A stretch of 64,000 nt of DNA, from assembly GCA_946811185.2 (NCBI GenBank), contig OX328102.1:49267619-49331618 (forward strand). The letters run 5' to 3'. Below are positions 1 to 64,000 of the stretch, in pieces. This DNA comes from Hippopus hippopus (taxonomy: Eukaryota; Mollusca; Bivalvia; Cardiida; Cardiidae). The notes beneath the pieces are model-generated. The model was not told where the DNA came from. It was given only the letters and a program-made list of their open reading frames with translations, and made no database searches. How positions within the stretch are numbered: the first letter of the stretch is position 1; the number at the start of each line of letters is the position of its first letter. The position numbers and the translations under genes are program-made.

Positions 1-190
1 TCTTATATCACTGAGTTGGTCTTAGCTTTTTTCCCCTATGAATGATTTTCTCTCTTTCTAAAAGGTTGACCATTGAGTTGGACTTAGTCTTTTTACATCT
101 CTATGAATGATTTTTTCTTTCTAAAAGACTGAGCACTGAGTTGGATTTAGTCTTTTTCTGCATCTATGAATGATTCTTACTCTTTGCAGT
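1..190. repeat. Outer subterminal repeat array, left arm
   Basis: Degenerate direct repeats of about 55-65 bases. Each contains a variant of CTGAGTTGGACTTAGTC followed by CTATGAATGATTTTT and a CTTTCTAAAAG segment. The array continues beyond the window start. The mirror array lies at 14,385-14,740. Subterminal iterons of this kind could bind a terminal protein or replication factor; that role is inference. Confidence 0.75.
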
Positions 191-234
191 ATAACTCTCT
201 GGAGTATAACTCTTTTGGAATGCGTCTCTTCTAA

Positions 235-735
235 AAGAAAGATAGAACTTTCGTGGTAGATGGTTAGTCCTGAAAAGGACTGTTGGGTTAGCTCTGAAAA
301 GAGCTGTGACAATTTGAAGAAATGACAACTTGAAGATAGAACTTTCGTCTGACAGCTTGAAGATAGAACTTTCGTCTGACATCTTGAAGATAGAACTTTC
401 GTGGTAGATGGTTAGTCCTGAAAAGGACTGTTGGGTTAGCTCTGAAAAGAGCTGTGACAATTTGAAGAAATGACAACTTGAAGATAGAACTTTCGTCTGA
501 CAGCTTGAAGATAGAACTTTCGTCTGACATCTTGAAGATAGAACTTTCGTGGTAGATGGTTAGTCCTGAAAAGGACTGTTGGGTTAGCTCTGAAAAGAGC
601 TGTGACAATTTGAAGAAATGACAACTTGAAGATAGAACTTTCGTCTGACAGCTTGAAGGTAGAACTTTCGTCTGACAATTTGAAGAAATGACAATTTGAA
701 GAAAAGATAGAACTTACGTCTGACAATTTGAAGAA
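235..735 (-). repeat. 148-bp tandem array of histone-like stem-loop units, left arm
   Basis: Three near-identical units of 148 bases, mirror of 13,865-14,365. On the minus strand each unit holds two stem-loops (AGCTCTTTTCAGAGCT and AGTCCTTTTCAGGACT), each followed by AACC(C)A, then several copies of ACGAAAGTTCTATCTTCAAG. Open frames across the array are translations of the repeat and are not treated as genes. Confidence 0.85.
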
Positions 736-761
736 AGGTAGATCTTCCGTGGTAGATGGTT

Positions 762-801
762 AGCCCTGAAAAGGGCTGTTGGGGTGGCCCTAAAAGGGAC
801 C
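762..801 (-). terminator. Twin histone-type 3' stem-loops after the left 78-aa gene
   Basis: On the minus strand GGTCCCTTTTAGGGCC (786-801) followed by ACCCCA, then AGCCCTTTTCAGGGCT (762-777) followed by AACCATC and a GGAAGATCT segment. Length, 4-base U-rich loop, 6-bp stem and ACCCA-like flank match the known metazoan histone mRNA 3' stem-loop. They lie 22 and 46 bases after the stop codon. Function as a 3'-end signal is inference. Confidence 0.7.
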
Positions 802-822
802 TGGTTTTGGAGGTTGTGTTTT

Positions 823-1059
823 TTAAGCACAACCTCCAACCTTTCTGCAGGCTGGACAGCTACTTGCTGCCCGCCTCTTTAGCCTCTTCAACTGCTGTTC
901 ATCCAGTCCAAAGTCCAAAGAGAACGAAGGCTCAGCGTCATCGTTCCAATCTTCGGTAGAAGGCACTACGAACTCCTTCTTCTTCTTGTCGTCCATCTTT
1001 TTTCTGGATGATAGCTGCGCAAGCTCGCTAAAGCTCATATCTCTTAAAGCACACTCCAT
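823..1059 (-). CDS. 78-aa micro-protein with C-terminal CPxC motif, left copy
   Basis: Unrecognised protein, identical to the right-arm copy at 13,541-13,777. It has a Lys-rich stretch (about 20-29), an acidic middle, a Lys/Arg helix (about 57-66) and ends with SSCPACRKVGGCA, a possible zinc or disulphide site. The ATG lies about 50 bases downstream of a TATA box (ATAAAA near 1,110). The same C-terminal pattern (CPxC then GC) occurs in the 88-aa protein, and the first bases after both stop codons are alike, so the two genes may be related. The mRNA probably ends at the twin stem-loop just beyond the stop. Small basic size and NLS-like clusters suggest a nuclear regulator, but this is a guess. 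Confidence 0.7.
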   Translation of the reverse strand: MECALRDMSFSELAQLSSRKKMDDKKKKEFVVPSTEDWNDDAEPSFSLDFGLDEQQLKRLKRRAASSCPACRKVGGCA

Positions 1060-1099
1060 ATTGTCTACAAGTCGAAGAGAATGAACGATGTGCGGGAAA

Positions 1100-1215
1100 T
1101 GACACTGGGTTTTATAGGTTTTCAGACGGATTGAACTAGTTGACCCATGACGTCATTTTCTCCTATGTTTTTCCCGCGTCGGCGTTTCATGCTGTTTTGG
1201 CTCCAAATTAATGTT
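1100..1215 (-). promoter_or_regulatory. CRE/TATA promoter of the left 78-aa gene
   Basis: Read on the minus strand: a block including GCGGGAAAAACATAGGAG, then TGACGTCA (1,148-1,155, a consensus CRE/ATF site), GTCAACTAGTTCAATCCG, then a TATA box (CTATAAAACC near 1,110). The same block stands before the 104-aa gene, before the 68-aa gene and in the mirror copy at 13,385-13,540. Confidence 0.7.
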
Positions 1216-1444
1216 ATCCAATCAGATTCACCGTTGTTTTTTCTATTACTAAATGTTTTACTGTTGACCAACCCGTGGGTTTGTTACATTTTCTTGTTCG
1301 GGGGATTTTATTGTTGACCAATCCGTGGATTTGTTACATTTTCTTGTTCGGGTTAGAAAAACTAGAGTTTAACTAACCTATGACTTTTTTTTGATTATGA
1401 GTCTTCTGACAAAATGAAAAGAAAGATGATTATTTAAGATAGCT

Positions 1445-1460
1445 AGCCCTGAAAAGAGTT
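1445..1460 (-). terminator. Histone-like stem-loop after the left 46-aa gene (degenerate)
   Basis: Minus strand AACTCTTTTCAGGGCT, 26 bases after the stop codon. The loop and right arm match the other stem-loops but one stem pair is lost and one is a wobble. A CATCTTTCTTTT segment follows. Confidence 0.5.
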
Positions 1461-1485
1461 GCTTTTTTGTACAGAATGCACTTTT

Positions 1486-1626
1486 TTATACCCCTCTCTT
1501 TCTTTTGATTGATTCCATTTTATCTAGCATTTGCATCAGATGTTCAATTTCATGTCTGATATATCTGAAACGTTCTCTTTCTTCTAACCAGAAGAGCAAT
1601 AAGAGAAAAAATGTTAATCCAAACAT
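1486..1626 (-). CDS. 46-aa small membrane protein, left copy
   Basis: A short frame starting MFGLTFF: a hydrophobic N-terminus (residues about 2-14, ending in a Trp) followed by a charged amphipathic helix with many Glu, Arg and Lys. The whole frame is kept in both arms, with one conservative Phe/Leu difference. A TATA-like ATATAAAAC lies upstream and a histone-like stem-loop downstream, the same arrangement as for the neighbouring genes, so I take it as real despite its size. It could be a single-pass membrane or signal-anchor peptide. No family was recognised. Confidence 0.55.
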   Translation of the reverse strand: MFGLTFFLLLLFWLEERERFRYIRHEIEHLMQMLDKMESIKRKRGV

Positions 1627-1724
1627 TGTACGATACTGGCTCAGGTTTTACAAAAAGTTAATGGTGAATGAGAAAAAATAATCAAGAGTTTAGTGTTTTA
1701 TATGTGTAATGGATCACTTTTTAG

Positions 1725-2175
1725 TTTTTTCATCCTATGAATGATTTTTTCTCTCTAAATGGAATTTGTCCCTATATCGCTGAATTGAACTTAGATTTTT
1801 TTGCACTATAAATGATTTCTAAATGTCTGAGCACTGAGTTGAACTTAGACTTTTTTTTACCCTATGTATGATTTTTTCTTTCTAAATGTCTGACCATTGA
1901 GTTGGACTTAGTCTTTTTTTTACATCTATGAATGATTTTTTCTCTTTCTAAAAGCCTGATCATTGAGTTGGACTTAGTTTTTTCTTCACCTATGTATGAT
2001 TTTTCTCTCTAAAAGACTGAGCACTGGGTTGGACTTAGCTTTTTTTATTCTATGAATGATTTTTCTTTTCTAAATGTCTGGACATTGAGTTGGACTTAGT
2101 CTTTTTTCTGCATCTATGAATGATTTTTTTACTCTTTGGAGTGTAACTCTCTGGAGTGTGAGTCTTTGGAGTGTA
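1725..2175. repeat. Inner subterminal-type repeat array, left arm
   Basis: About seven degenerate copies of the same 55-65 base unit as at 1-190 (TTGAGTTGGACTTAGTC ... CTATGAATGATTTTT). It ends in short repeats of GAGTGTAACTCT. Mirror copy at 12,425-12,875. Confidence 0.75.
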
Positions 2176-2254
2176 ACTCTTCTAAAAGAAAGAAGTTTGA
2201 CAATTTGAAGAAATGACAATTTGAAGAAAGATAGAACTTTCGTGGTAGATGGGT

Positions 2255-2270
2255 AGCCCTGAAAAGGGCT
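2255..2270 (-). terminator. Histone-type stem-loop after the 104-aa gene
   Basis: Minus strand AGCCCTTTTCAGGGCT, a perfect 6-bp stem with loop TTTC, flanked by AAAAC before and ACCCATC after, then CCACGAAAGTTCTATCTTTC. It starts 32 bases past the stop codon. Confidence 0.7.
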
Positions 2271-2301
2271 GTTTTGAGAAGAGCTGATTTTATGAAAATG
2301 T

Positions 2302-2616
2302 TTATTCAGTATCAGCATCAGTCGATTCGCTGTCTGACTCACTCCTTTCAGTGGCGATTTGCGCACGGAAAAGACGGGTCACCTGCTCAGTTTTTGAAAT
2401 AACATACTGAAAATACATCTCAAGTATGCCCTCAATAATGAGTTCCTTCATCCGAAGGTTATAACAGAACACCCTGTTATTAGCAAGCTCAGCCCTCTCG
2501 TATCGTCTTCTCACTCCAGCTAAGCGTTGTTTAAGTAAGACGATTTGCCTCCTTGCTCTTATTAACTTTCGCTCAGCATCCATCCAAGTACCAAGAAGTG
2601 GTGGTATCGTAGCCAT
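2302..2616 (-). CDS. 104-aa coiled-coil-like protein, present in the left arm only
   Basis: Unrecognised protein. Residues about 12-50 are Arg/Leu-rich and helical, probably a short coiled coil; the C-terminus (about 90-104) is acidic and Ser-rich (SESDSESTDADTE). It has its own CRE/TATA promoter and a histone-type stem-loop. The 717-base segment carrying it is missing from the right arm, and direct repeats of about 60 bases that include the stem-loop flank it (2,213-2,273 and 2,934-2,992). Loss from the right arm by recombination between those repeats is the simplest reading; gain on the left is the alternative. Confidence 0.65.
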   Translation of the reverse strand: MATIPPLLGTWMDAERKLIRARRQIVLLKQRLAGVRRRYERAELANNRVFCYNLRMKELIIEGILEMYFQYVISKTEQVTRLFRAQIATERSESDSESTDADTE

Positions 2617-2639
2617 TGTGAAAATGAAATGTATGGAAA

Positions 2640-2760
2640 ATAAATCGCTGAGATTTATAGCTTTTCAGACGGATTGAACTAGTTGACCCATGACGTCATT
2701 TTCTCCTATGTTTTTCCCGCGTCGGCGTTTCATGCTGTTTTGGCTCCAAATTAATGTTAT
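2640..2760 (-). promoter_or_regulatory. CRE/TATA promoter of the 104-aa gene
   Basis: Same block as at 1,100-1,215, with TGACGTCA at 2,691-2,698 and a TATA box (GCTATAAATC) near 2,655. The ATG lies about 40 bases further on. Confidence 0.7.
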
Positions 2761-2971
2761 CCAATCAGAATCAGCGTTGTTTTTTCTATTACTAAATGTT
2801 TTATTGTTGACCAATCCGTGGGTTTGTTACATTTTCTTGTTCGGGTTAGAAAAAAACTAGAGTTTAACTAACCTATGACTTTTTTTTTTGATTGTGAATC
2901 TTTTGAGTTTTTTTGACAATTTTGAGTTTTTGACAATTTGAAGAAAGATAGAACTTTCGTGGTAGATGGGT

Positions 2972-2987
2972 AGCCCTGAAAAGGGCT
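2972..2987 (-). terminator. Histone-type stem-loop after the left 88-aa gene
   Basis: Minus strand AGCCCTTTTCAGGGCT with A-rich bases before it and ACCCATC after it, 35 bases past the stop codon. A purine-rich ACGAAAGTTC follows after about 10 bases, a possible histone-downstream-element analogue. Confidence 0.7.
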
Positions 2988-3022
2988 GTTTTGTTTTTTT
3001 GGAGGCTGTGTTTTTTCCAGTT

Positions 3023-3289
3023 CTAATGGCAACACCCGAAATTCGCTTGGCAAATGGGGCATGCTGTAATCTTCCTCCCAAATTCGATATCAACCAAGAT
3101 GATATCCGGTGTTGTCTTTAATAATAGCTGAACTAATCTTTCGCCGAGATCTTTGTATGGTTGTGTTATACGTCGCAGTTGGTCTTGTTCCTCCTCTCCT
3201 ACGAGATGAGTGGTTAGTTGCAATAACTGCTGTCCGGCATTTAGATACTCTTGGAGAGCCTCACGTAGTTGATGATTTACCTCTTCCAT
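3023..3289 (-). CDS. 88-aa helical micro-protein with C-terminal CPxC motif, left copy
   Basis: Starts MEEVNHQLRE. A longer frame begins with a non-ATG codon upstream, so the first ATG at 3,289 is chosen. The body is helical (Leu, Gln, Glu-rich), followed by ITACPICQANFGCCH, a Cys/His cluster that could bind zinc. It differs from the right-arm copy at two places (Gly/Ala, Asp/Asn). No family was recognised. Its promoter belongs to the second E1 class (see 3,317-3,432), so it may be expressed at a different time from the 78-aa and 104-aa genes. Confidence 0.65.
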   Translation of the reverse strand: MEEVNHQLREALQEYLNAGQQLLQLTTHLVGEEEQDQLRRITQPYKDLGERLVQLLLKTTPDIILVDIEFGRKITACPICQANFGCCH

Positions 3290-3316
3290 ATTGATATTGC
3301 TTCCGAATATTGACAC

Positions 3317-3432
3317 TGCTTTCGAAGTGATCGTTAGCTGAGAGTCAAAGAAATGGTGAATGTGTGAAAAAAATAACGCGGACTTTATACGTTTAAGGAG
3401 GATTGAAATTTTTTAAAGAGCTCGGACCTGGC
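3317..3432 (-). promoter_or_regulatory. Second-class promoter and long leader of the left 88-aa gene
   Basis: Minus strand: CCAGGTCCGAGCTCTTTAA, TTTCAATCCTCC, a TATA-like CGTATAAAG, then a leader with ATTCACCATTTCTTTGA and CTAACGATCACTTCGAAAGC. The same promoter and leader precede the 220-aa gene (10,490-10,629). There is no CRE. Confidence 0.6.
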
Positions 3433-3599
3433 AGAAAGCACATACATTTTTTCCATGCTACGTTTCATGCTAATATAGCAAAAAAGTTATGAGACGTTGT
3501 ATGGGAAAAATGTAACCAGAACAAGTCTTTTGGGGGAAAAACAGAATGAAGAACTCTATTGTTTTTTTGAACTTTTATTTATTGAACTTTTATTTACTG

Positions 3600-3965
3600 A
3601 ACAGAACTAAACATTGAAACATTTTTTTTGCAATGCATCATAAAAAAATTTCTTGACAATGAAAAAAAATTCTTGACAATGAAAAAAATCACAATGAAAC
3701 ATTTTTTTGCAATGCATCATAAAAAAATTTCTTGACAATGAAAAAAATTTCTTGACAATGAAAAAAATCACAAGCAAACATTTTTTTTGCAATGCATCAT
3801 AAAAAATTTCTTGACAATGAAAAAACATTTTCTTAACAATGAAAAAATCGCACTGAAATATTTTTTCACAATGAATTATTCACAACGAATTAATCGCAAT
3901 GAATTAATCACAATGAATTATTTTTTTCGCAATGAATTATTTACAATGAATTAATCGCAAAAAAC
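3600..3965. repeat. AT-rich direct repeats at the inner edge of the left TIR
   Basis: Tandem and dispersed copies of TTCTTGACAATGAAAAAAA, GCAATGCATCATAAAAAA and CACAATGAATTA. Mirror at 11,335-11,725. A reading frame through it is low-complexity and is rejected as a gene. It could be a replication or transcription-stop region; nothing in the sequence decides this. Confidence 0.7.
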
Positions 3966-3981
3966 AGTATATAACAAATTT

Positions 3982-4638
3982 TTATAATGCAAATTCGCAA
4001 ACACCACGAGTTACACATTTGTTTTCATATTCCGTAATGTCTTTATGCAATTGGTCATACCCAAAAAACATTGTATACTCACTGTCCATATCGTCGAAAT
4101 CTCGTAGTCCTATGAATGGAGCAACATGTCTATAAGCGTCTTTTGTTGAAAGAGCTGATTTTACTACTTCTTCTGTAACATCTCTATCAAATAGAATATA
4201 CCCTGACATGCTTTCCATTGTTTCTCCGTAGGAATCATGAACAGATCCTTTTTTGTAGCGTAAGTAAAAGTTAAATAGAACTGATTTCATTTTCACAACG
4301 TTAAGAAAACTTTCTTCTGCTGTTCCTATGATAAAAAATGTCCATCGGCTTGTGGATCGAAACAGTTTACTAATAACATTGTCTTTCATACAGCTATCTG
4401 CTAAATAAGTCTTGAGAACGAGATCCAGCCCCGAATCGTCCACCATCATCGCAATAAAGTTGAATATAGCATACACTTTGTATGACTTTTCTCCTTTTGC
4501 AACCCATTTAAACATTTTTTTGATCCAAATTTTCACACAGAAAAATTTAATGTTAAGCTGTGTTCGTTCATCAAGCGTATGCTGTCGAACAAATTCTCCA
4601 TAAATTTTTTCACGTAGTTCTATTGGTAGCGGCAACAT
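3982..4638 (-). CDS. 218-aa unknown protein, possible F-box-like N-terminus
   Basis: Starts MLPLPIELREKIYGEFV, which resembles the first helix of an F-box (LPxEL...I...F), but the rest of that domain is not convincing. The body is mixed, with several aromatic residues. It lies 82 bases after the PolB stop codon on the same strand, so it may share a transcript with PolB. Its last codons lie in the TIR; the right arm keeps a non-coding, altered copy of that tail near 11,310-11,335, which shows that the arm duplication ran into this gene. Intact reading frame; function unknown. Confidence 0.6.
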   Translation of the reverse strand: MLPLPIELREKIYGEFVRQHTLDERTQLNIKFFCVKIWIKKMFKWVAKGEKSYKVYAIFNFIAMMVDDSGLDLVLKTYLADSCMKDNVISKLFRSTSRWTFFIIGTAEESFLNVVKMKSVLFNFYLRYKKGSVHDSYGETMESMSGYILFDRDVTEEVVKSALSTKDAYRHVAPFIGLRDFDDMDSEYTMFFGYDQLHKDITEYENKCVTRGVCEFAL

Positions 4639-4720
4639 GATTGTTATTTTTTTGAACAGTTGCTAATATTTTTTCCCCGACTTACTTTGAGTGATTGGTA
4701 CACAACAATGTGATATGAAA

Positions 4721-7700
4721 TTATTTTCTCAAGCTTTTATAACCATAGGGTACAGTATCAGTACCATTTACAATGACTCTCTTGGTGTATACAGAACGAA
4801 ACGTTTTTGTTTGTGGTTCACTGGTAACCGTTCTATCTCTGTGTCTTTTAATTTTACAATCATACTGAATTTTGATTTCTACTGTACGATCCAAAGCACA
4901 TTTCGAATATGTATCGAAATTTACCACCTGTTTTGTATTGTAATCCAGAGTAATCCCCTTTACTTTACATTTGCTTATCTCTTTTCCATCTTTTGTTTTC
5001 ATTTTGTAAGCATAATTCTTAGGTCCAAGTCCTCTGAATGGAGTAATTTTACAAGCAGGCTCTTCATCAGTCCATTTTCCTAACCGGCTGTTAATAATAG
5101 GGGGATTCCATAATTCGGGGTCGTGAATGTACATACAACTATCTGTATCGAAATACAGAACTCTATCTTTTAACTTTTCAAGAACACTGTACAATTCCAA
5201 CCTTGCATAAGCTGTTACGTAAGAACCTACTATCACATTGGCTGTAGCATGGGTGTCAATATGTTCCAACTTTGATTCATAGTTAACCAAGATGAATGAA
5301 CAGTTCTCATCAAAGATTTCTACATGCTTTACAATGAAATTGGGGTTGGTGACTAATTCAAAATATTTAGACGGATCACTGATGTATTCCGTCTGGATCA
5401 TTTTTTCACGCTGAGCTAATTTTCCCCAAAGGCAGTTCAACATAATCTTAGCAAATGATCTTCTCCCAGGATTTCTTTGAATACAACTTGGATCAAGACG
5501 AACACCTTCTGCCTTCTCATATTCACAAACGAACTGATCTTTTTCTGAGTCTGATTGACAGCTATCTGGATAACCACTGGCTTCTTGCTTAATTTTCAAG
5601 AAATTGTCCACATAATGTTTAAAGAACTGATCTGACACAGAATTGAAATGCCAAATTTCATACACTTGCAATAATCGATAACCGCAGTCAAGAGCCTTGA
5701 ATAATTCAAAAGTAACCCAAGTTCCGACCAAAGCCCTCTCTTCTTTACCATGTCTACAAATGTTTGAGCTTTCTTCTGGACATTTCATACAGAGGGGAAA
5801 CATCATTTTGTTGTTACAGTGAACTGGAAGAACGGGGTGAAACAAATCAGTTGGAGGCAAAACTTTGCATTTGATTAATCCCTCATATTGGTGAATATTG
5901 TTCATATCAATATTCTCAGTAGACAAAATTTCTGGATGACCTACAGGGTAGGATTTGTGTTTACAAACATAAGGGTATAGAGAACAGATATCGATGTACT
6001 TGATTTCCTTTTTGGTTTTTTCATCAACATCATATCCAATTTTTATTGCATTACATCTTCCCCCGGACAAACCATCCCTCGGATCGATTGGGTCCCAATG
6101 TGGATATAACTTTTCAATGTGTTTTTTGTACTCTTTATCCTTCATCTTAGCATCAAATTCGTGTTCCCAAATGTACACTACATTATATCCCATGTCTTCG
6201 ATATCTGCTATACGTTCAAAAGTACGTTCGTACAATTCAGACATGGGTTTTCCATTAATAGGATTGATCTGTTTTCGATCTGTATAGCATACAGGACAAC
6301 CATGATACAAATCCCCAAGAAATTCATAAACAGTGTTTGATTGATGGTGAAAACCATCTACACTATATTTTCCGATTTGAGCTTCACCACCATTTTTTGC
6401 ATGCTGAATATTAATACCTTTTTCCTGAGCAATGCTTTGAACCCATCGTATCGCTTTCATAGAAAAGCGACGTCTGGATGAGTCTTTACTTGAAATGATA
6501 GCTATTTGATTTTCTGGTAAACATTTGCTTCGCCACACCTTGTTACAGGCATCTGCGATGGTAATCGCCTCTAAAAATGGACAAATACCACCCTGTTCGA
6601 TAAACAGCTTTCTGAATTCAGCACACCCTCGTCTGAGGATATCAACGTCTGACCTACAGTACATTTCCATCTCCTTCTGAAAATTGAATTCCTCACCATT
6701 TCGAACTTTGTCATTATACCAAACTATAAATTTTGACCTAGCCTCTTCAGACATTGAGTCGGGTTTGTAATAAGACATATCCAAGTAGGGTCCGATGTAA
6801 CTCCAAAATTCATCTGTATTCGCCCAGTGAGGAAAGTAACCTTTTTTCATTTCTTGAAGGCCAAAGGTGGATGGAAATTTTGCCAAACCAAAACTCATGA
6901 AATTGAAAGAATCGATCAGACGTACACCGTTCAGTTCTAACTTCATAATATTGTTTCCATTCATGATCAATTTTGGAAGTTTTAACCCAACTTTGACAAT
7001 ATAGTCAAGAATGAACTGCCCGTCATAGCCTTTGAAATTATGGGCAATAGCCGTAACCCCTTTATGATGTTTTGAAAAGAGCCAGTTGCAAAATTGACTC
7101 AAAGTTTTTTCACCTTGAAAAATAACTTCCCTACCCTCTTCAAATTCACTGCATGTAGAACAATGAAAATCAAGTGATTTATCGATACATTCATCACACG
7201 CTCTGTGTGCGATACAATAATTTGGGATGTGTACACCTGTGTCTTGTTTGCATTCAAAATCAAAGAAAATAAACTGTGGTTTTTTGACTACAGAAGAACT
7301 CGTCTCGTCATCGCTGTCATGGTTCAACTTACTTTGGTAAGGTTGAATATAGCATTGATGAGAAAAGTTAACATTTCTCTTACAGATATGACATCTTTTC
7401 TTTCCATTGCAAACATGATTTTTCTTTCTGATATGATATTGTGCACCGCATTTCGAACAGAGTTTCACTAATTCACAAATGGATTTCTTTTCTTTACCTT
7501 GAACATTTCTGTGATTTTCAAAGCATTCAGCACTAAAAAATCGTCTACTGCAAACACTGCAAACATATTCTTTTGATTCTGATGGACATTTTCCTTCGCG
7601 ATAACAACCTTTACAGATATTTGAACAAGCATGACTTTCCCGGTGAGGGTAACCCACATCACAGAACTCACAATAATATCCACAACTAAGAAAACCTTTG

Positions 7701-8770
7701 ATAGATTTAATGTAGTCATAATGGTTTTGATGAAAGTACAAATGTATGATCTTACTATTGGTTTTCACTTCTGGATGTTTAAATATTTTTTCCACTTTTG
7801 AATGCTGTTGATGAACTTTAATGACATAGCCTTTTTCATACAAGAATGCTTGAATTTTTTTGTATTCGTCAATTCCTATAGGTTGTGTTGGTGAAACTCC
7901 AGCTTCATGTAACAATTTCTCAGCTTCAGTCTTTTGAAGAGGGCGGTTTGAACGACAAATACGATCCCATTTTCTATTCCATACTTCGGTGTTTTCACGT
8001 TCACTGTAGCAAATTCCCACAACAACAGCTCTTGCAAAACATAGTTGGTCATGATTGTGAATTTGAATAATAGATTGCTTCTTCTGGGTAAAAAACTTTG
8101 AATCTAATTCTGACGATCTATATTTTGGTTTTCCGCTACCACTTGGTGGTATTGTATGTGTGATGTCAAATGTCATGAATCCATCGTTCAAGACGAAATC
8201 TGTATTCGATTGTAAAACTCGTTCAATTTCATTCAGCATAGTTTCACCTTGTAACTGGTATGCAGCTAAAAAAGGAATATGGATTCCTATTTCCAACGAA
8301 GGATGATTGATGGTAATTCTAATCATGTCCGTAGGGCTAGCATTTAACTTTCGAATGATTTCACGGGTAACATCGTCAAATAATCCAAGGAGTCTCTGAG
8401 GTGTTAATTCTTCAAATTTCTTAAAACTCAGCATCAGCACATGTGATTCTGTTTTAAATTTTCTTGACTTCTTATTACCCTTTTCTGTTAAATCATATAG
8501 ACTTTTCATGTCTAAGTTAGAGTTGGTACTTTCATCGTCGCTATCATTTTCTTCTTTCAACGGTTTAGTTTTTTTCTTTTTTGTTGGTGGAAACACCTCA
8601 TCGTCACTTTCTTCTTTCAACGGTTTAGTTTTTTTCTTTTTTATTGGTGGAAACACCTCATCGTCACTTTCTTCTTTCAAAGGTCTAGTTTTTTTCTTTT
8701 TTGTTGGTGGAAACACCTCATCGTCACGTTCGCTGTCTGAATAGGTTATTATTCTTTTTCTTTTACCCAT
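4721..8770 (-). CDS. Polinton/adintovirus-type family B DNA polymerase, 1,349 aa, intact
   Basis: Probable protein-primed replicative polymerase of E1. From the N-terminus: three copies of a 19-residue DDEVFPP/KKKK repeat (about 17-75, NLS-like); a conserved LCFARAVVVGI segment (243-253); a Cys/His-rich zinc-finger region (363-473); exonuclease motifs FDFEC (Exo I, about 503-507), AHNFKGYDGQF (Exo II) and YCRSDVD (Exo III, 704-710); an inserted Vsr-like nuclease segment (about 790-830, VDGF...VYEF...HGCPVC); polymerase motif A YIDICSLYP (925-933), motif B FAKIMLNCLWGK (about 1106-1117) and motif C YFDTDS (1206-1211). The frame is open 39 codons further up, but a TATA box at about 8,825 puts transcription downstream of that ATG, so 8,770 is chosen. 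No frameshift or stop, unlike the PolBs of E2 and E3. Confidence 0.92.
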   Translation of the reverse strand: MGKRKRIITYSDSERDDEVFPPTKKKKTRPLKEESDDEVFPPIKKKKTKPLKEESDDEVFPPTKKKKTKPLKEENDSDDESTNSNLDMKSLYDLTEKGNKKSRKFKTESHVLMLSFKKFEELTPQRLLGLFDDVTREIIRKLNASPTDMIRITINHPSLEIGIHIPFLAAYQLQGETMLNEIERVLQSNTDFVLNDGFMTFDITHTIPPSGSGKPKYRSSELDSKFFTQKKQSIIQIHNHDQLCFARAVVVGICYSERENTEVWNRKWDRICRSNRPLQKTEAEKLLHEAGVSPTQPIGIDEYKKIQAFLYEKGYVIKVHQQHSKVEKIFKHPEVKTNSKIIHLYFHQNHYDYIKSIKGFLSCGYYCEFCDVGYPHRESHACSNICKGCYREGKCPSESKEYVCSVCSRRFFSAECFENHRNVQGKEKKSICELVKLCSKCGAQYHIRKKNHVCNGKKRCHICKRNVNFSHQCYIQPYQSKLNHDSDDETSSSVVKKPQFIFFDFECKQDTGVHIPNYCIAHRACDECIDKSLDFHCSTCSEFEEGREVIFQGEKTLSQFCNWLFSKHHKGVTAIAHNFKGYDGQFILDYIVKVGLKLPKLIMNGNNIMKLELNGVRLIDSFNFMSFGLAKFPSTFGLQEMKKGYFPHWANTDEFWSYIGPYLDMSYYKPDSMSEEARSKFIVWYNDKVRNGEEFNFQKEMEMYCRSDVDILRRGCAEFRKLFIEQGGICPFLEAITIADACNKVWRSKCLPENQIAIISSKDSSRRRFSMKAIRWVQSIAQEKGINIQHAKNGGEAQIGKYSVDGFHHQSNTVYEFLGDLYHGCPVCYTDRKQINPINGKPMSELYERTFERIADIEDMGYNVVYIWEHEFDAKMKDKEYKKHIEKLYPHWDPIDPRDGLSGGRCNAIKIGYDVDEKTKKEIKYIDICSLYPYVCKHKSYPVGHPEILSTENIDMNNIHQYEGLIKCKVLPPTDLFHPVLPVHCNNKMMFPLCMKCPEESSNICRHGKEERALVGTWVTFELFKALDCGYRLLQVYEIWHFNSVSDQFFKHYVDNFLKIKQEASGYPDSCQSDSEKDQFVCEYEKAEGVRLDPSCIQRNPGRRSFAKIMLNCLWGKLAQREKMIQTEYISDPSKYFELVTNPNFIVKHVEIFDENCSFILVNYESKLEHIDTHATANVIVGSYVTAYARLELYSVLEKLKDRVLYFDTDSCMYIHDPELWNPPIINSRLGKWTDEEPACKITPFRGLGPKNYAYKMKTKDGKEISKCKVKGITLDYNTKQVVNFDTYSKCALDRTVEIKIQYDCKIKRHRDRTVTSEPQTKTFRSVYTKRVIVNGTDTVPYGYKSLRK

Positions 8771-8926
8771 CGTTTTAGCTCTGAGTGAAAAGACAATAAT
8801 GCAGAAGTGAGAAAAAACTAGCAATTTATATAGCCTCTCCGTTGTAACAGTGTATAAATAAGCCGTTAGTTGTGAAAATCTATTCATTCTCCTACTCGAT
8901 CTCAGTCAGTACAGCTGATAAAAAAT
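8771..8926. promoter_or_regulatory. Divergent promoter between PolB and the zinc-knuckle gene
   Basis: Two TATA boxes face away from each other: TATATAAATTG on the minus strand (about 8,824-8,834) for PolB, and TGTATAAATAAG on the plus strand (8,851-8,862) for the 281-aa gene, with TCAGT-type initiator sequences near 8,903. The two genes may be co-regulated. There is no CRE here. Confidence 0.65.
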
Positions 8927-9772
8927 ATGAGTGAGTTAAAGCTGCAAAATACATCACCACTTAGAAAGAGGGTGTATCTGTATGTTAATCCATACACCCA
9001 CGATTATGAGATCAGCAATATACCATCAAAGTATAATGTTAAACATATCGGAAACTATGTGGGATCATTTTTATCCCAGCAACATTTAGAAGAAAAAGAT
9101 GTTTACCGTACTACCAGCTACAGAGTTTTGGATCAAGCGATGATTGACAAACGATATGGTGCGAATGGTGTGAGAACAAATATTTGTTTCACATGCAACG
9201 AAGCAGGACATTGGGCCAAAGAATGTCCAGAAAAAGAAAATCAGCTAGGAACAATTGTTTTTGTCTACGTGAATCCACACAGTCACGACATTGAGATTTC
9301 ACCATCATTTTACAACGTTGGTGGTTTCAAAGATATGAAATTCGTCGGGACACTAAATTCATTCTGCAGTGAAAATACATGGAAAAAAAGTTCACCACAA
9401 GCTACATCCTCATCGGTTGAAACTCAGACCGTAGACATGCAGAGCGACACAGCGGCTAACAGCGATTCAGAAATCTGCAAAATAGCAGATGATTTAGAGA
9501 CATTACGAAAAAATCTAAGAAATCAACAAACTTTGGATCTAAAAAACAACGAATTTTCTGCAGAACCGGGTTGTTCGTACGGAAAGGAAAAACAGCAAAA
9601 CATCGAAAAGAAGAAAAAACGAGTAACAAAGAACTATTTCTTTTACAAATCAACAAAACATGAGGACAAAATCTGTCCAGATGTGGAATTAAAAAACAAC
9701 GATAGGAAAAGAAAACGTAAAACCAAATGTGAATCTGACATCTCAAAGAAAAAGAAAAAACATACTGAGTGA
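8927..9772 (+). CDS. 281-aa CCHC zinc-knuckle protein with an internal duplication
   Basis: A retroviral-type zinc knuckle CFTCNEAGHWAKEC (C-x2-C-x4-H-x4-C, about 87-100) lies between two related segments, YLYVNPYTHDYEIS (about 18-31) and VFVYVNPHSHDIEIS (about 112-126), so the protein carries a duplicated module around the knuckle. The C-terminal half is low-complexity, with basic clusters that look like nuclear localisation signals (KKKKRVTK, KRKRKTK, SKKKKKH). It is divergent from PolB and probably shares its regulation. Likely a single-stranded nucleic-acid-binding replication or packaging factor; this is inference from the knuckle only. Confidence 0.75.
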   Translation: MSELKLQNTSPLRKRVYLYVNPYTHDYEISNIPSKYNVKHIGNYVGSFLSQQHLEEKDVYRTTSYRVLDQAMIDKRYGANGVRTNICFTCNEAGHWAKECPEKENQLGTIVFVYVNPHSHDIEISPSFYNVGGFKDMKFVGTLNSFCSENTWKKSSPQATSSSVETQTVDMQSDTAANSDSEICKIADDLETLRKNLRNQQTLDLKNNEFSAEPGCSYGKEKQQNIEKKKKRVTKNYFFYKSTKHEDKICPDVELKNNDRKRKRKTKCESDISKKKKKHTE

Positions 9773-10029
9773 AAAAAAGATTTCAATACAATATTGATTA
9801 TAAACAAAAAAAGACTGACTTGATTTTTTCATTCATTTTTTGTCTTTTACTGTTCATTTATTTTTTGTCTTTACAGTTCATGATTTGATTTTTTCATTGT
9901 ACATAAGTTCTTTTTGAAATAAAAAATATAAAAATAATTACTTCTTACTTTTGACTTTTTTCTAGTTATGACTGTAAGTCTTTTTACTTTTGACAATTTG
10001 AGAAGAAAGATCTTTCGTGCTAAATGGTT
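9773..10029. other. AT-rich convergent intergenic stretch
   Basis: Between the 3' ends of the 281-aa gene (+) and the 68-aa gene (-). It has a GAAATAAAAAAT near 9,916 that could serve polyadenylation of the plus-strand gene, and TTTTTGTCTTTTACTG-type short repeats. No coding potential was seen. Confidence 0.5.
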
Positions 10030-10045
10030 AGCCCTGAAAAGGGCT
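10030..10045 (-). terminator. Histone-type stem-loop after the 68-aa gene
   Basis: Minus strand AGCCCTTTTCAGGGCT, preceded by six A and followed by AACCATTTAGCACGAAAGATC. It is the only such signal in the unique centre of E1, 31 bases past the stop codon. Confidence 0.7.
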
Positions 10046-10076
10046 TTTTTGAAGGATCTCACATTGACATCCAGCT

Positions 10077-10283
10077 CTACGATTCTTCCGTCCGATCCAC
10101 TGGGATGATTTCACATCCACAATGTTCGCAGCAAATCGTCGAACCTTCATCATTATCATAAAATCCTTCATCTGTATCTGGACAGTTATGCTTCTGACCA
10201 AGATACTCGAGTATGGAAAAACATTTTCCACACTCTATCAGACATCTGTTTGCACAGTGAGGGCATACAAGAATTCGATCCAT
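10077..10283 (-). CDS. 68-aa Cys-rich zinc-ribbon-like protein
   Basis: Starts MDRILVCPHCANRC and contains four CxxC-type pairs (CPHC, CGKC, and CCEHCGC near residues 51-57) plus His, so it is probably a small zinc-binding protein of zinc-ribbon or rubredoxin-like type. It has a CRE/TATA promoter of the TIR class and a histone-type stem-loop, so it belongs to the micro-gene set although it lies in the unique centre. A longer overlapping frame on the same strand is in another phase and lacks the Cys pattern. Confidence 0.7.
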   Translation of the reverse strand: MDRILVCPHCANRCLIECGKCFSILEYLGQKHNCPDTDEGFYDNDEGSTICCEHCGCEIIPVDRTEES

Positions 10284-10405
10284 TCTGGAACAAATATGAT
10301 TTCATGTAAATTATCGCTGGGCTTTATAGCTTTACAGGAGGATTGAACTAGATGACTCATGACGTCATTTTCTCCTATGTTTTTCCCGCGTCGGCGTTTC
10401 ATTAA
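10284..10405 (-). promoter_or_regulatory. CRE/TATA promoter of the 68-aa gene
   Basis: Same block as in the TIRs. Minus strand: CGCGGGAAAAACATAGGAG, TGACGTCA (10,360-10,367) directly next to TGAGTCA, which is an AP-1-type site, then GCTATAAAGCCC as TATA box near 10,320-10,330. Confidence 0.7.
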
Positions 10406-10489
10406 CATTGTGCAATCAAATCGATGGTTATATCGGTGTTTTTTACCACTCCTAATTCAGTGTCACACAGTACTATACCGGTGTTTTCC

Positions 10490-10629
10490 GCCAGGTCCGC
10501 CCTCTTTAAAAATTTCAATCCTCTGTAAACGTATAAAGCTCGGTGTTATTTTCATACATTCACCATTTCTTTGATTCTCAGCTAACGATCACTTCGAAAG
10601 CAGTATCAATATTCAGAGTCAGTTACAAT
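10490..10629 (+). promoter_or_regulatory. Second-class promoter and leader of the 220-aa gene
   Basis: GCCAGGTCCGCCCTCTTTAA, TTTCAATCCTC, TATA-like ACGTATAAAGCTCGG (about 10,527), then a leader with ATTCACCATTTCTTTGA and CTAACGATCACTTCGAAAGC, shared with the 88-aa gene. An upstream ATG at 10,543 would lie at or before the expected start of transcription, so it was not used. Confidence 0.6.
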
Positions 10630-11292
10630 ATGAAGCACAACTTAGATGAAATCAGCTTGGGTGATTTTCCATCAGTGGAAAACAATGGAGACGTTCTTTC
10701 ATCAGTTATGAATTCGACAATTATCAATCCACCACCGGAGTTAAATTCGACAACCATCATTCCAGCGACAGTGTTTGATAACATTTATGAAGAGGTAAAG
10801 CAGCTAAATTTGAAACAAGATAGCATGATGATCCGAATCATAGATCAGCTGGAGACTTTAAACAGACATTTGGAGGAAATTAAAACTTTAACCGCAAGTA
10901 CTGATCAGCTCAGTAGAAATATCGAGGTACTACGTCAACAGGATCAGCGCATTTCAACAACTCCTGTGAAGATTCCTGTGGAGTTCGAGTTTGATAAATC
11001 CAATCTTCACAACTTAGTGGACTCTATCGTAAGTGTTGTGAAGAAAAATCAACCAAAGAAAAATCAACCAAAGGAAAAACAACCAAGAAAAACAACAAAG
11101 CGGAAATCTGAGGAAGATGGTAACCATCTCCACAAGAAGCAGCGAGTTGATCAAAAACCAACTATACCAATATTGACAGGGCAGGGCAAATACGGGAAAA
11201 ACATTGACAATCACGCTGATTTCAAGATCCCGAAAAAACCAAAGGCAGAACGAAAACAACCAAGAAAAAACAACAAAACGGTAGGAATATGA
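10630..11292 (+). CDS. 220-aa coiled-coil protein with basic tail
   Basis: Starts MKHNLDEISLGDF. Residues about 50-110 are heptad-like (LKQDSMMIRIIDQLETLNRHLEEI) and should form a coiled coil. The C-terminal third is Lys/Arg/Pro/Gln-rich with three KNQPK/KEKQPR-type repeats and NLS-like KRKSEED and KKPKAERK. It may be a nuclear oligomeric DNA-binding or core-like protein, but no family is recognised. It shares its promoter and 70 bases of leader with the 88-aa gene, so the promoter was copied between the TIR and the centre. Confidence 0.65.
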   Translation: MKHNLDEISLGDFPSVENNGDVLSSVMNSTIINPPPELNSTTIIPATVFDNIYEEVKQLNLKQDSMMIRIIDQLETLNRHLEEIKTLTASTDQLSRNIEVLRQQDQRISTTPVKIPVEFEFDKSNLHNLVDSIVSVVKKNQPKKNQPKEKQPRKTTKRKSEEDGNHLHKKQRVDQKPTIPILTGQGKYGKNIDNHADFKIPKKPKAERKQPRKNNKTVGI

Positions 11293-11334
11293 AAACAAAT
11301 ATGAAACTCATGGTGTTTGCGAATTTACATTGCA

Positions 11335-11725
11335 TAAAATTTGTTATATACTGTTTTTTGCGATTAATTCATTGTAAATAATTCATTGCGAAAAAATAAT
11401 TCAGTGTGTTTTTTCATCATGATTAAATCGTTGTGAATAATTCATTGTGAAAAAATATTTCAGTGCGATTTTTTCATTGTTAAGAAAATGTTTTTTCATT
11501 GTCAAGAAATTTTTTATGATGCATTGCAAAAAAAATGTTTGCTTGTGATTTTTTTCATTGTCAAGAAATTTTTTTCATTGTCAAGAAATTTTTTTTATGA
11601 TGCATTGCAAAAAAATGTTTCATTGTGATTTTTTTCATTGTCAAGAATTTTTTTTCATTGTCAAGAAATTTTTTTATGATGCATTGCAAAAAAAATGTTT
11701 CAATGTTTAGTTCTGTTCAATAAAT
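11335..11725. repeat. AT-rich direct repeats, right TIR
   Basis: Mirror of 3,600-3,965: repeated TTTTTTTCATTGTCAAGAA, TTATGATGCATTGCAAAAA and AATTCATTG units. No gene. Confidence 0.7.
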
Positions 11726-11884
11726 AAAAGTTCAATAAATAAAAGTTCAAAAAAACAATAGAGTTCTTCATTCTGTTTTTCCCCCAAAAGACTTGTTCTG
11801 GTTACATTTTTCCCATACAACGTCTCATAACTTTTTTGCTATATTAGCATGAAACGTAGCATGGAAAAAATGTATGTGCTTTCT

Positions 11885-12027
11885 GCCAGGTCCGAGCTCT
11901 TTAAAAAATTTCAATCCTCCTTAAACGTATAAAGTCCGCGTTATTTTTTTCACACATTCACCATTTCTTTGACTCTCAGCTAACGATCACTTCGAAAGCA
12001 GTGTCAATATTCGGAAGCAATATCAAT
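11885..12027 (+). promoter_or_regulatory. Second-class promoter of the right 88-aa gene
   Basis: CCAGGTCCGAGCTCTTTAA, AACGTATAAAGTCCGCG and the leader CTAACGATCACTTCGAAAGC, as before the 220-aa gene. Confidence 0.6.
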
Positions 12028-12294
12028 ATGGAAGAGGTAAATCATCAACTACGTGAGGCTCTCCAAGAGTATCTAAATGCCGGACAGCAGTTATTGCAAC
12101 TAACCACTCATCTCGTAGCAGAGGAGGAACAAAACCAACTGCGACGTATAACACAACCATACAAAGATCTCGGCGAAAGATTAGTTCAGCTATTATTAAA
12201 GACAACACCGGATATCATCTTGGTTGATATCGAATTTGGGAGGAAGATTACAGCATGCCCCATTTGCCAAGCGAATTTCGGGTGTTGCCATTAG
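12028..12294 (+). CDS. 88-aa helical micro-protein with C-terminal CPxC motif, right copy
   Basis: Second copy of the gene at 3,023-3,289, with Ala and Asn at the two positions that differ. Same start logic: the upstream extension begins at a GTG, so the first ATG is taken. It is followed 35 bases later by a histone-type stem-loop. Confidence 0.65.
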   Translation: MEEVNHQLREALQEYLNAGQQLLQLTTHLVAEEEQNQLRRITQPYKDLGERLVQLLLKTTPDIILVDIEFGRKITACPICQANFGCCH

Positions 12295-12329
12295 AACTGG
12301 AAAAAACACAGCCTCCAAAAAAACAAAAC

Positions 12330-12345
12330 AGCCCTTTTCAGGGCT
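12330..12345 (+). terminator. Histone-type stem-loop after the right 88-aa gene
   Basis: AGCCCTTTTCAGGGCT with AAACAAAAC before it and ACCCATC after it, then CCACGAAAGTTCTATCTTTC. It corresponds to both the 2,255 and the 2,972 stem-loops of the left arm, as expected if the two flanking repeats recombined here. Confidence 0.7.
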
Positions 12346-12424
12346 ACCCATCTACCACGAAAGTTCTATCTTTCTTCAAATTGTCATTTCTTCAAATTGT
12401 CAAACTTCTTTCTTTTAGAAGAGT

Positions 12425-12875
12425 TACACTCCAAAGACTCACACTCCAGAGAGTTACACTCCAAAGAGTAAAAAAATCATTCATAGATGCAGAAAAAAGA
12501 CTAAGTCCAACTCAATGTCCAGACATTTAGAAAAGAAAAATCATTCATAGAATAAAAAAAGCTAAGTCCAACCCAGTGCTCAGTCTTTTAGAGAGAAAAA
12601 TCATACATAGGTGAAGAAAAAACTAAGTCCAACTCAATGATCAGGCTTTTAGAAAGAGAAAAAATCATTCATAGATGTAAAAAAAAGACTAAGTCCAACT
12701 CAATGGTCAGACATTTAGAAAGAAAAAATCATACATAGGGTAAAAAAAAGTCTAAGTTCAACTCAGTGCTCAGACATTTAGAAATCATTTATAGTGCAAA
12801 AAAATCTAAGTTCAATTCAGCGATATAGGGACAAATTCCATTTAGAGAGAAAAAATCATTCATAGGATGAAAAAA
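12425..12875. repeat. Inner subterminal-type repeat array, right arm
   Basis: Mirror of 1,725-2,175: about seven units of GACTAAGTCCAACTCAATG ... AAAAATCATTCATAG, preceded by GAGTTACACTCCA repeats. Confidence 0.75.
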
Positions 12876-12973
12876 CTAAAAAGTGATCCATTACACATAT
12901 AAAACACTAAACTCTTGATTATTTTTTCTCATTCACCATTAACTTTTTGTAAAACCTGAGCCAGTATCGTACA

Positions 12974-13114
12974 ATGTTTGGATTAACATTTTTTCTCTTT
13001 TTGCTCTTCTGGTTAGAAGAAAGAGAACGTTTCAGATATATCAGACATGAAATTGAACATCTGATGCAAATGCTAGATAAAATGGAATCAATCAAAAGAA
13101 AGAGAGGGGTATAA
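12974..13114 (+). CDS. 46-aa small membrane protein, right copy
   Basis: Second copy of the frame at 1,486-1,626: hydrophobic MFGLTFFLFLLFWL start, then a charged helix. A TATA-like ATATAAAAC lies near 12,897, about 75 bases upstream. Conservation in both arms and the standard promoter/stem-loop frame support it. Confidence 0.55.
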   Translation: MFGLTFFLFLLFWLEERERFRYIRHEIEHLMQMLDKMESIKRKRGV

Positions 13115-13139
13115 AAAAGTGCATTCTGTACAAAAAAGC

Positions 13140-13155
13140 AACTCTTTTCAGGGCT
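13140..13155 (+). terminator. Histone-like stem-loop after the right 46-aa gene (degenerate)
   Basis: AACTCTTTTCAGGGCT with six A shortly before it; one stem pair is lost. Mirror of 1,445-1,460. Confidence 0.5.
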
Positions 13156-13384
13156 AGCTATCTTAAATAATCATCTTTCTTTTCATTTTGTCAGAAGACT
13201 CATAATCAAAAAAAAGTCATAGGTTAGTTAAACTCTAGTTTTTCTAACCCGAACAAGAAAATGTAACAAATCCACGGATTGGTCAACAATAAAATCCCCC
13301 GAACAAGAAAATGTAACAAACCCACGGGTTGGTCAACAGTAAAACATTTAGTAATAGAAAAAACAACGGTGAATCTGATTGGAT

Positions 13385-13540
13385 AACATTAATTTGGAGC
13401 CAAAACAGCATGAAACGCCGACGCGGGAAAAACATAGGAGAAAATGACGTCATGGGTCAACTAGTTCAATCCGTCTGAAAACCTATAAAACCCAGTGTCA
13501 TTTCCCGCACATCGTTCATTCTCTTCGACTTGTAGACAAT
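13385..13540 (+). promoter_or_regulatory. CRE/TATA promoter of the right 78-aa gene
   Basis: GCGGGAAAAACATAGGAG, TGACGTCA at 13,445-13,452, then ACCTATAAAACCC (about 13,481-13,493). The leader runs about 50 bases to the ATG. Confidence 0.7.
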
Positions 13541-13777
13541 ATGGAGTGTGCTTTAAGAGATATGAGCTTTAGCGAGCTTGCGCAGCTATCATCCAGAAAA
13601 AAGATGGACGACAAGAAGAAGAAGGAGTTCGTAGTGCCTTCTACCGAAGATTGGAACGATGACGCTGAGCCTTCGTTCTCTTTGGACTTTGGACTGGATG
13701 AACAGCAGTTGAAGAGGCTAAAGAGGCGGGCAGCAAGTAGCTGTCCAGCCTGCAGAAAGGTTGGAGGTTGTGCTTAA
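13541..13777 (+). CDS. 78-aa micro-protein with C-terminal CPxC motif, right copy
   Basis: Identical to the left copy at 823-1,059: Lys cluster, acidic middle, basic helix, and a SSCPACRKVGGCA tail. Its stop codon lies inside a perfect 12-bp inverted repeat (13,761-13,772 with 13,782-13,793), so the mRNA forms a hairpin across the stop just before the twin stem-loops. Function unknown. Confidence 0.7.
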   Translation: MECALRDMSFSELAQLSSRKKMDDKKKKEFVVPSTEDWNDDAEPSFSLDFGLDEQQLKRLKRRAASSCPACRKVGGCA

Positions 13778-13838
13778 AAAACACAACCTCCAAAACCAGG
13801 TCCCTTTTAGGGCCACCCCAACAGCCCTTTTCAGGGCT
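13761..13838 (+). terminator. Stop-codon hairpin plus twin histone-type stem-loops
   Basis: Perfect inverted repeat TTGGAGGTTGTG / CACAACCTCCAA around the stop, then GGTCCCTTTTAGGGCC (13,799-13,814) followed by ACCCCA, then AGCCCTTTTCAGGGCT (13,823-13,838) followed by AACCATC. The first stem-loop has the GG...CC-ACCC frame of histone stem-loops but one non-paired closing position. Confidence 0.7.
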
Positions 13839-13864
13839 AACCATCTACCACGGAAGATCTACCT

Positions 13865-14365
13865 TTCTTCAAATTGTCAGACGTAAGTTCTATCTTTTCT
13901 TCAAATTGTCATTTCTTCAAATTGTCAGACGAAAGTTCTACCTTCAAGCTGTCAGACGAAAGTTCTATCTTCAAGTTGTCATTTCTTCAAATTGTCACAG
14001 CTCTTTTCAGAGCTAACCCAACAGTCCTTTTCAGGACTAACCATCTACCACGAAAGTTCTATCTTCAAGATGTCAGACGAAAGTTCTATCTTCAAGCTGT
14101 CAGACGAAAGTTCTATCTTCAAGTTGTCATTTCTTCAAATTGTCACAGCTCTTTTCAGAGCTAACCCAACAGTCCTTTTCAGGACTAACCATCTACCACG
14201 AAAGTTCTATCTTCAAGATGTCAGACGAAAGTTCTATCTTCAAGCTGTCAGACGAAAGTTCTATCTTCAAGTTGTCATTTCTTCAAATTGTCACAGCTCT
14301 TTTCAGAGCTAACCCAACAGTCCTTTTCAGGACTAACCATCTACCACGAAAGTTCTATCTTTCTT
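13865..14365 (+). repeat. 148-bp tandem array of histone-like stem-loop units, right arm
   Basis: Three units with paired stem-loops at 13,999-14,014/14,023-14,038, 14,147-14,162/14,171-14,186 and 14,295-14,310/14,319-14,334. Between them GACGAAAGTTCTATCTTCAAG-type segments repeat several times. Stems differ in sequence (AGCTCT/AGAGCT, AGTCCT/AGGACT) yet all pair perfectly, so pairing is kept. Confidence 0.85.
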
Positions 14366-14384
14366 TTAGAAGAGACGCATTCCA

Positions 14385-14740
14385 AAAGAGTTATACTCCA
14401 GAGAGTTATACTGCAAAGAGTAAGAATCATTCATAGATGCAGAAAAAGACTAAATCCAACTCAGTGCTCAGTCTTTTAGAAAGAAAAAATCATTCATAGA
14501 GATGTAAAAAGACTAAGTCCAACTCAATGGTCAACCTTTTAGAAAGAGAGAAAATCATTCATAGGGGAAAAAAGCTAAGACCAACTCAGTGATATAAGAT
14601 AAATTTCCTTTTAGAAAAGAGAAATCATTCATAGAGATGCAGAAAAAAAGTCTAAGTCCAACTCAATGGTCAGGCAATTAGAAAGAGAAAAAATCATCCA
14701 TAGGGTGAAAAAACTAAGTCCAACTCAGTGATCTGACCAT
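14385..14740. repeat. Outer subterminal repeat array, right arm
   Basis: Five degenerate units of GACTAAGTCCAACTCAATG ... TTTTAGAAAGAGA ... AATCATTCATAG. The last recognisable unit ends near 14,735; beyond it the sequence is different, so the right end of E1 is placed here. Confidence 0.75.
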
Positions 14741-15027
14741 TTTTACCCAACCTGTCAGTCATAAGGCCTGCACTTTGAATGCTAAATCCCTCTCAGGGTA
14801 GAGAGCCTAGGAAAAACTCCCCCCCTTTTCCCTTTTTTGCAAAAAATTCCGCTCAGGGACGAGAGCCTGGGGCATTTTTTGCCCCAGAGTACCACCCACA
14901 CGGCCGCCATTTTGAATGCTAAATCCCTCTCAGGGAAGAGAGCCTAGGGACAAAATAAAAAAAAAATCTTTCGGGGACAGCAACTAGGGACACATTTTTG
15001 TCAGGGACGGTGATGTAGGGCACTCAG
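14741..15027. repeat. GC-richer flank with repeated CTCAGGGAAGAGAGCCTAGGG units
   Basis: No gene. GAATGCTAAATCCCTCTCAG occurs at about 14,777 and 14,916, and shorter CAGGGA(C/A)GAGAG variants occur elsewhere. It looks like a decayed satellite or older repeat that E1 or the LINE inserted next to. Confidence 0.55.
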
Positions 15028-15082
15028 GGAAGAGAGACCGCGGACACACCCAAGCCCTGGGTGTGTCCGCGGTCTCTCTTCC
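15028..15082. repeat. Perfect 25-bp inverted repeat hairpin
   Basis: GGAAGAGAGACCGCGGACAC continues to CCCA and returns as its exact complement after a 5-base loop (15,053-15,057). The left arm is part of the CTCAGGGAAGAGAG repeat; the right arm abuts the LINE. A fold-back copy made at the 5' junction during LINE insertion would explain it (inference). Confidence 0.85.
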
Positions 15083-15121
15083 TTTACTACTCTTCTTGAT
15101 CCTATTTTAATTTCTAATGAC

Positions 15122-17242
15122 ATGGAATATTCAGACAGTGGTACTATCGTAATGCCGCCTGAGGTCAGTGATCACTCTGCTACTTATGTGTCTATACCCT
15201 TTACATATCAGATCCAACCGTGTTACAAAAGAAATGTTTGGTTATACAGTAAAGCTAATTATGAACTGCTTAATCACAAAATATTAAACTTTAATTGGAA
15301 TATTTTGCACAACGGTTCTGTTGATGAATCATGCGACGTATTTACCAAAATCTTTACTGAGCTTGCTAAGCAATGTATTCCGTGGAAAACAGCGCGTATT
15401 CGTCCCGACGACCAACCCTGGTACGATAGTGCAATAAGAATGTTATCGCGAAAAAGAGATAGAATGAAAAACATTGCCAAATACTCATGCAAATCGACCG
15501 ATTGGCAAAAATATAAGAATTTACGTAATACTGTTAATAATATGAAAAAACATGTGAATGAAATATTTTTCAGAAATTTGGACAAGTCCTTACCTTCTAA
15601 CTACAGACCTGTCTCGTTATTCAGTTGTTGTGGAAAACTTCTCGAACGAATTATTTTTAAACATATGTAGGCTATAATTTCCTTATGTCCAACGACCTCA
15701 TATATAAATACCAATCTGGTTTTTTACCAAAACATTCTACCACTTTACAGTTAATAGACATATATCACCATATATGCCAAGCTATTGATCATGGCCAACT
15801 CTCTTGTATTGTATTCTGTGATATTTCAAAAGCATTTGACAGAGTGTGGCACAAAGGTCTTTTGTTTAAACTTAAACAACATGGCATTAGTGATAGTCTT
15901 CTTACTTGGCTGACTAGTTATCTCAAGAATAGAAAGCAGAAAGTAGTAATCCAAGCCACAGAATCTACTCTTCTACCCCTAAGAGCAGGGGTACCGCAGG
16001 GCTCTGTTCTAGGGCCTCTTTTGTTCCTAATCTATGTTAACGATATTGCTGAATCTCTTTTGAGTCTTACAAGATTGTACGCCGATGACAGCTCTTTATA
16101 TTATTCCGCTTCTTCGGTACGTGATATAGAAGGTATAATTAACTATGACATAAGAAACGTTTCAATATGGGCAAAACAATGGTTAGTTGATTTCAACCCA
16201 GACAAAACTGAAGCTGTTATAGTTTCAACGAAAAAAGACCACGGCAAACCAGCTTTTTTTTTTTTATAATACTAAAATTAAAATTGTAGATCAACATAAA
16301 CATCTGGGTTTAACTTTTAGTAGTTCAGGCCAATGGAACGATCACATCAATAATAATTTGGAGGCTGCATCCAAAATAATCCAAATTATGCGGAGACTTC
16401 AGTTTATTCTTACTCGCGCAGCATTAAATCAAATTTATTTATCATATGTAAGACCTATTCTCGAATATTCATCTATTGTATGGGACGGTTGCTCCATTTC
16501 ATGTTGGGATTCCATTGAAAAATTACAAAATGAAGCTGCACGTATTGTAACAGGCCTCACAAGATCAGTATCTCTGGAAAATCTTTACAAAGAATGTGGA
16601 CGGGAAACCTTATCATCTAGAAGGAAAAATTCTAAGCTTTGTTTTATTTATAAATTGTCAAACAATATTGTTCCTCGTTATATAGAAGAATTAATTCCTC
16701 CATTAGTTGGAAATATATCTCAATACCAATTGAGAGACAGCCAAAATTATGAAAACGTCCGCACCAGAACAAGTTTGTTACAAAAGTCATGTATCCCATC
16801 CTCAATTTCTCTATGGAATAATCTCGAACAAGAAATACGATGTAGTACAACATATCATTCTTTTAAATCAAAATTAAGAATACATACCGGGCCCTCGAGA
16901 GTTTTAAGTCTCTACTGTATTGGTAATAGATATATATCAGTAATTCATGCTCGATTAAGGAACAATTGTAGTAATTTAAACAGGGACCTTTTTCAGAATC
17001 ACTTAAAACCAGACCCACTCGTACATGTGACTGTGGTAATGGCATTGAAAATCCTGAACATTATTTTTTCAAGTGCTCTCGCTTTACAGACATAAGAATC
17101 TCACTTTTCCAAGCAACAAGAGTATTTCATCCTCTAATTACTATAAAACTTCTTTTCGGCAGTGCTGACCTAAGTCACGACCAAAATTGTTTACTATTTG
17201 AAGCAGTTCAGTTGTACATTAAAGAATCTAAACGTTTTTCGT
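15122..17242 (+). pseudogene. Broken LINE endonuclease/reverse transcriptase
   Basis: End of the EEP endonuclease (SDHSATYVSI near 15,160), a linker with a WYDSAIRMLSRKRDR segment, then an internal deletion near 15,590 where the sequence jumps to the RT start (LPSNYRPVSL). RT motifs follow: FCDISKAFDRVWHKG, GVPQGSVLGPLLFLIYVND and the catalytic YADD at about 16,079. A CxCG...PEHYFFKC zinc-binding tail lies near 17,030-17,080. Frameshifts occur near 15,668, at the T run at 16,252-16,265 and near 17,020, so the copy is dead. Jockey/CR1-type assignment is from motif style only. Confidence 0.85.
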
Positions 17243-17559
17243 AATTTTCAGTCTATTTTTGTAACTGTTAATGACAACTTTATAAAACTTTAGGCAATCA
17301 CAGAGAATACCATCTTTTTTCTTTTTCCTGTTTTGAACTTTTCTTTTTTGTTTCTTTTTTGTTATTCTTTGAAATCTTTCTATTTCAACTCTTAGCTCTC
17401 TCTTACTGCGTTTCTTTTCTTTCTCATACTTCAATGTTGTTGTATTTGTACATACCGTTGTTAGAACTTTATAATTTGTGCTGTAGGGGAAGGGCCAATT
17501 CTAAGTTGTGAGAACTTATGACCCAACCCCATTTCAACTTACGAAATAAAATATGTTTA

Positions 17560-17585
17560 AACTAAACTAAACTAAACTAAACTAT
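17560..17585 (+). repeat. LINE 3' tail repeat
   Basis: Five tandem copies of AACTA, marking the 3' end of the retrotransposon. Confidence 0.8.
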
Positions 17586-19190
17586 ATGGGACTCAAACAG
17601 TGAAATTTTAAAGTGTAGAAAATAATGTGGGAAAATGCTGGTTACCAGCGTTTTCTCCTTTTCCACCATGTTTGCAAGGGCCGTCTTTTCCAGGGACGTT
17701 GAACCTCGGGCTTGTTGTATAAAGAGTTTATCTGTCCTATTAATTACGTCTGAATAATAAAATTTTCTCTGTAATTCGACGAGTCAAAATACAATTGGGA
17801 GTGGGGGCATCACATTTCCCGTACCGCCAACTTAAATAGTTCATTAAGCAAGAAAAATGTCTCTTTTCATCTCTCTTCCAGACGATGAAAATTTGGACTA
17901 AGTCTTGTCGAAATTCAAAGCGGTTGCAGACGACAAATTCAGCTTTAACTGGTTGTTGTAAATTATCTCAGAGAGAGCAGAAAACAATGTCGGAAAAGTA
18001 GAAATTGCTGGTTACCAGTATTTTCTACTTTTCCCACAATATTTTCAAAAGTCTCAAGCACGGGATTGTTTAGTGACGGGTTAAAACAACAAATATACTA
18101 GTCCAGATCAGACGCTGGATTTTACATGGTCAGATCAAACCTGAAGTAGGCCAATTTGCTATTGTCTGTACCCATATGGTCTGCAACACGCGAAAAGGGA
18201 CATTCGGACATTTGCGTAAAGTGTCGTCCCGGATCAGCCTGCGCAGTCCGCGCAGGCTGATCCGAGACGACACTTTCCGACTGTGTGTGATTTTCTGTTC
18301 ACACGCAAGTCTACTGTAGGACAAAATTTAATATTGACGTAAAGTGACACTTTTACGCAAATGTCCGATAGTCCCTTTTTGCATGTTGCAGACCATGACT
18401 ATATCTCATAGATTGATTTTGATCAATTGATTGAATGGTGTTAACCCTTGGCCTGCTATGCACATTCACTGACCTTTTGAGGACAGCGTAGATCATGATC
18501 AGACTGCACAGAACGTGCAGTCTGATCTTGGATCTACACAATCCGATAGGAAGATGCCTTTCCTAAAAAAAAAAATCCAATGAAATGTGAAAATTTGAGT
18601 TTTTACTATCGGCTTAAAAGTTCCATTTCTTTTATTGAGCAGGACAGTAGGTGTCAATTCCTAGGTTCTGGGACATTTTCCATTTTTTGTCCCAGTTCTG
18701 GGACATTTTCCCATTTTGTCCTAGCTTTTTTGTGTCATAGTGAGCGTCCAAAATCCGTAATTAGGGGTCAATGAGTACATTTTTTTTTAAAAAAAATCAG
18801 TTCGTCGCAAGAGCTGGAGGTCCAAGCAATCATTATCTCGTTACATGATGCAATCAGTTAGTCCATATAGCTATCATTTAATCGAGACAATTATTATCTC
18901 ATTTAGTCCAGACACTGAGACAATGAGTCACGCATTTAGTCCACACACTCGTTCCGAAGTTAGTAGCTATATGATCATTTAATCGAGACAATTATTATCT
19001 CATTTACTCGAGGCACTGAGGCAATCAGTCATACTTTTAGTCCAGGTACCTACCAAAAATCAGTCAACTTGACCTTTGACCTCAAATAAAAAAATTGAAG
19101 TAAAAGTATCTTGTGATATATTTCTCTAGATCAGGAACTAAAGGAATATATACGAAGACGATCGATACTGAAGTACCGGAAGATACGAAG
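17586..19190. other. Gene-free stretch of dispersed repeats
   Basis: Contains a dispersed repeat of about 200 bases at 17,860-18,075 (CAGACGAC...TTTTCTACTTTTCCCACAAT) that recurs at 27,370-27,570 and, in part, at 27,760-27,950. It also has a MITE (18,178-18,394), a GATCAGACTGCAC hairpin near 18,495-18,525 and imperfect repeats of ATCGAGACAATTATTATCTC near 18,880 and 18,980. No coding region was seen. Confidence 0.6.
18178..18394. mobile_element. 217-bp MITE with 45-bp TIRs and an internal hairpin
   Basis: Starts GGTCTGCAACACGCGAAAAG and ends with its imperfect inverse GCATGTTGCAGACC. Inside, CGGATCAGCCTGCGC and its exact complement form a 15-bp stem (18,230-18,264). AT flanks both ends. No coding capacity. 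Confidence 0.75.
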
Positions 19191-19585
19191 ATGATAGCAT
19201 CTAAAGATACAAAAAATAAGAAATCTAGAAGTATTACACTATCTAGGTAAGGATAGTGAAAACAAGATAACACTAGAAGTAGCCGATGAGTTAACTAAAC
19301 TTTCGGATGAGGTAGATAAAACGGAAGTATTAAATAAAATTACCCCACTGACTAATAAGCAAAAAGTAGACGCTATTAAACAGTTTAAGCAATATGGAAA
19401 AAACGATATTAAAAATTTGGATGACGTAGCCGATACAGGGAAAAGTTCAAAATGTGAGCATTTTCCGGATTTTGCGGATAAATGCGAAAAAATAATAAAC
19501 GGGATATGTACTAGAACTCCTCCTAAGAAAATAATTAGAAGTAGCCGATACAGGGAAAAGTTCAAAACGAAGAAGCGGATGAATT
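19190..19585 (+). other. Open frame of about 130 codons without an ATG; possible gene remnant
   Basis: An uninterrupted plus-strand frame with a coding-like composition (LEVADELTKLSDEVDK, LTNKQKVDAIKQFKQYG, DFADKCEKIINGICT), ending in a stop at about 19,585. It has no start codon, so it is a 3' exon or a truncated gene. The phrase GAAGTAGCCGAT occurs twice and hints at internal duplication. It lies beyond the PolB 3' end of E2, where E3 has its reductase gene, so it may be cargo of E2. No family was recognised. Confidence 0.35.
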
Positions 19586-19738
19586 AACTCATCCCATTAT
19601 TTTTCGTTTTTCATTTTTTCAATTTTTTTTATTATCGCAATTTTTATCGCGTTTTTTTTTTTAAACCAACAAGCCTTATTATTTTTTAACCATAAAAGAA
19701 TATAAATGGTTGTAAAGTCCCATTTGTATTCTAAAGTA

Positions 19739-22700
19739 TTAACTAACCGTGTCTTCTGTAGTTTTGTAGTGATACCGGGCTAGAGTGTCTATCGAGTTTT
19801 CGAGTATATGCCTTTTATCATCGTCAAAACTTAAAGCTTTTTTGTTTATTTTCTCAGTATATATTTCATGACCACGACTTCTCAATACATACATAGTTCT
19901 TTATTGATCCTTTTTTGCAAACAAACATTCTTTGTAGTTTTTAAAATTTATCTCTTTCTCAATCACAACTTTTTTAATCCCCTTACATCTTTTGGCTTCC
20001 TTTCCATATGGTGTTTTATAAGCGTACATTTTTGCTCTTAGTCCTACGAACTCGCTCATAATTTTACCACCTAACTCGTCTTTAAACATACCTACTACTC
20101 TTGCATTACAATCATTTCTTAAAAAATGATCTTTAGGATAATTACTCGTATCAAACATTGTTGGTACGTCTACCGAAATGTCTTTGTAAATGTTTTCTGT
20201 TTCTATCTCGAGTATTAAACTATCTGTATCTGTATAACATAATTTGCAATTTTCACCATATTTCGCTTTAAAGTATTTATAGTAAGTGTTGTACATATGC
20301 GTTTTACTAATATCTAATATACTCATTCCTGAGTAGATAGGTTTATCGTATTTTATGTTGGTTTTTTTCATATGTACATCTACTAGGTTTTCATCAAATA
20401 TTGTTGTATGTTTAAAGTTTGGTTTTGCTGCTAGTTTTCTGTAACAGTTTTCATTGTTAACCAATTTTATATCCACTCTATTTCTTAGGTTTTCCATCGT
20501 TTTCCCAAAGACGGAGTTATTCATTAATTTAAAAAAATCTTTTTCGAAATTATTTTTAGCCTCCGTTCTTAGTTTAATGTTTAGACTAATATAAGGTTTA
20601 AGCCAATCCCTTTCCTCAAACTTAATCCCACGATGTATTTTTATAAGCTTTAAACCTAAATCGAGATACGTTTTCAAAGCTTGATAATGTAAAATGTAAT
20701 TTTTCTTTGAACCTAAGTTTGGAATAAGTTTTTCTACCTTTTCTATCTTTATACGTTCAGGTGCTAAAGGAAACTCATTATGTAAATCATGCAAATCTTC
20801 AGGGTATTCTAAATCTACTTCTAATATGCATGGATGATCCTGCCAATTTTCTAATTCTTCCTCATTCATCCATTCAAAACCGTGAGTAGGAAGAAGACAA
20901 CTCATTGCCCAAGGGTAAAGACTGTTTGCATCAATATATAATAAATATTTTGATGGTTTACTCGGATCATATTTTTCACCCATGTATTTATTATTTGCTA
21001 CCGAGTACCTCTTTGTACACATGCTAACACCTGCCCTGATGCCCTTTTCTACCATTAAAAGCATATCAATATCTGATGAAAGTTCAAGCTCTACGTTATT
21101 TTTAATGTCGCATCCCAAGCTAAACCAGGAGCAGTATAATATCAACTAGGATCTAAACCATAGTTTTTACAACAAACACCTCTAAAGTTCTCAAAAACAT
21201 CAGCTAAAAGCAATACATCTATTCTGTTGTAAAGTTCTAAGTAATCCTTCAACGTTTTCATATTAAAAGTTTCCCAAACCTTTTGCTCATGAGCACAGTC
21301 TTCATCACTAATATGTTCTTTGTTTAAACTAGAGTAAAATGCTTCTTTAGATGGTAATTGCTCTTCTTCAAGTTTCTCAAAAGAATCTAAATACTCATAA
21401 GGAAAAACTCCTTTTCTCCTAACTAGTGGTAATTGTTCTCTCGTAAAAAATCTTGATAAAATTTTTAACTGACTTTCCTTTAAGTTACTTGAAAGTTTAT
21501 CCAAACTAGAAGACATAAATTTAAAGCTATCAAGAAATCTAATTTTATGGTATATTTTTTCCCCAACCCAAATGTCTTTACTAAAACTAATATATTTCTC
21601 TTCATTATTTGGAATACAATCAATCTTTCCACTAGTTTTAGCAAGATATTTAATAAAAAGATGAGCATCATATCCGCTGAGATTATGAAAGTACACAGGT
21701 GTAAAGTTTGGGTTTTTAGCCCTTAGGTTACATTCATTGTGTGCGGCCCCCCTATACTTACCCGTAAAATGGCAATGATCTCTTACTTTGTAATTATCAC
21801 GAGTAAATTCTTCATTACAAATCCAGCATTGTGTTTCTCGTTTGTGTCTCGCTTCTTCTTCTGTTATTTCAATAGGTATTGGATTTTGGTAGAACTTTTG
21901 ATGAATTTCTCTTATATCCTGCCTTAACCAGTCTATAAAAACTTCCTCTGCATCTTCTCCAGCATACTTTCTTTCTATAGGAGCGCACACATCATCATCA
22001 AAACATTTTATAAGGTAGTAAAAACTGCAAGGTGTATGCTTTTGTTGTTGTATAGTGTAACTATTTTTTGGGTTTGGTTGACATGTGTGTATAGGTTCTA
22101 AAATACTTTCGAAATCAGCGTATACAACAAAGGGGACCAAGATTTTTCTAGCATGATTTTTAAAATTTAACATGGTACCTGGTTCTGGCATTTCTAAAGT
22201 AATAAGTTCATGTTCATTACAGTACCGTTGATGTTTTTCTAAAAGTTTTTTACTACCAAAGTGATTCATACAACGTTTACAAAATTTGATATCCCCTTTA
22301 TAATCTTTTGTCACTTGTTTTCTCAATAAAGCATTGAAGTTTTTTATTAGAGCGTAGTGTATATTTTCTTCATCTTTAATAAAAAGTAGGTCAATATGAT
22401 TACTTCTTTCATCTTTTGTAAGCATAAGAGAGTAAAATTTTTCTGTTTTGTAATACCCAAAAACGTTTACACTAATTTCTAGATTTTGTTTTTCAATTCT
22501 ATCTATATCATTTAATGAAACAGGATACTTTATTCCATCCATGTTTAAAGTATCTTCCTTTGCTTTTAATTCTCTATCAGCTCTTTCTGGGTGATCATTT
22601 TTTGGATTTAACGCTCTTAAAAAGCACCATAAAAAGCATTTGTTATCTTTATTTTTCATATTGATAACTGCTTTTTTGTTTGCAATCCATTTTGGTAAAG

Positions 22701-23327
22701 GTAAGTAACCATTAGCTCTTAAAGGATCAAATTCAGCTGTGTGTAACTCCAACGTTAATATATTATGAACCACCCAATCACTACCCTCTCTTTGAAATGC
22801 AGCTATACTTTCTAAAATTATTTCTATCATGTTACTATAAAGTATATGTTCATCTGTTCCCTCATAAACAGCAAAATAACCTGAATAAAAAGGAACTCTT
22901 ATTAAATTAATTTCAGGATCAGTTTCTTTTCTCATAATACATTTAAGAATTAACTGAATTTTTCTTCCACGATTATTTCTTAAAAGATCCGTCATACCTT
23001 GACGTGAACCCTCCAAAAACTCTTCCGGATTAAGACCACCTATTCCATTTATTACGTATTGTGTTACAAACCTTCCTAAAGCAGATGGACCCTCTCTAAT
23101 TTCAAACCTATGTCTTGGGGGATAATTTTCTCTAACATGTTCAACAATCTCATCCAACACTTGTGGTATTTGCGTTGTCTCCACATTACTGGTTAGCCAC
23201 TTACCAAAATCAGTTATTCTTCTTTGTATGGATTCCGGAACGACGGTTGAAGCTAGTCGTCTTGCGCCGGAGTAAACATTTGATACAGCTTTCTAGCTAC
23301 GTTTGTAAATTTATTAAAAAAACTCAT
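19739..23327 (-). pseudogene. PolB with endonuclease VII-like domain, E2 copy, broken
   Basis: Family B polymerase of a second lineage. A 680-aa open section (21,142-23,184) has a zinc finger (CKRC...H...C, residues 302-322), Exo I VVYADFES (353-360), an endonuclease VII-like HNH segment CWIC...VRDHCHFTGKYRGAAHNEC (453-485), Exo II FHNLSGYDAHLF and Exo III YNRIDVLLLADVF. The next section (19,901-21,145) has motif A YIDANSLYPWAM, motif B LMNNSVFGKTMEN and motif C CYTDTDSLILE. Lesions: a frameshift near 23,290 just after the start, a break near 21,142, and an in-frame stop at 19,901-19,903 with a recognisable C-terminal tail continuing to 19,739. It is therefore an inactive copy. Confidence 0.85.
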
Positions 23328-23417
23328 ATTTTATGTATAGAAAATAAATGCTTAAGTTATTTTTTTTTTTTTTTTTTTTTTTTTGTTTTTTTTGTTTCAT
23401 TTTTTGTTTTAATTTTA

Positions 23418-23756
23418 TTACTGAATGTTAATCTTATATTTATTTTTCCAAATTCTCCCGTTCCAGTTTATAATCGTTTGAGGACAACGATCTATAAATT
23501 TAGCGGCCTTGTAAATCGATGGAAAAATTTTTATTTCTCCGGAGTTAACATCCTCTAAATTAACTTTGCTAGGATTAAGCATAATAATTTTTAGTCTAAC
23601 AAACTTAGGATCTATTTTCTCTTCTGGTTTAGGCTCTTCCTCCGGGAACAATCCATGTTTTTTCGTCAACTCGACTAACCGCTTTTTATCCCAGTAAGAG
23701 CGAAAAGTTATTTTATTTTCTTTAAGAATTTCTTTTAAATCTATAATCTTTATCAT
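23418..23756 (-). CDS. 112-aa SAP-like plus NUMOD1-like protein, E2 copy
   Basis: N-terminus DLKEILKENKITFRSYWDKK resembles a SAP/HeH DNA-binding helix pair. The C-terminus (about 65-112, FPSIYKAAKFIDRCPQTIIN then WNGRIWKNKYKI) resembles NUMOD1, a DNA-binding module usually linked to homing endonucleases; no nuclease is attached. The frame is intact, unlike its neighbours. E3 has a 115-aa homologue in the same position between capsid candidate and PolB. A DNA-binding role in replication or packaging is inference. Confidence 0.6.
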   Translation of the reverse strand: MIKIIDLKEILKENKITFRSYWDKKRLVELTKKHGLFPEEEPKPEEKIDPKFVRLKIIMLNPSKVNLEDVNSGEIKIFPSIYKAAKFIDRCPQTIINWNGRIWKNKYKINIQ

Positions 23757-23813
23757 CTTTTTATATATAAAAAAAATTGCTTAACTTAAATTAACTTTAT
23801 GCTTAAACTTAAC

Positions 23814-25008
23814 CTAATACACTACGCTCATCTTATTACCATCAGACTGAAAGTTAATTAACCTATCACTAATAATAACGGCATATGCCTCGGTGTCCAC
23901 AGGCACATTTGCGTTAAAATTTGCGTTGATTTGAATATCAGTAACGGAATATTTTAACTTTTCGCTCTGTTTAGAAACATCGAACAAAAACAAAGGATAA
24001 AGGGTTTTGTACTCTGAAGGGGTGAAGTTAGGATTTGATACCAACTCATCCATGTTATAAAACTTAGATCTAAGTAACGCAGCATCGCCATACGCTCTAC
24101 TAAATTGTTGTCTAGTAAATGAAAGATTGTAGTCAACCGCGAGATATCTAGTGGAGTTTAACATAACATAAATATTTTTAACGTCTACATTGTCAAATAT
24201 GGAGGGATTTTGCTCTTGATTGCCAAGTTTATCAGTCTGAAAGCCAACGATGATAAGACGTGGTACTTCGGGAGACGATTTAACGGAAAGTCTCCAAGTA
24301 AATGTTGTTGACTGAGGAACTGAGATAGAGTCGCATTGTAGCATCCTATATCCAACTGGAAATTTTTCTTTTTTCTCGATAAGTTTATAAAGCTCCATCT
24401 TCTCCTTATCCGCGGGTAGCACGTGAGGCATAAACCATGATATTTTATCCAAAGTAATTTTACCAGCATCAACACCGTTAGCTATAAAAATCGCATCTTC
24501 ATCATCATTTCTTGTCAAGGTGAGAGTCTGCTTCATTCCGTACAATATCTTATTATAATCTTCGCAAAAACCGAATATATGTTTTAATGGAACTCTAAAG
24601 CTAAATGTTCCCTTTGGATCGGAATTATTAACGATGTATAATTTTCTTACATTCCAACCCACGTTTTGAGCTTGTGCTGCGGCCGTCGTATCCTTATACC
24701 ATAGCTGGTTTAGCCCCTGCGATTTGGAAAAATCATCCGGATATCAGAGCGTTGTTTGTTAGAGAAACGTTGTCAGCATTTGCGTACGCTGTTCCATCAA
24801 CCTTCGTTAAACGACTTTCTATAAGTAAATAGCTCTCACTAGGATGCGTAAAAATATCTTGAGTTTCGATGTTAATCCTAATATCTCCTCCCGAGTTGTT
24901 GAGATTCGCTCCTGTGATCGGTTCATACTCAAAGTGTTCATACTCATCAATACTATCGTGTTTTACAATTGGTTCGGTAATTCTTAAAATGTCCATTTTA
25001 TTATACAA
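23814..25008 (-). pseudogene. Candidate major capsid protein, E2 copy, with internal deletion
   Basis: Two sections (24,733-25,008 and 23,814-24,662) match the N-terminus and the rest of the intact 428-aa E3 protein. About 36 codons are missing between them near 24,741, and the frame changes there. Conserved blocks include GTFSFRVPLKHIFGFCEDYN, LTLTRNDDEDAIF, ISWFMPHVLP and QCDSISVPQSTTFTWRL. See the E3 copy for the capsid argument. Confidence 0.6.
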
Positions 25009-25044
25009 TTATAATTTTTTAAAACAAAAAACTATAATTGCGTC

Positions 25045-25399
25045 TCTAACCAAAGCTGGGGAAAAGATTTTATTTCATTATTAACAAACACGCTTTTAAG
25101 TTTAACACTTTTTAGTTGATGAATATTTTATTTTTTGGGTAAATCCTGTTTCCATATACAAGTGTTACTTGAGGTATATTCCACTTTTGTAAACGCTCAT
25201 TCACTTTTTCCTCAATCCCTTTCATTACGTTTACTTTTTCGGGAGACAACTTCACAACAGCTTTTTTATATCCATATTGTGTGTTATTAATTTCGAGGAT
25301 CTCACAATCCTCATCCAGTTTAAAAGAAGCACCTAATATATTAACGGAACTAGTATTGTATTTTTTATAAAATTCGCGCGAAAATGTTAATTTAGACAT
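25045..25399 (-). pseudogene. Small unknown protein (E3 117-aa homologue), frameshifted
   Basis: The first 95 codons (25,112-25,399) match the 117-aa protein of E3. The conserved tail (LKSVFVNNE...PQLWLE) lies in another frame just downstream. Family unknown. Confidence 0.6.
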
Positions 25400-25425
25400 T
25401 CTTTTTTAATAAGTAATATTTTTCT

Positions 25426-25710
25426 TCATACTACTTTAATTCCCGCTCCACTGTTTAATCTTTTAACTAGGTCTTGAATAGCAATGGCACTTCCATCTAT
25501 TAATGTATTAATGTCTCTTGTATCAGCAGGTTTCGGTGTAGCGGTATACTTTTGTAAAATTTTCTTTGATTTTGGCGTTAAAGCTCTCGTAACTAATTTT
25601 TTTCCCGCGTCTACAGCTGCACTCTTTCCAACCTCTAAAGCTTTCTTCGCACCTTCCTTAGCTACACTCTTTCCCACATCAAGGGCAGAAGATGCAATTT
25701 GTCGGGTCAT
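25426..25710 (-). pseudogene. Ala/Lys-rich amphipathic protein, E2 copy, 5'-truncated
   Basis: Nearly identical to the C-terminal 90 residues of the 132-aa protein of E3 (SALDVGKSVAKEGAKKALEV onward). The N-terminus is replaced by a bivalve repeat from about 25,708, so the present ATG is accidental. Confidence 0.65.
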
Positions 25711-26035
25711 GTTAGGTCGAAAACTAGGTCACTAGGTCATATCTTAAAAAAACCTTGTGTAGGCTCTAGAGGCCACGTTTTCAGCCCAAAACTCTCGAAA
25801 GGTGGTCAGAATGTTTGTCTTGATTTCTTGGACCAGTTTGCAAGTGGATCATTTCGGGTCAATAACTATGTCACTGAGTCAAATCTTCAAAAAACCTTTT
25901 TCAGTCAAATACTCATGAAAATCTTGGTAGAATGTTTGTCATAATATCTCAAAAGAGATTGAAAATGGGTCATGTTTGGTCAAAAGCCTCAGGTGAGCGA
26001 CTTCAGGGCCATCATGGCCCTCTTGTTGTTGTATA
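25709..26035. repeat. Truncated bivalve repeat with GGTGAGCG...CCATCATGG end
   Basis: Begins with GGTCAAAACTAGGTCACTAGG-type segments and ends CTCAGGTGAGCGACTTCAGGGCCATCATGGCC. The same end is found at 37,955-37,996. It truncates E2. Confidence 0.6.
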
Positions 26036-26976
26036 GCATTCATGGGCACGTTTTTGCATGAAAAGCAAAACAAACTTTTTTTATAGGGGATAAAGTTCAT
26101 AAACTTGGTTCATATAAAAAACTCAGTGAATCACTTGGTTGTTTGGACATCAGAAAAGAGAATTCTTATTTGAGAAAATAAAAGCTATGGCACCAAGCGC
26201 CTTCACTTTAATTTTCTTGAATGGTTTTTTGGCGTAGCTGACTGCGCTGGCTTTTGACCTACCTCTTGTTATTTATATATACTGGAAGTAGGGATATCGA
26301 TCGAAGGCGCCATATTTGATTTACCTTCTGACTCAATGTAAATAGCAAGTTATTGTAGTGAATGGATTCTTCGTATTTTAAAATGTCGTAAATAGTTTAT
26401 GAAGAGGATTATTCTGAAAGATTAAATATTTTTTTTACCAGTCTGGTGATTTTTATGGCTGTTATTTCAAATTTTAGCATATAATCGAGGAATGATTTTA
26501 GTGCCTGTTTACAAATGTCAGAATATGGGCGCCGCCATTTTCGCTGATTACGTTAGAGGTGGTGTAAGGAAAATTTATTTTATGGTCTTTAAAATATCAT
26601 CATCGCAGCTAGTTTTAAAGGTTATATTCATGCAGAGAAGATAATTGTCCATTCTGCTGTGGCGGTCTTTTCTGTGTAAAAGCTTTTGGAAAGGATTAGA
26701 TTTTTACTCGAAAATCTCCAATATTTGAGAAGGTATTGACCGATTATTAACCAGTAGAACATCAAAGAACATAATTTATCGGTTTCTATGACATTTTTTG
26801 AAGCTAATCGTAATTTGACATGATAAAAATACTTTGTCTCATTTTCCCTCAGCCCGGATAAATGACATGACCCTTCCCCGGTCCGTCATGTTTGTTTTGT
26901 GTCATGCGTTTTCGCGACCATGTCAGATTTAGGAATAGGGAGATATTTATATTCTTTCAGCTGATTTTCTGGACAA
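26036..26976. other. Non-coding stretch, probable promoter region of the following gene
   Basis: No ORF of note. Near 26,525 GGGCGCCGCCATTTTCGC and near 26,860-26,930 a CpG-bearing segment precede the exon at 26,977. No TATA box was seen. Confidence 0.4.
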
Positions 26977-29900
26977 ATGAGTGAAACTGCTAGTGGCAGT
27001 CCTAGGTCGAAGAAAAGGAGATTGGCATTTGCTCAGGTATGCATTATTTGTTGTATAGATCTATGTGTTTTACTAAATTAGATAGAAAAATTATAATAAC
27101 TTTTTGGTGTATGGTCCAAATATATGCAGTAAGCATGTAAAAAAATAATAATTACTTTTTGGTGTATGGTCCAAATATATGCAGTAAGCATGACTGTATT
27201 GTGTGCCTTTTCTTTCTAAATAACTACATATACACCGTAAACCTCTTTTACTCACTAGCCCTAGCTTCTAGAATTTTATAGATCTGTCTAAAATCTGCCT
27301 GTTTTATCAAAGATCAAACGACAAAGATTAACATACAACAAAACTTTCAGCTTCTGGTTTAACACTTTACCAGACAACAAAATTTTAGCCTTGTCCAAAT
27401 TGAAAGCATTTGCAGACGACAATCTCAGTGTGGCTCAAATGGTGCAGTTTTTCGTGATAGGGTAGAAAACATTGTAGGAAAAGGAGTTACCAGCATTTTC
27501 TCCTTTTACCACAATGTTTTCAAAAGGCTTCTTTCCCAGGGTCAGTAAAAGCCAGTATTGTACCGTAAAGGGTTAATATTTCAACAAGTATGACTTAATT
27601 TAGAGCTAAACAAAACATCAAACTAGTATCTACAAATAAAGAGGGTGAGATTTTTGTGTAATTATCCCATGATTTGTCGTACAATCTTTGATAAACCTAG
27701 CCCTAGCTAGTCTGTTAGCCCTTTAACCATTTCTCACACAATCCTATGTATTTACAGCCCTGAGGTAGAAAACTTATGAACAAAATTTTGCAGAAAGGAG
27801 TAATTGCTCGTAAAAGGCGATTTCTCGTTTTCCCGCAATATTTTCTGCCTTATCGGAGAACTATAAGGTTCAGTTATACCTATCTCAAAATTGTTGTCTG
27901 CAGATGCTTTGAATTTGAGACAGTCTAACATTCGTCATTGGGGAAATTTGTGTAATTAGCTTGTGATTTGTCATACGATATATGATAAATCTGGCCCTAA
28001 CTTAGTAGCTAGTCTATTAGCTCTTTACCTGATGCAGACGCCTTTGGATACATCACCTAGAAGACGTTTCTCCTTTTCCAACATATTCTGTCAGAAAGTT
28101 CTACTCAAGTTTATCTCAATATTTATTTATTTTCTTCATTTGCTTTCTGATTTGAGGATTCGAAAATGGCTCATCAGGAAAAGGGCTAATATATGATTAT
28201 TACTTATAAACTAGTAGATCTAATACAGCTACAGTAAACTTCACAAACAAACCCTTGATTTGACGCAGCACAATTTTCAGTTGAAATCAAGAGTGTCAAA
28301 TTCATACATCATAGACTTTGGAAAGTTTGGATGTAACAAATATTTCAAATTGGTCCCGTTAATGAACATTTTAAAAGTGCGTTGTTAAAGAAGTTGAAGT
28401 TTACTGTATGTAGTTTCTCTTTGTGGCTGCACATCACACTTGCTTTGCAATCCTACACCTGATTGTAGTATTATTTGTTTTAGATGCAAGACACATCAAG
28501 CTGTTTCCAAGAGCAAGGTATTCCCAGTTCCCAGAAAGACTTATTTGTATCGCCCCCAGCCCAGTCTGGACAAGATACATATGATTCTCAGAAAGACTTA
28601 TTTGCGTCGTCCCCAGCCCGGTCTGAACACGATACATATGATTCTCACAAAGTTTATTTGCATCGTCTCCATGCCAGACTGAACAAGATACAAAACCCGC
28701 TGCCAGGTGTCAGTCTGAATTAGAGATAGACAGAGAAAAATATACATTTTCAGAGACAGCTGGAACTGAGCATGATAGCTACAGTAGCTTTGCAGTTTAT
28801 GATCAAATGTGGGAGAGTTATTGTTATAGACCCGGTAATAAAGGGGATTATGTCTTTGCTAGTTCTAGAGAAGCCAAAGTGAAACAGACTGTCTTAAATC
28901 AGAAAATGAGCATTTGAAAAAAGAAAATGAATTATTAAAAGAAAAAAATGAACTATTAAAAAAAAAGAAAATGAACTATTAAAAAAAGAAAATGAAGAAA
29001 TGAATAAGGTTTTACAGGCACTAGATAAAAGTAATTGACAGTAACTGTTGTAATTAAAAAACAGTTGCAAGTTTACGTTTGATATTGAAACTTTAGAATC
29101 ACTTAAAAAATGGAAGTCACAAATAAAACTATTTATAATATGTATAAGAGTCAAGGTAGAAAAGGGGCAACTGAATTTGCCATTGAAGAAGCTCAGAAAC
29201 TACCTGGTAGTAGTTTGCAACAAACTCACAAAGTATTTGAAAAATCTGTTGAACGATTGATTGAAAAAGCAGATAAATTATTAAAAAATAAGCATAGACA
29301 AAAGTTAGCTGATGAATACTCATTGTTAATGAAAAGTAAATATATGTTTCCTTGTAGTGATACACAAAAAAGAGGAACTCGCCTTGTTGTTGATGAAAGT
29401 CTCAACTTAAAGCAGAAAAACTGAAAAATCAAGAACTGATAGAAAAACTGACTGTTTCTGAGAATGAGAAACAAGAAACTGTTGAAAAACTTGATGGTAA
29501 GGAATTGCAGTTACAAAGAATCAAAATGAACTTGAAAACAACAGCTGCTAGGGAAAATTATGCTTTGAAGAAAGTGCAAAAAATAGAACATAATGTTAAT
29601 GAAACATGCTGCAGGGACAGTCAAACTGAAATAAAAGAACTACAAAAACAAATTCATGAAAAGGACAGAGAAATTGGAATGCTGGCAGAAAATGTCCAAT
29701 ACTTAAGCAATATTCTTGAAGATATTGATAAAGAGAAAAGGGTCATAGATGTATTTGATGAAAAAAGTAATAAGTACTCATCACAGCTTAAGAATTGTGT
29801 ATATGAACTTTTGAAACTGAATGTCAGTGCATCCATGGTTGGAGATGTGATTAAGACAGAACTAAAACTGGTTAATATTGAGCCAAACAGAGTTCCGGCA

Positions 29901-31792
29901 ACCTCTACAGTCCTCGAAATGAATCTCCAGAGGTTATGCTTAGCTCGAAAACAATTGGGGGAAGTCTTTTCTAAGGAAAACAATACCTGTCTTTTGACGG
30001 ATGAAACTTCAAAATTTGGAAAAAAGTTTATGGGCTATGAGCCAAGTGATTCAGATGGCAACTTCTGGGTTTTAGGGTTAAGACAAATAGAAACCAAATC
30101 AGCAAGTAATACTCTTTATGTTCTGAAACAAATCTTGTAATTTTTACACAATGCATCAAAGTGTGATGACAATGAAATATCTAGAGATATAGTGTTACAT
30201 GTTGCAACCACTATGTCAGACCGTGCGGCCACAGGAGTTAAATTCAATGAATTGTTATATACCTACCGGAAAGAAATCCTGCCTCTAGCCTTCTCAAATT
30301 ATGAGACATTCACTCAAGATGAAAAAGATTCTATTGAGTCCCTTAATAATTACTTTTGCGGGTTACACGCTCCTGTGAACTATGCAGAAACTACACAGAG
30401 GTGTCTGTTGGAGGTTGAGAATAATCTCTTTGATAATAATGGTCCTATTTATGACAAATCATTCAAAAAGAGTAATGAACCAGGTACATGTAGACTGGTA
30501 AGAGTTGGATCAAAAGCCTTTGGTGAAGGGAGTGGTGGTGACGAAAAAAGTGGATGCCAAGGGCCATTCAGGACATATGGAAATGAGTTTCTGCATGAAA
30601 ACGGTCTAAAATCTGTGCCCCTCAAGTCATTTAGAGGATCTAGATTCAATATTTTGTTCAATAACGCTGCTTCATATTTACAACATGGAGCAGAAAATAG
30701 ACCGTTAAAGTCAGTTTTATTCGATTTTAATGTACCCGAGTATATTGCAGGACTGAAAGCTCTGGTCTTATCTGTAAATTGGTAACCTCTCCGCTTTGGT
30801 GCATTTTAGAGGACAGGACAGTATCCATGGCTGACATGAATACTAAATACCTTGAAATTGTAACATTTCTACATGATGTTGCAGTCAACACAGACAAGTT
30901 TATGAAGGGTGAGCTTCAGGTGTTTGTGTTTAGTGAACATGTGAAGAAAGACTGTGAATATGAATACATCATAAAGCCTAGCAAGTATGATGAAGCCTGT
31001 CTATGACTTTTGAAAATAATTCTAGCAGCGTTATGTTCTTTATGCCAGAGACTATATAAAGAACACCTTCCAGGTGGAAAGTTGTTTGGGCTTGAGAGTA
31101 CCTTTGGACAATTGGACCACTTCATGCGAACAAATCCGCGCTTACAAACGCTGGCCGCAGAGTCCTACATCATGTTTGCAAATAACAGAACACTTGATTG
31201 GTTACTCTCAAAAGATGAAAACGAACGTGATAAGTTAATAAAGGAAGCATCTAAAGAAGTTAAAAGTTTGAAACAAACATACAAGGCCAGAGTACATGAA
31301 ATAGAAAATAATAGGAGAATAGCTATTCAAGAGAAAATCCAGAAAAATGAGAACTTGCAACGTAAGCGATTACAGAAACAAGAGAACAATACAAAAGAAA
31401 TTATTCACCATGGGTTGTGGCAGCCGGAGTCTGAAGTTGACAATATGCTTGAGTCTTATGAGAAACCCAGTCAAAACATTGAGGCTCTCAAAGCTCAGTT
31501 AAAGTTTCGTAAAGAAGTACTATTACAAGTCCCGAATGAAAAGAACATGTTTAATGTTACAAAAGTAGTTGATGGAAAAAGAAAAAGCCTCAGTGATGAC
31601 GAACTTAAAACAAACCTGAAAGCATTAATTACTCATGCAATTGTTAAAGATGCAGAAAGTAATTATGAGAGGCATATGTTGGTGGGTAAACGGGTGAGGC
31701 ACAAGTATAAGGAAGTGCAACATGGGCAGACGACTTATGTGTGGTACACAGGGAAAATAATCTCACAGGTTCATATTAGTTATTACTCTTAA
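26977..31792 (+). pseudogene. RNase H-like transposase-derived gene with a 5' intron, broken
   Basis: A 60-base exon (26,977-27,036, MSETASGSPRSKKRRLAFAQ) ends at a GTATGC donor; the acceptor TTGTTTTAG at 28,475-28,483 leads in phase into a second exon with an 18-residue tandem repeat (SQKDLF...DTYD). Downstream come a coiled-coil section, then at 29,990-30,780 LTDETSKFGKKFMGYEPSDS and TTMSDRAATG, which look like the first two Asp positions of a DDE/RNase H-like transposase, and at about 31,190 NRTLDWLLSKDENE as C-terminal helix. Frame changes or stops occur near 28,705, 28,890, 29,424, at 30,138-30,140, near 30,785 and near 31,003. I know this protein family as unnamed in many invertebrates; the superfamily is uncertain (hAT-like is one option). 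Confidence 0.6.
27090..27191. repeat. Tandem duplication in the intron
   Basis: Two copies of about 53 bases containing TTTTTGGTGTATGGTCCAAA and TATATGCAGTAAGCATG. The rest of the intron (27,037-28,483) holds two copies of the dispersed repeat also seen at 17,860. Confidence 0.75.
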
Positions 31793-31904
31793 CATTATGT
31801 TTGTACAATATCTGTTGCATTATAATGCATTTACAAAAAGTTAACAAACAACATATAACACACATACAGTACAGAACACCATAAATTTGGCAGCCTGAGT
31901 ATGG

Positions 31905-32135
31905 TGGGTTGATTGAATGGTGTTTAACACCACTTTCAACATTATTTCAGTCATATCACGGCGACAACTCACTTATTCATGTATGTCCTGGGTTACACCA
32001 GTACTAGGCTAGGGCTCTGAATTGTCCTGCCCAAGGACACTCCTACAAAAAAAACAATGATTCCAGTGAGACTCGAACCCGTGGCCTCCAGGTTACCAGT
32101 CCTACATATTACCACTGAGACACGCAGGACCCCTC
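31905..32135 (-). repeat. tRNA-derived SINE
   Basis: On the minus strand a tRNA-like head with A box (TCTCAGTGGTAATATGTAGG) and a perfect B box (GGGTTCGAGTCTC), followed by a body with GTCGCCGTGATATGACTGAA and AATGTTGAAAGTGGTGTTAA. A related body is at 44.7 kb. Not a functional tRNA. Confidence 0.7.
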
Positions 32136-32264
32136 TCGGCAGAGTGCGAGCAGAGCGGACCAAGAACGCTAGGGGACTGGATTAAATACGGAAAGAAAAA
32201 CTTTCAAGGATCAATGTATGCGTTTGGAACAATAAATGATCACAGTTGAACACTATTTGGTTGA

Positions 32265-32440
32265 AACAATTTTAAGATTTTGTGTGAACTGTCACCAAAC
32301 AGCATATTGAATCGCAGTCAGTACACCTACCCATGCGTTTCCTGGTTTTATCACATTTGCTGCAACCGGGTATCAAACCCGCAACGTCCAGGTCACAAGT
32401 CCGATATGCTACTAACTGAGCGACATGGCCGGGCAATTTT
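32265..32440 (-). repeat. Second tRNA-derived SINE or tRNA-like fragment
   Basis: Minus strand GCCCGGCCATGTCGCTCAG then GCGGGTTTGATACCCGG supply A and B boxes of a pol III promoter (32,365-32,437). The following body differs from the first SINE. Confidence 0.6.
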
Positions 32441-32599
32441 AAAATGATAAACATAAGATAAAGAGTTAAATTGGAAAATGACTATAAAAATATAGTATTA
32501 ACAAGCAAATTCAGTGAATTGATAGCCCCCGCCAACAGGGCTTTGATGTTCGTACGCATGGCAAGTCAGAAAGGTTGAATATGACTGTTATGCCATTTT

Positions 32600-34005
32600 A
32601 CAACAAGAGTGCCGTTGTCACAATATACGCCGCCACATCACAAAACCCTGACAATATGCGATAGGTCACATGATGAGAAACATTGTGTGAAAATTTAATC
32701 CAAATCTGTCAAGAAATGTGGGAGGAGTTGCGTTCACAAGAAATAGACGTACGTACGTACGGACGAAGGGACAGACGGACACACACAGATGGAGAAGATG
32801 ATGCCAATATACGTCGCTTCTGGAGGCGTATAAAAATGAAGCATGGGAGACACAGAACAGTAACAGTGGTTTATGTATATATTTATATTTGTAAACCTGA
32901 ATATTAGTGACAATTGATAATGATCAAACATCAAGCGATTGAGTTTGCCTGGTATGGAACAATGGCAGATCACAAATTTCAGTGATTTAGGTGAAATATA
33001 TGACTTTGCAGTAACTAAATGATAGGGTCTTTCAAAGTTTTCATGTGTAGTATTACCGTAAGAACAACACATATATTTAATAACTTCTATGTTGTGATGG
33101 CTATCTTTAACAAGGGGGACATGATTATCAATCAGTGGGTCTGAATATATAATGTTGAAAATGACATCACATACATAGACGACTAAATAGTATTTTCTTA
33201 CATTGGAGCCATTTGGCAAAAGGGGGTTTAATGCATCTCCGTGATACATTCTACCAAGCAAGAGATCACCTGTTTATGGATTCATGAAATCCATTTTCTC
33301 AAACAACTGACTGATGAGGTAGAATTATCCTTTGACATACAGAAAATTTAAACATAAAAAGTTTCGGCCCATGTCAGCCTTCGCAGGCTGACAAGGGTCA
33401 ATTATTTTCGCAGATGCATTAAGCCCCCTTTTTACAGAGCATAGCTCATTTACATGTTGCTTTAAATTTTCATAAATAATATCATTCCACTTCACTTATT
33501 CTGTAACCTGACTGATCGTAAGGGCACCTTGATGATTTAAGGAGAATCTACTTCCTGTTTGTCCCTTCCTGACACAGAATAGAGACACTGCAGAGATCAA
33601 ATCTACTCCTCGACATACCTTGTCATCTCTTCTGTTGTCTTTTTGGCTTCTCATTCCATTGACAGTTCCTTGGAGTATGGCTTTCGGTGAGGCCCGGTGA
33701 GCAGAAGACATGTACATATCATCTCAGTTTCCTTTTAGGGTTTTTTTTAGGGGAAATATCCAATCTATAGATTAGCGATGTCTGAGCAAGCAGGTGAATG
33801 GGTGGCACAAAGTAAGCTAACCTTAGGTTATTCTTTCTTCAAAAAGCTGTGTTTCCATTATTCTTCAGTGGACGGTTCCCATATTTTCACATTTGCTTCA
33901 GTGCATTGTCAATATCAAAGATAACCCTTACATAATTCTGATGGATGTTCCTTGTCAATATCGGTAACAGTTTAGGGAAATCTTATGTGATAACGTTATT
34001 TTTTT
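32600..34005. other. Non-coding repeats; no gene seen
   Basis: 32,602-32,840 contains the bivalve-type CAAGAGTGCCGTTGTCACAA start, a CGTACGTACG/GGACAGACGG simple repeat and an ATATACGTCGCTTCTGGAGG end. Near 33,370 GTCAGCCTTCGCAGGCTGAC is an 8-bp hairpin of a common repeat. The remainder to 34,005 shows nothing I can name; it may include the 3' end of the Helentron. Confidence 0.45.
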
Positions 34006-34500
34006 CTATTTTGGCACTGACACTGTAATGGGATGGTGATCTGTATAAGGAACAGGCCAAGTAGAGACCTTCAAGTTAGCTATGGAGCTCATAACAAGAT
34101 CTAATGTCCCACCAAGTTGGTGTGTTGGGGTTTCAATATATTGTTGGAGTCTGTTTGTATGAAGAAATGTACTGAAGATGTTTGTGTTAAAGGTTTGGTT
34201 TAAATCACCAAGAAGGATCACGGGTTGTTGAAATTGCCTCAAAGCTGTTTGTAAGGCATCAGGGAACTGTTGAATCGGACTGGCTGGTGGTTTGTACACG
34301 GCAATGACACAGATGGGTAATTCTTTCCATTGAAGCTTTATTCCCATGATTTCAATTTCAGAGTTTACAAATTGGAGAGTTTGAAATTTTATTTTGTTTT
34401 TGATGTAAATGGCAAGACCATGTTGTGTAGGGTTGACAATCATTATATACCCAGGGATTAATGATTTGCAGCTGGATGATTTCATACGAGTGATAAGCAT
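34006..34500 (-). pseudogene. EEP (AP-endonuclease-like) domain of the Helentron
   Basis: Part of an endonuclease/exonuclease/phosphatase fold: ICVIAVYKPPAS, VILLGDLNQTF, GGTLDLVMSS and TDHHPITVSV are the usual late motifs with the catalytic Asp, Asn and His. The N-terminal part with the first Glu motif was not found in this frame. It directly follows the helicase, as in Helentrons. Confidence 0.75.
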
Positions 34501-34564
34501 AAGACTGACAGTTGTTCTACAGAAGGATCACTTTTCAAGTCTTCAATGTGCTTAGGCAGTGATC

Positions 34565-35660
34565 TTATGTTGTTCTTTGTATTTCTTCAAATGCTGCTTT
34601 GTTCAGAGTTATATCTGATTCCTGAAAGTTTAGAACCTTTATACCTTGCCTGCAAGTAGCTCGACTGAGTAGAGTATATGCTAGACCATGAGGTGTTGGC
34701 ATTTTCTTGCACTTCCTTTGTTTTTCAAATTCAGCAATTATATATGGGTAGGTGCTTCCTTGGGACTTGTGTACAGTTAGGCCATAAGACAAAATGCCAG
34801 GAAACATTTTTCTTTCAACAGGAACTGTAATTTTGTCGTAAATGAAGAATGTTGAGGTCACAGCTTTGATAGGTACTAAATGACGGAGTCTTCTAGGATT
34901 GGAACTTCGTATGGTTTGGCCAATAACTGGATTGTTGAACTTAAGATTTATAGTTCCCTGTAGAGGCTTATCTTTTGGAAGGTCTGTCTGTTCTATTTTA
35001 CCTATAGCTCCATTAACAAGATGGTCGGTTGTATCTATATTTTTAGTACGCATGAATGGGGCACCAACTGCAATTGTAAGTTCTGCTGGAAGACCTCCAG
35101 TTTCATATATGCTGGTACTTGTTACAGACACTGCTACTGAATTAGTGTGGATGTCCTTCTTTGTGTCTTCAGCTGATATGGTGTAATGTGGTAGTGGAAG
35201 AAGCTGTAACTGTTGACTATTGAAGTTGGCAGCCAATTCATTGGTCCTGAATAGATGAACAGTGTCGATCGGGAACTGGCTAGTGTCTGTATTTTCCAAC
35301 TCTTTAAGATCTTTTCAGTCTCGATCATTGATGTTTTCAACCCTGATGTTATTGAGTATTTCGGCAAATCTTGGATCACCTTTTTGTCGAACAATAGTTG
35401 TTAATTCAAAGAGTTTGATCACTTTGAGCCATAAAGACCCTGCCAAGGCATCATAGCCTTCTTTTCGTAACTTAAAAACAGGACTCTGACCAACTGGATT
35501 TAATTGGAGCAAATCACCCACAGCAAGTATTGAAATTCCCGCAAAAGGTTGATGATAATTTTGAAAGATATCTTGAAGAGCACAAGAGAGATGGTGAAAT
35601 GATGAAGATCCTAACATAGAAATTTCATCTACATGTATCACAATGACTTTCAAAGGAGGG
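34565..35660 (-). pseudogene. Pif1-like helicase of the Helentron, C-terminal part
   Basis: Walker B VIVIHVDEISMLG at about 35,645-35,610, ISILAVGDLLQLNPVGQ, LTTIVRQKGDPRFAEILNNI, then after a frame change near 35,310 the C-terminal motifs GLTVHKSQGSTYP and YTLLSRAT of SF1 helicases. It is separated from its N-terminal part at 47,113-47,670 by the insertion. Confidence 0.85.
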
Positions 35661-35689
35661 GTGTCCATATAGACCTTGAGCCACCAATA

Positions 35690-35835
35690 GGCCCCCCTCC
35701 CCCCAGGGGGAATTTTCGGCACTATTATTTTCTGAAACCCCAAGGTCTCCTGAGCACTTTGTGAAAGTCTGCCACCTGGCGAGCGGGGCTTTTGCAAGTT
35801 ATAGAGGTCAAAGGTCATCAAGTGCACTTTTACAT
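35690..35835. repeat. Inverted-repeat arm paired with 40,777-40,920
   Basis: About 140 bases with AGGTCTCCTGAGCAC, GTCTGCCACCTGG and TTATAGAGGTCAAAGGTCAT on the minus strand recur on the plus strand at 40,777-40,920. The pair encloses about 5 kb, including the 36.2-38.0 kb repeat. Confidence 0.75.
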
Positions 35836-36189
35836 ACAATATATCAATGAATAGCAGTTCAGGTTAAATTTTCATTTCATTTTCTACATTTAATATGTCA
35901 GAAACATGTTCAGATGGGTTTATACACTCATATCTTTAGTGAAAACAGCTGTTTCACACAAATAGAAGCAATTTCATTTGAATCAAAGTACTGACAGAAC
36001 TGTTCTTGGCCATGTTTGTGGGCGTAAAATGACTGGTACCCAAAAACTTATCCATAGCATACAAAATCATCAATTATGATCATAGTGATACAGAATAGAT
36101 TCCATGACAAACACTGTGCCTTACCATTATAATTTATCCTACCTATAAGCTGTGTCTGTGAAGGAAATCAGAGTATTAATAGTGACAAA

Positions 36190-37996
36190 TGTTGAGCTTT
36201 TTAGCTCAGCTGAGCACGAAGTGCTCAGGATGAGCTATTGTGATCACTCATCGTCCGTCCGTCCGTCGTCCGTCCGTCCGTTCACATTTTTTTGTTTACA
36301 TTCTAGTATCAACAAAAATTAACCAATCAGCACCAAACTTGGTCAAAATATATGTGACTATTAGATCTCGGATGAGTTCGATTATGGGTCTAATCGGACC
36401 AGAACAACTGGAGTTATTCGCCCTTGAATTAGAAAAATTGCTATATTTAACTTTGTTTACACTCTAGCATCTACAGATATCAACCAATCAGCACCAAACT
36501 TGGTCAAAATATATATGATTATAGGATCTCGGATGAGTTCGATTATGGGTTTAATCGGACCAGAACGACTGGAGTTATTTGCCCTTGAATTAGAAAAATT
36601 GCTATATTTGACTTTGTTTACACTCTAGCATCTATAGGTATCAACCAATCAGCACCAAACTTGGTCAAAATATATATGAGCATAAGATGTCGAATGAGTT
36701 CGATAATGGGTCTAATCGGACCAGAACGACTGGAGTTATTTGCCCTTGAATTAAAAAAATTGCTATATTTGACTTTGTTTACACTCTAGCATCTACAATT
36801 TTTAACCAATCAGCACCAAACTTGGTCAAAATATATATGAGCATAAGATCTCGGATGAGTTCGATAATGGGTCTAATCGGACCAGAACGACTGGAGTTAT
36901 TTGCCCTTGAATTAGAAAAATTGCTATATTTGACTTTGTTTACACTCTAGCATCTACAATTATTAACCAATCAGCACCGAACTTGGTCAAAATATATATG
37001 AGCATAAGATCTCGGATGAGTGCGATAATGGGTCTAATTGGACCAGAACAACTGGAGTTATTTGCCCTTGAATTAGAAAGTTCTATAGAATAGTTCTTTG
37101 TTCGGTCATCTCCAGTCCGATTGACTTGAAACTTGGCATTTGTGTTTGTAGCAATAACACGGAGTGCAGTGTGAAAGAACCATAACTCTACCTGGTACTG
37201 TCTATGAGTTATTTCCCTTTGATCGTCATTTTTACAGCATTTTCTGCTTGTCCGGAATATAACTTTGTCATCTCTAGCCTGAACATCTTCAAATTTGGTA
37301 TGCATGATTGTTGAAAAATTACGGGAGTGCAGTGCACAAGAACCATAACTCTTCCTAGCACGAATTTTGAGTTATTTCCCCTTTGACCTTCATTTTTATA
37401 GCATTTCTTGCTTGTCCGGAGCAAAACTTTGTCATCTTAAGTAGGAATGACTTGAAATATGGTATGCTTATTTGTTGCAATATTTGGAAATGCAGTGCAC
37501 AAGAATTGTAACTCTACCTCGTGCTGTCTTTAAGTTATTTCCCTTTGATCGTCATTTTTAAGGCATTTAGTGCTTGTCTGGAATATAATTTTGTTATCTC
37601 AAGTCAGAACAACTTCAAACTTGGTATGCATGTTTGTTGCAATATTACCGAGTACTGTGCGCAAGAACAATAACTCTACCTAGCGCGGATTTTGAGTAAT
37701 TCCACTTTGATCTTCATTTTTACAATATTTCTTGCTTGTCAGGAATGGAACTTTGAATTCTCAAGTCAAATTGACTTGAGACTTGGAAAACATGTTTGTT
37801 GCATTACCTGCCCTTTGCAATTATTATACCTCCTCGACAACTGGCGGTGGGACGGGCATGTCTTGCAACAATTTGCCGCTCTTGTTTCATTATCATTTAG
37901 CCTTGAACCTCAATATTTGGTATTTATCTTCATTGTAGACCTTTACTGCTTAGTACTCAGGTGAGCGATATAGGACCATCATGGTCCTCTCGTTTA
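36190..37996 (+). repeat. 1.8-kb bivalve-type repeat with internal 157-bp tandem units
   Basis: Starts TTTAGCTCAGCTGAGCACGA with a GTCCGTCCGTCGTCCGTCCG run and ends CTCAGGTGAGCGATATAGGA...CCATCATGG. Inside, about five tandem units of 157 bases each carry AACCAATCAGCACCAAACTT and GGAGTTATTTGCCCTTGAAT (36,290-37,080), followed by diverged GAGTTATTTCCCTTTGATCG units. No coding region. Confidence 0.75.
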
Positions 37997-40776
37997 AAAA
38001 TCTTACGATATTTGCTGGAATTAAAGATATTTCTTGCTGTTGACCAATAAGAACTCATTGACGTCAGGATTTTATTTATCACTTCTATAATCAACAGTAA
38101 TTTGCGACATCGATTGGTATTGTATTTAACCCAGTGAATAAAGCTGTTTAGATTTTTTTCTTAATGGTGGCCCTTCATAGAGTTCGAGACTAATATGAAG
38201 TTGCCTTTCATTGAAATGGTAACAATGATTTTTACAACAGATCATTCCATGCTATATTAAAGTCTATCCACTATCACCCATGGACCACATTCTTGAAGTC
38301 AACATTGTTATCATCTTTCTCATCGCAAAGAGGGCATGCATAAAACCATTTTTGAAACAGTTTGAGTTTGTAATTCTCTAAATGATTCCAAGGTAGCATT
38401 TTGCAAAACAGGATTTACTGTTGAACTACAGAGACTTCCCTTCACAGCATAGACTTTGTGAATAAGAATTCAGGTCAGAAAAGAAAAAAATGTCTCCCCA
38501 TTAGATCACTCGGATCATTTCTTCCTACAGATTGGTAATTATTGGTGCATCACTTATATGGAATAGCACAGTAAAATGAAACCTTTTTTTTTAATATGGG
38601 AAACAAAATCCTGGAAATAACAGTAAGCCCATGATCGTGATACCAAATGCAAAAAAAAGAAAAGGTTCATCTGTTCATGCACAATAATACAATTATGCTG
38701 ATATTGGATGAGGTGGAGCTAAGCACAGTATAAGTATATTGCAGCAGGCATTTTCTTTTTGACATAAGACAGGTACCTTTATATACATGTTTGATTGAAA
38801 GAGAGAAAAACAAAACTCATGCACAGGCCTATAGCAGAAATAAGGAGAGTCACTAACCATCTATCAAACAAGGCAAATGATAACTGGCCAGCTAAAATAT
38901 CAAAAGAGCTTCTGTCTCTGTTAAATGTGTACAATATCAAACAAAAAACTAAAAAAAGCAAGTTTTGAATTTACACAGATGATAAAGCACTAGAATATAA
39001 TGTAAATGAGTAAAAGAAGACATAGCCTTGAAGCTATGCAAACAGAAAGCAAGAAGTTATACATATGTAAGAACAAGATAATCTGAGCAATAAAAGGATT
39101 GCCATGTGAATGATGATAATTTGCATGACCTTTACGCCAAAAAATACGTTAATGACAAGAACATTAATAGTACATGGTAACACACAAATGACCTATTACA
39201 AAGTTAACATAAAAGGGAAACAAAAAGGATAAAAGAGTAGGGAATAAAACAAGAGCTCTTCATTGCATAGTTTAGACTTAAGCATATTATATCAAACCCA
39301 ATGCATCTCATTTCCAACATTTACATTTGTCCCCCTTTTTTTTTCAGTCATGGCACGATGCCTCATTTTATTTTCTTGTTTCTTAATGCCAAGCAATTAA
39401 CCTGACATAATTCTGAACAGGTAACAATGGAAAAACGACAACCACAGTTTTCTTAACAAAAACATAAAGCCACAAATAAGGCTGGTAGGCATGAGAATGA
39501 TGATGGTGAAAATTTTACTGAGCAAATACAAGCATGAATGAGCTCTCATTCACTATAACACTATGGTCCTCTGTAAATGAATACTGACCAACAGTGTGAG
39601 ATAACAGGTGCATCTGTCCTATTGAAATATCAAATCCAAATGGGGAATTCAATTCATCTTGGTAACTCACATTGCTAGTAAATCACCTGATTACTTAATT
39701 GATGAGTGTAAACAGTGAAACAAGATTAACTACGAATAATATATCTCTGATTTTGGGCAGTCAACTCTTTCGGCGCCAAATATTGAATGTCCACCTCTTC
39801 GATGCCTGGAAATAGGCTCCATTGAAACTCAGAGTTTTATCATATTTGGCTTGACTAAACAAGTGAACGACAGTGTTCCATGATCAGACTGCATGTTCTG
39901 TGCAGTCTGATCTTGATCGTTGTCATCCGCAAAGGCCTCTGTTTTCGCCTATAGCGCTGAAAAGTTTAAATTTATGCATATGTATGCTGTATCTAACTAA
40001 AAAGGTGGATATGCCTGTTGGTCATACCTTTACTACTTTGTCATGGCAAGTTCGATTTTAAGTACTTTGATATCACTGTCCGAGGGAACTAAATTGATAA
40101 AATAACAAGAGAAGGCACTGTAGATAGCATATGCAATGTCTGCTTAGTAAATAAGATCAAGATATATTTTACTTTTAACCTTTTTTGTCCGTTTTTTAGA
40201 TGCAAGAGTTACATGCTACACAATGTATCAGTAACTTCAGTACTTTGATTTACACTAAAAGTTTTTATTTACTGTAATGCATATAATCATTAAGATCATG
40301 AAAATAAGCATGCCAATAAATTTTAGATTTTTTAATCTAAAATACAGAAATGAACCAGATAGTTTTTGAATTCTCAGCAACTGATATAAAAAATTAAAAA
40401 GTATATTAATGAGCTTTGGTTATAAGTGCTTCCATTGTGTCCATGAAAATGACAGATTAATATACAATTAATCAGAAAATGCCATTTGGGTTGCTTCTAG
40501 GATGCATTCAAGGTATTTGTGATCAAGAAAATGTGCTTTATCTGAAAAATATCCCTGTAGTTTGTCAGATTATTATTTTTTTGGAAGCTTGAATCATAAA
40601 AAAATAGTGCTGTCAGTGCTTTGATTTGCATTAAATGTTCTTTTATTTTATTAGAAATGCATATAATTATCTAAACATAAGCTTTTTACATTACCTGAGA
40701 TCATTTGGGACTTTCACAAAGTATAAAATTTCCAACGAACTGTCAAATAAGGATCAACTAATAAGGTTAGGGTTGG
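37997..40776. other. No gene or recognisable element seen
   Basis: AT-rich sequence without long frames. A GATCAGACTGCAT...TGCAGTCTGATC hairpin of a common bivalve repeat lies at about 39,882-39,914. Nothing else is supported. Confidence 0.4.
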
Positions 40777-41029
40777 GGTGCACTTAATGACCTTTGACCT
40801 CTATAACTTCCAAAAGCCCCACTCCCCAGGTGGCAGACTTTGGGAATGTGCTCAGGAGACCTTGTGGCTCAAGAAAATCATAGTCCCGAAAATTCCCCCG
40901 GGGTGGGGAGCAAACACCCTGCTGGCTAATAGTCTAATTAGGCTGTTTTCATGGCCACTACCGATTTTCTTTAAACTTTGTACACTGAAACCTATACATG
41001 TTGGCTGTAATATTATGCAACATTTAATC

Positions 41030-44000
41030 CACTGTGTTGTAAGCTGTACGGGACGAAATGTGTAGTCACTTCCAAGATGGCGGACGGTTTACATGGAGAA
41101 AGGTGGGTGTCACATTTTATCATCAATAACTTTTTTTCTTGAAACCTTCCAGTCATGATACTTACAATATATTGTGGGGGAATGATATGGTAAGCCTCGG
41201 TGCTATATAGCAAAGAGCCAGTGCCATTATTCGATACGTCATATCGGCGTAAACATTGCCATTCGGTAAAATTTAAATTTCAAGCGTGGACTTGCATCGT
41301 TTTTAGTTATAGAATGGAAAATAAGCTAATGAAGTGAATGAAGGTTGTTGTTTCTGTAGGTATTCGTCACGTGCTTTCCAATGATTACGGTAATTTTTGT
41401 GAAATATGTCTAGAAAGACCCGAAAACATGCGTTATGTAAATCGCCAACGCAGCGGTGTAGTCCACATCAACAATTTCACACACAGCGGTGTAGACACGT
41501 TGTTTTCTGAACGGTTTAGACACAGACATAAGCTTTATATTCTGTACGGTTTAGACATAAAATTTGACAGTATCTTCCATAGCATTTATAGCACTGAAAC
41601 AAAAATAACATCAGGACTTTTGGAAATACAATATTATTGCTATCCTGTATATTCTAAAAGACAAACGTATATCAAATAAGATGCCACGGGAATTATTCAT
41701 GTTTTGAAAGTGTTTCGCTAATCATCGATTGTCTTCCTATCAAAATATGGGAAATTGAAATTTCTTTGGTACTTCGCGAACGGGTCTGCGTATTCACCTA
41801 CAAGATGTAGTTCGGGGCCGAAAGAAACATTCAGGAAACAATAAGAATAAATAAAAAACTTTATGAGATAACTTATCTTAATGGGTAACATTCGATTTTA
41901 TAAATATAAATCCATGACCCATATATTATGAAATCAAACTGTACAATGGTAAATGAAAATTGTGAATATCGATCACACGGAATTCCATCTTACGATTTTT
42001 CCTTTTGGGGTAAAAACAACAATTACATAACATAATTTTTACTCCAGTCGGAATTTTTGTAGATCCCCCATCCCCTGTTAACCTACCGGTCATATATTAC
42101 TCGAACAGTGGCACAGAAACCAAAAACTTTAACTAGATATTAAACAAACAGATACCAAGATACGAATCAGCGAAAGTATTTCAAACAACTCCGAAATAAA
42201 AATTATTGGCAAGTCCGGGATGGTAATTATCATCCTAAGTGAATGATTGAAATTATGGCTGCCACCATGCTGGAATTGATTTGTAATTGCACAAACTTTC
42301 ATTAGTAATTTCATAATTTATTTTTTCGTGATATAATACTGACTATTACATAAATAATATCGTAAATAATCTCTTGATGCACTCTTTTCTTCCCAACTAT
42401 CTCTTTTCGTTCCACGATGATCCCTTATCGGTTCCACGGGAACAAGACAGTTCCCCGACACATGTTTTCGAGACAGTTCACCGACAGATTTGGAGAACAG
42501 TTCCCCGACACTTTTGTAGATAGTTCCCCGACACTTTTGTTCGATGTCAAACAACAAAATAAATCTTATTATGGATAAAAAACATGTTTGATAGAGGATT
42601 TTATGGATAAATGATCGTTTGTGAAGTGTTTGTACATGTAATTGGTGAGAATCGAGAGATTAGTATAAGTTGTTAGAACTTGTTTCTCAATGGATGTAAA
42701 ATAAATGTTTAAACTAATTGGTGCGTACATTTCGTCATCGTGGTAATGCCTATAAGCTTAGTTCGACGGAACAATTTGACGGCCTATCGTCACAAAATAT
42801 CAAACAATGTCGAATAGGCTACATTCTCCCATGCTATATATATAGATCTACAATATACATGTATGCAAAATTGTCCGAGTGTACAAGATAAACAGAAAAG
42901 GTATTTCACTCGGAACCCCTCGCCCTCTCTACTGTATTTCTATAAAACAGGGGAATGCAAATAACTAAAATACATGTACAAATTATTCAGCGCCAAATAC
43001 TCTCTATCCTTTTATCAACTAAAAGTCTTCTTAGAATTCTCTTATGTTCATGACAGGCGTGATTGGTCGTGAATTCACCCATTAGACAATAACTATCCGT
43101 CGTTCTATATAAAAATCTTCCTCACAGGGTACAGATAATTCGATCACAACATCAATTATCCACGAAAATTTCTAATTTCTCATGATTATCAATCATAATT
43201 GTGTAAATTCTACAGTATAAAAGGTTATTTCCCATGAAACAAAAGTGTCCGTGAACTGTCTTCAAAAGTGTCGGGGAACTGTCTCCAAATCTGTCGGGGA
43301 ACTGTCTCGAAAACTTGTGTCGGGGAACTGTCTTGTCGGGGAACTGTCTTGCTACCGGTTTCAGACGGTTCCTTCGGTGGGTTTCGGTAATAAGGGAGAC
43401 TGTCTCGAACTGTTGGTGCCAATTTTCAGGATTCTGGATTAACGCCATGTTACGTACGTTATATTCAGAAAAGAATAGATTCGTTTCAAGACCAAGCCAA
43501 TTTTGTCTAAACCGTACATACATTGTGCTTTAAATTGTGTCTAAACCGTTCAGAAAACAACATGTCTACACCGCTGTGTGTGAAATTGTTGATGTGGACT
43601 ACACCGCTGCATTAGCGATATACAAAACACATGTTTTCGGGTCTTTCTAGACATATTTCACAAAAATTACCGTAATCATTGAAAAGTACGTGATGAATAC
43701 CTACAGAAATAACAACCTTCATCCACTTCATTAGCTTATTTTCCATTCTATAACTAAAAACGATGCAAGTTCCACGCTTAAAATTTAAACTTTACCGAAT
43801 GGCAATGTTTACGCCGATATGACGTATCGAATAATGGCACTGACTCTTTGCTATATAGCACCGAGGCTTACCATATCATTGCCCCACAATATATTGTAAG
43901 TATCATGACTGGAAGGTTTCAAGAAAAAAAGTTATTGATGATAAAATGTGGCACCCACCTTTCTCCATGTAAACAGTCCGCCATCTTGGAAGTGACTACA

Positions 44001-44031
44001 CATTTCGTCCCGTACAGCTTACAACACAGTG
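41030..44031. mobile_element. 3.0-kb fold-back DNA element with CACTGTG ends and TAATC duplication
   Basis: Ends CACTGTGTTGTAAGCTG and its inverse; arms of more than 500 bases (41,030-41,565 with 43,485-44,031). TAATC flanks both sides (41,025-41,029 and 44,032-44,036) as a likely 5-bp target duplication. A second inverted pair (about 42,430-42,545 with 43,235-43,360) is built from CCGACA/AGTTC repeats such as GTCGGGGAACTGTCT. No transposase; non-autonomous. It sits inside the larger inverted repeat 40,940-47,105. Confidence 0.8.
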
Positions 44032-44694
44032 TAATCAGTTGGTAAAGGTTTGTAGGGTGTGTGCTGGTTCAAAGTGGGTGGGGTAATTCTGATCAAAGAG
44101 GGGTCTGTTAGGAAATTGGTGATATTTTTATTGTTACTCAGAGCTGAAAGTTAGCAATTTCATGCTTTCTTAAACAATATCAGATATAACAGCTTATGCT
44201 AAAGCTTTTGTAAAATTCTTATACTGAATGTGTATTACACAGTTGTATGACATGCCTAAATTTTAGCTATTTTTTAGTTCTCCAACTTTACGAAAAACCA
44301 CAACATCGATTTATATATATTAAGGGATTCCAATGATATTTTGCAATTGTACAGTATATTAAGTGGTTATTCTAAAATTATGACGAAAATGTCTTACAGC
44401 TAACAGTTTTTGAGTTATCTACCCTTGAATTTTGTTATTTCTTTTTACAAATTTTTAAGGTTTTCATTTTTAGTTGACTACCATAAAAATAAAGCTATTT
44501 AATGCAGAGAAACTTATTCTATTAGGTATATCTAGGTTTTTGATGACAAAGATATCCCTTTTGCTTTGGACATATTGGTTCTGTGCTTCAGTGACTTTCT
44601 GGGTGATTTAAACTATTCAGTTCGAACTTATTCCTTACACTGCTATTTAACTAATTCAACCACATACTGATATCAGGAACCTTTCTTTCTAAGA

Positions 44695-44915
44695 GCAGAT
44701 CTTTTTTGGTTGTTCGTTTGTATGGTGTTTAACAAGGTTTTCAACAATATTTCAGTTATGTCACAGCAACCAGTGTATCTATCAATGCTTTCCTGGCTTT
44801 TTTTTTTTTTTTTTTTCTTTCTTTTAAATATCACCAATCCTCTGAAAACATGGCCAATCTGGGGATTCAAACCAGCAATCTCCTAGTATTCATTGAGCTA
44901 TCAGGCTAGCCATAA
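44695..44915 (-). repeat. tRNA-derived SINE, third copy
   Basis: Minus-strand head with TAGCTCAATGAATAC and B-box-like GGTTTGAATCCCC, body ending in GAAATATTGTTGAAAACC, related to the SINE at 31.9 kb. A T run interrupts it. Confidence 0.6.
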
Positions 44916-47112
44916 TCTAAATATCAATCTATGTCTCTGTTAGGAAGTATTTTTGTTATACATGAGCCTCTGGATAGTGTCATATGTCTAGTTATAGGAT
45001 TTTTGTTGAAACTCTAAGGTAAGGAAAGTTGCTTTGCCAAACAACTGATCATTTTAAAAATAAGATATCATTCGTCTACTTTTGAATAACTCGAGGAACT
45101 GTAGGTGGTGATAGTGGCATCTCATATAATATTGAGATTTTTTTGTTTTGATGTCAGTATTTTCTGTCTGTTGATGATTGTAACCTAAGTACCAAAGCTA
45201 TATGTGCAAAACAACTGACCTTCCTTTCTCCGGTTATGCATCCACAATACCACTTGGTGATCGGATGTATGCCTTGGTTATATTCAATCCATAAATTGTA
45301 TGCTTTACTGGAAGTGTGCCAGGGACAAATTTGTGCTTTAAGAATGACAACTTTTTTTTTTTTTTTTTTTTGATTCCATGGAGTGTATTTTCATCAAAGT
45401 GTTTGTCTATATTATATAAGTTACACACAAACATAAGGCCTGCTGATTTAGTTAAGATAAAGCAATACAATTTGAAGTATTAAGGGAAGCACAAAACATA
45501 GAAATCCTTAAAAAATATGATGGGCTACATGAAGTTGTCTTATTTTACAATATCATTTTTGCCAAAAGTCACAAGCTCCGAGATGACACAGTTGTTACAA
45601 AAGGGGGCATTGCAGAAGTATAGCCTTGTAAAGGTTGCAAGATAAGACACCCACAGTTTGTGTAATAAGAATGAACGATGGAAAGCCTCTTGATATTTTT
45701 ACTGAATTGAGAGAGCAAAATAAAGACATCTGAAAAAAGGCTTAAAGTCCAAAAGTGACCAAAAGTAAAAGTGCGGATGTTAAAATGCATTTAAAGTTAA
45801 TTCATGCCATTTAAAAATTAAAGAAATTATTGTGAAGATAACAACCTCTTCTTGTACGGTCAGTCTAAGTGTTTGTCACTAGCAGAAAAATGAATTTTAA
45901 AGGTAGGGCAAAAGATGCCACGTCACTCTATCTTTTGTTTCTTTTTACCGGATTTTAAAATTCATTTTCTGCCAGCAACGAACACTTGGACAACTGTATG
46001 ATAACAGATTGTCATCTTCACAATAATTTCATACTCTTAAAAGGTATGATCTAAATTCAACTGCACTTTAACACCCACATTGTTTGCTTTTAGCTGCTTT
46101 CAACCATAACAGCAGAATCAACCATACTCCAAAAAACAATTTTGTTTTTCTTTTTAAATAAAATGCCGAAAATGAATTAAGTTTAAAACAAGAAATTAAT
46201 TCCATGAAAATGTCTGAAATGAGATATATGTATTGAATTCATTGCTGTCGAAACAAAACACAAAAGGTACAATTCAGAGTCATATCTGCCTTTAATTTCA
46301 AAATATATTTCAGGACGAAAAACAAGAAAAAAAAAAAAAAAAAAAAAAAAAGATGCATGCATTGATTGAGACAATAGATAGTAAGTAACATAAAAGCATC
46401 ATCTGATTGATTTTCGAAGTGCACCTGTTCAAAATTTCAAAAAAAATGTTATGTGAACTATAGGTTAAAAAGTAGTAAACAATTTAGGAAGGACAAATTC
46501 AACTTGAAGTAGTAAAGTATCATGATGACTCAAATTACACTGAAGACTTTGTTTAGATAGAAAAAGATGTGCAAAAAGAAAATACCTCTGATAAAATGAT
46601 GTAAAAAGAAAGAACAAAAATAAAGGGGAGATAACTCAAAAACTGTTAGCTGTAGGAAATTTTCGTCATAATTTTATAGTAACCATTAAATATACTGTAC
46701 ATCTGCAAAATATTAATGGAATCCCTTTAAATGTAAAGCGATGTTGCGGTTTTTCGTAAAGTTGGAGAATTGAAAATAGCTAAAATTTAGGCATGTTATA
46801 TAATTGTGTAAAAACACATTCAGTATAAGAATTTTACAAAAGTTTTAACATAAGCTGTTATATCTGATATTGCTTAAGAAAGCATGAAATTGCTAACTTT
46901 CAGCTCTGAGTAACAATAAAAATATCACCAATTTCCTAACAGACCCCTCTTTGGGTCAGAATTACCCCACCCACATTGAACCAGCACACACCCTACAAAC
47001 TTTTACCAATTGATTCAATATTGCATAATATTACAGCCAACATGTATAGGTTTCAGTGTACAAAGTTTAAAGAAAATCGGTAGTGGCCATGAAAACAGCC
47101 TTATAGACACCC

Positions 47113-47670
47113 CTCCTTTCTATAATTACAGCGCAATGTGTTGAGTCGACTCTGGTTTAGTTTTTTGTATGGAAAGTCCTTTTCTCCTTTCCTGTTACGT
47201 ACAGGTAAGCCAAAGGCTGAATGGAGTGTTGGACCATTAATGTTTGAAGCTGCTTTTCCTGTTGATGCAGTCATGAGAACTGTAGGTTTTGATGGATCTT
47301 GTCCGGGAGTTCTCAATGCCCGCACTAATCCTTCATAAATAATATTGATTAGGAAAGTTTTCCCACATCCTGCTCCACCAGTAAGGAATATATAGAATGG
47401 ATTTTTTTCTTGAAATCCGTGTTTACTTCCCTATTGGAAAAGGTAGTCAAATAATTTTCGTTGTTGTATATTGAGGTTGATAATATTTTTCAAGAACGTT
47501 GCATCTGATGAAAGACGAGTAATTGACAATTTGAAAGGTTTTGGTATGTTTGTGTTGACTTCAACATCTATTGTACTGTCTTCTAAGTTGTCTGGGTCTA
47601 GCATACAATGAGCCTGAGGATTTACATGTTCTTCAGTATCACAGTTTTCTTGCAACAGCTGTGATGCCAT
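47113..47670 (-). pseudogene. Pif1-like helicase of the Helentron, N-terminal part
   Basis: LNIQQRKLFDYLF, then Walker A TGGAGCGKTFLINIIYEG near 47,330-47,385 and VLMTASTGKAASNINGPTLH (motif Ia). Frameshift near 47,430. It runs into the insertion after LRCNYRK. Confidence 0.85.
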
Positions 47671-48189
47671 TTCAACCCATATTTCTGGTCCGGCTCCATC
47701 AGGGTCAAAATTTTCAAGAGTGTCTTCAACTTCATCACTGTATGGTTCATATTTTCTGATGTTATCAGCAATAATGTCTTTTACCGAAAGGTACTTTTTA
47801 GTGAAAGAGTTTTCTTCAGATAATTCTTCCTCAGAACGCCATGGAAGATAAAGAATTAACAGTCTGTGGTGGTATATTTTCTGGTCTTCTGTTTGGAAAC
47901 ACTGTGGTATCGAATGACTTTTGGAGTTGTTCTTTTATTTACAAATGCCCATGTTGTTTTTAAGATAATAGACTTTTTTGTTTTTAACATTTCCTTCCAG
48001 CTGATCATCTTCATCCATTGGATTTTGTTTTTCATTTTTTGAGCCAAGCGTGTATGAGGAAACAAAATCTGCGAGGCAGATTTTCAAGGCAATCTTATCA
48101 TGAACAGCTGGTACATATAAATCAGTGTCGTGTTTCTCCATGTGTTGAAGCATTTCTCTAGGTTTCAAAATTCGAGTTCTGTTTTCCTT
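47671..48189 (-). pseudogene. Linker between Rep and helicase, broken
   Basis: Open pieces at 47,935-48,168 and 47,856-48,065 in different frames (KPREMLQHMEKHDTDLYVPA; QNPMDEDDQLEGN) are remnants of the same polyprotein. No domain recognised. Confidence 0.5.
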
Positions 48190-49326
48190 TTAGTCTGTCT
48201 GAATAAACTGAACATCAATATTTGATTTTCGTAGAGGAAGAGAAAGAATTCTTGATACTGCTTCGTGTTCTGAAACTTCTCTAGATTTAACAAATATTTG
48301 TCCAATTTCATTGAGCGCATCCCTAGTAGGCTTTCTGGATGCTTCTTTACTGGCTTTTTTCATCATCTTATTCATAGTTCTTTCTGGTTTACATATATAA
48401 GATGTTAGATAGGCTATACATGCCCAAATATTTGTTATATACTGGATATCCATATTTGCCCTTAATGCACGAAGGATGTGTTTGTTGTAGTTGTTGATTG
48501 CAAGTTCCTGAGGTGACCGTTTTAACACAATATGTACTCTTTTTTGAGCTGTTTGCAAGGCAAATATATACTCTGATAATGTAACTTGAGCCTTTTGTAA
48601 GAGCGTTTCAAAACTGAGGATTCCTCCAGATATAACTTCAGGTGAGGATAAAACACCATGGACCTTCGATAGAATGTTACATGCTGTTTCTTTTTTATGT
48701 ATTACTTCTTCCCCGTCTGGAACCCTTCCTATGAGTGTTTCTGGAGAGGGTACTTTTGGAAACCCAAACCTACATTTCTTGTTATTATTCTTTTTACAAA
48801 TCCTAGTGTGATGATGAATTTGACGTCCTCGGACAAGGTTATATAGCTCTTCGTCTTCTGCTTCCACAGGTAAGTTGCAAGTGACATATTTGTTTATGAA
48901 TTCAATACAGTCTTGATCTGAATTGGAGTCCAACTTTGGTGCATCTTTGACATGTATGGCAGCATGAAAGTGTTCAGTGCCTCTTCCCTGCATCTATTTC
49001 CTTTTGTCATAATTTAGTTTTTGGGCAATTGGATGAGCACCACTCAGAATAACTTTCCCCCAAATCTGTACCAAACTGTAATCAATATGCCTTGCAACAG
49101 TTACTGGGTTCCGGTGTAACCAAGTTCTCTTGCTATTCCAGTCCATGTTATTTACATCCTCATCACTAAGAGTTGTACCATACTGTTTGCCTACAATCTG
49201 AATTACCTCTACCCAGTGAAATTCAGCTGCTGAACCTGTCAAGAAGAAAGTGTATGGTCCAAGTTGTCTGAGTATGGCTAGCATATCCAGTTGCATTTGC
49301 TGCCAATATTGTGGTGTGCCTCTCAA
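48190..49326 (-). pseudogene. Rep (HUH) region of the Helentron
   Basis: Helitron-like N-terminal section (GTPQYWQQMQLDMLAILRQL, LTGSAAEFHWVE) followed by GRGTEHFHAAIHV, the His-rich HUH motif, then HHHTRICKKNNNKKCRFGFP and YLTSYICKPERTM with the paired Tyr expected of Helitron Rep. A single frame break lies at 48,993. Confidence 0.8.
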
Positions 49327-50530
49327 GTTCTTGAAAGAAGCATATTTTGATCAGTGTTGAGAAGACGTTTGATATGGTTTGGATCTTGTAATTGTCCAAC
49401 ATTTATGTCTTCATTAAACGATTTTCTAGTAGTCATGGATATGCTATTTTGAATTGCTTCCTTGTCAACTGCATCAAGAGCTTGAAATATATATTCAGGT
49501 GTCTCAGCAAATCTTGGATCTTTGTTGATGATTCTAGAATTGAAGTATTTTTTCATTGACAGCTTGACTGTTCTCTCTGTATTGAAGGTATTTTGGCCGG
49601 ATGGGAACAGTTTTGGAAAAGCTAGTGATTCCCAGTTTGGCTCTTTAAAGAAAGTTACTGGTTTCTGACCTTCTGCAGGGGCAATGTTTAGAATTTTGTT
49701 TGTATTTAATTCTGGTCCGTTGACAGGTTGAAGACATGTGTTACAGTTGATAGAAGATTTATACATCAGCTGTTCTCTGACAGTTTCAGGGTTATTGTTG
49801 TCAACTTCATCTTCACTGTCAATTATCTCATCATTTGAAGGTTTGGTCATATTTGTGACTTTTAATTTTGAACAACAAATATGGTTTTCGCAGTCATTGT
49901 CTGTATCATTATACATAAGACTTGTTGTTTCTAGATCATTACCACCTATCACCTGTCTTGGTGTCGAAAAGGATGCAGGACTTTCATCAGTGTCAATACA
50001 AATATCAGTACTACATGTTTGGATAACAGGATCATCTACCCAAGTATTGTTTTCTCCATCATTTGATGATGTTACATTTTGTTCACAGGATCTGTTTACT
50101 CTGCATGACAATAGTCGATAATGAATTTGATGAATTACAAATGTTCTTTTTCCAATTTGTGTTTATCTTTATATCTTTATATGAAGGTGAACTGTTTTTT
50201 AAATAATGCAAAGCAACAGTAACAAAGGAAGGTCTTATCAGTTGCTGATGGTAAGCGTATTTATCTGACAGTCTCCGTTTCAATGCTAATGTTACAATTT
50301 TTGCATTTTCAGAGTCTCTAGGTAAACTTGTTATTACCTTGGAGATATCGGTTGGTACGAGAACAACCTGACCACTGAGTTTGTGTTGAGAACCAATGTG
50401 AACTGCACATATTTTCATAAATGGAAGCACTTGACTTATGAGCTGTAACTCCAAGGAAGTAAGATCTTTGAATTCCGAAGGAATATTTTCCAAATATAAA
50501 TTTTTTAATAAACTGATAGGTGGCAGACAA
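49323..50530 (-). pseudogene. Helentron middle region (DUF6570-like and pre-Rep)
   Basis: 50,083-50,530 contains PSEFKDLTSLELQLISQVLP, MKICAVHIGSQHKLSGQVVL and KRRLSDKYAYH, typical of the conserved domain before Rep in animal Helitrons. 49,323-50,111 adds an acidic linker and EPNWESLAFPKLFPSGQNTF. The two frames overlap, so a frameshift is present. Confidence 0.65.
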
Positions 50531-50814
50531 TGCTTTTTTAATGATGCATCACAGTATAAACATATCCACTGTTTTGGACCTAGCTCTGTTAACTAATGTC
50601 CTGTCTTTATAATTTTCCTTGTTAAAATTGAGGACTGATCGTCGATACATGAGCCGACAACATGAGATACAATCGTATACAGCTCCATCTTTTATGGCAT
50701 GTGTGAATTGTTCTATAGTAATATCAATATCATTTGGATGTCTTCTTTCTGTTCTCTTGTGTCTATCTTTTTTGTTTGTTTCTCAATAATTTGGTCACAG
50801 TTTTTGTCTCTTCT

Positions 50815-51787
50815 TTACGTACAAATTCTTGCTCTATCTTTTTCTTTATCAAACTCTTTTTCATTTTTTGACCTGTTTTGCCTGAACCTTTTTTTCCTAG
50901 CTGAATCCTTTTTTCTGTTAAGCAACATTTTGCTGTTTGACATTTCAAGCCTGCTCCTTCTCTTAATCTGTTTATCACTTTGTTTCACAATTTCAGGATG
51001 CTGCTGCCTTTGTGTTTTCTTCCGTAGATTTTCTTTTTGTTTATCACTTTCTTTCAGTAATTCTGGACTTTGGTCTCTTTGTTTTCTCTTTCTATTTACA
51101 TCTTTTTGTTTATCACTTTCTTTCATTAGTTCTGGACGCTGGTCTCTTAGTTTTCTCTTTCTATTTACATCTTTTTGCTTTTCACTTTCTTTCAGTAATT
51201 CTGGACGCTGGTCTCTAAGTTTTCCCTTTCTATTTACATCTTTTTGTTTATCACTTTCTTTCAGTAATTCTGGACGCTGGTCTTTTTGTATTCTCTTCCT
51301 ACTTATATCCTTGTGTTTATTAATTTCTTTTAATAATGCTGAATCTTGGTCTTTTTGTATTCTCTTTCTAATTACATCTTTTTGTTTATCACTTTCTTTC
51401 AGTAATTCTAGATGCTGGTCTCTTTGTTTTCTCTTTCTACTTGCATCTTTTTGTTTATCACTTTCTTTCACTAATTCTGGATATTGGTCTCTTTGTGTTC
51501 TCTTTCTATTTGCATCTTTTTGTTTATCACTTTCTTTCACTAATTCTGGACGCTGATCTCTTTCTTTTCTCTTTCTACTTATATCATTTTGTTTATCATG
51601 CTCTTTCACAATTTCTGGAAGTTGCTTTCTGCAAGTTCTCATTCTTTTCATTTTTTTTCTCATTAATAATTCGTCTTTCCAAGTCTGTCATTGCAAGTCT
51701 TACAATTTGCTTTCTAACCCTGTCATGTTGTCTTTCTATGGATCTTTGAACATCAGTTTTCAACGATCTTTTTTCTCGTTTTTTCAA
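50815..51787 (-). pseudogene. Lys/Arg-rich repeat segment of the Helentron protein
   Basis: At least eight tandem copies of a 23-residue unit, roughly ELLKESDKQKDVNRKRKQRD, strongly charged and helical. Animal Helitrons often have such ESxxQKxxxRKxxR repeats ahead of DUF6570. The opposite-strand long frame is a shadow of this repeat. Confidence 0.65.
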
Positions 51788-51898
51788 TCTGTCATGTTCT
51801 TTTTGTAATTTCTTTTGCTAACAATAGATGCCAATTTCTTTTGATCAGTGTTTTTCTTGTCATTATATTTGGTTTTCATAGTAGCAAATATGTCAAGT

Positions 51899-52597
51899 TC
51901 ATATCTGTTTTTTTGTATTTGTTTGAGAATTATACTGTCTATTTAACACTATGTTCTCCTTCCTCTCCTGTCTATATTTCTGATCTTGAAAATAATCTAA
52001 TAGCAGAGTGTGATGTGTTTCGTAGGAAGACACATCAGAAATGGTTGGTCGATTAGTATTTTGAATCAGATTTTGCTGACAGATGGAAACTGGAAAAGTT
52101 TTAAGTGTTCCATTCAGAATACACCACTTTAAATGATCTCTGACCTTTGAAATATCAAAATGTACATATGACGGGTCTATCCCAAAGAAACAAGACACTG
52201 CAAAAGCAATTGCCATCGGCCCACAAATAGGATCTGAGGTTTGTTGAGTTACTCTTACATACTACAATGCATTAGCTATGTAATCACCATACATAAAAGA
52301 AATTTGATCACGTATCTGTTGCAGATTTTCAACACTTTCCATGGAGTCATACACATACATCTGTTGTTCGGCTGCATTAAAAAATGATGTGACCCAGTGC
52401 TGCTGCAATGGATGTATATGTATAGCGTTCTTATCAAAAGGAATGCGAGAAACTGCTGCACGAGCCCCAGGAAACGTGCAGTAGTAGTAGTAGTTAAGTT
52501 CTGCAGGCATGTAGTATCCAATGTAAGTAGATAGTAAAATTCCCACCCCGGCTCTTTTTCGCCCAAAAATCGCAAAATGAGCCAACATTCCCACCAC
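51899..52597 (-). pseudogene. C48 (Ulp1-like) cysteine protease remnant
   Basis: QQHWVTSFF supplies the catalytic His, MYVYDSMES the Asp, and QQTSDPICGPMAIAFAVSCF the Gln and Cys, in the order of Ulp1/C48 proteases. An in-frame stop at 52,262-52,264 separates the Asp and Cys parts. It forms the N-terminal end of the Helentron remnant. Confidence 0.65.
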
Positions 52598-52599
52598 AA

Positions 52600-52736
52600 C
52601 TAACCACCCACATAAATTTCTAATCGACTAACTAGTTAACCAGACAAACCGACTAACTAGTTAACCACGAATCTAAGACTAACTTAAATTTCAAAAATTT
52701 TTGATAAACAATTATATTCAGAATTAAAACAACATA
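52600..52736. repeat. Junction with a 17-base direct repeat
   Basis: GACTAACTAGTTAACCA occurs twice (from about 52,626 and 52,651), between the Helentron remnant and the reductase gene. It may mark the end of E3, but no copy at the other end is inside the window. Confidence 0.4.
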
Positions 52737-54451
52737 ATGGAAAACTATTTAGGAGTTACAATTAATAATGATTTAAATGAATTATTTAGTAATCATGGAC
52801 TGGATTTGTTACGTAAATATTATTTATTGAATGGGGAAACTCCTCAACAAGCATTTGCAAGAGCTAGTGTGGCTTATAGTAAAGGTGATTTAGAATTTGC
52901 ACAGAGGATATATAATTATGCATCTTCTCGTAAATTTATGTTATCTTCTCCTATATTGAGTAATGCCCCATTACCAGATACAAATGGGCAAAAAAGTCAA
53001 CCAATTTCCTGTTTTTTGAGTTACGTTCCTGATAAAATAGAGGGTATCATTGATCATCTAAGTGACACATGTTGGTTTACAGTAGTAGGAGGAGGAATAG
53101 GAGCCGATTGGAGTTCAATTAGATCATCTGACGGTAAATCACCTGGACCAATTGCATTTTTAACACCTATCAATGCGGCAATAAACTCATATAAACATGG
53201 GAAAACAAGAAAAGGAAGTTATGCTGCATATTTAGATGTTACACACCCAGAAATAACCGAATTCATCTCAATGAGGATACCAACAGGTGGAGATATTAAT
53301 AGAAAAAATTTAAATCTATTTAATGCTATTAATATCACTGATGGCTTCATGAGAGCGTTAAAAAATGGTACAAATTATGACCTTATAGATCCAAAAACAA
53401 AGGTCAGAACTCCAACAAATGCCAGGAGAATATGGGAAACCATTCTTGAATCCAGAAGTAGAATAGGAACACCATATTTAAATTTTATTGATACTATAAA
53501 TGCAGATCTACCTCAAGTAATGAAAGACCAGGGATTAAAAATCCATGGAAGTAATTTATGTAATGAGATTCATTTACCTACTGACGCAACTACAGATGCT
53601 GTATTTGTGTATCATCCGTAAACATTGAGTATTATAGAGAATGGGATGAACAATTTATAAGAGATATTGTAAGATTTCTAGATAATGTATTAGATGTATT
53701 TATCTCAAATGCCCCAGACAATATTAAGAAAGCAAAAAAAGGAGCAATAAGAGATAGACCATTAGGCCTAGGAATGATGGGATTAGGATCTTTTTTCCAA
53801 AAAGAAGGTATTCCATTTGAATCAGATAAAGCAAAAAAACTTAACATTGAAATATTTAAGAAAATGAAAGAATATGCATTAAAAGAAACCGAACAATTGG
53901 CAAAAGAAATAGGTGAATGCCCTTCAATGGAAGGCACAGGAAGGAGAAATTCTCATTTACTAGCTGTTGCCCCAACATCTAACAGTTCATTAATTACTAA
54001 TTGCTCGGCTTCTATTGAACCAAATATAGCGAATGCATATGTATTAAAAACACGAGCAGGATCATTTCTATTTAAAAATAAGTATTTAGAAGATGAACTA
54101 GAGAAACTTAATCTTAATAATAAAGATATTTGGGATTCCATAATAAAAAACAAAGGTTCAGTAAGTCATTTACCATTGTCTGATGAGACAAAAAAAGTTT
54201 ATAAAACAGCTAAGGAAATAGATCAGTTAAAAATTATAGAATATGCTACAGACAGGCAAAAATATATATGTCAAGGACAATCATTAAATGTATTCATAAG
54301 CGCAGCCGCCACAAAAAGGGAAGTCCATGAGATCCATTACAAAGCTTGGGAAATGGGATGTAAAGGATTGTATTATTACAGAGGAGAAGCTGTAGACAAG
54401 GCTGAAGATATTTCTACTTCTCCAAAAGAATGCTCCAGATGTGTAGCATAA
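52737..54451 (+). pseudogene. Ribonucleotide reductase large (alpha) subunit, phage/bacterial style, one frameshift
   Basis: Class I-type reductase that makes deoxyribonucleotides. Residues 88-98 (SQPISCFLSYV) contain the first active-site Cys (C92). VVGGGIGADWSSIRS and NLCNE (273-277) are family hallmarks, the latter with the catalytic Asn, Cys and Glu. The last residues ECSRCVA give the mobile CxxC pair. There is no N-terminal ATP cone and the total is only about 570 codons, against nearly 800 for animal RRM1, so this resembles compact phage or bacterial forms and is not the host gene. A frameshift at about 53,606, close to the second active-site Cys, divides it; the second half is open to 54,451. 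An assembly error is possible. Convergent with PolB. Confidence 0.9.
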
Positions 54452-54568
54452 TTATTAAATTGTTAGAATGACAATTTAGTAATTTATATAGTAGTGTGGT
54501 AGAAAAAGTGGGATTTGGAGATTTGTGCAAGGATAACTTTATTTTTAAAGTTATATCTTATAATGCCC

Positions 54569-57500
54569 TCAAGCTAGAGTGTCAATCTTGTTCTCCAAGA
54601 CAAACCTTTTATCATCACTTGATCCTAACGCTTTTTTGTTTAACTCTTCAGTATACATATCATGACCCTACTTCTTAAAACAGTCATCTTTCTATACTGA
54701 TCCTTTTCTGTAAGCAAACACTCTTTGTAATTATCAAAATTTATCTCTTTCTTGATAACCGCTTTTTTAACACCTTTACATCTTTCATCTTCCTCACCAT
54801 CTAAAGTTTCATAAGCATACATTTTTGCTCCTAGACCAACAAAATCAGTCATAATCTTGCCACCTAACTCATCTTTAAACTTTCCAACTACTCTTGCATT
54901 ACAATAATTTTTTAAGAAATGATCTTTAGGATAATTGCTTGTATCAAACATTTCAGGCACATCTTTTTCTATATCCTTATACAAATTTTTAGTTTCTATT
55001 TCAAGAATAAAACTATCTGTATCAGTATAACACATTCTAACCTTTTCACCATACTTAGCTTTAAAGTAATTATAATAAGTTTTTTGCATATGTGTTTTAC
55101 TAATGTCTAAGATGCTTAATCCTGAGTAAATAGGTTTAATATATTTTAAATCAGTCTTTTTCATGTGTACCGCTGTTAGGTTTTCATCGAATATTGTTGT
55201 GTGGCTATAGTTTGGTTTTGCTACTAATTTCCTATAACGCTCTTCATCAGAAACCAGGTGTATCGTTACTCTATTTCTTAAGTTCTCCATGGTTTTGCCA
55301 AAGACTGAATTATTTATCAACTTAAAAAAATCTTTTTCAAAATTATTTTTAGCTGCTTTTCTTAGTTCAACGTTTGTATTAATGTATGACTTAAGCCGTG
55401 CACTTTCCTCAAACTTAATTCCTCGATGTATTTTAGTAATCTTTAAACCTAAATCAACACATGTTTTTAAAGCTTCATGATGAAAAACATAATTCTTCTT
55501 ATTATTTAAGTTTGGAATAAGTTTTTCTACTTTTTCTATCTTTAAACGTTCGGGTGCTAAAGGAAAGTCATTGTGTAAATCATGTAATTCTTTAGGATAT
55601 TCTAAATCTACTTCTAATATGCATGGGATTTTTTGCCAAATTTCTAATTCTTTCTTTTTCATCCATTTAAAACCATGTGTAGGAAGAGGACGACTCATTG
55701 CCCAAGTTTAAAGGCTGTTTGCATCTATATATGATAAGTATTTTGGCGGCTTACTAGGATCATATAATTCACCCATATCCTCATTATTTGCTTTTACATA
55801 TCTTTTACTACACATACTAACACCCCCTTTAATACCTAATTCTACCATCAAAAGCATATCAGGATCAGATAAAAGTTCAAGGTTTACTTTTGTTATTTTC
55901 AAAGCTGCATCCCAAGCTAAACCAGGAGCAGTATAATACCAACTAGGATCTAAGTCATAGTTTTCACAGCAAACATCTCTAAAGTTCTCAAAAACATCTG
56001 CTAAAAGCAATACATCTATTTTGTTGTAAAGTTCTAAGTAATCCTTAAACGTTTTCATATTAAAAGCTTTCCAAACCTTTTGCACATGAGCATAATCTTC
56101 ATCTGTAATTCCTTCTTTGTTTAAACTAGAGTAAAATGCTTCTTTAGGTGGTAATTTCTCTTCTTTAAGTTTATCAAAAGAATCTAGGTACTCATAAGGA
56201 AAAACTCCTTTTCTCCTAACTAACGGTAGTTGTTCTTTAGTGAAGTATTTTGCTAAAATTTTTAACTGACTTTCCTCTAAGTTGCTTGAAAGTTTATCCA
56301 AACTAGAACTCATAAACTTAAAGCTATCAAGGAATCTAATTTTATGGTTTATATTTTCTCCAACCCAAATGTCTTTACTAAAACTAATGTATTTCTCTTC
56401 ATTATTTGGAATACAATCAATCTTTCCAGCAGATTTACCAAGGCATTTAATAAAAAGATGAGCATCATATCCACTAAGATTATGAAGGTACACAGGTGTG
56501 AAGTTAGGATTTTTAGCTTTTAGGTTGCATTTATTATGCGCGGCGCCTCTATATTTACCTGTAAAATGACAATGATCTCTTACTCTATAATTAGCATGAT
56601 TAAATTTTCCACCACAAATCCAGCAGTGTGTTTCTTGTTTATATTTTATTTCTTCATCTATTGTCATTTCAATAGGCTTTGGGTTTCGGTGGTACCGTTG
56701 ATGAATTTCTTGTATATCATCTTTCAACCAGTTTATAAAAACTTCCTCAGCATTTTCTCCAGTGTAACTTCTTTCTATAGGAGCACACACAGCATCATCA
56801 AAACATTTTATAATATAGGAAAAACTGCAAGGTATATGCTTTTGACGTTGTATAGTATAACTTTTTTCCGGGTTTGGTTGGCATGTGTATATTGGTTCTA
56901 AAACACTTTCAAAATCAGCGTATACAGCGAAGGGAACCCGAAGTTTTCTAGCATGGTTTTCAAAAGCTAACATAGTACCTGGTTTTGGCATTTCTAAAGT
57001 AATAGGTTCATGTTCATTACAGTATTGTTTATGTTTTTCTAAAAGTTCTTTACTACCAAAATGATTTAAACATCGCCTGCGATACGATACACTACCATGA
57101 TCAATTGCTTGTTTTCTCATTAGACTAGTCAATTTTTTTATGAGGGCATAGTGCATATTTTCTTCATCTTTAATAAAAAGAAGATCAATATGTTTACTTT
57201 TTTCATTATCTGTAATTCTTAAAGGATAAAATTTAAGATCATTGGTATACCCATAAACATTTACACTAATTTCAGGATTTTGTTTTTCAAACTTAATGAA
57301 TCTTTCCTTTGCTTGCAAATCCTTGTCAACTCTCTCTGCATTATGCTCTTTAGGATTTAGCGATCTTAAAATACACCATAAAAAGCATTTGTCATCTATT
57401 TTTCATATTGATAACTGCTTTTTTGTTAGCAATCCATTTTGGTAAAGGTAAGTGACCATTAGCTCTTAAAGGAATATAAGCTGCTGAATGTAGTTCTAAC

Positions 57501-58075
57501 CGCACTATACTTCCAAAAGTCCAACCACTACCTTCTCTTTGAAAATTAGCTAAATTTTCTAAAACTTCATCTATCATCTTATTCAACAAATCCTCTACAT
57601 CTCCTCTGATTAAATTTAAATGTTGATTACTATGGAAAGCACGTTCAACAGGGCCTTGACCAAGATTTGTCATTAACCATAATTTGCACCTAAGTACAAG
57701 TTTTACCTTTGTTTGTAAATTATTTTGAAAAGTATTTATAAGAGACATCCACGTTTCCGCGAAAAATCTTTGTGGGCTATAGCCTTCTCTACCCTCTATA
57801 ACATGTTGAGTAGCATACCCTCTGAATGCGGATTGAGCAGCTCTAATCTCAAACGGTCGCCTTGGAGGGTAATTTTCTCTAACATGTTCAACAATTTCAT
57901 CTAGCACATGTGGTATTTGTGTTGTCTCCACATTACAGGTTAACCAATTACCAAAATCAGTTATTCCTCTTTGTATAAATTCTGGTACGACAGCTGAGGC
58001 TAGTCGTCTTGCTCCTGAGTAAACATTAGACGCAACGCGTCTACCCATGTTTGTAAATCTATTAAATAAACTCAT
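54569..58075 (-). pseudogene. PolB with endonuclease VII-like domain, E3 copy, broken
   Basis: The N-terminal section 57,392-58,075 (MSLFNRFTNMGRRVASNVYS start) is followed by a frameshift near 57,395. 55,708-57,318 has a zinc finger, Exo I VYADFES, an endonuclease VII-like CWIC...VRDHCHFTGKYRGAAHNKC, Exo II LHNLSGYDAHLF and Exo III YNKIDVLLLADVF. An in-frame stop at 55,708-55,710 falls inside polymerase motif A. Motifs B (LINNSVFGKTMEN) and C (CYTDTDSFILE) follow in 54,640-55,698. Another frameshift lies near 54,675. A segment present in E2 after residue 209 is absent here. Lesions differ from those of E2, so each copy decayed separately. Confidence 0.88.
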
Positions 58076-58165
58076 TTTTATATAACAGATATAATTTCTT
58101 AAGCAATTACAATTTTTTCTATTTGTTTCAAAAAATTTTATTATAACAACAATGTCATAATAAAA

Positions 58166-58513
58166 TTACTGAATGTAAATCTTATATTTATTTTTCCAAA
58201 CCCTTCCATTCCAGTTTAAAATCGTTTGAGGACAACGTTCTATAAATTTACCCGCCTTGTAAATTGATGGAAAGGTTTTTATTTCACCAGTTTCAACATC
58301 CTCTAAACTAACTTTTTTAGGATTATGCATAATAGTTTTTAATCTATCAAACCTAGGGTCCTTACTTATTTCTTTTTCAGGCAACTTCGGAGACTCCTCT
58401 GGTAACAATCCATGTTCTTTCACCAACTCAACTAAGCGTTTTTTATCCCAGTATGAGCAGAAATTTATATTATTTTCTGTAAGAATTTTTTTTAAATCTG
58501 TAGTCTTTATCAT
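58166..58513 (-). CDS. 115-aa SAP-like plus NUMOD1-like protein, E3 copy
   Basis: Homologue of the E2 protein at 23,418-23,756. N-terminal DLKKILTENNINFCSYWDKK (SAP/HeH-like) and C-terminal FPSIYKAGKFIERCPQTILN / WNGRVWKNKYKI (NUMOD1-like). The intact frame in both elements suggests constraint before integration. It lies 22 bases after the capsid candidate and about 90 bases before PolB. Confidence 0.65.
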   Translation of the reverse strand: MIKTTDLKKILTENNINFCSYWDKKRLVELVKEHGLLPEESPKLPEKEISKDPRFDRLKTIMHNPKKVSLEDVETGEIKTFPSIYKAGKFIERCPQTILNWNGRVWKNKYKIYIQ

Positions 58514-58535
58514 TTTTATATAGGAAAGAAAAATC

Positions 58536-59822
58536 TTAATACACTACACTCATTTTATTTCCATCAGACTGGAAGTTAATTAGCTTATCACTAATAACAA
58601 CAGCATATGCCTCTGTGTTTGCAGGTACATTTTCAGCAAAATTTGCCTTGATATGGATATCGTTGACTGAGTATTTTAATCTATCACTCTGTTTGGAAAC
58701 GTCAAACACAAACAAAGGATAAAGGGTTTTATAATCTGGGGGAGTAATGTTAGGGTTTGACACCAATTCATCCATGTTATAAAACTTAGATCTAAATAGG
58801 GCAGCATCACCGTACACTCTACTAAATTGATGCGCAGTGAATGAAAGATTATAGTCAACCGCAGGATATCTAGTGGAATTTAACATAACATAGATATTGT
58901 TAACGTTTGTACGATCAAATATTGCTGGATTTTGCTCTTGATCACCATTTTTACCAGTCTGAAAGCCAACAATGACAAAACGTTGCACCTCAGGTGATGA
59001 TTTAGCAGAAAGTCTCCAGGTAAATGATGTTGTCTGAGGAACTGCGATAGAGTCGCACTGCCTCATTCTATATCCAACCGGTAATTTTTCTTTTTTCTCG
59101 ATAATTTTATAAAGTACCATCTTCTCTCCATCTGTAGGTAGCACGTGTGGCATAAACCAAGATATTTTAATTAAATTTATTTTGCCATCAGCAGGAGCAG
59201 CATTATCTCGAAAGATTGCATCATTATCATAATTTCTTGTCAAGGTGAGAGTTTGCTTCATTCCATACAATATTTTACTATAATCATCACAAAAACCAAA
59301 TATATATTTTAATGGAACTCTAAAGCTAAAGGTGCCTCTTGGAAGGGCATCCCTAATAATATACCTTCTTCTTACTTCAAAACCAGTGTTTCCAGCAGCT
59401 GCGGTATTTGTTGTATCCTTATACCACAATTGGTTTAACCCTTGTGATTTTGAGAAGTCATCTGGGTATTTTAGCAACCCAAGCATTGTAGTAACCTGGC
59501 CAGGATGCAATATGGATTCAATCTCCATACCTGAAAGTTGATACTTAATATTTTTAAAAAGATACATAAGACCATTGTTTGTTAAAGAAATATTGGTGTT
59601 AGCATCGTAAACTGCTCCAGTATCACTTCTTACTAATTCGCCTATAATAAGTAAATAACTCTCACTAGGATGTGTAAAAATATCTTGAGTTTCAATGTTA
59701 ATCCTAACATCTCCTCCTGAGTTGTTGAGATGTGTACCTGTGATTGGTTCATACTCATGGTGCTCATACTCAACAATACTAGCATCTTTTAAAATTGGGT
59801 CAGTGATTCTTAAAATGTCCAT
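58536..59822 (-). CDS. 428-aa candidate major capsid protein
   Basis: Intact frame from MDILRITDPILKDASIVEYE. The layout resembles double-jelly-roll capsid proteins: an early SGGDVRINIETQDIFTHPSE strand region, NNGLMYLFKNIKYQLSG (about 84-100), then GTFSFRVPLKYIFGFCDDYS (about 164-183), LTLTRNYDNDAIF, ISWFMPHVLPTDGEKM, RQCDSIAVPQTTSFTWRL and a C-terminal NIYVMLNSTRYPAVDYNLSF. It is beta-rich, has no signal peptide and lies among small virion-like genes upstream of PolB. I have seen close relatives in invertebrate genomes as unnamed proteins. Capsid identity is inferred from context and pattern, not proven. Confidence 0.55.
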   Translation of the reverse strand: MDILRITDPILKDASIVEYEHHEYEPITGTHLNNSGGDVRINIETQDIFTHPSESYLLIIGELVRSDTGAVYDANTNISLTNNGLMYLFKNIKYQLSGMEIESILHPGQVTTMLGLLKYPDDFSKSQGLNQLWYKDTTNTAAAGNTGFEVRRRYIIRDALPRGTFSFRVPLKYIFGFCDDYSKILYGMKQTLTLTRNYDNDAIFRDNAAPADGKINLIKISWFMPHVLPTDGEKMVLYKIIEKKEKLPVGYRMRQCDSIAVPQTTSFTWRLSAKSSPEVQRFVIVGFQTGKNGDQEQNPAIFDRTNVNNIYVMLNSTRYPAVDYNLSFTAHQFSRVYGDAALFRSKFYNMDELVSNPNITPPDYKTLYPLFVFDVSKQSDRLKYSVNDIHIKANFAENVPANTEAYAVVISDKLINFQSDGNKMSVVY

Positions 59823-59870
59823 TTTATTATTGCAATTATAATTTTTAAATAAAAATTATAATTGTGTACT

Positions 59871-60224
59871 TTACTCTAGCCAAAGCTGGGTGAAAGACTT
59901 ATTTTCATCATTAACAAACACGCCTTTAAGTTTAATGCTTTTTGCAGTACCTATCTTAGTTTTAGGATAAACTCTATTACCGTATACAAGTGTTATTTGG
60001 GGTATATTCCACTCTTGTAAACGCTCATTCACCTTTTCCTCAATCTCTTTCATTACAATTACTTCTTCAGGAGATAACTTCACAATGGCTTTTTTATAAA
60101 CATATTTTGTGTTGTTAATTTCAAGGATTTCACAATCTTCTAATTTTAACAATGCACCTACTATAGTAATAGAACTAGTATTGTATTTTTTATAATCTAC
60201 ACAATTAAATTTTAATTCTGGCAT
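59871..60224 (-). CDS. 117-aa unknown protein conserved in E2 and E3
   Basis: Intact frame: YNTSSITIVGALLKLEDCEI, a KLSPEEVIVMKEIEEKVNER helix, and ending FVNDENKSFTQLWLE. The strand-helix-strand pattern with a conserved aromatic C-terminus suggests a compact binding protein, but no family is recognised. It sits between the capsid candidate and the Ala/Lys-rich protein in both elements. Confidence 0.6.
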   Translation of the reverse strand: MPELKFNCVDYKKYNTSSITIVGALLKLEDCEILEINNTKYVYKKAIVKLSPEEVIVMKEIEEKVNERLQEWNIPQITLVYGNRVYPKTKIGTAKSIKLKGVFVNDENKSFTQLWLE

Positions 60225-60273
60225 TTTCTTTTTTAAGCAATATTTTTTTCCTTAACTTATTTTTATTTTTTCT

Positions 60274-60672
60274 TCATACTACTTTAATGCCTGCTCCACT
60301 GTTTAATTTTTTAACTAAATCTTGAATGGCAATGGCACTTCCTTCTATTAGGGTATTAATGTCTTGCGTTTTAGGTGTATCAGCAGGTTTCGGTGTTGTG
60401 CTATATTTTCGTAAAATTTTCTTTGATTTTGGTGTCAAAGCTTTTGTAACCAATTTTTTCCCTGCATCTACAGCTGCACTCTTTCCAACCTCTAAAGCTT
60501 TCTTTGCACCTTCCTTTGCTACACTCTTTCCCACATCAAGGGCAGAAGATGCAATTTGTTTAGCTGCGCTACTTGTAAAAAGCCTCGCTAAAAAGTCAGC
60601 AATGCTGTCAAAGATTCCAGCACCACCATATGAATATCTTTTTTTAAATCCGTGTTTTTTATTGACAATCAT
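60274..60672 (-). CDS. 132-aa amphipathic Ala/Lys-rich protein, possible minor virion protein
   Basis: A basic N-terminus (KKHGFKKRYS) leads into a Gly-Gly-Ala-Gly site and an amphipathic helix IFDSIADFLARLF (residues about 20-32). Then come helical Ala/Lys repeats (SALDVGKSVAKEGAKKALEV). A short basic pre-piece, a GG-type site and a membrane-active helix recall adenovirus pVI-like lytic proteins; this is analogy only, and the site does not fit the strict adenovirus protease consensus. The E2 copy lacks the N-terminus. Confidence 0.5.
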   Translation of the reverse strand: MIVNKKHGFKKRYSYGGAGIFDSIADFLARLFTSSAAKQIASSALDVGKSVAKEGAKKALEVGKSAAVDAGKKLVTKALTPKSKKILRKYSTTPKPADTPKTQDINTLIEGSAIAIQDLVKKLNSGAGIKVV

Positions 60673-60674
60673 TT

Positions 60675-61630
60675 TTATAGTATAGACATTAAATTTGTAT
60701 AAGCGTTTGAATCTAAAACACCTTGTCTTTTTAATTCATCACAAATGCTCACTAACTCGTTTCTTACACCTGTGTTACCTGCTTCTTTACTTGCCAACAA
60801 CAGGTCTAGTCTTTTTATTAATGCGTTAGGGTCACACGGGATAACAATTCCTTTTCCAAAGATTGTTTTATCAGCCCAAACATGGGTAAGAATTTTTCCC
60901 CATTTATATGCTCTACTGCTTTTTGGATTACCACTTTTTGGATCATTATTACGATAGAGGGTATTGCTGTAGTCCATTAAATCCTTGTAAGTTTCAAGAT
61001 CCTCATCATTATAAATATCTTTGTCTGGTTTTCTAGATACGATTAATTCCCATAAACCAGGTGTACCTTCATAAAGTCTATCACCAACAAAAAGATTATC
61101 TCCTACAATGCCATCTGGTGTGTTACCAATATAAAATGTGCCATCTTTGTCATATAACCCATACGTTGTATCAGCTCCATACTTAGTAGCAAACTTTCTT
61201 AGGTACTTCTCCGAGAGTGGTCCAACAAGAACTGGATAGTTCTTTTCTTCTTCTTCTTTATCCATTTCTTCCATATACCGCCTAATCTCATCAATTTCTT
61301 CATCTGTCAGTCCTTCTGGTTTTTTGTAAGCTTCGATAGATGGAAATGCTGGAAACTTAATAGCTTCTGGTAATTTTTCTACACCTTCTTTAATAGGTAT
61401 AAGCCCCTCAGTAATCTCCTTTGTTGCAGCTTTTGTGCTTCTGTAATCTCCTTTGTTGTAGCTTTTTGTGTTTCCGTAATAGGTTTAAAAAACTTTGAAA
61501 GATCAGTTTGAAGTTGCCGTTCGCCTGTTCTCTCTGCTAGTAGATTATCCCGAATCTTCTTTTTTGTTTCAAGATACTCCTTTACAATTAAGTCCCTTTT
61601 TGCAGGATCAGTGATTTTTAAAAAAGACAT
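60675..61630 (-). pseudogene. About 318-codon unknown virion-type protein, one frameshift
   Basis: Two open sections, 61,379-61,630 (MSFLKITDPAKRDLIVKEYL) and 60,675-61,274 (YLRKFATKYGADTTYGLYDK; FVGDRLYEGTPGLWELIVSR; GNTGVRNELVSICDELKRQG), are joined by a continuous frame from about 61,375 down, with a frameshift near 61,380-61,440, where GAAATTACTG-type repeats (CTCCTTTGTTG on +) duplicate. The family is familiar from invertebrate virus-like elements but unnamed. E2 is truncated before this gene. Confidence 0.6.
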
Positions 61631-61750
61631 TTTTTAATTACTAAAATATTTTTTATCTCAGTTCTTAGCATAGTTTTTAACATAATTTCTTAACACGTTT
61701 CATAACTAAAGCTGCATGAAAACTTTATTTTTCTTGGTTTGTTACTACTT

Positions 61751-62416
61751 CTACGAGTGAGCGGTACGATTCTTTTCAACCAACTTCCGAAAGGACTCAC
61801 GCGCTTCTTGCCTCCCTCTCTCAATTAAACTTTCTTCATTTTCAGCAAATATCTTTTTCTTAGTTTTTGTTCTTATTTCATCCTTCATCTTCTTATACTT
61901 CTCCTGTTCTTCCATGATAAGTTTAAACTCTTCATCTGATATATGACTGTCAACTAAAGCTTTGGATATATGTGAAGCAATTGTGTCAAGCTTAGCATCA
62001 GCTATGATTCTAATCTTTTGATGTTTTTCTCCTTTTGTTCTTGAATTTCTTACTACATATTTACCTACCATTGAGAGTAATCCGGTTGCTGCACTTGTAA
62101 TTTCTAAACCTAATGCTATTGGTACCGCTACAACTGTACCCAATAATATGGCTCCCCCAACACCAGAAGCCATTGTTAGCCCGATCAATGCTGTATCAAT
62201 ACTATCAACAATTCTTGCGGCTCTAAAATATTTCTTGGCAAGGGCTTCTCTTTTTTGAATTTCATTCTCAAGAAACTTCTGTACTTCGGATATCTTTTGT
62301 AAACGGTAGGAATGTCCTATTGTGTGCATCTCAATAGGTGGAGCGCTTGCAGTATTTCTTTCTTGAAGTAGTGGAGGATAAATTTTATTAGGATGTTCTT
62401 GATCTATATCTGTCAT
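61751..62416 (-). CDS. 221-aa membrane protein with central hydrophobic hairpin
   Basis: A polar N-terminus with Pro, a coiled-coil-like helix (EVQKFLENEIQKREALAKKY), then two adjoining hydrophobic segments (about 73-121: IDTALIGLTMASGVGGAILL and VAVPIALGLEITSAATGLLS), then a highly charged helical C-terminus with ALVDSHISDEEFKLIMEEQE. Probably a membrane-embedded hairpin with long cytoplasmic helices. I recognise the family in invertebrate virus-like elements but not a function. Confidence 0.6.
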   Translation of the reverse strand: MTDIDQEHPNKIYPPLLQERNTASAPPIEMHTIGHSYRLQKISEVQKFLENEIQKREALAKKYFRAARIVDSIDTALIGLTMASGVGGAILLGTVVAVPIALGLEITSAATGLLSMVGKYVVRNSRTKGEKHQKIRIIADAKLDTIASHISKALVDSHISDEEFKLIMEEQEKYKKMKDEIRTKTKKKIFAENEESLIERGRQEARESFRKLVEKNRTAHS

Positions 62417-62443
62417 TTTTTATTAAAATGATAATTTTTTATA

Positions 62444-62824
62444 TCAAGATTGTAGATATTTTAGATAGCAAAATAACTCACCCTCAGGTATTTCAATTGT
62501 TTTTTGTGAGAAATTATAAATGTAGACTAAGATATCATTAGTCTCATTATCAAGATGTATTCCATTAAGAATGGTTAAACTATCTTTCCATTTATTATTA
62601 ACAGATATCACTACAACTCCTCGTGTAGTTATATAACCAAATCCTAGCGAAAGTCTCATACCATCACGAGGAGGAATCTTAATATGTACTTGTGAGTATA
62701 TTTTCCATTTTAGAGGATCTTGCTTTAAGGGAGGATATCTTACCCTATGTAAATGAGGTTTCCAAAATATAGTTTTATGTTGAGTAGTAATATTAGGTTT
62801 TATACCAAATTTGTGTATATCCAT
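62444..62824 (-). CDS. 126-aa dUTPase-fold-like protein
   Basis: The order of strands and motifs resembles trimeric dUTPases: IKIPPRDGMRLSLGFGY (motif 2-like, PPR.G), GVVVISVNNKW, GIHLDNETNDILVYIYNFSQ (motif 3 position) and IEIPEGELFCYLKYL (the G-D-R-IAQL position). Catalytic Asp and Tyr residues of true dUTPases are not clearly kept, so it may be a structural or degenerate relative. Presence next to a reductase would fit a nucleotide-supply module. Confidence 0.45.
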   Translation of the reverse strand: MDIHKFGIKPNITTQHKTIFWKPHLHRVRYPPLKQDPLKWKIYSQVHIKIPPRDGMRLSLGFGYITTRGVVVISVNNKWKDSLTILNGIHLDNETNDILVYIYNFSQKTIEIPEGELFCYLKYLQS

Positions 62825-62871
62825 TTTTATTTTTACTTGTTACAAATAATATTTAAATATTATTTATAACA

Positions 62872-63456
62872 TTACAATATAGCCCCTAAGATAGGTATAT
62901 TAGCAAATAGACTATTAGGTCCAAGTAAAAGTCCTTTTCCATCATAAATTTTTCCTCCTTGCTTTAAATACAAACCATCACCAGCAGACTCTAATCCTTT
63001 ACATTTGTATGGTTTTAAGTATAATCCAGATCCATCAGTTTCCACCTGACAAACGCATCCTCCTTTTTTAAGATAGAGATCTGACCCCATTGCTTTTTGT
63101 ACTCCTGATGAGGCTAATCCGGATAGAGCACCAACACCTAAAGCTGGTAAAACAGTTTTTGCTAACATTGGTAAAGCACTGGTAGCCAACCCAGCTAACA
63201 TTCCAAGAAAACCTCCCTCTATTTTCATATTATGTTTAAGTTGTTTCGCAGACATTCTAATAGTTATACCCTTACCACTCTCATAGGCTTTAGCTATTTT
63301 CTTTGCTTGTGAATTGGTTAATGCTAAAACATCATTACCTTGTAAATCTTCATAACCTAAACGGATGCTTAATGGGCAACCAGCTTTAGCAGCATACTGA
63401 AGCTTTTGCTTTTGTCCTTCCGATATATTAACTTTAACAGTAGTGTAACTTGTCAT
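62872..63456 (-). CDS. 194-aa protein with protease-like cleavage site and hydrophobic domain (pX/pVI-like candidate)
   Basis: An N-terminal mixed domain (about 1-75), then NMKIEGGFLGMLAGL, where IEGG|F fits the adenovirus-protease consensus (M/I/L)xGG|x, then a hydrophobic stretch (82-115, Ala/Leu/Gly-rich) and a tail with four GLYLK-type repeats (DLYLKKGGC, SGLYLKPYK, DGLYLKQGG, GLLLGPNS). The plan suits a virion precursor cut to release a membrane-active peptide. No protease gene is inside the window. Family known to me only as unnamed proteins of invertebrate elements. Confidence 0.55.
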   Translation of the reverse strand: MTSYTTVKVNISEGQKQKLQYAAKAGCPLSIRLGYEDLQGNDVLALTNSQAKKIAKAYESGKGITIRMSAKQLKHNMKIEGGFLGMLAGLATSALPMLAKTVLPALGVGALSGLASSGVQKAMGSDLYLKKGGCVCQVETDGSGLYLKPYKCKGLESAGDGLYLKQGGKIYDGKGLLLGPNSLFANIPILGAIL

Positions 63457-63482
63457 TTTTATATATAATTCTTTTTTTTATT

Positions 63483-64000
63483 TCATCTCGCTTCTCTAAT
63501 ATGAAATCTAATTGTTAAATTTTCGCCTCTAAGATTTAGTAAATTACCATCTTGGTCTGTAATATTTACCTCTAAGCTATGTATTTCACGTAATGTTATT
63601 GGTAAGTATACTAAATTAAGTGGTGACTCAATTATTTTATATCCAGGTGCAACATCTGGGAAAAAAGAGTAAATAGTGTTTTTTGTTGAACCATTAACAT
63701 AACTTCCTGAAATAATATCTATGTTAACAAGCAAACTATTTATACTAAGAATTTTCACTACATTCTCTGACTCGTAAAATCCTTGTGTATATTTAGCGTG
63801 AGTCAATCCTAATACTTTAGCAATAGAGTTAGGTTGATTAAAATCTACTTGATAACCACCTTCCAGAGTAAGAACAGACTTTAGGGTATTGGTGTTTGCA
63901 GAAATGTTAATATAATACTCTTCATTAACTTCATCGTAATGACCCTTTTTTCTCATTTCCTGGTGAATGGTATCATTAATGTCAACAAGGTCGTAACTTC
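63483..64000 (-). CDS. Candidate minor capsid (penton-like) protein, N-terminus beyond window
   Basis: The frame stays open to the window edge upstream of the ATG at 63,956, so the gene begins outside. Visible parts: ISANTNTLKSVLTLEGGYQV, a VDIISGSYVNGS segment, YSFFPDVAPGYKIIESP, and a C-terminal strand pattern LEVNITDQDGNLLNLRGENL then IRFHIREAR. The TDQDG...RGE...RFHIR ending is a frequent signature in virus-like elements of invertebrates and appears jelly-roll-like. Capsid role is inference from this and from position. Confidence 0.5.
   Translation of the reverse strand, partial: SYDLVDINDTIHQEMRKKGHYDEVNEEYYINISANTNTLKSVLTLEGGYQVDFNQPNSIAKVLGLTHAKYTQGFYESENVVKILSINSLLVNIDIISGSYVNGSTKNTIYSFFPDVAPGYKIIESPLNLVYLPITLREIHSLEVNITDQDGNLLNLRGENLTIRFHIREAR

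Follow-up and report, generated by a model that had tools for sequence, protein, structure and literature searches.

Histone-type 3' hairpins behind the micro-genes of a polymerase-bearing virus-like element in Hippopus hippopus

A stretch of 64,000 nucleotides of the Hippopus hippopus genome (the window) contains E1, a virus-like multicopy element with a family-B DNA polymerase (PolB) and long terminal inverted repeats, whose micro-genes are followed by hairpins resembling those of histone mRNAs. It is quite probable, judging from the sequence, that E1 has borrowed histone-type 3' processing for the messages of these genes. This proposal of an earlier note is supported by the hairpins, by a downstream element of the host type and by matches to a model of the host's own histone 3' ends (E 3.8e-7 to 7.4e-5). 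Promoter sites retained in other copies and a distant Polinton-like contig showing a like arrangement, neither of them known to the earlier note, add to this support. Four of the five types of micro-genes combine a host-type hairpin with a flank resembling ACCCA and a purine-rich element further downstream, and the fifth (46-aa) is degraded in this respect.

Organisation of E1

The features of E1 are listed in Table 1. The terminal inverted repeats are about 4 kb long and, in the outermost 626 bases, which were compared, are 99.7% identical. The interval of 10,030 to 14,334, to which the earlier note had assigned the micro-genes, includes neither the 104-aa gene nor the left-repeat copies. The Pfam search of eight E1 proteins revealed no retrovirus-type integrase, and no further long ORF is listed in E1; neither a capsid protein nor a packaging ATPase or protease was found in these eight proteins by Pfam, a search which fast-evolving capsids could escape. 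No histone family is present among the Pfam matches for the 68-, 78-, 88- and 104-aa proteins.

Table 1. Features of E1 and their positions in the window
Feature	Position	Strand	Basis or remark
Left terminal inverted repeat	1..4010		continues 626 bases past window start; inner edge by eye
Array in left repeat	266..601	-	starts 266, 290, 414, 438, 562, 586
78-aa micro-gene, left repeat	823..1059	-	ORF
Putative downstream element GAAAGTTCT of 104-aa gene	2233..2241	-	9-mer comparison with host
104-aa stem-loop	2255..2270	-	31 nt past stop; R1 E 3.8e-7
104-aa micro-gene, left repeat only	2302..2616	-	ORF
104-aa promoter	2691..2720	-	CRE 2691-2698, E2F-type 2713-2720
88-aa stem-loop, left repeat	2972..2987	-	Rfam Histone3, R1, distance to stop
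88-aa micro-gene, left repeat	3023..3289	-	ORF
218-aa ORF	3982..4638	-	ORF listing
Family-B DNA polymerase, 1388 aa	4721..8887	-	Pfam DNA_pol_B_2 E 5e-43
281-aa zinc-knuckle protein	8927..9772	+	Pfam zf-CCHC
Putative downstream element GAAAGATCT of 68-aa gene	10008..10016	-	alignment, host comparison
68-aa stem-loop, outside terminal repeats	10030..10045	-	Rfam 25.7 bits; R1 33.1 bits, E 2.1e-6
68-aa cysteine-rich (zinc-ribbon-like) micro-gene	10077..10283	-	ORF; Pfam zinc-ribbon matches below cut-off
68-aa promoter	10360..10389	-	CRE 10360-10367, E2F-type 10382-10389
220-aa ORF	10630..11292	+	ORF listing
Right terminal inverted repeat	11305..15224		inner edge by eye
88-aa micro-gene, right repeat	12028..12294	+	ORF
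88-aa stem-loop, right repeat, then ACCCA	12330..12345	+	Rfam Histone3 28.5 bits; R1 35.5 bits, E 3.8e-7
Putative downstream element GAAAGTTCT of 88-aa gene	12359..12367	+	starts base 14 after stem
46-aa micro-gene, hydrophobic N-terminus by eye	12974..13114	+	left twin 1486-1626 (-)
Degenerate 46-aa stem-loop	13140..13155	+	R1 E 0.34, not significant; left twin 1445-1460 (-)
78-aa promoter	13423..13508	+	E2F-type 13423-13430, CRE 13445-13452, TATAAA 13484-13489, E2F-type 13501-13508
78-aa micro-gene, right repeat	13541..13777	+	ORF
First 78-aa stem-loop, imperfect, GGTCCC..AGGGCC	13799..13814	+	left twin 786-801 (-)
Second 78-aa stem-loop, then GGAAG element	13823..13838	+	R1 E 2.4e-5; left twin 762-777 (-)
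Array, three double stem-loops, 148-base spacing	13999..14334	+	starts 13999, 14023, 14147, 14171, 14295, 14319

Each micro-gene is followed by the signal AATAAA at a distance of 173-256 nt, apart from the 78-aa gene, which has none within 500 nt of its stop codon; AATAAA also overlaps the stop codon of the 104-aa gene. Neither a stem-loop nor AATAAA was found within 500 nt past the stop of the PolB gene. The genes of 281, 220 and 218 aa have no nearby stem-loop and are followed by AATAAA 145, 426 and 387 nt past their stops, respectively, which suggests that E1 probably uses two types of 3' ends, histone-type and AATAAA-based.

Hairpins of E1 and histone 3' ends of the host

E1 contains 22 histone-like hairpins, of which each terminal inverted repeat accounts for ten, and the two others follow the 104-aa and the 68-aa genes. 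All hairpins quoted in the earlier note are present on the strand of the preceding gene, and the nearest are located 21-35 nt past the stop codon (78-aa gene, 21 nt; 88-aa, 35; 104-aa, 31; 68-aa, 31; 46-aa, 25), the 78-aa gene having a second hairpin 45 nt past its stop. The claim of six-base stems throughout applies to 18 of the 22 hairpins, which possess six Watson-Crick pairs, but one position is mismatched in the two copies of the 46-aa hairpin (A.C) and in the two GGTCCC copies (C.A). The flank claimed to be always ACCCA or AACCA is likewise present in 18 of the 22, if AACCCA is included, with AGCTA at the 46-aa copies and ACCCC at the GGTCCC copies being the exceptions. The weaker hairpin ascribed to the 46-aa gene does exist, but its match is not significant (Table 1). 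CA occurs no more than six bases after the stem in each of the 18 strict hairpins. Twelve of the 22 hairpins, six per repeat, sit in tandem arrays, and no ATG-initiated ORF of at least 45 aa ends 15-60 nt upstream of them. The antisense strand also folds into a hairpin, with the loop GAAA.

E1 has 18 strict hairpins, whereas 200 dinucleotide shuffles of its sequence gave 0, and none was found in the remaining 49 kb of the window. Since the two repeats are nearly identical, the count was repeated on positions 3601-14750 only, giving nine strict hairpins versus 0 in 300 shuffles. Two-sided changes affect three of the six stem pairs among the seven distinct E1 rows, a level reached by 7 of 500 shuffles; among the nine distinct rows of host and E1 taken together, stem pairing is 100% and two-sided changes are found at two of the six pairs.

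The search with 4227 Rfam families yielded 12 matches to Histone3 (RF00032), all of them in E1. The covariance check proposed in the earlier note thus gave a result far better than chance, but the best match (28.5 bits, E 5.5e-4) is below the gathering cut-off of the family, 34 bits. Among the host histone genes, H4 passes this cut-off with 35.2 bits, and H2A (33.5), H2B (32.4), H3 (31.5) and H1 (30.0) miss it. The model R1, trained solely on the 3' ends of the host's five histone genes, found 12 matches in E1 (four distinct sequences) with E-values from 3.8e-7 to 7.4e-5, the latter belonging to the second hairpin of each array pair, and the next match in the window had an E-value of 0.22.

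The host histone cluster is represented by 58 H4 matches, all on one contig (C15), and the H4 hairpin with the following 34 bases does not vary among the 20 H4 loci fetched. The 3' end is GGCCCTTTTAAGGGCC in H4, H3 and H2A, GGTCCTTTTCAGGACC in H1 and GGCCCTTATCAGGGCC in H2B, and the hairpin lies 28 nt past the stop in H4, 31 nt in H3 and H2A and 39 nt in H1. The comparison with these ends, also proposed in the earlier note, revealed the same structure and the same kind of downstream element in E1. The first stem pair is A-U in 20 of the 22 E1 hairpins and G-C in the five host genes. GAAAG (GGAAG after the 78-aa gene) begins at base 14 after the E1 stem, and the purine cores of the host at bases 12-13; no GAAAG element follows the 46-aa hairpin in the alignment. 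The 9-mer GAAAGTTCT is common to the 88-aa, 104-aa and array hairpins only, and to host H2B, where it stands one base earlier than after the 88-aa hairpin; the shuffle p of this sharing is 0.0004-0.0014 for H2B and 0.004-0.008 when the best of the five genes is taken. The H2B 9-mer is absent from the elements of the 68-aa gene and the second 78-aa hairpin, for which the best host matches have p of 0.047 and 0.012, respectively (best of five).

The RNA-binding domain of host SLBP is represented by two PF15247 matches on contig C11, both above the cut-off (best E 1.4e-13), which appear to be exons of the SLBP gene. The Rfam search for host U7 gave 0 matches, with 65 of 398,645 candidates scored and no match in the control genomes either. 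A U7 sequence pattern matched 11 times versus 19 in the reversed control, which is the level of chance, and one weak U7 match had 25.9 bits versus the cut-off of 34.

Genomic copies, a second element and rival explanations

An exact 22-base sequence comprising a hairpin and its flank has 3492 occurrences in the host genome, versus 0 for the reversed control. Twenty copies of E1, all on contig C1, were chosen for comparison from 100 listed of the 3492 matches; they were chosen for holding an array hairpin, and hairpin-losing copies are therefore under-counted. With G-U allowed and the best hairpin taken at most 140 nt from the gene end, six pairs were found in 10 of 10 copies for the 104-aa gene, 16 of 17 for the 78-aa gene, 16 of 19 rows for the 88-aa gene and five of six for the 68-aa gene, the sixth being truncated where the fetched piece ends, and in one of ten for the 46-aa gene. 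In the 78-aa copies, the first hairpin is variable and the second is intact in 16 of 17; the flanks are conserved as much as the hairpin, so homogenisation, not selection, could explain its retention. The dN/dS values are 0.13 for the 88-aa (14 sequences) and 68-aa (7) genes, 0.16 for the 78-aa gene (14), 0.41 for the 104-aa gene (10) and 0.71 for the 46-aa gene (7).

Promoter sites are retained as well. The E2F-type site is present in 15 of 15 copies of the 78-aa promoter, 10 of 10 of the 104-aa promoter and 6 of 6 of the 68-aa promoter, and the CRE in 14 of 15, 10 of 10 and 6 of 6, respectively. No E2F-type site was found in 12 copies of the 88-aa promoter, in seven of the 46-aa promoter, or in the 300 nt scanned for the host histone ORFs. 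The sites of the 68-aa promoter also lie 248-270 nt upstream of the divergent 220-aa ORF.

A second case was found in L001, a distant Polinton-like contig and PolB relative with an rve integrase. Its only hairpin match scores 35.8 bits on Histone3, above the cut-off, and lies 28 nt past the stop of an 89-aa C2H2 zinc-finger ORF, with AATAAA 114 nt past the same stop; there is no array, and the contig extends about 530 bases beyond this hairpin. Three of the four TGACGTCA sites of the contig are within 170 nt of the ATG of this ORF, and neither an E2F-type site nor a TATA box was found in the 200 nt scanned. Another PolB fragment, L002, has no hairpin at E 0.01, and R1 gave no significant hairpin in other PolB-like stretches of the window; the same applies to two stretches outside E1 that look Polinton-like by eye.

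The hairpins could also act as decoys that bind SLBP or U7, with array RNA soaking up SLBP and lowering the histone supply, and the gene-side hairpins being by-products of the repeats. The 12 array hairpins that follow no ORF of the size sought and the 3492 genomic occurrences would fit such a role, but every one of the five gene types is followed by a hairpin of its own 21-35 nt past the stop, even the 68-aa gene, which is not part of the repeats, and L001 has a single hairpin behind an ORF and no array, though its contig soon ends; the decoy role thus appears very unlikely. It is no more credible that histone 3' ends of the host were captured by chance and multiplied as passengers, while polyadenylation at the downstream AATAAA does the work. 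This signal does follow four of the five micro-gene types, and both 3' end signals are ascribed to several invertebrate histone genes (PMC2270838; for C. elegans, PMC1924863). However, the 78-aa gene has no AATAAA in the 500 nt past its stop, stem changes within E1 are compensatory, six-pair hairpins persist for four gene types in almost every copy fetched (copies chosen by their array hairpin), and L001 provides the second case.

A role of the hairpins in DNA, as origin, packaging or recombination sites of the terminal repeats, would agree with the location of 21 of the 22 hairpins inside the repeats (one in the left repeat only) and with the hairpin formed by the antisense strand. This explanation has a minimal probability, given that the hairpin of the 68-aa gene is external to the repeats and oriented like its gene, the distances to stop codons are narrowly spread, and the ACCCA flank and the downstream GAAAG match the histone 3' ends of the host.

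Proposed mechanism and comparison with known systems

The preferred reading remains that of histone-type 3' processing borrowed by E1. Four types of the micro-genes end in the host histone hairpin and downstream signal, and therefore their messages likely have no poly(A) tail. Host SLBP would bind the E1 hairpin, U7 would pair with the GAAAG core downstream, and CPSF73 would cut a few bases past the stem in place of polyadenylation. The messages would be made and kept mainly in S phase, or oocytes would store them as they store histone messages, and such timing would let E1 proteins coincide with plentiful host replication factors and nucleotides. It seems somewhat more plausible than not, from sequence comparison, that a polymerase-bearing virus-like lineage in different animals makes tail-less histone-type mRNAs from micro-genes with CRE/E2F-type promoters, and that its members are the first non-histone users of SLBP and U7. 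The literature searched mentions no user of histone-type mRNA 3' ends other than histones, and three papers describe the hairpin at histone 3' ends, or the message without a tail, as a unique feature of histones (PMC2781718, PMC2642717, PMC1924863).

If this is true, the SLBP/U7 pathway is not specific to histones, a genomic parasite has SLBP and U7 among its host factors, and this parasite reads the host S phase via mRNA 3' ends. Expression of such elements in S phase or in oocytes would become directly testable; poly(A)-selected RNA-seq would miss the tail-less messages. Besides, the many hairpins of E1 may load the host's own histone pathway.

The passing designation as a Polinton or adintovirus in the earlier note fits E1 poorly, because the scan of eight E1 proteins detected neither integrase nor capsid. 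E1 resembles Polinton/Maverick elements in its DNA_pol_B_2 polymerase and terminal inverted repeats, and the PolB relative L001 likewise has a histone-type hairpin, but E1 has no detected integrase or capsid. Adintoviruses are defined by PolB together with integrase and adenovirus-like capsid genes; E1 shares with them PolB and a probable animal host, whereas PolB is the only one of the defining genes found in it. Like histone mRNA 3' ends (RF00032; SLBP, U7 snRNP), those of E1 have a six-pair stem, a four-base U-rich loop, an A-rich 5' flank, an ACCCA-type 3' flank and a purine-rich element at bases 12-14, and the micro-genes, like histone genes, are short ORFs with a TATA box and a hairpin shortly past the stop. 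In contrast to histone genes, the E1 genes scanned encode no histone and belong to a multicopy element; the first pair is mostly A-U, the Rfam score is below the cut-off, and E1 has double hairpins, tandem arrays and a downstream element located one or two bases later.

Element E1 and its gene content

The window lies on contig C7 of a host assembly comprising 1.07 Gb in 34 contigs, and its first 15.2 kb are occupied by E1, a multicopy element with long terminal inverted repeats, which extend 626 bases to the left beyond the window with 99.7% identity there. E1 encodes a family-B DNA polymerase, PolB, of 1388 aa (Pfam DNA_pol_B_2, E 5e-43), a 281-aa zinc-knuckle protein and five kinds of micro-genes, of 46, 68, 78, 88 and 104 aa. 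The ORFs of 218 and 220 aa matched no Pfam family above the cut-off, and a homologue search with the 88-aa protein found none. Of 936 PolB relatives, 120 were listed; among these, identity to E1 PolB reached 81%, with bivalve and echinoderm relatives at approximately 40–44%. An animal host is therefore probable, and its histone cluster and SLBP point the same way.

Adintoviruses are defined by an integrase and a capsid, and assignment of E1 to this group or to the Polintons was rejected on both grounds, neither having turned up among the eight E1 proteins scanned with Pfam. No relatives of E1 were found by scanning IMG/VR with PolB. Hairpin-pattern searches of the same resource returned 0, 0 and 2 contigs, and the two were taken as chance matches, having a common identical stretch and neighbours that look prokaryotic-phage-like by eye.

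Positions of the features, in window coordinates unless a contig is named
Feature	Position	Strand	Observation
Window	C7:49267619-49331618		
ORF of 218 aa	3982-4638	-	N-terminus MLPLPIELREKIYGEF, presumably resembling an F-box start
Stretch past a downstream element	12346-12390		Here and at other hairpins, ATCTTTCTTCAAATTGTCA, which includes a GAAAG complement and then AAATTGTCA, which we take to resemble a U7 Sm site
Long hairpin	15028-15082		GGAAGAGAGACCGCGGACACACCC and its complement, perfect by eye; lies towards the outer end in each of the two inverted repeats
Start of reverse-transcriptase-like ORF	15122-15224		About the first 100 bases lie in the inverted repeat; the ORF runs on at the right repeat, and similarity ends at the left repeat
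Two further stretches	19901-24996 and 54640-63956		PolB-bearing and Polinton-like by eye; no significant histone-type hairpin
Two ORFs	52737-54451		Look like fragments of the large subunit of a ribonucleotide reductase
TATA-binding-protein homologue	L001:7189-7695	-	168 aa; Pfam TBP E 1.2e-27; adjoins the hairpin-bearing ORF

Histone-type hairpins in E1 and in host histone genes

E1 contains 22 histone-like stem-loops: each repeat accounts for ten, and the 104- and 68-aa genes are each followed by one more. The earlier note had placed such hairpins past the stop codons of the 78-, 88-, 104- and 68-aa genes, where they were located at a distance of 21–35 nt, as well as a weaker one behind the 46-aa gene, which is present within the same range of distances but imperfect and not significant. 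Twelve hairpins belong to tandem arrays, and no ORF of at least 45 aa ends 15–60 nt before them. The notion that all have six-base stems holds for 18 of the 22, which satisfy strict criteria (six Watson-Crick pairs, G at position 2, a pyrimidine 5' arm and CA within six bases), and fails for the other four.

The possibility that the hairpins are chance repeats was ruled out by shuffling, by a host-trained covariance model and by compensatory changes. Strict hairpins were absent from 200 dinucleotide shuffles of E1 and from the other 49 kb of the window. Since the E1 repeats are copies of each other, the count was repeated at 3601-14750, excluding the first 3600 bases of the left repeat, and gave nine hairpins against none in 300 shuffles. 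RNA folding z-scores were moderate for most segments; the sense strand gave values of -0.3 to -4.1, the antisense strand -1.0 to -1.2.

The search with Rfam Histone3, suggested by the earlier note, gave a divided outcome: at gathering thresholds there was no match anywhere in the window, but by E-value 12 matches were obtained, all in E1, the best with E 5.5e-4 and 28.5 bits, below the cut-off of 34. Four of the five real host histone genes also fall under this cut-off, because only H4 (35.2 bits) exceeds it, with H2A at 33.5, H2B at 32.4, H3 at 31.5 and H1 at 30.0. The H4 query found 58 host matches, all within one cluster on contig C15 and 54 with exactly the sequence of the query, and the H4 hairpin with the next 34 bases was identical in all 20 loci fetched. 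Host histone 3' ends, taken from one 8.5-kb unit, are GGCCCTTTTAAGGGCC for H4, H3 and H2A (28–31 nt past the stop), GGTCCTTTTCAGGACC for H1 (39 nt past the stop) and GGCCCTTATCAGGGCC for H2B. The main difference of the E1 stems is an A-U closing pair, found in 20 of the 22 hairpins, where the host has G-C, a two-sided change; the E1 loop UUUC is that of host H1. Across nine distinct host and E1 rows, 54 of 54 stem cells are paired.

The covariance model R1, trained on the five host histone genes alone, yielded 12 matches in E1, representing four distinct sequences (E 3.8e-7 to 7.4e-5); the next match in the window had E 0.22, and the hairpin of the 46-aa gene E 0.34. The comparison with host histone 3' ends, also proposed earlier, bore out the likeness: host genes end in such hairpins, and a model made from them detects twelve of those of E1. 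SLBP is present in the host, its RNA-binding domain having two matches on contig C11.

Flanking signals and conservation among copies

Past the stem, E1 carries ACCCATCTACCAC-GAAAGTTCT in the 88- and 104-aa genes, AACCATTTAGCAC-GAAAGATCT in the 68-aa gene and AACCATCTACCAC-GGAAGATCT in the 78-aa gene, while the purine run of the host histone genes sits one or two bases earlier. Host H2B has ACCAACTATCTA-GAAAGTTCT, with nine bases common to the elements of the 88- and 104-aa genes and of the arrays. In a shuffle test that let the alignment shift by up to 2 bases, a choice made after the alignment had been seen, this 9-mer had p 0.0004–0.0014 against H2B alone and 0.004–0.008 for the best of five genes, and, again for the best of five, the 68- and 78-aa elements matched best H2A (p 0.047) and H4 (p 0.012), respectively. 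Without a shift, identity to the host genes over the 24 bases past the stem did not reach significance once five tests were allowed for (lowest p 0.046, for H2B). Among copies of the 78-aa gene, the first hairpin, which has a second hairpin behind it in place of the purine element, is variable, and the second is nearly invariant; this is compatible with a requirement for the downstream element without proving it.

Rfam and pattern searches for the host U7 returned nothing credible, and within the window Rfam U7 gave no match even at a threshold of E 10. Units similar to the ATCTTTCTTCAAATTGTCA stretch recur in the arrays without hairpins; this stretch might mimic U7 in cis.

The 78-, 104- and 68-aa genes have TTTCCCGC and TGACGTCA, which we take to be an E2F-type site and a CRE, 82–118 nt upstream of the ATG, followed by TATAAA. 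In other copies, the E2F-type site was present in 15/15, 10/10 and 6/6 promoters of these genes, respectively, and the CRE in 14/15, 10/10 and 6/6. Neither was found in promoters of the 88-aa (0/12) and 46-aa (0/7) genes, nor within the 300 nt scanned at host histone ORFs. Within the window, the copies of this promoter resemble duplicates of a single block and therefore represent one feature kept, not several gained.

Pooled dN/dS, computed over non-independent pairs of intact ORFs from twenty fetched 4-kb pieces and the window, was 0.13 for the 68- and 88-aa genes, 0.16 for the 78-aa, 0.41 for the 104-aa and 0.71 for the 46-aa gene. Hairpins of six pairs, G-U allowed, stand behind 10/10 copies of the 104-aa gene, 16/17 of the 78-aa, 16/19 of the 88-aa, 5/6 of the 68-aa and 1/10 of the 46-aa gene, counting in the twenty pieces only copies whose gene end was matched by BLAST. 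All of the pieces come from contig C1 and were selected among the first 100 places in a listing of an array hairpin, so that hairpin-less copies are under-counted; the case of the 46-aa gene is weak. The 22-mer AGCTCTTTTCAGAGCTAACCCA, covering hairpin and flank, occurs 3492 times in the genome, and its reversed control 0 times. In the E1-related copies L030 and L033, the 88-aa protein has a 13-residue insert ahead of its CPIC motif. Copies L019, L023 and L024, with paired repeats approximately 6.5–8 kb apart, are probably shorter derivatives retaining hairpins.

A second element and the histone 3' pathway

A PolB-alignment scan of prokaryote genomes yielded two contigs that we took as contaminants: L001, which is Polinton-like, 8.9 kb long and filed in a bacterial MAG, and L002, which carries a PolB fragment. 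L001 contains PolB pieces of 37% identity and an rve integrase that shows a weak match to a chromodomain. Its hairpin, with the loop TATC, scored 31.8 bits (E 1.1e-5) by R1 and 35.8 bits, above the cut-off, by Rfam; L002 had no hairpin by R1. The L001 hairpin, with ACCCC and, further on, AAAAAAGAGA on its 3' side, lies 28 nt 3' of an 89-aa C2H2 zinc-finger ORF, which, judging by its position, would belong to the element. Three of the four TGACGTCA sites in L001 are within 170 nt of the start of this ORF; no E2F-type site or TATA box was found within 200 nt, and AATAAA occurs 114 nt past the stop.

In E1, the 281-, 220- and 218-aa genes have no hairpin nearby and show AATAAA 145–426 nt downstream, and the PolB gene has neither signal within 500 nt past its stop. 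A mixture of the two kinds of 3' end is probable for E1. AATAAA is also found past most micro-genes, which is no strong counter-argument, because histone genes of several invertebrates carry both signals (PMC2270838). A possible link to S phase is suggested by the known behaviour of histone-type messages and by the promoter motifs; storage in oocytes would be an equally natural use.

In the histone pathway (PMC7026596), SLBP binds the hairpin and U7 the purine element, and the message is cut between them. The pieces of E1 match this arrangement, so that SLBP would act on its hairpin and U7 on its purine element, with cleavage between. Several papers describe the hairpin or the tail-less message as unique to histones (PMC1924863, PMC2642717, PMC2781718). 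The earlier note knew of no such ends in a Polinton or adintovirus, and among the papers listed in a literature search, judged by title and abstract opening and with subscription journals mostly outside its coverage, there was no case of their use by a virus or transposon. The histone 3' pathway is known, and to the extent searched, its use by non-histone genes of a mobile element is new.
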